Source: a virus. From it: a DNA stretch of 30,896 bases. The stretch is taken from IMG/VR virus record IMGVR_UViG_3300010430_000332, positions 1-30,896 of that record; one strand, given 5' to 3'. Numbering within the stretch: position 1 is the first letter of the stretch; every line of letters starts with the position of its first letter. The notes beneath the pieces are model-generated. The model made no database searches. It worked only from the letters and a program-made list of their open reading frames with translations, and was not told where the DNA came from. The translations under genes and the position numbers were made by a program. Below are positions 1 through 30,896 of the stretch, piece by piece.

Positions 1-108
1 AAGGTTGAGCAAGAGTTTTATTGTTCATTTGAAGCAGCGGTGTCGGGCGCATACTTTGCTAAGCAATTGAAGGCTGCAGATACAGAGGATCGTATCTATG
101 ACTTTCCT
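1..108. repeat. Terminal direct repeat, left copy (contig circularity)
   Basis: Bases 1-108 are identical to 30789-30896. The repeat lies wholly inside the terminase large-subunit reading frame and joining the copies keeps that frame. This is what a circular or circularly permuted genome looks like after linear assembly. Physical terminal repeats of phages normally lie outside late coding genes, so this is probably an assembly overlap and not a packaging repeat. Confidence 0.95.
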
Positions 109-681
109 ATTGATACTAGCAAGCCTGTCCATACTTATTGGGATTTGGGATATAATGATGCAACATCAATCTGGTTCGCTCAAGAAACAAAAGAAGGCAT
201 CAAGGTTATCAATTATTATGAAAATAGATTGGAAGATATTCCTCATTTCATTAATTATATTCACGATTTCCGGTCTAATCATAACATTGTTTATGGAACG
301 CATTTCGCACCGCACGATGGAAGGAAGCATGATCATGTTACGGGGCGTACCCTTGTTGAACGGTGTAGAGATTTAGGGTTAAATTTTAGAGTACTTAAGC
401 GCATTAATAATAAAGCCCACGCTATTGAGATTGGGCGAAGTGAATTTGGTAAAATGCATTTTCATAAGACAAGATGTAAACGTGGATTAGATTGTTTGCG
501 TGAATATCATGCTAAATTTAATGAAGGAATGGGCATTTACTCATCAGAACCTGAACATAACTGGGCATCTCATGGTGCTGATGCTTATCTTTATATGGCT
601 CAAGCGATTCAAGAAGGTCAGTCTAAGATTAAGAGCGGTCAAGTGTTGCAAAATAGAGTGAATGCGGGGTCAATGTGGTAG
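1..681 (+). CDS. Terminase large subunit, C-terminal part (5'-truncated by window edge)
   Basis: C-terminal 226 residues of the ATP-driven DNA-packaging motor, carrying the RNase H-like nuclease that cuts concatemeric DNA. The frame is open from base 1 and continues in phase from the gene at the other end of the window: 654 nt there (30135-30788) plus 681 nt here give 444 residues. Seen here: the nuclease-type motif YWDLGYNDATS with Asp at about residues 266 and 271 of the joined protein, a middle segment with HFAPHDGR and the late SHGADAYLYMA motif, which supplies the third acidic residue in the family. It ends in TAG, followed by a dyad and then convergent minus-strand genes. An internal GTG at 40 is not a real start. 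The assignment to the terminase family is firm; the packaging mode (cos, pac or terminal repeat) cannot be read from it. Confidence 0.93.
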   Translation, partial: KVEQEFYCSFEAAVSGAYFAKQLKAADTEDRIYDFPIDTSKPVHTYWDLGYNDATSIWFAQETKEGIKVINYYENRLEDIPHFINYIHDFRSNHNIVYGTHFAPHDGRKHDHVTGRTLVERCRDLGLNFRVLKRINNKAHAIEIGRSEFGKMHFHKTRCKRGLDCLREYHAKFNEGMGIYSSEPEHNWASHGADAYLYMAQAIQEGQSKIKSGQVLQNRVNAGSMW

Positions 682-682
682 A

Positions 683-745
683 TAGGGTGGTAATCAAGTT
701 GTTCAAGGATTGCCGATAGGAGACAAGAGGATGACCACCACCCTA
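683..745. terminator. Long-loop inverted repeat between convergent terL and SSB genes
   Basis: TAGGGTGGT (683-691) and ACCACCCTA (737-745) are perfect 9-bp inverted arms separated by 45 bases. The element fills the gap between the stop of terL (681) and the stop of the convergent SSB gene (756). There is no T-tract on either side, so it is not a classic intrinsic terminator. It could slow or block converging transcription, or mark a packaging-related site next to terL. Low certainty on function. Confidence 0.35.
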
Positions 746-755
746 ATTCAATGTA

Positions 756-1202
756 TCAGAAAGCTATATCATCGTCAAAAAACTTATCATCTTTTTTCTC
801 TTCTTTAGCTTCTTTGGAATAAGGGACAAAATCTTCTACATTAGCACGCATTCTTTTGTTCCCGTCTTTATTTTCGTATTCCTCACCTGCTGTCATGCAT
901 TGTCCAGACATGTCGGTAAGTTCTTCTTCAGGAATATCACCTTTTTCGTACCATTCAGGTTTTTCAATAGAGGCACAAAAGTTTTTAACCTTCCACATCA
1001 TCTTATCTGTGAATACTAGCCATGATTTTGCATAACGAGATGCTCCATTTTTGTCCCATAGCTTTAAATCTAGAACAAGCATGTCATTTCCAGCTTTAGA
1101 AACAGCTGTTTTTGCTTCTTTAATTTGAAAATCACATTTCCCGTATTCAAATGTTGGATTCATTTTATCTAAATCCTCTTCACTTACTGGTGTAAATTGC
1201 AT
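756..1202 (-). CDS. Phage single-stranded DNA-binding protein (DUF669-like) with bacterial SSB-type acidic tip
   Basis: 148 residues. The N-terminal part, with a KAGNDMLVLDLKLWD stretch, reads like the OB-fold ssDNA-binding proteins of phage recombination modules (DUF669-like). Residues 127-148 form a charged Lys/Glu/Asp linker ending in DDDIAF, nearly the DDDIPF tip that bacterial SSB uses to recruit host repair and restart proteins. It is the last gene of the leftward operon. Its ATG shares one base with the TAA of the upstream micro-gene, whose 3' end holds the AAGGAG ribosome site, so translation is probably coupled. Known biology: Sak4 recombinases usually sit beside an SSB partner, and a Sak4-like ATPase lies four genes upstream. 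The SSB role is well supported by tail and context; the exact Pfam family is my inference. Confidence 0.75.
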   Translation of the reverse strand: MQFTPVSEEDLDKMNPTFEYGKCDFQIKEAKTAVSKAGNDMLVLDLKLWDKNGASRYAKSWLVFTDKMMWKVKNFCASIEKPEWYEKGDIPEEELTDMSGQCMTAGEEYENKDGNKRMRANVEDFVPYSKEAKEEKKDDKFFDDDIAF

Positions 1203-1285
1203 TATTTTTTCTCCTTCCAGTTTAAATATTTAGCATAAAGTGCAGCACCTACTACCATCCCTATTGCTACAAATAAAATTGTCAT
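1202..1285 (-). CDS. 27-residue membrane micro-protein
   Basis: A short frame from ATG (1285-1283) to TAA (1204-1202) encoding 27 residues. Residues 2-18 are hydrophobic (TILFVAIGMVVGAALYA), followed by a basic tail ending in KEKK, so one membrane span with the charged end probably cytoplasmic. A strong AAGGAG lies 8 nt before the ATG. The ATG overlaps the TGA of the preceding gene (ATGA) and its stop overlaps the SSB start (TAATG), the same tight coupling as the rest of the operon, which is the best evidence that it is translated. Function unknown; it does not match a family I recognise. Confidence 0.6.
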   Translation of the reverse strand: MTILFVAIGMVVGAALYAKYLNWKEKK

Positions 1286-1476
1286 TTTAGCTTCTCCTTT
1301 TCTAATTGTTCTGCCAAGTTTTCAGTAATAACAACCTTTGGAGGTTCTTCGTTCTGCAATCCTTGACCCTCGGCATTCCCCATATTGAGGAAATCTGTCA
1401 CGTCTTCGTATTTATCAGTATGCATACGCTGATATCGAACACCTTTAATCTCTATTACTTCTGGCATATCATCCAT
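1282..1476 (-). CDS. Hypothetical 64-residue protein of the leftward operon
   Basis: I do not recognise this protein. The chosen start is the ATG at 1476 (MDDMPEVIEIKGVRYQR), preceded by AGGGA at a 7-nt distance. An upstream ATG would add 10 residues (starting at 1506) but has no better ribosome site and would deepen the overlap. The segment VIEIKGVRYQRMHTDKYEDVTDF could form a short beta strand and helix, and the C-terminus is acidic then Lys-rich. It overlaps the 3' end of the upstream membrane-protein gene by 22 bp and the following micro-gene by 4 bp. Likely an accessory early protein. Confidence 0.6.
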   Translation of the reverse strand: MDDMPEVIEIKGVRYQRMHTDKYEDVTDFLNMGNAEGQGLQNEEPPKVVITENLAEQLEKEKLK

Positions 1477-1682
1477 ATGATTGTCCCTACTGTTGATAAG
1501 CACCACCCATAAATGAAATATTTGAACTTATCTTTAAAAGAAAGCAATTCTATTAAGTTCTCTTCTGGCTTTATGGGAATTAATTGTCCTTTTTTAAAGT
1601 CATGTTCACCAGCGGGAATTTTAAAACCCGGTGGGATTCTTAATTTACCTTCATAGAATTCAAAATCTACGTGTTCTTTCAT
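1455..1682 (-). CDS. Small protein with C-terminal membrane anchor
   Basis: 75 residues. The N-terminal 50 are soluble, with the Pro/Gly-rich stretch RIPPGFKIPAGEHDF. Residues 54-73 (YFIYGWCLSTVGTIIWMIC) form one hydrophobic span that ends at the C-terminus, so a tail-anchored topology is likely. The ATG overlaps the TGA of the Sak4-like gene (ATGA), pointing to coupled translation. No family recognised. Possible roles include membrane tethering of the recombination machinery or a host-takeover function, but nothing in the sequence decides this. Confidence 0.65.
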   Translation of the reverse strand: MKEHVDFEFYEGKLRIPPGFKIPAGEHDFKKGQLIPIKPEENLIELLSFKDKFKYFIYGWCLSTVGTIIWMICQK

Positions 1683-2521
1683 ACTTCAATCCTCTTTTTA
1701 AGTTGATCAATCCATGCCTGGATCTTTTCTTTAGGCATTTCTTCTAAAGAGGCTGATTCAGATTTATCTAATCCTTTTTTGATGTACTCACCATCAACTT
1801 TAAGAATCTCGAACAGCTTTTTGATAGCGTTGACTTGCTCTTCAGTTGCCAAGGCTTGCGGGGCTGCATCTTTTTCCAAGATTTCTCTTCCGTATCTTTT
1901 TGCCACTTCATCGTAGCTAAACTCAAATCTTTCATATTCTTCCAATCCTTTGATTCGTGATTTGCGAACGTATCCCATTCTCTTCTTACCTTCTTTTTTA
2001 ATCTCAACCATAAGATCAAAAAGGTAAGGGAGTTTTTTATAACCGTCAGCTACCTGGCCGATGACTTCCATTTTACCACCATATTCATTTTTGGCATGAG
2101 CAGTAAAGATGACATTCATATCTAAGCGCATAATCAAGTTTAGAAGATGTTTCATTTGTTTGTTAGCTTCACCGTAGTGACGACCAAATTCATTTCCCAC
2201 TTTCTTTTCAGCACTTTCAATAAGGGAGTTGTAAACTACAGTTACTGGATCAATGATTAATGTTTTAAACTCATGCTTTTCAGTAAGGAGCGCTTTTACT
2301 TCTTTTAAGATTTCATCAAAGTCTTGAGACTGAAATATTGCACCTTCTTGATCTTCAAGCATATGTGTATATTGATCGTGCTCAGCACCACGCTCTGTAT
2401 CAATAAGATAAGGACGTGGGAACTGAATAGCAGCTGTTGTTTTACCAGCGCCTGCTTCTCCAAAGAATAAAGCTTTAAGACGCTTCTCGATTGTTGTTGG
2501 TTTTTTACCGCGTAATGGCAT
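1679..2521 (-). CDS. Sak4-like RecA-fold recombination ATPase (AAA_24 type)
   Basis: 280 residues from the ATG at 2521. An upstream start at 2551 is possible, but the internal ATG has AAGGA at a good distance and overlaps the previous stop by one base. The ATP-binding core is clear: Walker A GEAGAGKTT at residues 21-29, an early acidic LIDTERGAE segment, and Walker B TLIIDPVT with Asp91. Further conserved-looking blocks are FTAHAKNE and the VRKSR segment. The last 60 residues are helical and charged. Phage proteins of this architecture are Sak4-type single-strand annealing/recombinase ATPases, which work with a phage SSB; one is encoded at the end of the same operon. Other P-loop RecA-like phage ATPases are possible alternatives. 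Family call strong, biochemical role inferred. Confidence 0.82.
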   Translation of the reverse strand: MPLRGKKPTTIEKRLKALFFGEAGAGKTTAAIQFPRPYLIDTERGAEHDQYTHMLEDQEGAIFQSQDFDEILKEVKALLTEKHEFKTLIIDPVTVVYNSLIESAEKKVGNEFGRHYGEANKQMKHLLNLIMRLDMNVIFTAHAKNEYGGKMEVIGQVADGYKKLPYLFDLMVEIKKEGKKRMGYVRKSRIKGLEEYERFEFSYDEVAKRYGREILEKDAAPQALATEEQVNAIKKLFEILKVDGEYIKKGLDKSESASLEEMPKEKIQAWIDQLKKRIEV

Positions 2522-2718
2522 TAAATTTTTCCTTGTTTTTGATATGCACAATAAAGATAAAGCAATTTGTTGTATTGTTTTATTTCCATTTCACGTGCAT
2601 GTATATTTGTATTTCTGATTACGTGAGACGATGGTAATTCAATGGCATCACAGATATCATTCATTGGTATTCCTCGTCTCAATAGTTCTAGCAAAATCCT
2701 TCTTGCTGCATTCTTCAT
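2521..2718 (-). CDS. Small HTH-like protein upstream of the recombinase
   Basis: 65 residues if translation starts at the ATG at 2718, which has GGAG 6 nt upstream; the ATG at 2730 lacks a ribosome site. The segment from about residues 14-36 (RRGIPMNDICDAIELPSSHVIR) has the pattern of a helix-turn-helix: a helix, a short turn, then a second helix beginning IELPSSHV. The C-terminus is aromatic and basic (YNKLLYLYCAYQKQGK). It is a candidate DNA-binding regulator or recombination accessory factor. The stop overlaps the start of the Sak4-like gene by one base. Function not established. Confidence 0.6.
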   Translation of the reverse strand: MKNAARRILLELLRRGIPMNDICDAIELPSSHVIRNTNIHAREMEIKQYNKLLYLYCAYQKQGKI

Positions 2719-2737
2719 TTTATTCTCCATAAGGGAA

Positions 2738-2751
2738 GGCCCCGGAGGGCC
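2738..2751 (-). other. Very stable UNCG-type hairpin in the leftward transcript
   Basis: On the minus strand the bases read GGCCC-TCCG-GGGCC: a 5-bp all-G/C stem closed by a C(UCCG)G loop, the UNCG class known for exceptional stability. It lies between the stop of the 148-residue gene (2765) and the start at 2718. It is followed by TTCCCTT and not by a long T-run, so it is more likely an mRNA-stability, processing or leaky-attenuation element than a full terminator. Confidence 0.5.
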
Positions 2752-2764
2752 AACACCGTGTCGG

Positions 2765-3211
2765 TTAGTTCCAAACGTTAACGTTCATTTGATTAAGTGC
2801 ACGTGCTCGAGCTGCTTGATCAGCAAAATAAGCTGCTTCCACATCATCGAGATCACGACCATATTGTTTGCTGTATTCTTCTTCAAGAATCTCATCAAGC
2901 TCATTTAGAAGTGATGTGCTATCTAAAAAAGTTGTTTCTATATATTCCGAGATATCCGTAATCTTCATTTTATTATCCTCCTTGATTTCAGTAATAAGAC
3001 CTTCCAGGTCCAAATCAGACAAAAATTCGTTAGCATCATAAAACCCTGCTCGAATTGCTGCCCATCCACATGCAACAATCTCTTTTGATGAGAGATCATT
3101 AACACAAGACGCTCCACGCTGATCGACAACCCATGCTGCAAAATCATTAAGCCATTGTTTAGCTTGATTTCGCTCTGATTGTCTAGCTTCAATTGATGTG
3201 TAAAGTTTCAT
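2765..3211 (-). CDS. Hypothetical acidic protein, first gene behind the operator-controlled promoter
   Basis: 148 residues, not recognised. Start ATG at 3211 has AGGAGA 8 nt upstream. The N-terminal half (ERNQAKQWLNDFAAWVVDQR, then a CGWAAIRAGFYDANEFL segment) looks all-helical with a Trp/Ala-rich core. The C-terminal half is strongly acidic (ELDEILEEEYSK). An internal ATG near residue 81 (MKITDISEYIE) is preceded by AAGGAGGA and might give a second, shorter product of about 68 residues. It is the first gene after the promoter at 3244-3272, so it should be among the earliest and most abundant leftward products. No function assigned. Confidence 0.65.
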   Translation of the reverse strand: MKLYTSIEARQSERNQAKQWLNDFAAWVVDQRGASCVNDLSSKEIVACGWAAIRAGFYDANEFLSDLDLEGLITEIKEDNKMKITDISEYIETTFLDSTSLLNELDEILEEEYSKQYGRDLDDVEAAYFADQAARARALNQMNVNVWN

Positions 3212-3243
3212 TGTTCTGTCTCCTGTTTTCGTTGAACAGTTTT

Positions 3244-3272
3244 AATCTACACGTCTTCGACTTATATGTCAA
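3244..3272 (-). promoter_or_regulatory. Leftward promoter for the 148-residue gene and recombination operon
   Basis: On the minus strand a perfect -35 TTGACA (3272-3267), a 17-bp spacer and -10 TAGATT (3249-3244). It sits in the last codons of the upstream HTH gene and reads into the gene starting at 3211 after a leader of about 25-30 nt. The -35 is embedded in the dyad at 3259-3275, so binding there would block RNA polymerase. Confidence 0.6.
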
Positions 3273-3275
3273 GTG
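3259..3275. promoter_or_regulatory. Operator-like dyad, copy 1
   Basis: Minus-strand reading CACTTGACATATAAGTC, with inverted ends ACTT/AAGT. It matches the dyad at 6079-6095 at 14 of 17 positions. In both places the promoter -35 occupies the same position inside the dyad. It also encodes the C-terminal residues ALDI of the HTH protein, its proposed ligand. Confidence 0.5.
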
Positions 3276-3486
3276 CTTTTGGATAAAATTCTCTGAAGCT
3301 TACGATATGCGGGTATAGGGCTTGTAATTGTAGTGCACGAAGGGGTGGTACGCGTCTTTTTCCTTCTGCCCAACTTTGCACGGTACCCCCTGCAATCTTG
3401 AGTTTAGCGGCTAATTTAAGTTGGCTACCAGCTTCTCTGATGGCCTTTCTAGTTAATGTTGAATGTTCGTTAAGATTGACTTCCAA
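3262..3486 (-). CDS. Cro/YdaS-like helix-turn-helix regulator (TTG start)
   Basis: 74 residues. Residues 17-50 (from REAGSQLKLAAKLKI through GGTVQSWAEGKRRVPPLRAL) form a typical Cro/YdaS-type helix-turn-helix: the QLKLAAKL helix, a short turn, then the recognition helix around TVQSWAEGKR. The start is TTG at 3486, set by an AAAGGAG 7 nt upstream with no better ATG; weak start codons are common for regulators kept at low level. It is the first leftward gene, transcribed from the promoter at 3516-3545. It probably represses early promoters, its own included, by binding the dyads described here. No second repressor or integrase is seen, so there is no evidence for a full lysogeny switch. Fold call strong; targets inferred from position. 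Confidence 0.75.
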   Translation of the reverse strand: MEVNLNEHSTLTRKAIREAGSQLKLAAKLKIAGGTVQSWAEGKRRVPPLRALQLQALYPHIVSFREFYPKALDI

Positions 3487-3515
3487 TTTAATTCTCCTTT
3501 ATTAGAATAGGCCCA

Positions 3516-3545
3516 ATTGTATACGCCAATGGCTTGCCTTGTCAA
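3516..3545 (-). promoter_or_regulatory. Leftward promoter of the regulator gene
   Basis: Minus strand: perfect -35 TTGACA (3545-3540) with -10 TACAAT (3521-3516) after 18 bp; TATACA (3523-3518, 16 bp) is an overlapping alternative. The spacer contains the perfect odd palindrome GCCAATGGC (3525-3533), a possible operator. The TTG start of the HTH gene follows about 25 nt after the expected transcription start. Confidence 0.6.
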
Positions 3546-3562
3546 TAAAAGAATGCTATGGT
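3534..3562 (+). promoter_or_regulatory. Candidate rightward promoter overlapping the leftward one
   Basis: Plus strand: TTGCCT (3534-3539), a 17-bp spacer, then TATGGT (3557-3562) with an extended -10 TGC just before it. The hexamers are weaker than those of the leftward promoter. The two promoters overlap face to face, so their polymerases exclude one another. It would drive the replication-initiator operon at 3614 with a leader of about 45 nt. Confidence 0.4.
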
Positions 3563-3613
3563 TGTTTTTCGTCTAACAAAAGCTCAGGGTTTGAGCGCAC
3601 AAGGAGTATATAT

Positions 3614-4501
3614 ATGTCTGTAAAAGCGATGGCATGGGCGTGGGAACAGGATACTACGCCAAATGAGACTTTAGTTCTTCTTTCACTAGCTGATCACGCT
3701 AACCAAGATTTTGAATGTTGGCCAAAAACTAAAACATTAGAAAAAAAGACCAAGTTAACTCAGCGATCTATTTTTAGATTATTGAAAGCACTTGAGGAAA
3801 AAAACATCATCAAAAGGTGTAAACAATTTGACCAAAGAGGGAGTAAAATTCAGAACAAATATTTAATTTTACACCCCGATGTACCGTGCACGAATGTCAG
3901 TACCCATATGACACAGTGTCATGACCCTAGTGACACAGTGACACCCCCCCTCCTGACACAGTGTCATATCTATAATAGGAAGAACCATCATAAAGAACCA
4001 TCAATAGAATCCGGCAAACCTTCGAAGAAGGATTTGGTGTCTGAAATTTTTGAATATTGGCAAGAGGTATTGAATCACCATGGGTCAAAACTTGACCAGA
4101 ATAGAAGCACTCATATTGAGCGAGTGTTTAAGCTGGGATATGACAAGTTTGATTGTTTTTTGGCCATTCGAGGATGTAAGGCGAGCAAGTGGCATATGGG
4201 TGATAACCCCCAGAATAAGAAATACGACGATTTGGGATTGATATTTCGCAATGCTGAGAAGATTGAGAAGTTTATCAAGAGCTCAGGTGTATTGATCCCG
4301 AAAGAAGCAAAACATCCCAAGACAGCATTCAAGGCATGCTTTGAAGAGGAGCCGGCTGGGATTTTATTTGTGATCAAAGAAAGGATTAAGGCGAAGTTTG
4401 ACGGGGACTGGAATAAATTTGCAGCGTTGCCTGGCAACAAGCAGTGGATTGCATTTGAGTCGATTTATAAACATTCAATGGCACAAGTGATGCCAGTATA
4501 G
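3614..4501 (+). CDS. Helix-turn-helix replication initiator (O-like), with iterons inside the gene
   Basis: 295 residues from the ATG at 3614, chosen because AAGGAG lies 7 nt upstream; a TTG at 3539 in the same frame overlaps the promoters and is rejected. Residues about 14-70 (NETLVLLSLADHANQDFECW, then a TLEKKTKLTQRSIFRLLKAL segment) form the winged HTH typical of phage replication proteins (HTH_36 type). Residues about 92-118 are a low-complexity linker with repeated TQCH, encoded by the iteron array. The C-terminal domain from about residue 135 contains EIFEYWQEVLNHHGSKLD and an FRNAEKIEKFI segment, as in O-like or DnaD-like initiators that load host helicase. It heads the rightward early operon. 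No helicase, loader or polymerase gene follows, so host replisome recruitment is inferred. Confidence 0.75.
   Translation: MSVKAMAWAWEQDTTPNETLVLLSLADHANQDFECWPKTKTLEKKTKLTQRSIFRLLKALEEKNIIKRCKQFDQRGSKIQNKYLILHPDVPCTNVSTHMTQCHDPSDTVTPPLLTQCHIYNRKNHHKEPSIESGKPSKKDLVSEIFEYWQEVLNHHGSKLDQNRSTHIERVFKLGYDKFDCFLAIRGCKASKWHMGDNPQNKKYDDLGLIFRNAEKIEKFIKSSGVLIPKEAKHPKTAFKACFEEEPAGILFVIKERIKAKFDGDWNKFAALPGNKQWIAFESIYKHSMAQVMPV
3887..3966. repeat. Iteron array, putative replication origin inside the initiator gene
   Basis: Four copies of a 13-bp dyad: 3909-3921 and 3954-3966 are TGACACAGTGTCA (perfect inverted repeats about a central A), 3931-3943 is TGACACAGTGACA, and 3887-3899 is a degenerate TGCACGAATGTCA. 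Starts are spaced 22, 22 and 23 bp, about two helical turns, so an initiator would meet all copies on one DNA face. The arrangement is that of lambda ori inside the O gene. A modestly A+T-rich stretch follows the last copy. Confidence 0.72.
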
Positions 4502-4511
4502 GAGAGAAGAG

Positions 4512-4877
4512 ATGAAAGAAGACGATTTTAGTGGAAATTTTGGTGATCCTGAGCCAGATCGATATACCTGTGACTACATGCTGATGAGCAAACAGAAGTG
4601 TGGGAAGGATTCAGTGTTGGGTATTCCAAAGTTCAAGGGACCTTCACGAGGACGTCAACCAAATGAATTTAGGCATGCTTGTGAAATCCACCGACATCTC
4701 TATGTTGAGCGTGACTGGCGTGAAGACATGCTTGATCAGCGCATGAAGGAAGACAAAGAGCGATTACTTGAAATGTTTGGATCTGAGAAAGTGAAAATAA
4801 TGAACGGATATGAGAAAATGCGAGCCCTGCTCGGCTCTCTGCCAAAAGCACTAAATTCAATTGTGAGGAAACCATGA
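4512..4877 (+). CDS. Hypothetical protein with Cys/His pairs
   Basis: 121 residues, not recognised. Start ATG at 4512 has AGGAGAG upstream, overlapping the initiator stop. The N-terminal half has Cys at about residues 20 and 30, then HACEIHRHLYVERDW near residue 55-70. This Cys/His set could bind zinc in the manner of small phage HNH-like or zinc-finger proteins, but the spacing is not a textbook motif. The C-terminal half is helical and charged (LDQRMKEDKERLLEMF). It shares the ATGA overlap with the next gene, so it belongs to the rightward early operon. Confidence 0.6.
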   Translation: MKEDDFSGNFGDPEPDRYTCDYMLMSKQKCGKDSVLGIPKFKGPSRGRQPNEFRHACEIHRHLYVERDWREDMLDQRMKEDKERLLEMFGSEKVKIMNGYEKMRALLGSLPKALNSIVRKP

Positions 4878-5080
4878 GTATATTTGACCATCCCTATGTC
4901 AAGCGAGCTGAGGATTTTGTCAATCTTCAGTCGGATCGTCCAAAAGATGATCTGTTTATTGTTTATGAGTTCGCTGTGTGGCTTTCCCATCAGATGGAAA
5001 CGCCTAAAGTCGATTCTAAGGTGGTTAGAATGCCCGTGGCTGCACGAAACCCCAAAATAGGTGGAAATGCATGGGGTTGA
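4874..5080 (+). CDS. Hypothetical 68-residue early protein
   Basis: Starts at the ATG overlapping the previous TGA (ATGA at 4874), with AGGAAA upstream. The N-terminal 45 residues (around YVKRAEDFVNLQSDR and LFIVYEFAVWLSHQM) look helical and amphipathic. The C-terminal 20 are basic and Pro/Gly-containing, possibly unstructured. No family recognised; operon position suggests a replication or host-takeover accessory. Confidence 0.55.
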   Translation: MSIFDHPYVKRAEDFVNLQSDRPKDDLFIVYEFAVWLSHQMETPKVDSKVVRMPVAARNPKIGGNAWG

Positions 5081-5107
5081 TGTTTTTTAACGTAAGGAGG
5101 GCCCAGG

Positions 5108-5257
5108 ATGGGTGAGTTTGTAATGATCCACTGCTGTGTATGTGGAGAAGAAATTGAAAGTTACTTTGTGATCTATAAACGTGACTCTGGAAATGAAAAG
5201 GTTAAGAAGCCTTATTGCAGCTTGAGCTGTATAAAAAATGAACAGGAGGATGAGTGA
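5108..5257 (+). CDS. 49-residue zinc-ribbon-like protein
   Basis: Encodes 49 residues: MGEFVMIHCCVCGEEIESYF at the N-terminus, then a basic middle and PYCSLSCIKNEQEDE. Two Cys clusters, C9/C10-x-C12 and C37-x3-C41, separated by about 24 residues, give a plausible four-Cys zinc ribbon or treble-clef knuckle. AAGGAGG at 5094-5100, 7 nt before the ATG, is an excellent ribosome site. Small zinc proteins of this size are frequent in early phage operons, often as nucleic-acid-binding or inhibitor proteins. The function here is unknown. Confidence 0.6.
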   Translation: MGEFVMIHCCVCGEEIESYFVIYKRDSGNEKVKKPYCSLSCIKNEQEDE

Positions 5258-5258
5258 G

Positions 5259-5360
5259 ATGGAAGATAATGTGCAAAATATCAAGATTTGTGAACATGAC
5301 GACGGAATCATATGCAAAAAAACGGAAAAAGGAGGAGTGATGGAAGATGAGCAAGCTTGA
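5259..5360 (+). CDS. 33-residue micro-protein (tentative)
   Basis: A short frame starting at ATG 5259, with AGGAGG 9 nt upstream inside the preceding gene; an in-frame ATG at 5250 overlaps the previous stop but lies too close to the ribosome site. Product: acidic and small, with two Cys (IKICEHDDGIICKK). It overlaps the nuclease gene by 14 bp. The ribosome site and position support it, but it could be only the leader of the next gene. Confidence 0.4.
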   Translation: MEDNVQNIKICEHDDGIICKKTEKGGVMEDEQA

Positions 5361-5685
5361 AGAAGAGTTAGCTATGCATCTTAAAGCTATGAAAATACCA
5401 TTTGTACGTGAATTTAAGTTCTGTGAGACCAGAAAGTGGCGTAGCGATTTTGCTTTTGTTAATGCTAAGCTATTAGTCGAAGCTGAGGGTGGTATTTGGA
5501 ACAATGGACGGCATAACCGCGGCAATGGATATGAAGCCGATTGTGAAAAATATAACGTCGCTGGTCTCCTCGGCTTCACTGTATTACGGGTCACGGCGAA
5601 ACATATCAAATCTGGACAAGCGTTGCAATGGATAGAAGAATTTTTGGAGAAGGATGATAATGAACAAATATCGAGGTGTGTATAA
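5347..5685 (+). CDS. PD-(D/E)XK-like endonuclease (Vsr/DUF559-like)
   Basis: 112 residues. The segment RSDFAFVNAKLLVEAEGG (residues 32-49) has the layout of a PD-(D/E)XK active site: Asp34 at a strand start, then Glu45-x-Glu47 in the next strand. A Glu near the N-terminus (E5-E7) could be the helix-borne partner. After it comes WNNGRHNRGNGYEADCEKYN, a block common in Vsr/DUF559-like small nucleases, then GFTVLRVTAKHI, the usual final strand. Length fits these small single-domain enzymes. In a recombination-replication setting it could resolve Holliday junctions or nick host DNA; no RusA-like resolvase is seen elsewhere. Fold call good, substrate unknown. Confidence 0.7.
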   Translation: MSKLEEELAMHLKAMKIPFVREFKFCETRKWRSDFAFVNAKLLVEAEGGIWNNGRHNRGNGYEADCEKYNVAGLLGFTVLRVTAKHIKSGQALQWIEEFLEKDDNEQISRCV

Positions 5686-5795
5686 TGTGGCATATTGCTG
5701 AAGGTTATTTCTTGGGTAGGTTGATGTATGAGGGATTCAGTATTATCCTGGTTCTTGTTATTATTGCCATTGTGGCATGGGTAAGTGGGAGATAA
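5685..5795 (+). CDS. 36-residue single-span membrane protein
   Basis: ATG at 5685 overlaps the nuclease stop by one base (TAATG). The product begins MWHIAEGYFLGRLMYEG. Residues 18-34 (FSIILVLVIIAIVAWVS) make one strongly hydrophobic span, ending in GR. The tight overlap with a real gene and the near-perfect membrane segment support expression. It is one of several tiny membrane proteins in this genome. Function unknown. Confidence 0.55.
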   Translation: MWHIAEGYFLGRLMYEGFSIILVLVIIAIVAWVSGR

Positions 5796-5797
5796 AA

Positions 5798-5950
5798 ATG
5801 AGAAGAATTCCTCAAAATAAAGCAAAAACAGGTCAAATGCCTGTATCAACGTCTAGTAAATCATCAAGTGCGGGTAAGCTTGTGGTAGGCGCTAAAGGTG
5901 CTACAACTCCAACGCCTGTGAATGTACCAGTTCCTAAAATTAATAAATGA
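5798..5950 (+). CDS. 50-residue basic, low-complexity protein
   Basis: ATG at 5798 with GGGAGA upstream, 2 nt after the previous stop. The product is basic and rich in Ser, Thr, Pro and Val (TPTPVNVPVPKINK at the end), without Cys and probably unstructured. It is the last gene of the rightward early operon and overlaps the convergent 27-residue gene by 11 bp. No family recognised. Confidence 0.5.
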   Translation: MRRIPQNKAKTGQMPVSTSSKSSSAGKLVVGAKGATTPTPVNVPVPKINK

Positions 5951-6023
5951 TGCTAAGCGCAATGATAGCGCCTAAGATGATTTCTATTCCAATTAGCAAA
6001 TAAACTTTACCTATAATGCTCAT
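5940..6023 (-). CDS. 27-residue membrane peptide from its own leftward promoter
   Basis: On the minus strand ATG (6023) to TAA (5942-5940), 27 residues. Nearly the whole peptide is hydrophobic (KVYLLIGIEIILGAIIALSI), one membrane span with a single Glu inside. AAGGAG lies 7 nt upstream of the ATG. It is a lone leftward gene facing the rightward early operon, with a convincing extended -10 promoter (6063-6092) and a hairpin at the expected 5' end of its mRNA. Such features are not expected by chance for so short a frame. It could be a small toxin, a superinfection-exclusion peptide or a lysis modulator. No homologue is known to me. Confidence 0.6.
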   Translation of the reverse strand: MSIIGKVYLLIGIEIILGAIIALSIIY

Positions 6024-6041
6024 ATCTATCTCCTTGAATGG

Positions 6042-6056
6042 GTGACCCGATGTCAC
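6042..6056 (-). other. Hairpin at the 5' end of the micro-peptide mRNA
   Basis: Minus strand GTGAC-ATCGG-GTCAC, a 5-bp stem with a 5-nt loop. It begins at about the expected transcription start of the 6063-6092 promoter, so the mRNA would begin with a stem. That arrangement is known to protect transcripts from 5'-dependent decay. As DNA the same dyad could be a protein-binding site. Confidence 0.4.
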
Positions 6057-6062
6057 TTTCCT

Positions 6063-6092
6063 AATATAGCATGTCAGTGACTTGTAATTCAA
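6063..6092 (-). promoter_or_regulatory. Leftward promoter with extended -10
   Basis: Minus strand: -35 TTGAAT (6092-6087), an 18-bp spacer, then TGC immediately before -10 TATATT (6068-6063). The extended -10 makes up for the weaker -35. Expected start is near 6056, about 33 nt before the micro-peptide ATG. The -35 sits inside the second operator-like dyad. Confidence 0.6.
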
Positions 6093-6095
6093 GTG
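6079..6095. promoter_or_regulatory. Operator-like dyad, copy 2
   Basis: Minus-strand reading CACTTGAATTACAAGTC; its core ACTTG-AATTA-CAAGT is a perfect 5-bp inverted repeat. It matches the dyad at 3259-3275 at 14 of 17 positions, with the -35 hexamer in the same register. This suggests one regulator controls both leftward promoters. Confidence 0.5.
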
Positions 6096-6161
6096 GTTTA
6101 CTGGACTTTTGTTGATGTTGTTGACTAAAATATTAGCAACTTAACTAAAGAGCGGTGAATT

Positions 6162-6659
6162 ATGCCTGGTGGTCGTCCAACTACTTATAAACCTGAATTT
6201 TGTAAAATCATCGAAGACGGTGGTAATGAAGGATGGCACGTTGAAGAAATGGCACATGCGTGTGATTGTTCTGTTTCAATTCTGTATGAATGGGCTAAAG
6301 AAAAGCCTGAGTTTTTGGAATCTTTTACACGCGCGAAGGATAATTCACGTGTCTGGTGGCTTAAAAAAGGCCGAGAATCACTGGACCAAAGAGACTTTCA
6401 AAGCAAAACTTATCAGTTCATTGTTCAAGCTAAATTTGGTTTGGCTGAAGGTAGATTGATTCGCTTGCCTGCACTTAAAGAAGCTAAATCATTCACTGAG
6501 AAAGCCAACATTGTTATTGATGCGTTAGCGTCTGGTGAGATCACAGGCAAAGAAGCATTAGACATGGTTAATGTGATTGCGATAGGCGCCAAGATTGAAG
6601 AAGTTACTGAGCTTAAAGCGACACTAGAGCGCATTATTGAGCAGCAGAACCCAGCTTAA
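6162..6659 (+). CDS. Terminase small subunit
   Basis: 165 residues, beginning MPGGRPTTYKPEFC, an N-terminus very common in phage small terminases. Residues 25-60 (WHVEEMAHACDCSVSILYEW and the following KPEFLESFTRAKD) form the HTH that recognises the packaging site. The C-terminal third contains EITGKEALDMVNVIAIGAK and a helical ELKATLERIIEQQ tail, probably for oligomerisation and contact with the large subunit. It opens the late region, about 24 kb from terL on the map, an unusual separation since the two are usually adjacent. The -35-like TTGACT at 6121 is the best nearby promoter hint but lacks a good -10. Family call strong. Confidence 0.85.
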   Translation: MPGGRPTTYKPEFCKIIEDGGNEGWHVEEMAHACDCSVSILYEWAKEKPEFLESFTRAKDNSRVWWLKKGRESLDQRDFQSKTYQFIVQAKFGLAEGRLIRLPALKEAKSFTEKANIVIDALASGEITGKEALDMVNVIAIGAKIEEVTELKATLERIIEQQNPA

Positions 6660-6680
6660 GGGTTAAATATTTACATAGGA

Positions 6681-6696
6681 GCGCGCTGCGGTGCGC
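6681..6696 (+). other. GC-rich hairpin after terS
   Basis: GCGCGC-TGCG-GTGCGC: a 6-bp stem (one G-U pair) with a 4-nt loop, 21 nt after the terS stop. There is no following T-run (ATTATCGTT), so at most a weak pause, RNA 3'-end stabiliser or processing signal before the adhesin block. Confidence 0.4.
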
Positions 6697-6722
6697 ATTA
6701 TCGTTAAAATGGAGAGAGATTG

Positions 6723-6932
6723 ATGACTGCAATAAGATATTCTAAAGCTGACGAGATCGTTAATGATACTGACATGCGTGAAGGCATGCTTGTATTAGGA
6801 TCTGGAACAACTACTGAGCGTGATGCTAAAGATCCTGACCTTATTAAGGATGGCTCTATGTGGTACAACACTACTACAAATAAGTTCAATGGCTATGAAA
6901 ATGGCGCTTGGCTTGAGTTCACATTAGCATAA
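6723..6932 (+). CDS. Small protein built around a fibre-type module
   Basis: 69 residues from ATG 6723 (GGAGAG upstream; a TTG just before is less likely). Residues about 35-67 (DPDLIKDGSMWYNTTTNKFN then GYENGAWLEF) match the short beta module seen twice in the 518-residue fibre-like protein and once in the 221-residue one (pattern G-hydrophobic-Y/W-N-T-x-N-x-Y-NG-x-W). In phage fibre and adhesin proteins this module often marks the shaft or the connection to a trimeric head. It is probably a minor virion protein. Confidence 0.6.
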   Translation: MTAIRYSKADEIVNDTDMREGMLVLGSGTTTERDAKDPDLIKDGSMWYNTTTNKFNGYENGAWLEFTLA

Positions 6933-6944
6933 GAGGTATTAATC

Positions 6945-7199
6945 ATGGCTAAAGCTAGAATGAAAGGCGCATCTGCTGGTAAAGATAAAAAGAAAGCCAA
7001 GAAGTTTATTCAAGGCGCAATCAAGCGTCCTGGAGCATTAACTAAGCTTGTTGGTGGTGAGCCGGGAAAGAATATTGCTAAAGTTAGAAAGATTGCTGAA
7101 AGTGGTACGCCACTTCAAAAGCGTCAAGCTAACTTCTTTTTGAAAGTACTTAAGCCTGCAGCTGCTAAACGTAAAGCGAAGAAATCTCTCTTACGATGA
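6945..7199 (+). CDS. Small, strongly basic phage protein
   Basis: 84 residues, Lys/Arg-rich at both ends. The central FIQGAIKRPGALTKLVGG motif followed by KVRKIAESGTPLQKRQANFF resembles a small basic protein found near structural genes in many phages, sometimes seen in virions. The charge suggests nucleic-acid binding or packaging with the genome. ATG at 6945 has GAGG upstream. Its stop overlaps the following gene (ATGA). Function not established. Confidence 0.65.
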   Translation: MAKARMKGASAGKDKKKAKKFIQGAIKRPGALTKLVGGEPGKNIAKVRKIAESGTPLQKRQANFFLKVLKPAAAKRKAKKSLLR

Positions 7200-7369
7200 G
7201 CGTGTTGCTTGATAAAGCGAAGAAGCTGGAGCGAAATATTGTCGCATCTAAAAGACATTTTGTATTTAAGATTGCTGATAACCAGAGTTCCTTTGATGAT
7301 TTTATGAAAGAATATGAAGCTCTACCTAATAAGGAACAAACAGAGCTCACCATATTCAAACTATTTTGA
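7196..7369 (+). CDS. Small hypothetical protein coupled to the basic protein
   Basis: 57 residues starting at the ATG that overlaps the previous TGA. The product (MSVLLDKAKKLERNIVASKR at the N-terminus, then HFVFKIADNQSSFDDFMKEY) looks mainly helical with an amphipathic start. No separate strong ribosome site is seen, so translation is probably coupled. No family recognised. Confidence 0.55.
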   Translation: MSVLLDKAKKLERNIVASKRHFVFKIADNQSSFDDFMKEYEALPNKEQTELTIFKLF

Positions 7370-7377
7370 GGTGAAAC

Positions 7378-7719
7378 ATGACAATTCCTTTGGTTGCAGA
7401 TCTTGATCAGAATTCTACTCCAACATGGGCTTTCGATCTAACTGACACAACTTATGGCATTACGATTGCTGCTGATACGAATGTTAACTTGACAGTTCCA
7501 GCAGACGCATACGTTGCTTTATTTTCTTATTCGCCAGGACAGAATGTACTTGTACGTAAGAATGATGCCCCGATTACTGGAGCTCCGGGTGGTTCATTTG
7601 AAGTTAAGGTGCGTGAGCAATTATTACCAGGTGCGATTAGAGTAGAGCCTGGTGACACATTATCATTTTGGTCAGTTGGTGATTCATCACTTATTTATGT
7701 TGGCTTTTACAAGAACTAG
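7378..7719 (+). CDS. Beta-rich small virion protein (hypothetical)
   Basis: 113 residues, rich in Thr, Val, Gly and Asp, with alternating hydrophobic strands (VNLTVPADAYVALFSYSPGQ, later IRVEPGDTLSFWSVGDSSLI). It ends in YVGFYKN. The composition fits a small beta-sandwich or trimeric decoration/head-fibre protein. GAGG 7 nt before the ATG. Position among fibre-like genes supports a virion role, but I recognise no family. Confidence 0.6.
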   Translation: MTIPLVADLDQNSTPTWAFDLTDTTYGITIAADTNVNLTVPADAYVALFSYSPGQNVLVRKNDAPITGAPGGSFEVKVREQLLPGAIRVEPGDTLSFWSVGDSSLIYVGFYKN

Positions 7720-7727
7720 GGTGAGCT

Positions 7728-7910
7728 ATGCAGAATTGGAATAAATTTGGCAAGTCGCCACTCATTCGTAATCCAATGATTCATTCACCGTTCATTAATG
7801 ATGACGAGAAACCGTCAATAATACCACCGCCTGGTCAGGATTTCTGGTTGCAGCAGAACGGAGATTTCTGGTTGCAGCAAAATGGCGATGCATGGTTAAT
7901 CATATCCTAA
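7728..7910 (+). CDS. 60-residue protein with tandem aromatic repeat
   Basis: N-terminal half is Pro/Asn-rich and probably extended. The C-terminus carries two copies of DFWLQQNG and a partial third (DAWLIIS). Similar Gly-Asp-punctuated short repeats close small structural proteins in other phages and probably form stacked beta turns. It lies directly upstream of the 518-residue fibre-like gene, 14 nt apart. Likely a minor structural or tip protein. Confidence 0.55.
   Translation: MQNWNKFGKSPLIRNPMIHSPFINDDEKPSIIPPPGQDFWLQQNGDFWLQQNGDAWLIIS
7839..7886 (+). repeat. Two tandem 24-bp coding repeats
   Basis: 7839-7862 and 7863-7886 encode DFWLQQNG twice. They differ at only three bases, all silent third positions (cag/caa, aac/aat, gga/ggc). 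A partial third unit follows at 7887. The near identity suggests recent duplication, or slippage that could change the repeat number. Confidence 0.85.
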
Positions 7911-7924
7911 AGGAGTGTTAAAAA

Positions 7925-9481
7925 ATGGCTAATAATCCTGTTAATAATTTCCCAGCCAGAGCGCCTGTATTAACAGACGTTATTGGTATTCAAGATTCTG
8001 CAGGTTCCACTGCAACAGCGAAATCTACATTCCAACAAGTAGTAGATCTAACGATTGCTAATGCTGGCTTTACTCAAGATTCAGTTTTATTTGCTGGTGC
8101 ATCTGGCGAGATTACAGAGAACAACGCTGAATTATCGTGGGATAATGCAACCACAACAATGAAGTTTGGTGACAACCACACGATCACAGGTGCAGTTTCT
8201 GATGGCTTTATGGCTGGTAACTTGCATACACTGAATGCAGATAATGCATCGGTATTATTTGGACAAGGTTCTCAGTCAATCACAGGTTTTCGAAACTTTG
8301 CTACAGGTTCATCTCATTTGCTTACAACATGTTCTGATAGTGCGGTAATCGGCTCTACATCAGCAACATTTACGAGCGCATCAAATTCAGCCGCAATTGC
8401 ATCAAGTGTTGTATCGAATACTGGATTTGATAATGTAGCTTTTGTTGGTGCTTCTGCCAGTGTTTCAAATGCTGATGACGGAATTTTGATGGGATCGCAG
8501 GTTACGCAAGTTGCAACTCATTCAAATGTTATGATGTGGGGTGATAGCACTGTTGGTGTTTTTAGTTCTGTTGCTAGTGATAAGATTCATTTTAGAGCTT
8601 CAAAAGGCTTAGTTCTTTCAGATACAAACACTGTATCTCATGAAGCGTCAGCCATTATGGATCTTACATCTTCAACGAAAGGATTTTTACCGCCTCGTAT
8701 GACGCAGACTGAAAGAAACGCCATTGGATCTCCAGCAGAAGGTCTTTTTCTTTATAATGAGACTACTAATAAAACAAACTATTATAATGGTTCAATTTGG
8801 GTTGAGGGTGATGATATTCCTACCTTTACGCAAGGTTCTGTCGTATTTGCTGATAGCTCAGGAGATCTTGCACAGGATAATGCAAACTTCTTTTGGAATG
8901 ATACGAATGATTCTTTGGGGATAGGTACAGCGTCTCCAAGTGCTAAAGCTAAGTTAGATGTTGCTTCGACTACGCAGGGTGTAATATTTTGCCCAATGAC
9001 AGAAGCACAGCGTGATGCGATAGTTGCTCCTGACAATGGATTGATGATTTACAATTTAAGTTCAGGTCAATATAACTTTTATGATGGTAGTGCATGGTTA
9101 GATTTTGATAATTCTGAAACTGGTACGCATAATACAGATTGGGTTGGACCGTGGGGTGTTACGGAGCCAACAGGTAATATTGAATATATTCTTCATGATG
9201 GTTGGGTGACTTTAGAGATACCTCAAGTTTTGGTAAATGCAACAGCGGTAGCAAGCGCATCAAATCTGACAAATCTACCCGCCTCGATATCCCCTTCATC
9301 TGACATTATTATGAGTGGCCCACGATGTATTGATAATGCAAGTGCAGCATTTGGAACAATAAGTATTACGACTGGAGGTCTTATAGCAATTGGTATTGGA
9401 CCAGCACAAGGTGCATATTCAGGTATTTCTACCGGCGGCACATCTGGTTGGAACAGATTCACAGTACGATACAAAATTTAG
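7925..9481 (+). CDS. Fibre/adhesin-like structural protein with two shaft modules and a C-terminal beta head
   Basis: 518 residues. N-terminus includes APVLTDVIGIQDSAGS, resembling phage fibre attachment segments. A long Ala/Ser/Thr/Gly-rich repeat region follows (about 90-250). Two module copies stand at about residues 250-292 (FLPPRMTQTERNAIGSPAEG) and 350-394 (CPMTEAQRDAIVAPDNG). Between them is SLGIGTASPSAKAKLDVAST, a motif frequent in tail fibres. The C-terminal 115 residues, from DWVGPWGVTE to GWNRFTVRYKI, match the end of the next gene's product and look like a jelly-roll binding head. Probably a receptor- or surface-binding virion protein. Its place between terS and portal, away from the tail genes, is unusual. 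Confidence 0.7.
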   Translation: MANNPVNNFPARAPVLTDVIGIQDSAGSTATAKSTFQQVVDLTIANAGFTQDSVLFAGASGEITENNAELSWDNATTTMKFGDNHTITGAVSDGFMAGNLHTLNADNASVLFGQGSQSITGFRNFATGSSHLLTTCSDSAVIGSTSATFTSASNSAAIASSVVSNTGFDNVAFVGASASVSNADDGILMGSQVTQVATHSNVMMWGDSTVGVFSSVASDKIHFRASKGLVLSDTNTVSHEASAIMDLTSSTKGFLPPRMTQTERNAIGSPAEGLFLYNETTNKTNYYNGSIWVEGDDIPTFTQGSVVFADSSGDLAQDNANFFWNDTNDSLGIGTASPSAKAKLDVASTTQGVIFCPMTEAQRDAIVAPDNGLMIYNLSSGQYNFYDGSAWLDFDNSETGTHNTDWVGPWGVTEPTGNIEYILHDGWVTLEIPQVLVNATAVASASNLTNLPASISPSSDIIMSGPRCIDNASAAFGTISITTGGLIAIGIGPAQGAYSGISTGGTSGWNRFTVRYKI

Positions 9482-9493
9482 GAGCACTAAATC

Positions 9494-10351
9494 ATGGCTG
9501 ATAGTAAGTTTTCGAATAATACATTATACAGTGGGGCTGGAGACGAAGTCGCTGATGCGTCCATGGCAAATAATGATGTCAATATTTATGTTGATGGCGC
9601 TGATGCTAGGATCAAATATAAAGAGTCTGGTACTGTTTATGATAAAGTGATTGGGCTTGATGATGATTGGTCTGTATTAACAACAACACTTCCAGCAAGT
9701 ACGGCAGATGCAGACACGGCGGGTGATAGAGTTATTAATGTTACTGCAGGTGGTGGTAACTTTACGCTTAGCGATTCAAGTAAAGTTGATGGTAATTACT
9801 ATATCATTAAAGATTCTACTGGTTACACTTCTCATGAAGCGGTTGGTGGAAGTGTTTTAGCAGTAGTACCTCAAAGTGGAACAATTGATGGAGAATCATC
9901 TTTAGCTGTTGATACCACTTATGGTGCAGTAACAATTTATACTGATGGAACTAACTGGTTTGTAGCTAATAAGAATGCAATCTATAAAGGTCAACTTACA
10001 ACTGATTTCACAGGACCATGGGCCGCTGATCAAAGTTCTTTCATTTACTATCAAGTAGTGAATAACTTTGTCACACTTAGTTTTACTCAAGAATTAACTA
10101 CTGCGAATACTGCATCGAGTGCAACTTCAACGGTTGCTCTTCCCGCTGGAATTAGGCCTAGAGAAACTGCCATCTATGAACTTATACCGGTTGTAGATGA
10201 TGGTAATGACATGGTTGGTCGTGTGTCGGTAGATAAGAATACAGGTATTGTTCAAATAGGAACTGGTCCTGGTAATACAACGTTTACTGGAAGTGGTTCT
10301 ACTGGATGGCGTTCATTCACAATTACGTACAGATTATTCAGTTTTGTATAA
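9494..10351 (+). CDS. Adhesin-like structural protein, paralogue at both ends of its neighbours
   Basis: 285 residues. The N-terminal 55 (MADSKFSNNTLYSG, then DVNIYVDGADARIKYKESGT) resemble the N-terminus of the next gene's product. The C-terminal 115, from FTGPWAADQSSF to TGWRSFTITYRLF, resemble the C-terminus of the previous one. The middle (AGGGNFTLSDSSKVDGNYYI) reads as beta-strand repeats of a fibre or capsomer-decorating protein. The mosaic pattern indicates module shuffling among neighbouring genes. Likely trimeric and surface exposed; target unknown. Confidence 0.65.
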   Translation: MADSKFSNNTLYSGAGDEVADASMANNDVNIYVDGADARIKYKESGTVYDKVIGLDDDWSVLTTTLPASTADADTAGDRVINVTAGGGNFTLSDSSKVDGNYYIIKDSTGYTSHEAVGGSVLAVVPQSGTIDGESSLAVDTTYGAVTIYTDGTNWFVANKNAIYKGQLTTDFTGPWAADQSSFIYYQVVNNFVTLSFTQELTTANTASSATSTVALPAGIRPRETAIYELIPVVDDGNDMVGRVSVDKNTGIVQIGTGPGNTTFTGSGSTGWRSFTITYRLFSFV

Positions 10352-10366
10352 TGATGGAGAAACAAA

Positions 10367-11206
10367 ATGGCAGATAAATTATCGAATGATAGCTTTCATT
10401 GTAGAGCTCAAACAGACAAAGCTGATACTGAATTAGCAACACAAGATATCTTGTTTATTCAGACTACGGGCACAAGCCGTATTGATACACGTATTAAGAA
10501 CTCGGCGAGCACTGTAACAACAAGCACAGTAACACTTCAAGATACACAAGCAATGACTACAGGTTCAGTTCCATTTTATACTTCTACAGGAGAACTGGGA
10601 CAAGATAATGCTAATTTGTTTTTTGATGATTCTGGTAATCAACTTCAAGCAAATAGTGTGAGAGCTGGTGATGCTACCAATAATGTAACAATTGATGCTA
10701 ATGGTATTACATTAAACGGGACTGCAAAACCTACAAGATGTGTTCAGGTTTTTCCTTATACATTTGCTCCTGATCAAGCAACATTGAGCAGCGTGTCTGA
10801 ATTCCCCGCGATTGTTTACGGAGATGTAGGAAAAGAAAGATCAAATTTCTCTTTGTATGTTCCACTGGATATGGATACATCAGTTGATCCAGTCATAAGG
10901 GTTCATTTGTGTCCAGTAGATGCTCAATCATCTGGTAGTGATTTCTTTCTTGGCGGTAACTTCAAATATCGTAAGTCTGGTGATACATTATCTGCTACTT
11001 TTGATCAATTTGTTTCTAATACTGTAACTGTATCTAATACGGCAACTACATTGACTACGCTTGATTTCACACTTACTGCAGCTTCCATTAGTGATACCGA
11101 TATTATTGCAAGCGAGTTCTTTCGTGATCCTACGGATATTGGTGATGATCGAAATGGTGATATGGCAGTTGTATTGATTGAATTCCGTTACACTGCTGAT
11201 AAATAG
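10367..11206 (+). CDS. Adhesin-like structural protein with shared N-terminal anchor
   Basis: 279 residues. N-terminal 50 residues (MADKLSNDSFHCRAQTDKAD, then TSRIDTRIKNSAS) parallel the previous protein's start. Next comes GSVPFYTSTGELGQDNANLF, a close copy of a segment of the 518-residue protein (GSVVFADSSGDLAQDNANFF). The C-terminal 150 residues are a different beta-rich domain (SNFSLYVPLDMDTSVDPVIR, ending LIEFRYTADK), probably a jelly-roll-like head. One anchor, one shared shaft piece and a new head fits exchange of binding domains. Confidence 0.65.
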   Translation: MADKLSNDSFHCRAQTDKADTELATQDILFIQTTGTSRIDTRIKNSASTVTTSTVTLQDTQAMTTGSVPFYTSTGELGQDNANLFFDDSGNQLQANSVRAGDATNNVTIDANGITLNGTAKPTRCVQVFPYTFAPDQATLSSVSEFPAIVYGDVGKERSNFSLYVPLDMDTSVDPVIRVHLCPVDAQSSGSDFFLGGNFKYRKSGDTLSATFDQFVSNTVTVSNTATTLTTLDFTLTAASISDTDIIASEFFRDPTDIGDDRNGDMAVVLIEFRYTADK

Positions 11207-11215
11207 GAGTAATAA

Positions 11216-11881
11216 ATGGCTACGTTTAATAACTTAGGTAAATTAGCAGCTGCAGAAGGCATGGCGCTTGGTGGTGATAAAGACGATAGTGCCATTATGG
11301 ATATGACTAGCACTACTCAAGGTGTGTTAGCTCCTAGAATGACAAATGCTCAAAAAGAAGCCATATCATCTCCGGCTACTGGATTGTTGGTATATGATAC
11401 AGATGATGATGCATTAAATTATTATTGTTCAACGTCGTCTCAATGGTGTCCAATATCAAACTCATCGCATGCTGATTATTATGTTTCTTCTTCTGCTGAA
11501 ACAACGATCAGTTCTATTGGTGCTGCTGTTAAAGTAGCAGGAACCACTACAAATGTAACAGCTAAGAACTTTACACATACTGATAACAGAGCAACTTATA
11601 CAGGTAAAGACACGCATGTATTTCAGGTTACTGCATCTATATCCATGACATCAGCTGGAAATAATGTGGTTGCATCTCTCTTTGTGTACAAAAACGGAAG
11701 TGTGATTGCAGCATCCGAACAGCAACGGCGAGTGAATACAGGTACTGACGTTGGTAATGCAGCACTTAATGTGATGGTAGAGCTGGCTGAAAATGACTAC
11801 ATTGAGATTTGGATTGCCAATGAAACTACCACAGCAAACTTCACTGTTGAGTATATGAATGTAGCAGTAATAGGTGTGTAA
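11216..11881 (+). CDS. Fibre-like protein with C1q/TNF-like C-terminal domain
   Basis: 221 residues. Residues about 32-77 hold the shared module (TQGVLAPRMTNAQKEAISSP through YDTDDDALNYYCSTSSQW). The C-terminal 130, with VFQVTASISMTSAGNNVVAS, VFVYKNG-type strands and ENDYIEIWIANETTTANFTV before a final MNVAVIGV, fit the C1q/TNF-like jelly roll of trimeric phage receptor-binding or decoration proteins. The stop overlaps the next ATG (TAATG). Structural call good, ligand unknown. Confidence 0.65.
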   Translation: MATFNNLGKLAAAEGMALGGDKDDSAIMDMTSTTQGVLAPRMTNAQKEAISSPATGLLVYDTDDDALNYYCSTSSQWCPISNSSHADYYVSSSAETTISSIGAAVKVAGTTTNVTAKNFTHTDNRATYTGKDTHVFQVTASISMTSAGNNVVASLFVYKNGSVIAASEQQRRVNTGTDVGNAALNVMVELAENDYIEIWIANETTTANFTVEYMNVAVIGV

Positions 11882-12291
11882 TGAATGAGTGCTGGATTGT
11901 GTTTGAAAAGGGTGACTTCTGGACTAAGAAATATCTTAAGAAAGGTTTTGGTCACCTTTTAGTGATAAGCAAATCTGATGTAAACTGGTATATGTTTAAT
12001 CCTAGGATTCATGGGATGGATTTTCAGGTATGTAAGAGCAATCCTGATATAGATTTGATAGAAAGTTGGCGCAAGCAAGATGTTAAGATTGTCCATATTA
12101 CTTATCAGGGTGAGTGCAATCAATCTTTCTTTTCATTTTTAAAGCCTGGAACGTGTGTTAATATTGTTAAGTATTTGACCAGATTAAAAGTTTTCGCATT
12201 AACGCCTTATGGTTTATATAGAAAACTTTATAAAATGAGACGGAGTCAGAAATATCCATCTCATATACAAGAGATTAAGTTTTTAATTTAG
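11881..12291 (+). CDS. Possible permuted papain-like (NlpC/P60-related) protein
   Basis: 136 residues. GFGHLLVISK puts a His at residue 25 on what looks like a strand; KPGTCVNIVKYL places Cys92 at the start of a helix, followed by TPYGLYRKL. A His preceding the Cys is the order in circularly permuted papain-like hydrolases (NlpC/P60 relatives), and proteins of this outline occur just upstream of portal genes in other podovirus-like phages. It could cleave peptidoglycan, a virion protein or a lipid-linked substrate, or be an inactive structural relative. The third catalytic residue is not identified. Fold assignment is an inference of moderate strength. Confidence 0.5.
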   Translation: MNECWIVFEKGDFWTKKYLKKGFGHLLVISKSDVNWYMFNPRIHGMDFQVCKSNPDIDLIESWRKQDVKIVHITYQGECNQSFFSFLKPGTCVNIVKYLTRLKVFALTPYGLYRKLYKMRRSQKYPSHIQEIKFLI

Positions 12292-12300
12292 GGGGTTATT

Positions 12301-12492
12301 ATGGCGTCGAACGGACCAAGTGCAGCACAGCAGAGTGCAGAAGCTGATATGGCTAAGCGTGAAGCACAATTACAACAAGAAGAAGAAGAGCAAAAGAAAG
12401 AAGCTCAACAACGTCAATTAAGTATGATTAGACGTTCATTTGGGTCTCAAGGTGGATCATTACCTTCTGGTAGCACAAGTCTTTTAGGATAA
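12301..12492 (+). CDS. Small coiled-coil protein upstream of portal
   Basis: 63 residues. Residues 8-40 are an Ala/Gln/Glu/Lys-rich coiled coil; the tail, from MIRRSFGSQGGSLPSG to TSLLG, is Gly/Ser-rich with a final LLG. In T7-like phages a short protein (gp7.3, involved in tail assembly) lies just before the portal, and this gene may fill the same role, but sequence alone does not prove homology. GGGGG 5 nt before the ATG; portal starts 4 bp downstream. Confidence 0.55.
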   Translation: MASNGPSAAQQSAEADMAKREAQLQQEEEEQKKEAQQRQLSMIRRSFGSQGGSLPSGSTSLLG

Positions 12493-12495
12493 ATT

Positions 12496-14259
12496 ATGAG
12501 AGATAAAGCACACGTAGAGCCATTAGATAAGCGATTTGATCGTTATAATAATGCATTGGGTCGCCGTAATCTGTGGAATACTCAGTTAGAGCAAGCTTAT
12601 CGCTGGATGATGCCAAATAGAATTAACCTTCTTGATGACAATTTCCAAGCTACTGGAACTAACTTAGCTATTCGTGGTGAGCAAAGAATGAACTGGATAT
12701 TTGATCCTACGGGGATTGAATCGCTTCAGTCATTTGCTAATAATATGCAAACTTCATTAATGCCTCCTTATTCAGAGTGGGCGGATTTAGAGTTAGATGA
12801 GAATTTTGTAGATCCTAAGCAGAATCAGCGTTTTCATGATCAGTTTGGTCCGATCACTGAGCAGACAATTAGGGATGTGAGAGATCAACTTGAATCTGCT
12901 ACTAAGATTCTATTTGATAACTTTCAGAAGGCTCGATTGGATCAGGTTGTTAATGAGGCTATGTTGGATGTTGGCATTTCAACTGGCGTAATGATTGTTA
13001 ATGAAGGAACACTTGAGCAGCCATTGCAGTTTCAGGCTATTCCGGCTAATAAGGTTGTGATTGAAGGTGGTCCTTATGAATCACTGGCTAACTTCTTTAA
13101 TCCACTTAGAATGCCAATAAGTGAGATAATGGTAAGATGGCCAGAAGCTAAGTTGAATTCAAACCTTGAGAATCAGCTAAAGAATTCACCACATACACCT
13201 ATCGATCTTATTGAGGCTACACTTTATTATCCTGAGAATGAGATTGGTCAGCAGTATTATTATTTTGTGATGACTAATGGCGGTGAGCATGAGCTTGTTG
13301 GTCAGTGGCGTGAAATTGATCCTTGGATTGGTTTCCGTGGTGGTAAATCACCTGGTGAGATTTATGGACGTGGTCCAGCATTAACTGCATTGCCAACTGT
13401 TCGCGTATTGAATAAGCTTCAAGAGTTTATGTTACGCAGTGCTCAGATGCAGGCGTATCCTATTTTGATGATGACTAATACTGGTGATGTGAATCCTAAT
13501 ACGATTGAGATGAGTCCTGGTGCATTGGTTCCATTTGGTCCTGATATTATGCAGGGTAAAGATCCGATTCGACCACTTCAATTGTCTGGTAATGTTCAAG
13601 CGACGCAGGAGCAGATTCAGGATATGCAACAAGGCATTCGTGAGATGATGTTTGCTAATCCTATTGGACCTAATACGCCTGTTAGTCAGAGCGCTACTCA
13701 GTCAACTATCCTAAATAATAACTGGATTATGAAGAATGCTGGATTCTTTTCAAGATTATCTGTTGAGCTTTTTCCTCAGTTGATCGATAAGTCCTTGCAC
13801 ATTTTAACAAGACGTAATGTATTGCCATTGCTTGATATTAATGGCGTTAAGATTCCTATGCGATTGAATCGTGGGATTATACGTTTGCAGTATACTAATC
13901 CAGCTGGTAAGGCCGAAGAAGAGCGTGAAGCTCAAGCGATCTTACAAGGTATGCAAGAAAGTATTAATTTATTTGGTCCAGGGGAAGGTTTGCTTCCTTA
14001 TAACATTGCTGAATTCCAAGATGAGGTGTTATCTAAACTTGGAACTCCAGAGAGCATGCTTAATCCTCAGTTTAAAGGGGTTGCAGAAGCATTAATGCAA
14101 AGTATTATGGGCCAATTACAACAAGCTGCACAGCCACAGCAGCAACAGGGTGTCGCGCCTTCTCCGCAACCATCGGCAACGGGGACGCCGTCTCCTGTAA
14201 GTGCGTCTGCTCAAGTTGCTCAACCGCTAAGTGGAGGAGGTGCACCTGGTGGACAATGA
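12496..14259 (+). CDS. Portal (head-tail connector) protein, T7 gp8-like
   Basis: 587 residues forming the dodecameric ring through which DNA enters and leaves the capsid. The N-terminal region (LEQAYRWMMPNRINLLDDNF) is the Tyr/Trp/Pro signature of podovirus connectors (LW..AYR...P). Further supporting stretches are SFANNMQTSLMPPYSEWADL, the mid-protein EIYGRGPALTALPTVRVLNK and the channel-side IREMMFANP. The C-terminal 50 residues are Gln/Pro/Ser/Gly-rich and disordered. T7 gp8 has 536 residues, so the size fits. The last 11 bp overlap the next gene. Confident call. Confidence 0.9.
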   Translation: MRDKAHVEPLDKRFDRYNNALGRRNLWNTQLEQAYRWMMPNRINLLDDNFQATGTNLAIRGEQRMNWIFDPTGIESLQSFANNMQTSLMPPYSEWADLELDENFVDPKQNQRFHDQFGPITEQTIRDVRDQLESATKILFDNFQKARLDQVVNEAMLDVGISTGVMIVNEGTLEQPLQFQAIPANKVVIEGGPYESLANFFNPLRMPISEIMVRWPEAKLNSNLENQLKNSPHTPIDLIEATLYYPENEIGQQYYYFVMTNGGEHELVGQWREIDPWIGFRGGKSPGEIYGRGPALTALPTVRVLNKLQEFMLRSAQMQAYPILMMTNTGDVNPNTIEMSPGALVPFGPDIMQGKDPIRPLQLSGNVQATQEQIQDMQQGIREMMFANPIGPNTPVSQSATQSTILNNNWIMKNAGFFSRLSVELFPQLIDKSLHILTRRNVLPLLDINGVKIPMRLNRGIIRLQYTNPAGKAEEEREAQAILQGMQESINLFGPGEGLLPYNIAEFQDEVLSKLGTPESMLNPQFKGVAEALMQSIMGQLQQAAQPQQQQGVAPSPQPSATGTPSPVSASAQVAQPLSGGGAPGGQ

Positions 14260-14596
14260 TTTTGATGATCTATTTGATATTAATAGAGTACCTGATATGC
14301 CTGAGCATCAGCTTAAGTACTGTCAGGCGCTTCATGAGGTTTTCGAATTAACGGAGCTTGGCAGAGATTTATTGGAGCTATGGGAGAAATCTTATTTATA
14401 TTCTCCAAATGTGCCTCCATTGCAAGATGCATTAAGTTATCCTGACTGGTATCCCTATGTTCGAGAAGGTGAGAATCGGTTTATACGTACAATATTGACT
14501 GATCTTAAGCGGTATAAGCAATATAAGGAGAAAAAATATGACAGAAGCAGTTCAAGTGAGTCAAGGAGCACAAGAAGCGTCAATATCGACAGGTAG
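14249..14596 (+). CDS. Bbp19-like phage protein
   Basis: 115 residues from GTG at 14249. GGAGGAGG ends 8 nt upstream, inside the portal gene, and decides this start over GTG at 14231. The centre (ALHEVFELTELGRDLLELWE, then the YPYVREGENRFIRTI block) matches my recollection of the Bbp19 family of Bordetella-phage-like podoviruses, found between portal and scaffold; its function is not known to me. The Ser/Arg-rich tail SSSESRSTRSVNIDR is read out of frame with the scaffold gene that begins 59 bp before this stop, so that tail may be a by-product of overlap. Confidence 0.65.
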   Translation: MDNDFDDLFDINRVPDMPEHQLKYCQALHEVFELTELGRDLLELWEKSYLYSPNVPPLQDALSYPDWYPYVREGENRFIRTILTDLKRYKQYKEKKYDRSSSSESRSTRSVNIDR

Positions 14597-15449
14597 TTCC
14601 TATGAAGGCGCACCGAGCGGTGCTATTGAGCCAATGGTTAACGTGAATAGTAACGCAGGTGGTCCACATTTGGATCATGAGGGTGCTCATACAGAGTCTG
14701 GTATTCCTCAGAATAAAGCAGTTGAGCTTAGTGAAGAAGCAAAAGCAGCTCAAGCAGCTCAATCTGATGCACCAGCCGCTAATGGCGAATGGTTTTTAAC
14801 AGAAGATGTTAAAGGTGAAGGAGATGCCCCAGATTGGTTATCTGATCGTTATAAGACAGTTGCTGATCAAGCAAAAGCTTATAAAGAGCTTGAAAAGAAA
14901 ATGGGTAGTTTCAGTGGTGCTCCTGATGAATATGAGATTGAATCAACAGAGGCATTAGAAGCTAGTGGGTTTGATTTAGAGGATCCTGAGATTCAGGGAT
15001 TTATTGATATGGCAAAGGACAGCAATATGTCCAATGACATGCTCAATAAGATGCTTAACATGCATGCTGAGAAGCTCACAGCTTTTAATAATGTGAGTGA
15101 TGATGATATAGCTGAATATAAGCAAGCTGAACTTCAGAAGTTGGGCGATCAAGCGCCTCAGATCACTGAATACGTTAAAAACTTTGCTGGTAACAATTTG
15201 AGCCCAGAGGAAGCTGAGATATTGGCTGACAATGTTGATTCTGCTGATATGCTTTTGGTCATGAAAAAGATCATTGATCAGACGCGTAATGCGCCATTGG
15301 TTGGTAATCAAGCAAATGCATCTAGTATTACCTCTAAAGATGAGGCTCGTAAGCTCTTAGCCAATCCAAAATATGGCAAAGATGATGCTTATACTCAATG
15401 GGCAAATTCTCAATATGAGCAAGCCTACATGTCTGGTTCTATTCGATAA
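14538..15449 (+). CDS. Capsid scaffolding protein
   Basis: 303 residues, acidic and helical as in T7 gp9-type scaffolds. The N-terminal 70 residues are low complexity. Then WLSDRYKTVADQAKAYKELE starts the conserved-looking block, followed by GAPDEYEI, typical of podoviral scaffolds. The C-terminal part (from SKDEARKLLANPKYG through YEQAYMSGSIR) is the likely capsid-binding helix region. AAGGAG 6 nt before the ATG. Located between portal and capsid genes as expected. Followed by a strong terminator. Confidence 0.85.
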   Translation: MTEAVQVSQGAQEASISTGSSYEGAPSGAIEPMVNVNSNAGGPHLDHEGAHTESGIPQNKAVELSEEAKAAQAAQSDAPAANGEWFLTEDVKGEGDAPDWLSDRYKTVADQAKAYKELEKKMGSFSGAPDEYEIESTEALEASGFDLEDPEIQGFIDMAKDSNMSNDMLNKMLNMHAEKLTAFNNVSDDDIAEYKQAELQKLGDQAPQITEYVKNFAGNNLSPEEAEILADNVDSADMLLVMKKIIDQTRNAPLVGNQANASSITSKDEARKLLANPKYGKDDAYTQWANSQYEQAYMSGSIR

Positions 15450-15461
15450 TTAGAAAGCGAT

Positions 15462-15499
15462 GGATTGTGTGATGTAATGTTGCACAATCCTTTTTTTTT
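15462..15499 (+). terminator. Rho-independent terminator after scaffold
   Basis: GGATTGTG (15462-15469) and CACAATCC (15483-15490) form a perfect 8-bp stem with a 13-nt loop, followed by nine T (15491-15499). A textbook intrinsic terminator 12 nt after the scaffold stop. Confidence 0.9.
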
Positions 15500-15538
15500 G
15501 TTTAGAATATAAGCAAGTGGGGTACCATCCTATCCGAT

Positions 15539-15588
15539 GTCCTACTCATTTGATAATTAATTGATCATTCGAGTAGCGACCTTTTTTT
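15539..15588 (+). terminator. Second terminator before the major capsid gene
   Basis: GTCCTACTC (15539-15547) pairs with GAGTAG-c-GAC (15571-15580) with one bulged C. An inner TGAT/ATCA stem (15551-15554 with 15564-15567) closes a 9-nt loop. Seven T follow at 15582-15588. The stem is weaker than the first terminator and may be leaky. The gap 15500-15538 between the two terminators holds no gene. Confidence 0.65.
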
Positions 15589-15651
15589 AAGACACTCGCA
15601 AAAGAAATGATAGAAGTAAATATTTTATTATAATTTTTGGGAGTCTTTAAA
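15589..15651 (+). promoter_or_regulatory. A+T-rich leader of the major capsid gene
   Basis: Between the second terminator and the capsid ATG, very A+T-rich, with GGGAG 8 nt before the start. A weak promoter, AAGACA (15589-15594) with TAGAAG (15611-15616) after 16 bp, would give a leader of about 29 nt. TATAAT at 15629-15634 is in the wrong place, as it would start RNA inside the ribosome site. An A/U-rich leader can also raise translation. Promoter assignment weak. Confidence 0.3.
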
Positions 15652-16497
15652 ATGACTATGAGTTTATTCGATGTTCGGGTTCAGCAGTTCTCCGACATGT
15701 TTGTAAATGTCTTCCAACAACGCATTTTCCGTCTTGATAACACAACTCAAGTACGTCGTGGCGTAGTTGGTAGCATTTTTCATGAGAAAGTAGCAGGTCA
15801 AGTATTACTACATGATCGTGGTGCTTACCAATCTGATATCTCACCTAGTGATGTATCTTATACTGACGTTCAGTTAACCTTCAACGATAGAGTAGCGTTA
15901 TTCCCTACTGATATCTTTGAGCAAGCAACTGTAAATGCTAATGAGCAAATGAACTTAGCTAAACAGTCTGCGATGGCTATTGCGCGTCGTGAAGATCAAA
16001 TTGTGATCAACGCACTAGAAGCAACTACTACTACTCCGATTGCGGCTGGTGGTACTAACTTGACTGTAGATAAATTGCTAGAAGCTAAACTTGCTCTTGA
16101 TGCGGCTAACGTTCCGCCTGAAGATCGCTTCTTCGTAATGCATGCTAACCAGGCTCGTTCTTTGCTTCAAGAAACTCAGGTTTCTAATGCAAACTACAAT
16201 ACTAGTCGTGTGCTTGCTAACGGTATGATTGATACCTTCCTAGGTTTCAAATTCATCACGTTTGGTGACATGCTTGAAGGTGGTTTACCACTTGCTGCTG
16301 GTATCCGTACTAACTTTGCATTCCAAATGGATGCAGTGTTGATGGCATATGGTCAGTTCACTGGTATGAGTAACCCTGGTATTAATATCGATTGGGATCC
16401 TCGTCGTCAATCTCACTTAGTAATTCCACGTCTTCGTGCGGGTGCTAAAGTGATTTTAGACAATGGTGTTGTACCAGTATTATGTGACGAATCATAG
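15652..16497 (+). CDS. Major capsid protein (HK97-fold, podovirus type)
   Basis: 281 residues from ATG 15652 (GGGAG upstream; an upstream TTG at 15637 is rejected). Builds the icosahedral shell around the scaffold. Supporting segments: LDNTTQVRRGVVGSIFHEKV near the N-terminus, VALFPTDIFEQATVNANEQM, a central EDRFFVMHANQARSLLQ (the P-domain block seen in these capsids) and the C-terminal INIDWDPRRQSHLVIPRLRA. The length matches phage capsid family members of this type. It is isolated from upstream transcription by two terminators and followed 11 bp later by a probable decoration gene. Highest-expression gene expected. Confidence 0.88.
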   Translation: MTMSLFDVRVQQFSDMFVNVFQQRIFRLDNTTQVRRGVVGSIFHEKVAGQVLLHDRGAYQSDISPSDVSYTDVQLTFNDRVALFPTDIFEQATVNANEQMNLAKQSAMAIARREDQIVINALEATTTTPIAAGGTNLTVDKLLEAKLALDAANVPPEDRFFVMHANQARSLLQETQVSNANYNTSRVLANGMIDTFLGFKFITFGDMLEGGLPLAAGIRTNFAFQMDAVLMAYGQFTGMSNPGINIDWDPRRQSHLVIPRLRAGAKVILDNGVVPVLCDES

Positions 16498-16508
16498 GAG
16501 ATTAAATC

Positions 16509-17060
16509 ATGGCTTTTAGTAGAAGTTATATTGGACGTCAATCAGCGTCTCTATCACACATTACTGTGCCTCAAGGTTATACCTATAACGGTACAACTAA
16601 TGGTTCAAATGATTCACTAGCTACCATTAAAGCATCTGCTTATTTCAATGAAATGATCAGTGAATTTAGTGTTGGCGATTGGATCATGATCAATGGTAAT
16701 GATGGTTATGATATCGTTGTAGTTACTTCGGTTACTACTAATGTTGCTGTAACTACTGTTCTTGGCGCATTGCCTGCTGGTTCTGTTGAGCTTGCTGATC
16801 TCGCAAGTGGAATTTCTCCACAAGCTGTGATCAAAGCTTCTGATACAGTAACTACAATTGGTGGTGGCGCAACTGAAGCATTTGTTGATGGAAGCATCCT
16901 TTTGGGTGATGAAGTATTTGTTCAAATGCAAACTGTTGGTGCAGCTCCTGTTACAGTAGTTAGCGCTATTGCAACAGCTGGCGGTATTTCTGTTACATTT
17001 AGCGGTGATCCTTCAAATGATCATGTTATTATGTATCAAGCGATGCGTCCGGCTACTTAA
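16509..17060 (+). CDS. Capsid-associated (decoration-like) protein
   Basis: 183 residues, rich in Val, Thr, Gly and Ala with regular strands (SVGDWIMINGNDGYDIVVVT; GALPAGSVELADLASGISPQ; VSAIATAGGISVTFSG). An N-terminal MAFSRSYIGRQSASLSHIT opening and a SAYFNEMI segment recur in proteins encoded directly after podoviral capsid genes. Cotranscribed with the capsid gene (AGGAG before the ATG) and cut off by a terminator, so equimolar production with the capsid is likely, fitting a decoration or cement protein. Role inferred from context. Confidence 0.65.
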   Translation: MAFSRSYIGRQSASLSHITVPQGYTYNGTTNGSNDSLATIKASAYFNEMISEFSVGDWIMINGNDGYDIVVVTSVTTNVAVTTVLGALPAGSVELADLASGISPQAVIKASDTVTTIGGGATEAFVDGSILLGDEVFVQMQTVGAAPVTVVSAIATAGGISVTFSGDPSNDHVIMYQAMRPAT

Positions 17061-17069
17061 TGTAGCATA

Positions 17070-17107
17070 TGAGGATCTTCATGCTTAGGTGGAGATCCTC
17101 ATTTTTT
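17070..17107 (+). terminator. Rho-independent terminator after the capsid pair
   Basis: TGAGGATCT (17070-17078) and AGATCCTCA (17093-17101) form a 9-bp perfect stem with a 14-nt loop, followed by six T (17102-17107). Separates the capsid and decoration genes from the tail genes. Confidence 0.9.
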
Positions 17108-17123
17108 AAAAAGAGAGATTAAA

Positions 17124-17738
17124 ATGTCATCAGCCGCAGGTACTTCTAAGGTAGAGATAATCTCGCAGGCACTTTCTTTACTAGGAAAGCCTCGAGTTGT
17201 TAATGATCTTAATGAGAATAAGACTACGATTGCTGTATCGAAGCTTTATGACACATGGAAGCTAAAGATGCTCTCAAGTTTTCCGTGGAACTTTTCACGT
17301 AATACTGAGCTTCTATCCCAGCTTACTGAAGAGCCTATTAATACTTTCTGGCAATATGCTTATCAGCTCCCTTCTGACTTTTTGATGTTAAGGGCGATTT
17401 ATATAAAAGGCGCTGGAAATAAGTTCACTAATTTTGAGATTCAAAGAGATCAAGTTTGGTCTAATTATAGTGACAATCTTTTGATTGAATATCATCGTAA
17501 TATGGCAGAAGATGACTTTCCTGGTTACTTTGTGACGGCAATCACCACTCAGATTGCTGCGATTTCCTGTATGCAGGTAACTCAGGACACTACATTGACT
17601 CAATTTTGGGCAGAAGTGGCTAAAGAAGATCTTATGAATGCTAAGTACCAAGATTCTCAGTCAGAGCCTGGTTCTTTTATTCAAGATAATGAACTTTATG
17701 CGGCTCACTATGCAGGTGGTCGTGGAGGATATTGGTAA
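17124..17738 (+). CDS. Tail tubular protein A (gp11-like)
   Basis: 204 residues. Forms the ring beneath the portal that starts the short tail. The N-terminal IISQALSLLGKPRVVNDLNE segment, the helix with LYDTWKLKMLSSFPWNFSRN and the later YAYQLPSDFLMLRAIYI are classic for this family, as is a C-terminal DLMNAKYQDSQ block. T7 gp11 has 196 residues, matching in size. AGAGAG before the ATG. It precedes tail tubular protein B by two bases. Confidence 0.88.
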   Translation: MSSAAGTSKVEIISQALSLLGKPRVVNDLNENKTTIAVSKLYDTWKLKMLSSFPWNFSRNTELLSQLTEEPINTFWQYAYQLPSDFLMLRAIYIKGAGNKFTNFEIQRDQVWSNYSDNLLIEYHRNMAEDDFPGYFVTAITTQIAAISCMQVTQDTTLTQFWAEVAKEDLMNAKYQDSQSEPGSFIQDNELYAAHYAGGRGGYW

Positions 17739-17740
17739 AA

Positions 17741-19753
17741 ATGGGTTCATTTATTGTCCAACAGAGTTTTACGCATGGTGAAATGAGTCCTAGAGCAATT
17801 GCTCGCAATGATATTACCCTCTATGCCAAGAGTGCTCAGAAGATGCGCAATGTATTGGCAATTCCAGAAGGTGGTGCGAGGCGTAGATTTGGTACTAAAT
17901 TCCTAGTTGATATTGAAGAGCAAGCAGCTAACCCTATTGTTGAAGATCAGTACAACCTATTTGAGTTTCAGTTCTCTGAGACCCAGAATTTTATTGGGGT
18001 AATTCTGGACTCTGAGATATTGATGTATGATTCAGATGGTGCTTTTGTTAACTCTGTTACCACTCCTTATGGCGGATCTGATATAGATTCTGTTAACTTT
18101 GCACAAAGTACTAACTTAATGATCTTTGCTCATCCTGACTACAGTCCTAGACAGATGAGTTATGATTCAGGACTGAATACATTTTCTTTTACGACTATTG
18201 GATTTACCTTTGTTCCGCCACATGATTTCGTACCTGGAACTTATGATGCTCAGACTTTTACATTAGGAGCGACAACAGGAACTTCTGTAAACTTAACCGT
18301 AAGTGCTGGCACATTTACATTTACTGATGAATTCGTGGGTGGTTATTTTAGTGCAGCAGGTCCCGATGTAACACAGCCTATTGGTTATGCTCAGATAATA
18401 TCGCGCACATCATCGACAGTAGTTGTAGTTGATATCATTAATGAATTTGCAGCAACTGCCAATAAAGGAACTCAAGTCGCTGTCGCTGCAAAAGCGTGGA
18501 GCGATACGGAAGCAGATAGTTCGGGAAACCGCGGTTGGCCACAAACTGTAACTTTTTATCAAGACAGGCTATATTTTGGCGGTTCCCGATCTCTGCCCCA
18601 GACTTTATTTGGATCACGTGTTGGTGATTTCATTGATTTTGATATTGGAACTGGTGAAGCAGATGAGGCAATTGTTGCTGAAATATCTAGTAATGAGATA
18701 AATGATATTAAGCATTTAATTGCTGATAGATCATTGCAGGTATTTACATTTTCATCGGAATGGTCGCCTCCTCAGGATGCCGATCAACCGTTGGAGCCTG
18801 GTAATATCTCAATTCGCAAGCAAAGCAACTACGGAAGCTCATCTGTTGACCCGGTCCTTCTTGATAATGCTACTTTCTATGTTAAGCGTGGTGGTAAGGG
18901 CGTTATGTCCTTCCAGTTTAACTTTGATACAAGTTCTTATGAATCTACAAATGTTAGTATCATTTCTAACAACCTAATAAGAAATCCTGTAGATTCAGCT
19001 ATACTTCAGGGATCTCCTGATGATGATGCTGATTACTTGTTCTTGGTAAATGATGATGGAACTGTAGGTGCGTTTCAGGTATTGGCATCTCAGGATATAT
19101 CAGCGTGGTCACTTTTGGATACGCAAGATCATGTTCAAGGTCATTCAACTCAAGCGAATGTTAAGCGTGCACAAGAAATTGGGACAAATGTCGTTTTCTT
19201 GGTTGAACGAATCGTGTCTGGTCAGGTTAAGCGTTATATTGAGCGTGCTGACTTCAATATTTATACTGATTGTTCTATTGTGCAGACATTTGGATCCCCT
19301 CAGAACACGATTACAGGTCTTGGTAAGCTAGAAGGTGCGTTAGTTCAAATACGTGGTGATGATTATGTATTTCCTCCTCAAGTGGTAATTGGCGGTCAAG
19401 TTTCACTTCCTGATGGCGCAACGGTTTCTAATGCTCAGGTAGGCTTAGGGTTTACACCTATTTTACAGACTCTTCCGGTAATTACTGAGAGTCAGGATGG
19501 TCTTTTAAACTTTATTCCCAAGCGCATTAATCGATTTTTTGTGCAATACTATGAGTCATTGGGTATTTATGCGGATGATACTCTTTTACCGAATTTAGCT
19601 TTTCCACAAACATTAGATGTTCCAAGTCTACCTATAACGGGGATTGATGAGGTTTATAAGCAAGATTGGAGTGATGCGCCTTCCATTACAATTACACAAG
19701 AAGGCCCACTTCCAATGACAATATTAGCAGTTGGATATGAGGTAACACCATAA
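17741..19753 (+). CDS. Tail tubular protein B / tail nozzle (gp12-like)
   Basis: 670 residues from ATG 17741; a TTG at 17732 in frame is closer to GGAGG but less likely. The start (SFTHGEMSPRAIARNDITLY, then an NVLAIPEGGARRRFGTKF block) is the hallmark of podoviral stabilisation/nozzle proteins. Further features are QTVTFYQDRLYFGGSRSLPQ and the SSEWSPPQDADQPLEPGNIS stretch. The protein is a beta-propeller-like hexamer in T7 (gp12, 794 residues), so this is somewhat shorter. It ends in VGYEVTP with a TAATG overlap into the next gene. Confident. Confidence 0.88.
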   Translation: MGSFIVQQSFTHGEMSPRAIARNDITLYAKSAQKMRNVLAIPEGGARRRFGTKFLVDIEEQAANPIVEDQYNLFEFQFSETQNFIGVILDSEILMYDSDGAFVNSVTTPYGGSDIDSVNFAQSTNLMIFAHPDYSPRQMSYDSGLNTFSFTTIGFTFVPPHDFVPGTYDAQTFTLGATTGTSVNLTVSAGTFTFTDEFVGGYFSAAGPDVTQPIGYAQIISRTSSTVVVVDIINEFAATANKGTQVAVAAKAWSDTEADSSGNRGWPQTVTFYQDRLYFGGSRSLPQTLFGSRVGDFIDFDIGTGEADEAIVAEISSNEINDIKHLIADRSLQVFTFSSEWSPPQDADQPLEPGNISIRKQSNYGSSSVDPVLLDNATFYVKRGGKGVMSFQFNFDTSSYESTNVSIISNNLIRNPVDSAILQGSPDDDADYLFLVNDDGTVGAFQVLASQDISAWSLLDTQDHVQGHSTQANVKRAQEIGTNVVFLVERIVSGQVKRYIERADFNIYTDCSIVQTFGSPQNTITGLGKLEGALVQIRGDDYVFPPQVVIGGQVSLPDGATVSNAQVGLGFTPILQTLPVITESQDGLLNFIPKRINRFFVQYYESLGIYADDTLLPNLAFPQTLDVPSLPITGIDEVYKQDWSDAPSITITQEGPLPMTILAVGYEVTP

Positions 19754-20232
19754 TGGGTGCAGTAACAGGTACATTGCTAGGCGGAAGTTTAATTGGGGGC
19801 GGCATAGGCCGTCACGAGCAAACTGAGGCTGCTGAACAAGCAAATGCATTAAGATTGCGTGAAGAGCAGGACGCAGAAACAAATCGCTCTGTACAGCGTA
19901 CTAGACAGCTTAATGAAGTATTAGCTCAGCAAGTAGCTCAAGAAGGTGCGAGTGGATTTAGTTTATCAAGTCCTTCTTTTGCAGCTATTGGTGAAGATTC
20001 GTTTAACCAATATGCAGCTGATGAGAATGCAGATGCATTGAATTTAGATTTTGATAAGATGGGCGCAGCAATTAGTGATCAGAATGCACAAAGGTCAGAA
20101 ATATGGGGCGATGTTGGCTCTGTTTTCAGTGCTGCAGAAACCATGTATTCAGGAGGGTTTAAAACTTCGAATCCAAGATCTGCAGCTGGAAATAAGAAAG
20201 CTCCTTCACCAAATGAAAATGGAGTATTGTAA
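19753..20232 (+). CDS. Internal virion protein, gp14-like
   Basis: 159 residues. The N-terminus GTLLGGSLIGGGIG is Gly-rich and hydrophobic, as in small ejection proteins that insert into the outer membrane. Residues 22-65 form a Gln/Glu/Arg-rich helix, and the C-terminus is disordered. Gene order (after gp12-like, before a gp15-like protein) matches T7 gp14 (196 residues). Start and stop overlap neighbours (TAATG on both sides), so expression is coupled. Assignment rests mostly on order and composition. Confidence 0.65.
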   Translation: MGAVTGTLLGGSLIGGGIGRHEQTEAAEQANALRLREEQDAETNRSVQRTRQLNEVLAQQVAQEGASGFSLSSPSFAAIGEDSFNQYAADENADALNLDFDKMGAAISDQNAQRSEIWGDVGSVFSAAETMYSGGFKTSNPRSAAGNKKAPSPNENGVL

Positions 20233-22550
20233 TGAGTCGATTACCAAGATTTAGAGCAACTCAACAAATTCAACCAGGACCTACGCCAGTAAGCACGCAA
20301 GGGCGCGGGTTGACTCAATTTGCTCAGCAAATTCAGCAAACAGAGCAAAAGCAATTTCTTCAACAGCAAGTCCAAAAGGCAGAAACAGCGGGCGAATTAG
20401 CTGGATTGCAGCCTGGATTTCAACCAGTAGCTGGTGGAAGTGAGGCTCAACGTGCTTTTAATCAGGCGGCATTAGCTACAAATAAACAACAAATTGCAAC
20501 CAATGTAATGCTTAATATCGAGAAATTTAAGCAGCAATCAATCTCTCAAAATCCGGATGCAGCCGTGGCTTATCAGCAATTTAATGCATTAGCTCAGCAG
20601 CATTCAGCTCAAGTTTTACAAGCAGTTCCTGAGCAGAATAGGGCGTATGCTCAAAACTTGTTGACTCATCAAATTGGATCAGCACAATTAGAATTGCAAC
20701 AAAGAGCGCTTAAACAACAGAAATTAAAAGCTAATGCTCAAGCGGTTCAAACATTAAATACTTATGATGAAAAGATTAATGATTCAATTAATAATATAAA
20801 TTGGTCTATGGGTGGAAAAGATGATACTTGGGAAGGTGTTGGTGGTAATGCTTTAGTTGGTTCACAGGTGAATGCTGCGGGCGCTTTGTTGGCGCAAAAA
20901 CAGCAGACTGCATCTTTAATGCTTGAAGGTGGTCAAATCACGAAGCGTGAATTTGATGCAATGAACAAAAATGATCAAGTTAATTTTAGACAAAATATTA
21001 TCCTTTCTCAGTTAAGATCAAAATTGAATGATGGTACTGCTGAGCCTTTTCTTAAGAAATTAACTTCTCAAAGCATTCCTGGGTTATCTGAGACTCAACA
21101 GCAGACCGTATTATCTAAAGCATTTAAAATGCGTAGTCAGTTTAATAATGCTGACCAACAAAATAAAGCTCTCGTTGCAAAGAATACTCAAGATTATATT
21201 TTTGGAATACAAAATGGCGCTCCTAGAAATGTCAGAATGGAAAGTACTTTTAATAGAACGTTTCCTGAAAAAAGTGGATTGCTTCAAGAGCAGGTTCAAG
21301 ATGCCCAGAAACTTCATGATACTGTAAGTGGTATATTGAGCTTACCTTTTGCTAAGCAGCAAGAAGCGTTAGATCATTTAAGACCAACAGATAAGGATGA
21401 TCCTGATTTTGGGCGCAATCTTAAGAATTGGAATTCAGCTAATTCGATGATTGCTCAAGCAAGACATAAGATTACCACAGATCCATTTCCTTATTTTGCA
21501 AGTCAGCCAAATATGGTTCATACCTATAACGAACAAGCTGCTCAGAATGATGCTGGTGTAGATTTAAATTCAATGTCTAGTTTAGGTGGTTTTAAGCCAT
21601 TATCTAAGAATCCAAAAGAAGCCATGGTAGTTGCTCAGCTTCAATATGGATTGCCATTAAATCAAACAAAGATTGTTTCAAATGAAAATGCTAAGTTGAT
21701 GGTAAATAATTTTAATGGATTGGCTCCTCAGCAACAGGTTAATCAGCTAGCTCAATGGCAGCGTGAATATGGTCAAACTTTCCCTATTTTAATGAGAAAT
21801 CTTCAGCATGATGGAAAAATGAAGTCAATGGATACATTCTTGGTTGGTGTTAGTCCGAATGACACGAGACTTCCAGATGTTGTTCAAGCCATGAATACTG
21901 ATGTTCCCACCTTGAAAAAGGCTCTTGATCCATCAAAATTTGAAGATCTTGAAACCGCAATGACACCTGGATTCTTTACTGATCAGCCCCTTGATGATTT
22001 TATTAATAGTTTGGGTGCATTCAAAAGTGTTTCAACAGCAGCCTATGTTGCGAAGACAAGAACATTAACTCAAAAGATTGCAATGTCTATGATGATAAAT
22101 GATTCATCTTTATCAGCTAAAGATGCGTGGCAACAAGCATCTGGGTTTATTACCGATAGATTTAATTTTGATTCTATTAACGGCTCTCCTATTAGGATAC
22201 CAAAGCAATTTGACCCGGGTGCTGTTAAATTTTATGCACAAGAAGAGCAGAAGAAGATTAAAGATTTCCCTTTTGTAATTTCACAAGATGCAAAAGGACT
22301 TCCAAATGCTCGTCAAGTTGACTTTAATACTACTATTAAAACTGGACACTGGGCTACAAATGCTCAAAACACGGGGTTAATTTGGGTCAACAATCAGGGT
22401 TCTGCAATGCATGATGGAAAAGGTCATACATTTCAAATATTCTTTAAAGATGCTTCTAACTCAAGTGCTAGAGCATTATTTGAGGAAGAGCAAAAGAATA
22501 AAAAACAAGTTAATTCAGATATTTTAAATTATAATCCGGCACTGCAATGA
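20232..22550 (+). CDS. Internal virion protein, gp15-like
   Basis: 772 residues, close in length to T7 gp15 (747). The first 170 residues are Gln/Ala-rich helices (GLTQFAQQIQQTEQKQFLQQ). The rest is long alpha-helical sequence with few membrane-type segments, ending in KKQVNSDILNYNPALQ. In T7 such proteins leave the capsid with the DNA and build a periplasmic channel. Position between gp14-like and gp16-like genes supports the role. The 3' end overlaps the next ATG (ATGA). Confidence 0.7.
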   Translation: MSRLPRFRATQQIQPGPTPVSTQGRGLTQFAQQIQQTEQKQFLQQQVQKAETAGELAGLQPGFQPVAGGSEAQRAFNQAALATNKQQIATNVMLNIEKFKQQSISQNPDAAVAYQQFNALAQQHSAQVLQAVPEQNRAYAQNLLTHQIGSAQLELQQRALKQQKLKANAQAVQTLNTYDEKINDSINNINWSMGGKDDTWEGVGGNALVGSQVNAAGALLAQKQQTASLMLEGGQITKREFDAMNKNDQVNFRQNIILSQLRSKLNDGTAEPFLKKLTSQSIPGLSETQQQTVLSKAFKMRSQFNNADQQNKALVAKNTQDYIFGIQNGAPRNVRMESTFNRTFPEKSGLLQEQVQDAQKLHDTVSGILSLPFAKQQEALDHLRPTDKDDPDFGRNLKNWNSANSMIAQARHKITTDPFPYFASQPNMVHTYNEQAAQNDAGVDLNSMSSLGGFKPLSKNPKEAMVVAQLQYGLPLNQTKIVSNENAKLMVNNFNGLAPQQQVNQLAQWQREYGQTFPILMRNLQHDGKMKSMDTFLVGVSPNDTRLPDVVQAMNTDVPTLKKALDPSKFEDLETAMTPGFFTDQPLDDFINSLGAFKSVSTAAYVAKTRTLTQKIAMSMMINDSSLSAKDAWQQASGFITDRFNFDSINGSPIRIPKQFDPGAVKFYAQEEQKKIKDFPFVISQDAKGLPNARQVDFNTTIKTGHWATNAQNTGLIWVNNQGSAMHDGKGHTFQIFFKDASNSSARALFEEEQKNKKQVNSDILNYNPALQ

Positions 22551-24130
22551 GAATAGATGATCAGGATAACAATCAGACGCCAAATGAGGAGCCAAGTTCT
22601 TCTGGTATGCCAATGCCTGGACCTCAGATATTTGAATCGGATGATAATCCAAAAGTATATATTAATAACTGGACTAATTTTATAAAAAGTGGTGAGCAAG
22701 CTGCTACTCAATCTAGTGTGGTTAGGCTTTATCGATCAGTTCGCAATACAGTAAATGATGCCGATACTGATTCTCCGGTTTTAAATTCAGATCAAATTGA
22801 TGATTTAAGAAAAAACAGACCTGGTCTTGGCTTATATACCGGAATCAGGCAAAAAACAGCAAATGCTATTGTAAATGATTATGATTCTAATCAAGCTCGC
22901 CAGAATATTCTTTCACATGCAGAGCCAACGATTTGGGGTGGTATTAGTGGTTTTGCTGGGACAATGTCTGGTTCTCTAATTACTGACCCTTTGGCGACTG
23001 GTGCCGCCATTGGGGTTGGTATTTTGCAGCCTGAAACGATACCCGAAATGGTTGGTGCTGAATCTCAGACGATGGGTCAAGCATTAGTTGAAAGAACAGC
23101 GAGTCGAGTAGCAAAAGGAGCTCTAGAGGGAGCTGCGTTTAGTGCTACTCAAGAAGGTGCTAAAAAAATAGAGGATGCTACCAATGGGGACACATTTGAT
23201 TCTTACCGTGCTGGGCTTAATATTGGCGCTAATATGTTTTGGGGTGGGGCCTTGCATAGCCTTGGTGGATTTATTTCGGACCAGTTTAAAAAGCCGGCTC
23301 AAGTGTTGGAGGGAAAGCCATCAATAGGAACAGATGCATCTTTAGATACTTCTCAAACAGCAACTCAGATGCTTGGAAACGGACAAGATCCCCAAGTTGA
23401 TTTTCCTATTAAGAATGGCTTTACGCAGCAAGTTCAAAAGCTTCATCAAGATATGTTCAACAATAATATATCTAGTGAAGATATGCTTAATGCTTTGGAC
23501 AGCGCAAAAGGCTCTATTGATGAAAGTCTTTCTCCGTTAAACGATCAGCTTAAGCCATTAGACGATGCTTTAAGTGATGCAAATTTAACGTGGGAACAAG
23601 TTAAAAATATAAATAGTCAGATGGAAGATCCTGAGGATTTTTCTCCTATTGGCAAGCTATTTAATAAGATTTCGCCTATTTTGCAGGCAGCTCAAGATCT
23701 GAGTGGAAAAGATTCAATTGATGATGCTATTGATGAAATAAACCCTATTTGGGAAAACAGAAAAGATCTTCAAATGAGATCCAAATCTGAAGAAGTTTAT
23801 AGGGCTATGGTTAATTCTCCAGAGCAGAATTTAACAAAAGAAAACATGAATGAATATGTAAATAACGTTCGTGATCCAGAAAATGATTATGTTAATGGGA
23901 TTGGTCAGCAATCTCCTGATGTAGAAGGTGCGCCTATTAAAAGTCAGAAGAGTCTATTAGAAGATAGATTTCCTGATGACTATAAAAAGGAGTTGCTCGA
24001 CAATACTACACTTACTGATGATGAACAAAATGAATTAGATGAGATAAATAAGAAATCTCAAGCTAAGTCAGCTCTAAGAAAGGCTTTAGATAGGACTATA
24101 ATGTGCCTAGGAGGTACTGCTGGTGAGTAG
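22547..24130 (+). CDS. Internal virion protein, N-terminal half of a gp16-like ejection protein
   Basis: 527 residues. The first 70 are acidic and Pro/Asn-rich. Residues about 126-164 (IWGGISGFAGTMSGSLITDP, then ATGAAIGVGIL) and 220-245 form hydrophobic, glycine-zipper-like helices able to insert in membrane. The C-terminal 250 are charged helices. With the next gene (842 residues) the total is 1369, close to the single T7 gp16 (1318), so one ancestral protein may be split in two. I see no lytic transglycosylase motif, which T7 gp16 carries at its N-terminus. Role inferred from order. Confidence 0.6.
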   Translation: MRIDDQDNNQTPNEEPSSSGMPMPGPQIFESDDNPKVYINNWTNFIKSGEQAATQSSVVRLYRSVRNTVNDADTDSPVLNSDQIDDLRKNRPGLGLYTGIRQKTANAIVNDYDSNQARQNILSHAEPTIWGGISGFAGTMSGSLITDPLATGAAIGVGILQPETIPEMVGAESQTMGQALVERTASRVAKGALEGAAFSATQEGAKKIEDATNGDTFDSYRAGLNIGANMFWGGALHSLGGFISDQFKKPAQVLEGKPSIGTDASLDTSQTATQMLGNGQDPQVDFPIKNGFTQQVQKLHQDMFNNNISSEDMLNALDSAKGSIDESLSPLNDQLKPLDDALSDANLTWEQVKNINSQMEDPEDFSPIGKLFNKISPILQAAQDLSGKDSIDDAIDEINPIWENRKDLQMRSKSEEVYRAMVNSPEQNLTKENMNEYVNNVRDPENDYVNGIGQQSPDVEGAPIKSQKSLLEDRFPDDYKKELLDNTTLTDDEQNELDEINKKSQAKSALRKALDRTIMCLGGTAGE

Positions 24131-26651
24131 AGATTGCTTTAATATATTAAAAGAAGGCGCTGGAGATTTCTTTGAGAAAGAAAATCTTGAAGATATATTT
24201 GGTCGTCTAAAAAATGCTCAAGCAGAAGCTGCTGATAATGCATCTGATTTGCATAATAAGCTAGTTAATGCTGGAGATTCTATATTTGAAGATGAATCTT
24301 TAAGAAAAGATCTAAAGGAATTCTCGTTCTATCGAAATATAGAAATTAAGAACCAAATGTTGAGATTGGTTGGAAGGTTTGAGGGTAGAGAAAATGGCTT
24401 GAGAGATGCGTTGATAAGCTATATTGATGGCACGCAGAAAGGTCTTGAGGGATCACGTGATTCACTTGAGCTTAGAATTAGAACACTTGAGTCAGAACTT
24501 TTAGACAGGTTTAAGACAGATTTAAAGAAAAATAATCTCTTGGAAAAGTGGAATAGCAAAGATAGAGAAGTTGAGATTGCTAACTCAATTAAAGATAACT
24601 CACATCCAGAAGAAGATATTGACACAATTGGTAAAATGGTTAATGACTTGTTTAGCCAGACTAATGAGCTTTACAAGAAAAATGGTATTTTTATACAAGA
24701 ACTCGAAGATCGGATTACTAGAAACTTTCATAATAAGCAGAAGATGACGAATTCGAGTGATTCCTTTCTTGAAAGACAAAAAGATAGAAAGAATCTTTCT
24801 CAAAAAGAGAGATTTGAAAAGGCATTTCAGCGTTGGTTCAAGTTTACAAATCCACTTCTTGATAAAGAAAAGACTTTTGGTGAAGTTAATAAAGACGATG
24901 AAGCTGAACAAGAAAGAATTATGAAGAAGATATTCAACACCTTGACAAATGGCGGGAATATTTATGATGAACCTAAGTCAATGCAGCAATTGCTTACATC
25001 TAAGCGTGCTTTGCACTGGAAAGACGGCGAATCAAAGGTAAATTATAATAGAGAATATGGTGTTGGAACTATCCATAGAGCTGTTGAATCTGAGTTTAGA
25101 AGGTCAGCACGTCAAATTGCATCTCTTGAAAGACTTGGCATTAATAAAAATCAAATGCTGAAAGACGTTATAAAATCTGCAGAAAAAGAATTTCCAGATA
25201 TGTCAAAGAAGTTTAACAAAAAAGACGACTTCAATAAGATTAAACGAATATTGGATACAGCTACGGGATCACTTGAGGACCCAGATTCGTCTGCCGCTAC
25301 GATTGGTGGAAACTTAAGAGCAGCAATGAATATTGCAAAGCTTGGTGGCGTTGTAATATCGTCTCTTCCGGATCTTGCAGCTATTACTATTGAGAACAAG
25401 AGAATTTATGGAGGATTTGTAAAGTCTGCACTGGGAACCATTCAAGGATTAGTAAGAGCTAAATCAGATGCCGATAAAGCTATTTTCGGTGATCTTTTAA
25501 AGAGCTATACATTATCTGAAGTAGGTAATAATACACGCTGGTTTACAGCGGAAGATGCTGGTGTGGGTGTAATGTCCAAGCTTCAGTCTCTTTCATTTAA
25601 GTTAAATGGTCTTCATTGGTGGGATAAAGGTAATAGGATTTCAATTGCCGTAGCCAATGCTCGTCATTTAGCAATTAACAAAGATCTATCTTTTGCTGAC
25701 ATGGTTGAGCGTGATAAGAAATTTGGTGAAGAAAACGTTCGAATTCTAAAGTTATATAATTTAACGGGTCCAGAATGGGATCTCATTAGAAAACAGCCAT
25801 TAAGAATGGCAGACAGCAAAGGCTATATTGTTCCTGACTCAGTTGATGATATTTCGGATAAAGATATTAAACTGCTTCTGAATCAAGAAGGAAGACGGCG
25901 AGTCTCAGATTCTGATATCGATAATAGAAGATCAGATATAAAAACTAAGTTAGGCGCCTATTTTCAAGATCGAGTAGATCATGGGATTCTTCGTCCTTCG
26001 GCTAAAGACAGAGATATCTGGTTTCAAGGTACAAGATCTGGGACTTGGATTGGGCAGGTAATGAGAATGATGGCTCAATTTAAGCTTTATGGGACCACCT
26101 TTATTTCTAAGCCATTAGGAAGACTTGTTTATGGTCAAGGGGCTGAAAGTTTTTGGCAGGGAATGCTTTCCGGTCAATCAGATCGTAAAGGTCTGGTTCA
26201 GTTGATGGCCTACGGCACTGTTTTAGGCTATTTATCAGCGACGGCTTCAAATTTCACTAAAGGTGTTTCTCCACCAGATCCAGAAAAGATTGATACATTG
26301 TTAGATGCGTTTAGTCGAGGAGGTGGTTTGGGTATGTATTCGGACCTTCTTTTATCTAACCATGGTCAATTTGGTGAAAGCACTTTAGCACAATTAGCTG
26401 GTCCATCGATTGGTGAAATTAATAACCTTATTACACTGGCTACAGATCCAATTCATGGACAATTTAGTACTCAGCAAGCATTTAATTTCGTAAAGGGTAA
26501 TACACCCTTGATTAATACCTTCTATGCGAAGTATCCTATTGATTATTTATTGCTCAATAGAATACAGGAAGCAATAAATCCTGGGTATTTTAGAAGAAAA
26601 ACACAAGAATTACGTAAAGAAGGTCAAACGTATATTTTTCCACCTTTATAG
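24123..26651 (+). CDS. Internal virion protein, C-terminal half of a gp16-like ejection protein
   Basis: 842 residues starting at GTG 24123; AGGAGGT at 24109-24115 sets the start. The frame is closed by TAG at 24108-24110, so no frameshift fusion is needed. The first 240 residues are long charged coiled coils (LELRIRTLESELLDRF). From about 390, IGGNLRAAMNIAKLGGVVIS and the LPDLAAITIENKRIYGG stretch match the large podoviral ejection proteins. NGLHWWDKGNRISIAVANAR and MAQFKLYGTTFISKPLGRLV are other family-like blocks. The C-terminal end (LLLNRIQEAINPGYFRR) is also typical. Forms part of the DNA-translocating channel. Confidence 0.7.
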   Translation: MSRDCFNILKEGAGDFFEKENLEDIFGRLKNAQAEAADNASDLHNKLVNAGDSIFEDESLRKDLKEFSFYRNIEIKNQMLRLVGRFEGRENGLRDALISYIDGTQKGLEGSRDSLELRIRTLESELLDRFKTDLKKNNLLEKWNSKDREVEIANSIKDNSHPEEDIDTIGKMVNDLFSQTNELYKKNGIFIQELEDRITRNFHNKQKMTNSSDSFLERQKDRKNLSQKERFEKAFQRWFKFTNPLLDKEKTFGEVNKDDEAEQERIMKKIFNTLTNGGNIYDEPKSMQQLLTSKRALHWKDGESKVNYNREYGVGTIHRAVESEFRRSARQIASLERLGINKNQMLKDVIKSAEKEFPDMSKKFNKKDDFNKIKRILDTATGSLEDPDSSAATIGGNLRAAMNIAKLGGVVISSLPDLAAITIENKRIYGGFVKSALGTIQGLVRAKSDADKAIFGDLLKSYTLSEVGNNTRWFTAEDAGVGVMSKLQSLSFKLNGLHWWDKGNRISIAVANARHLAINKDLSFADMVERDKKFGEENVRILKLYNLTGPEWDLIRKQPLRMADSKGYIVPDSVDDISDKDIKLLLNQEGRRRVSDSDIDNRRSDIKTKLGAYFQDRVDHGILRPSAKDRDIWFQGTRSGTWIGQVMRMMAQFKLYGTTFISKPLGRLVYGQGAESFWQGMLSGQSDRKGLVQLMAYGTVLGYLSATASNFTKGVSPPDPEKIDTLLDAFSRGGGLGMYSDLLLSNHGQFGESTLAQLAGPSIGEINNLITLATDPIHGQFSTQQAFNFVKGNTPLINTFYAKYPIDYLLLNRIQEAINPGYFRRKTQELRKEGQTYIFPPL

Positions 26652-26660
26652 GAGTTTAAA

Positions 26661-28148
26661 ATGGCATCACCAGAAGTTTTTGACAATCCAAATAGACGGC
26701 AGTATACAGCGAGCGCTAGTCAGACTGTCTTTGCATATCCATTTCTTATTTTTGAGGAAGAAGATATCGCAGTTTATTATCAGGCTGTTGGCACTGATGA
26801 TGCTGTTCTTTTGACTCTAAATGTCGATTATACGGTGACAGGTGTTGGTAATGAAGGTGGTGGTAATGTAATACTTACTACTCCAGCAACTCTTGGCGAC
26901 ATCATTACTGTTAACTCTGAAGTAGCATTTACTCAGTTAGTAGATTTCTCAGTCGGTGGCGAATTTACAGCCGATACGATCAACTTTGTGAATGACAAGC
27001 TAACTCGCCTTATTCAGCAGGTTAAAAGTCTGATAGAGAATCAGGGTTTAACCTATGAGGCTTCTGCAGTAATTGATCAGAATCAGACGACAAGAAAAGA
27101 TACACGACTTCCTGTTCTTCCTGCTAATACCGGAGCTGGCATCCCTATTTGGACGAAAAATAGCGATGGAGCTTTAGTAGCTGGCGTCTGTGCTGAGGAA
27201 GAAGGCTGTTCTACACTTAGATCTGAATTGATTAGTGATACAAATGGTTCTGATGGTGCTCACATTGTTGGTTATTATGATCCACAGGCTATGACAGGCA
27301 CAACTGTTGGCGATGCGTTGGATAATATTATTAACACAGTGGTTGCTGATATCTTCCAGACTGGTGATGTAAAGCTTACTTTTAGAGCAGCGTCTGATCC
27401 TGGTTGGGTTTTGATGGATGACGGAACGATTGGTGATGCTATCTCAGGCGCTACAAGCCGCGCTAACGCCGATACAGAAGATCTCTTTACATTGTTGTGG
27501 AATAATATTATCGACCAGTGGGCGCCTGTTTCTGGAGGTCGTGGTGCTTCGGCTGCAGCTGACTTTGCGGCAAGTAAAACTATTATGTTGCCACGTGTTC
27601 TTGGTAGGGCTATGGCTGTTTCTGGTTTGGCGACATTAAGTCAGGAGTTCATTGCTGATTTCACAACTGATCAATTAACGGTAGCAGATGCCAATATTTA
27701 TTATACTGGTACGCCAGTTCAGTTAACTACCACGGGCACTTTGCCAACTGGTTTACTGACTGCAACCACATATTATGTGATACCAGTGAGCGGTTCTATT
27801 ATTAAATTAGCAGCTACCGAAGCTGATGCTGTAGCTGGAACTGAGGTTACATTCACCACAAATGGCTCAGGCGTTCACTCTGCTAATGTGCAGTTTACTA
27901 GCAGAGCGCTTGGTGAAACGGTTGGTGAAGAAGCGCATGTTCTACTTAAAAATGAGATGACGGAGCATGTTCACACTTATGATAAAGGTAATGTTGTTAC
28001 GTTTAAGCAACCAACGGTTGCGTCTGGATCAGTAAATGAAGGTGTAGTAGGCGCAAACACTGGAAATGCAGCGGCAGATGGGTTGATTTCAAATGCTCAT
28101 AATAATATTCCACCTACTTCATTCTTTAATGTAATGGTTAAGCTATAG
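26661..28148 (+). CDS. Tail fibre/tail-collar protein (T7 gp17-like N-terminus)
   Basis: 495 residues. The N-terminal 150, from NRRQYTASASQTVFAYPFLI through FTADTINFVNDKLTRLIQQV, is the T7 tail-fibre attachment domain that docks on the nozzle. From about residue 240, GDVKLTFRAASDPGWVLMDD, LFTLLWNNI, and the TIMLPRVLGRAMAVSG stretch form a phage tail-collar-like domain. The ending with HVLLKNEMTEHVHTYDKG and NNIPPTSFFNVMVKL is typical of these. An insertion at about 333-415 (from LTVADANIYYTGTPVQL) interrupts the collar domain and is probably a separate exposed beta domain. This is the likely primary host-recognition fibre. AGGAG before ATG. Confidence 0.82.
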   Translation: MASPEVFDNPNRRQYTASASQTVFAYPFLIFEEEDIAVYYQAVGTDDAVLLTLNVDYTVTGVGNEGGGNVILTTPATLGDIITVNSEVAFTQLVDFSVGGEFTADTINFVNDKLTRLIQQVKSLIENQGLTYEASAVIDQNQTTRKDTRLPVLPANTGAGIPIWTKNSDGALVAGVCAEEEGCSTLRSELISDTNGSDGAHIVGYYDPQAMTGTTVGDALDNIINTVVADIFQTGDVKLTFRAASDPGWVLMDDGTIGDAISGATSRANADTEDLFTLLWNNIIDQWAPVSGGRGASAAADFAASKTIMLPRVLGRAMAVSGLATLSQEFIADFTTDQLTVADANIYYTGTPVQLTTTGTLPTGLLTATTYYVIPVSGSIIKLAATEADAVAGTEVTFTTNGSGVHSANVQFTSRALGETVGEEAHVLLKNEMTEHVHTYDKGNVVTFKQPTVASGSVNEGVVGANTGNAAADGLISNAHNNIPPTSFFNVMVKL

Positions 28149-28156
28149 GAGATAGC

Positions 28157-28615
28157 ATGTTTCATGTGGAGCAATTTAGAAGACTTATTGTTCGACCTAC
28201 TCTTGAAGAAATGGGCGCATGGTCAATCGGAGCTGAGAATCTCCTGATTGGCACATGTGCTCAAGAAACAGAGATGGGGTGCTATTTAAAGCAACTTGGT
28301 AATGGTCCAGCGTTGGGAATTTACCAAATGGAGCCAGCTACATACGATGATATCTGGAAAAACTATCTTAATTTTAATCCTAAGAAAGCTCAATACGTAG
28401 AACGCACAGACATTCCCGAACCGGAAGTGATGATTTACGACCTAAAGTTTGCAACTCAAATGGCTAGATTTCACTACCTTCGAGTGAGTGAAGCAATCCC
28501 GCAGACCGATAATCCAGAAGAATTAGGGAAGTATTGGAAAAAATACTACAACACAATAAAAGGTAAAGGAACCGTAGAAGAATTCGTTAAGAATTATATG
28601 CTATATGCTGTATAA
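28157..28615 (+). CDS. Peptidoglycan hydrolase (lysozyme-like endolysin)
   Basis: 152 residues, no signal peptide. LLIGTCAQETEMGCYLKQLG (residues 29-48) carries the Gln-Glu of lysozyme/transglycosylase folds, with Glu37 the likely catalytic acid. GNGPALGIYQMEPATYDDIW supplies the matching GxYQ(M)-type substrate-cleft motif. The C-terminus (GKYWKKYYNTIKGKGTVEEF) is helical. Opens the lysis region after the tail fibre (AGGAG before the ATG) and would need the downstream membrane proteins for export. Fold and role well supported; bond specificity not determined. Confidence 0.75.
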   Translation: MFHVEQFRRLIVRPTLEEMGAWSIGAENLLIGTCAQETEMGCYLKQLGNGPALGIYQMEPATYDDIWKNYLNFNPKKAQYVERTDIPEPEVMIYDLKFATQMARFHYLRVSEAIPQTDNPEELGKYWKKYYNTIKGKGTVEEFVKNYMLYAV

Positions 28616-28625
28616 TATGTGATCT

Positions 28626-29297
28626 ATGGATAAGGATGACACGAACAAGGTGCTTTCCGATTTACAGGAAAGTAATCGACAACAATCTAAAGATATTCAA
28701 AAGCTCAAGAGGTATGCGGAAACTCTAGGCGGCGAAGTATTAGACACGTCTGACGAATTGCAGAAAGTGGTTAAGACAATTGATGGAGTTCATGATCGTA
28801 TTGAGGAAAAGATCACTGAATTTATATCAATTTGGGAGCTTCAGAAATATCAATACGAGCGAGAAAAAATGAACACATTTACTAAATCTATTATGGCATT
28901 TATTGCGAGCAGTATTTTCTACTTTATGTGGCTATGCTTTTCACCACTAGTTCCCTATGTAATCCTTCACAACCTGGAGTTGCTAAGCAAGTGGCTAGTT
29001 GTGGTGGGTACAGTATTTTTCGGCCTTGGAGCCGCTTATTTGCTCTCTCAGGATAAGAATGATGTGCCATTTTTCATGAAAAGCCTGAGTCCCACACTAT
29101 TTCGTCGTAAAAATGTGGCAATTATGATTGGCTGGCTGAGTGCGCCCATCTTTATGTGCTATCTTGCCTATGCTACGATAGATTATGGTGGTCATTTTAT
29201 GACCGCTTCTGCATTTGCTTTTAACGTGGCAGCATTTTTGCAGGAGTTTACGATATTTCTAACGGCCTGCGTGGTGAAATATGACGTTAAATGTTGA
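28626..29297 (+). CDS. Four-span membrane protein with N-terminal coiled coil
   Basis: 223 residues. Residues 1-85 are charged heptad-like helices (QESNRQQSKDIQKLKRYAET). Four hydrophobic segments follow at about 88-112, 118-139, 161-183 and 188-217. I recognise no family. Ribosome site is poor (GTGATCT before the ATG), suggesting low expression. It overlaps the next coiled-coil membrane gene by 17 bp. Possible roles: holin or antiholin, or a superinfection-exclusion protein. Location between endolysin and a holin-like gene favours lysis control. Confidence 0.55.
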   Translation: MDKDDTNKVLSDLQESNRQQSKDIQKLKRYAETLGGEVLDTSDELQKVVKTIDGVHDRIEEKITEFISIWELQKYQYEREKMNTFTKSIMAFIASSIFYFMWLCFSPLVPYVILHNLELLSKWLVVVGTVFFGLGAAYLLSQDKNDVPFFMKSLSPTLFRRKNVAIMIGWLSAPIFMCYLAYATIDYGGHFMTASAFAFNVAAFLQEFTIFLTACVVKYDVKC

Positions 29298-29730
29298 AAT
29301 TTTACAGTCTCAGATAAAAGAAAACCGCGACGATATTAACAATGCGAACAACTTTTATCATGAGCTGGATAAATCCATATCCCTTCTAAAGAAGGAAACG
29401 CATGATTTGAAATCTACTGTTGAAGAACTTAGTAATAAAATTGATCAAATTTCGGCGACACAAGCTGATATCTATGCTAAATTAATACCAGATGTTCAAA
29501 AGGTGACCTCTGAAGTAACAGGGATCAAGGACAACATCTTAGCTATTAATAAGCGTCATGAGCGTGAAGACCATGATCGTGAGCGCAATATTAATATTAG
29601 AAAATGGCTAGTGAGCAATTGGCGGTTGGTTGTGGCTAGTTTAGTAGTGATTGTTGGTGCTTACGAGGGAGGTAAGCAGCTCTACTATATGCCATCTCCA
29701 AAATACAATACTCATGAAGTCCGAAAATAA
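29281..29730 (+). CDS. Coiled-coil, single-span membrane protein
   Basis: 149 residues. Residues 5-95 are a long coiled coil (HELDKSISLLKKETHDLKST). One hydrophobic span lies at about 113-130 (WRLVVASLVVIVGAYEGG) and a short polar tail follows, so the N-terminus is probably cytoplasmic. The outline recalls XhlA-type lysis accessory proteins and small phage membrane proteins of unknown role. ATG at 29281 lies inside the upstream gene, with GGTGA before it. Confidence 0.55.
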   Translation: MTLNVEILQSQIKENRDDINNANNFYHELDKSISLLKKETHDLKSTVEELSNKIDQISATQADIYAKLIPDVQKVTSEVTGIKDNILAINKRHEREDHDRERNINIRKWLVSNWRLVVASLVVIVGAYEGGKQLYYMPSPKYNTHEVRK

Positions 29731-29739
29731 GGATATATC

Positions 29740-30135
29740 ATGATTTCATTGATACTTGACGGTGTTAAAACTGTTGTTGGCTGGTTTACTGAAAAAGCTA
29801 AGGCTAAGCATGAGCGTGAAATGGCTTCTATTGAGCTTGAGAAGCGTCTTCTTTTATCTAAACAAGAAGCAAATTCAAAATGGGAGATTGCTCAGCTTAA
29901 TGACAAAGATAAAATATTAAGATGGGCTGCATTTGTATTGTTCGCATCACCTCTTTTAGCTGCATTAATTAATCCTGCGTGGGGTCATAAAGTTCAATCT
30001 GCTTGGCATATGCTAAAGCCTTGGCAAGCTAATGTTCTATCAGGAATGTGTTTAGCTGTGTTTGGCATGAGAAAAGTTCCTGAAGTACTTGGTATGACAG
30101 TTGGCGCTATTAAAGAAGGTTTAAGTAAAAAATAA
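29740..30135 (+). CDS. Holin-like membrane protein
   Basis: 131 residues. An amphipathic start (ISLILDGVKTVVGWF), then a charged helix (HEREMASIELEKRLLLSKQE). Spans follow at about 57-77 (ILRWAAFVLFASPLLAALI) and 94-110 (WQANVLSGMCLAVFGMR). The SKQEANSKWEIAQLNDKDK block before a membrane span and the Trp/Pro-rich loop resemble the 3TM holins found in phages and gene-transfer agents. AAGGA before the ATG. Overlaps terL by one base (TAATG). Holin role likely from context; the family match is from memory. Confidence 0.6.
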   Translation: MISLILDGVKTVVGWFTEKAKAKHEREMASIELEKRLLLSKQEANSKWEIAQLNDKDKILRWAAFVLFASPLLAALINPAWGHKVQSAWHMLKPWQANVLSGMCLAVFGMRKVPEVLGMTVGAIKEGLSKK

Positions 30136-30896
30136 TGTCTCTTATTCAGTTACCTCATGAGTTTAATCCTCGTGATTATCAGTTACGCGGTATGAAAGCG
30201 TTTTTTGAAGAAAAAATTAGGCATCATTGTTATGTGTGGCATCGTCGAGCTGGAAAGACTAAATTCGCTACGAATATTATCGCGGGAGCGGCTCAAGAAA
30301 AGGTGGGAGCCTATTATTATCTTTTCCCTCAACTTAAAATGGCACGCAGATCATTGTGGGAAGCGCGAGGAAAAGATGGCGTTAGATTTATCGACCACTT
30401 TCATCCTGACTCTATTAGGAAGGTTAATAATCAAGAGATGCTCATCGAGTTTCGAAATGGTTCGATTTTCCGATTACTAGGTACGGATCAATACGACAGA
30501 TTGATGGGAACGAACCCACTTGGCGTAGTCTACGATGAGTACTCACTTCAAAACCCATATGCACGTGATTACTTGCTTCCGATTCTAGCTGAGAATGGTG
30601 GATGGGAAATCTTCATTTACACACCTCGTGGTGGCAACCATGGTTATTCACTTTATAATTCTGTGAAAAATCATCCTGATTGGCATACCGAACTGTTAAC
30701 TATTCGTGATACTCTAAGAGAGGATGGTCAACCAGTAGTTAGTGAAGAGACTATAGAGTCCTTAAAGACATCTGGATGGTCTGAAGATAAGGTTGAGCAA
30801 GAGTTTTATTGTTCATTTGAAGCAGCGGTGTCGGGCGCATACTTTGCTAAGCAATTGAAGGCTGCAGATACAGAGGATCGTATCTATGACTTTCCT
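30135..30896 (+). CDS. Terminase large subunit, N-terminal part (3'-truncated by window edge)
   Basis: N-terminal ATPase half of the packaging motor: 254 codons here, the last 36 repeated at the start of the window. FNPRDYQLRGMKAFFEEK is followed by Walker A HRRAGKT (residues 36-42). Walker B is GVVYDEYS with Asp134-Glu135. EIFIYTPRGGNH is the coupling (C) motif. The ATG at 30135 overlaps the holin-like stop. The nuclease half is at 1-681. Terminase at the end of the late block, with the small subunit at its start, fits a circular map where the early genes lie between them. Confidence 0.93.
   Translation, partial: MSLIQLPHEFNPRDYQLRGMKAFFEEKIRHHCYVWHRRAGKTKFATNIIAGAAQEKVGAYYYLFPQLKMARRSLWEARGKDGVRFIDHFHPDSIRKVNNQEMLIEFRNGSIFRLLGTDQYDRLMGTNPLGVVYDEYSLQNPYARDYLLPILAENGGWEIFIYTPRGGNHGYSLYNSVKNHPDWHTELLTIRDTLREDGQPVVSEETIESLKTSGWSEDKVEQEFYCSFEAAVSGAYFAKQLKAADTEDRIYDFP
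30789..30896. repeat. Terminal direct repeat, right copy
   Basis: Identical to bases 1-108, in the same orientation and within the terL reading frame. See the left copy; indicates that the sequence closes into a circle of 30788 bp. Confidence 0.95.

Follow-up and report, generated by a model that had tools for sequence, protein, structure and literature searches.

Putative iteron origin in the linker codons of an HTH_36 phage replication initiator, and covariation of related sites with the recognition helix

The window, meaning the whole stretch of DNA analysed, is a single viral contig of 30,896 bp, and the features recognised in it are collected in Table 1. The gene under study encodes a protein whose PF13730 score is 51.1 bits, which passes the gathering cut-off of 25. 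It also matches several replication-initiation PHROGs, including the three given in the table, with a best E of 2.4e-18. By domain and PHROG similarity, the window protein is an HTH_36 (PF13730) phage replication initiator. An initial annotation, made from sequence alone, began the gene at an upstream TTG; this is corrected here, the ATG at 3614 being the likelier start. In the AlphaFold2 model, residues 1-90 form one block with pLDDT values of 93-98 and a helix at 50-62. Across residues 91-140 the pLDDT is mostly below 60, with a minimum near 40, and the iterons are thus predicted by the model to encode a disordered linker. No close DNA-bound template is available from the PDB, where Foldseek returns only generic winged helices (best E 0.0044) and a sequence search with the window protein gives a best E of 0.004.

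Neither Pfam nor PHROG gives a match for the two genes that follow the initiator gene (4512 and 4874), and no helicase or loader is recognised beside the window initiator. One of the two could conceivably be an unrecognised helicase-recruiting partner. Among HTH_36 relatives, many initiator genes lie after CI, Cro, or CII genes and before P-like, DnaB-like, or primase/helicase genes. The structural genes hint at a podovirus-like particle with a lambda-like replication start, which is only a tentative reading. PADLOC detects nothing in four neighbouring genes.

Table 1. Features of the 30,896-bp window and their coordinates
Feature	Position	Strand	Remarks
AAA protein, similar to Sak4-like single-strand annealing protein	1679-2551	-	phrog_124 E=7e-30; PF13479; adjoins replication region
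Small Cro/YdaS-like repressor gene	3262-3486	-	divergent from initiator gene; shared promoter region 3487-3613
Replication initiator gene	3614-4501	+	295 aa; HTH_36 winged helix at N-terminus; PF13730 E=1.2e-13; PHROGs 1032, 270, 391
Winged-helix DNA-binding domain, coding part	3614-3877	+	residues 1-88; recognition helix 50-62 with R51 and R55
Low-confidence linker, coding part	3881-4021	+	residues about 90-135; contains array and AT-rich tract
Degenerate iteron copy	3887-3899		TGCACGAATGTCA; 22 bp upstream of copy 1; beyond the one-mismatch limit
Iteron copy 1	3909-3921		exact TGACACAGTGTCA; read as TQCH
Iteron copy 2	3931-3943		TGACACAGTGACA; 1 mismatch; other frame; read as DTVT
Iteron copy 3	3954-3966		exact TGACACAGTGTCA; read as TQCH
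AT-rich, A-over-T tract, proposed DNA unwinding element	3967-4010		AAGAACCATCA at 3980 and 3993, in two frames
Two genes	4512-4877, 4874-5080	+	occupy the helicase/loader place of relatives
Structural genes	12496-26651	+	head-tail adaptor family; weak matches to internal virion protein with endolysin domain

The iteron array occupies codons 98-117 of the initiator gene; with the degenerate upstream copy included, the start-to-start spacings are 22, 22, and 23 bp. With at most one mismatch, the dyad TGACA-N3-TGTCA occurs five times in the 30.9-kb window, and three of these are the iteron copies. Three such dyads are found in 0 of 5000 codon shuffles of the gene, the maximum being 2. Copies 1 and 3 consist of the codons ACA-CAG-TGT-CAT, whereas copy 2 is read as GAC-ACA-GTG-ACA in a different frame, because spacings of 22 and 23 are not multiples of three. 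The use of two reading frames indicates that the DNA, and not the peptide, is conserved; selection on the peptide probably offers little explanation for one DNA word read in two frames.

The sites and spacings of the initial annotation are confirmed, and so is its count of three strong copies and one degenerate copy, with three solid copies counted here and the one at 3887 missed at one mismatch. Its description of two copies as perfect dyads is true of the half-sites TGACA and TGTCA only, the central base of an odd-length dyad being unpairable. Its claim that the repeats force TQCH repeats into the protein applies to copies 1 and 3, and not to copy 2. The broader claim that the DNA site shapes the protein holds in principle, and its details are partly wrong because two frames are used.

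The array is followed directly by the AT-rich tract. The first 40 bp from 3967 are less stable than 97.9% of the contig, and this instability is weaker over longer spans of 60-100 bp, at about the 81st percentile. Base counts for 3967-4026 comprise 27 A and 12 T. The cumulative G-C minimum of the window falls at 4023, just beyond the repeats. This agrees with the skew switch that the initial annotation expected at an origin here, but gene direction flips near 3487-3613 and confounds the signal, which is not counted as strong.

A scan of viral contigs for two dyads of the TGACACnGTG type gives eight loci. In six of them (L004, L006, and L008-L011), the array falls within the linker codons of a gene that an HMM confirms as winged-helix, and a seventh (L007) has the same layout as judged by eye; the eighth (L005) does not have this layout. 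A wider viral scan, which allows any three central bases, gives at least 120 stretches. Among its loci, 19 have an HTH initiator gene that encloses the array, and in 3 the array adjoins such a gene. In L039, L067, L122, and L167, the array is outside the host ORF and beside a winged-helix gene with R51 and R55; in L039 it is followed by an ORF with a P-loop, which is DnaC-like by eye. Arrays that adjoin the ORF rather than lie within it still accompany R51/R55 helices. The expectation of the initial annotation for relatives is borne out: the dyad arrays keep their location, and the peptides they encode differ between relatives.

Dyads of this kind also occur in other settings. Many of the remaining loci of the wider viral scan, such as L102, L117, L132, L155, and L209, contain AT-rich TGACA-N3-TGTCA pairs 30-33 bp apart, mostly not in long ORFs. 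These may represent a separate class, perhaps of operators or promoter elements, and they were set aside from the origin class. The minus strand of L211 has seven TGACA dyads, mostly at 15-bp spacing, in a 370-aa ORF that is unmatched by the winged-helix HMM. In bacterial genomes (L012-L100), pairs of TGACACnGTGTCA palindromes are found widely in the intergenic DNA of Firmicutes and other groups, and several sit immediately upstream of TetR-type genes. The bacterial palindrome is likely to be a common operator. The motif alone was rejected as evidence, given that the bacterial palindromes are mostly intergenic and several lie beside TetR-type genes. It is informative only jointly with linker position and helix residues.

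Initiators were gathered by protein similarity in order to avoid selection by motif. The relatives were passed through an iterated HMM, and redundancy was removed at 80% identity, since one viral scan gave mostly near-identical prophages; the resulting set comprises 232 genes, 201 of which are protein-selected. Of the 73 protein-selected R51/R55 genes, 36 have TGACA-N3-TGTCA with at most one mismatch in the linker, compared with 1 of the 128 others (Fisher p=3e-18). A de novo dyad search by helix class finds GTGAC in R51/R55 genes, mostly GTGCA in R51/N55, GTGAA (TGAAC) in R51/K55, and GTGTC in S51/R55; in codon shuffles the maximum is 1-2 genes. A total of 85 genes, read in the frame GTG-XY-N5-Y'X'-CAC, exceed a score unreached by any codon-shuffled linker. 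In 84 of these 85 genes, a C at Y and an Arg at residue 55 are either both present or both absent. Lower-scoring genes outside that table, the window included, agree on Y and residue 55 in 20 of 21 cases. This agreement is an internal check and not independent data, as the frame was suggested by the same data.

Mutual information between 84 domain columns and the inner bases places column 55 at the top. For generic dyads in 108 genes, the best columns by z at positions -7, -6, -5, -4, -3, and -2 are 54, 54, 51, 55, 55, and 52, respectively, with column 55 carrying slightly more information than 52 at position -2. The scan is unbiased over the 84 columns, and the top column at all six half-site positions is within the recognition helix (51-55). 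At half-site position -8, the same 84-column scan of 108 genes found no helix column. Arginine-guanine contacts are common, and the pairing of residue 51 with G(-5) and of residue 55 with base -3 fits such a contact; there is no structural proof here. Four relatives (L416, L402, L451, and L454) have RxxR helices, with Arg at column 54, and CGGAA-type dyads. This suggests that residue 54 might read the outer half-site bases. Exceptions are four R51/R55 genes with GTGTC and one with GTGCC instead of GTGAC, and the code is therefore incomplete.

A tree that leaves out the helix columns has 15 changes between Arg and non-Arg at residue 55 and 16 changes of the Y base. Independent pairs on well-supported branches number only three, all of them concordant, and because supported branches are few in this test, close matched pairs were added as a second control. 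Pairs of Arg55 genes and close non-Arg55 genes are concordant in 33 of 34 cases, at identities of up to 83% outside the helix. The coliphages provide an example, with mEp554 (S51) having GTGTC four times and mEp044 (R51) having TGACACAGAGTCA three times. The half-site changes together with the recognition helix that the same gene encodes, and this links the sites to the initiator in which they lie.

Another explanation is that the dyads are sites for a different DNA-binding protein, for example a host or phage TetR-type repressor. The mostly intergenic TGACACnGTGTCA pairs of bacteria, several of them beside TetR-type genes, are in its favour. However, the half-sites track the initiator's own helix residues even among close relatives, which a shared host factor would not produce. 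A TetR-type operator is expected to be an intergenic palindrome by a regulator gene, and this is not met in the window, where all three solid copies are within the initiator ORF. A different binding protein is thus very unlikely.

The layout of the array recurs in the relatives. The commonest dyad spacings are 21-24 bp, and the copies occupy more than one reading frame in 56 of the 85 relatives with a confident array. Sites of the gene's own type number 278 in 17.8 kb of linker and 3 in about 126 kb of other gene parts and flanks. As the caller considers the linker only, this density contrast reflects absence elsewhere in the called genes and is not an unbiased location for all genes. No confident repeated linker dyad (score <7) was found in about 40% of 213 family members, a set that includes some distant helix-turn-helix proteins, perhaps not initiators. 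The array-less members may have sites elsewhere or of another form.

The DNA repeats could alternatively be a by-product of selection on a linker peptide (TQCH/DTVS) or of recent tandem duplication. Linkers often hold low-complexity or repeated peptides, and some relatives have same-frame repeats. Against this, the window gene uses two frames and most of the confident arrays use more than one, conservation is limited to the dyad while the bases between are not conserved, codon-shuffled linkers do not reach the observed score, and the half-sites covary with another part of the protein. Even though such repeats occur, this origin of the array is very improbable.

The relatives also share the AT-rich zone. 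Averaged over 85 relatives, the two 20-bp bins after the last dyad are 8% and 12% richer in AT (standard error about 1.2%), and A exceeds T in the zone. GAACC repeats, mostly at 11-17 bp spacing, are present in two or more copies in the zone of 37 of 86 genes, where random windows drawn from these genes predict 0.06, and in 23 of these 37 genes they occupy more than one frame. Within the zone, glutamate codons that precede proline are GAA and GAG at 88:2, compared with 616:592 for glutamate elsewhere. In GC-rich genes these ratios are 37:0 in the zone and 215:303 elsewhere.

A further possibility is that the dyads are only operators for autoregulation, which limit initiator expression or phage copy number, and that the origin is elsewhere. 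Covariation with the recognition helix is expected just as much if the protein merely binds its own gene, and such binding could block transcription. In contrast, the AT-rich repeat zone after the array is an origin feature without a role in a simple operator, as is the match to the origin layout of lambda and P22, and the sites lie some 300 bp into the gene, away from the promoter. The operator-only explanation is therefore unlikely.

The preferred reading is that the window gene encodes a replication initiator and contains its own iteron origin. This is very likely, with binding and origin activity not measured. The sequence data establish the repeats with their location and reading frames, their recurrence in relatives, the covariation with the helix, and the AT-rich zone. 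In the proposed mechanism, a dimer of the winged-helix domain would bind each TGACA-N3-TGTCA dyad with one monomer per half-site, Arg51 would read the G of TGACA, and Arg55 would read the G opposite its C. The three dyads, about two helical turns apart, would assemble an O-some-like complex, and the AT-rich GAACC-repeat tract would melt and admit the replicative helicase. Binding of a dimer to the dyad, the contacts at atomic level, melting of the tract, and loading of the helicase rest on inference. The unstructured linker would tolerate many in-frame sequences, so that a DNA site could persist or be replaced without much change to the protein fold.

The family displays a residue-base code because the sites of each relative sit in its own gene. 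In this code, position -5 goes with residue 51, -3 with 55, -6 and -7 with 54, and -2 with 52 and 55. A bolder reading, which is likely, is that HTH_36 initiators are a self-annotating DNA-binding family whose target sites are stored in their own linker codons. The base-by-residue code (51, 52, 54, and 55 against -7 to -2) would then be readable from sequence alone, and origin specificity would diverge by coupled changes of helix and array within one gene.

The HTH_36 initiator family is large and diverse, and has no detectable sequence relation to lambda O. Since the protein is encoded on the same short DNA segment as its site, genome sequences alone yield many natural pairs of protein and DNA specificity. 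This makes the family a test bed for initiator-origin coevolution, for how replication is kept private from relatives, and for the predictability of a winged-helix recognition code. It also offers an easy way to find the origin in many temperate phages now annotated with no more than an 'O-like replication protein', and explains odd peptide repeats (DTVS, TQCH, and RTSHSFEPVNEP) as imprints of DNA sites.

Lambda O with ori-lambda, and the origins of Stx phages and of P22 gene 18, resemble the window in having the origin within the initiator gene. In the lambda/P22 type, dyad iterons also recur at intervals of about 20-24 bp, in mixed frames at mid-gene codons, with an AT-rich tract on their C-terminal side (PMC7466680, PMC4488673). 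In lambda, the four annotated iterons of gene O fall in codons 116-138, in mixed frames, and the DNA after them is 77.5% AT. The annotated origin of P22 gene 18 spans nt 352-496, and the dyads called by the same scan begin at 352; the scan thus recovers both annotated origins. Lambda gene O contains iterons and an AT tract, and O proteins are dimers (PMC7466680). Changes to lambda iterons that keep the O protein sequence abolish plasmid transformation (PMC7466680), and O binds iterons via its amino-terminal half (PMC4488673). This literature supports the proposed mechanism. Skew, relatives, the AT tract, and covariation likewise support the initial annotation's view of a lambda-type intragenic origin bound by its own product, without data on binding or origin activity.

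In contrast, lambda O and P22 gp18 belong to Phage_rep_O (PF04492; E 5.7e-36 and 6.9e-38), for which the window protein has no match. Comparison of the window protein with lambda O by hhalign gives a probability of 2.7 over 9 columns, with no detectable homology, and the lambda iteron sequences differ from those of the window. The window system would work like ori-lambda by analogy, while membership of the lambda O family is not shown. No residue-base code for the lambda family was found described in the open-access papers searched.

Temperate phages such as SfV/mEp460 and ZF40, and Stx phages of several Eru types (PMC8951638), have HTH_36 'O-like' replication proteins with the same N-terminal domain family as the window protein. 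For Stx phages, HTH_36 proteins are named in the replication types without mention of iterons (PMC8951638). No report of linker iterons or a helix-to-site code in these proteins was found in the open-access literature, where papers name the domain only. Intragenic origins are known from lambda; HTH_36 linker iterons and the helix-to-site code are unreported in the open-access literature searched. In iteron plasmids with winged-helix Rep, initiator sites are repeated about two turns apart with an AT-rich opening region adjoining, as covered in a review (PMC5043065). The iterons of those plasmids are usually outside the rep gene, whereas those of the window are in the linker codons of the initiator itself.
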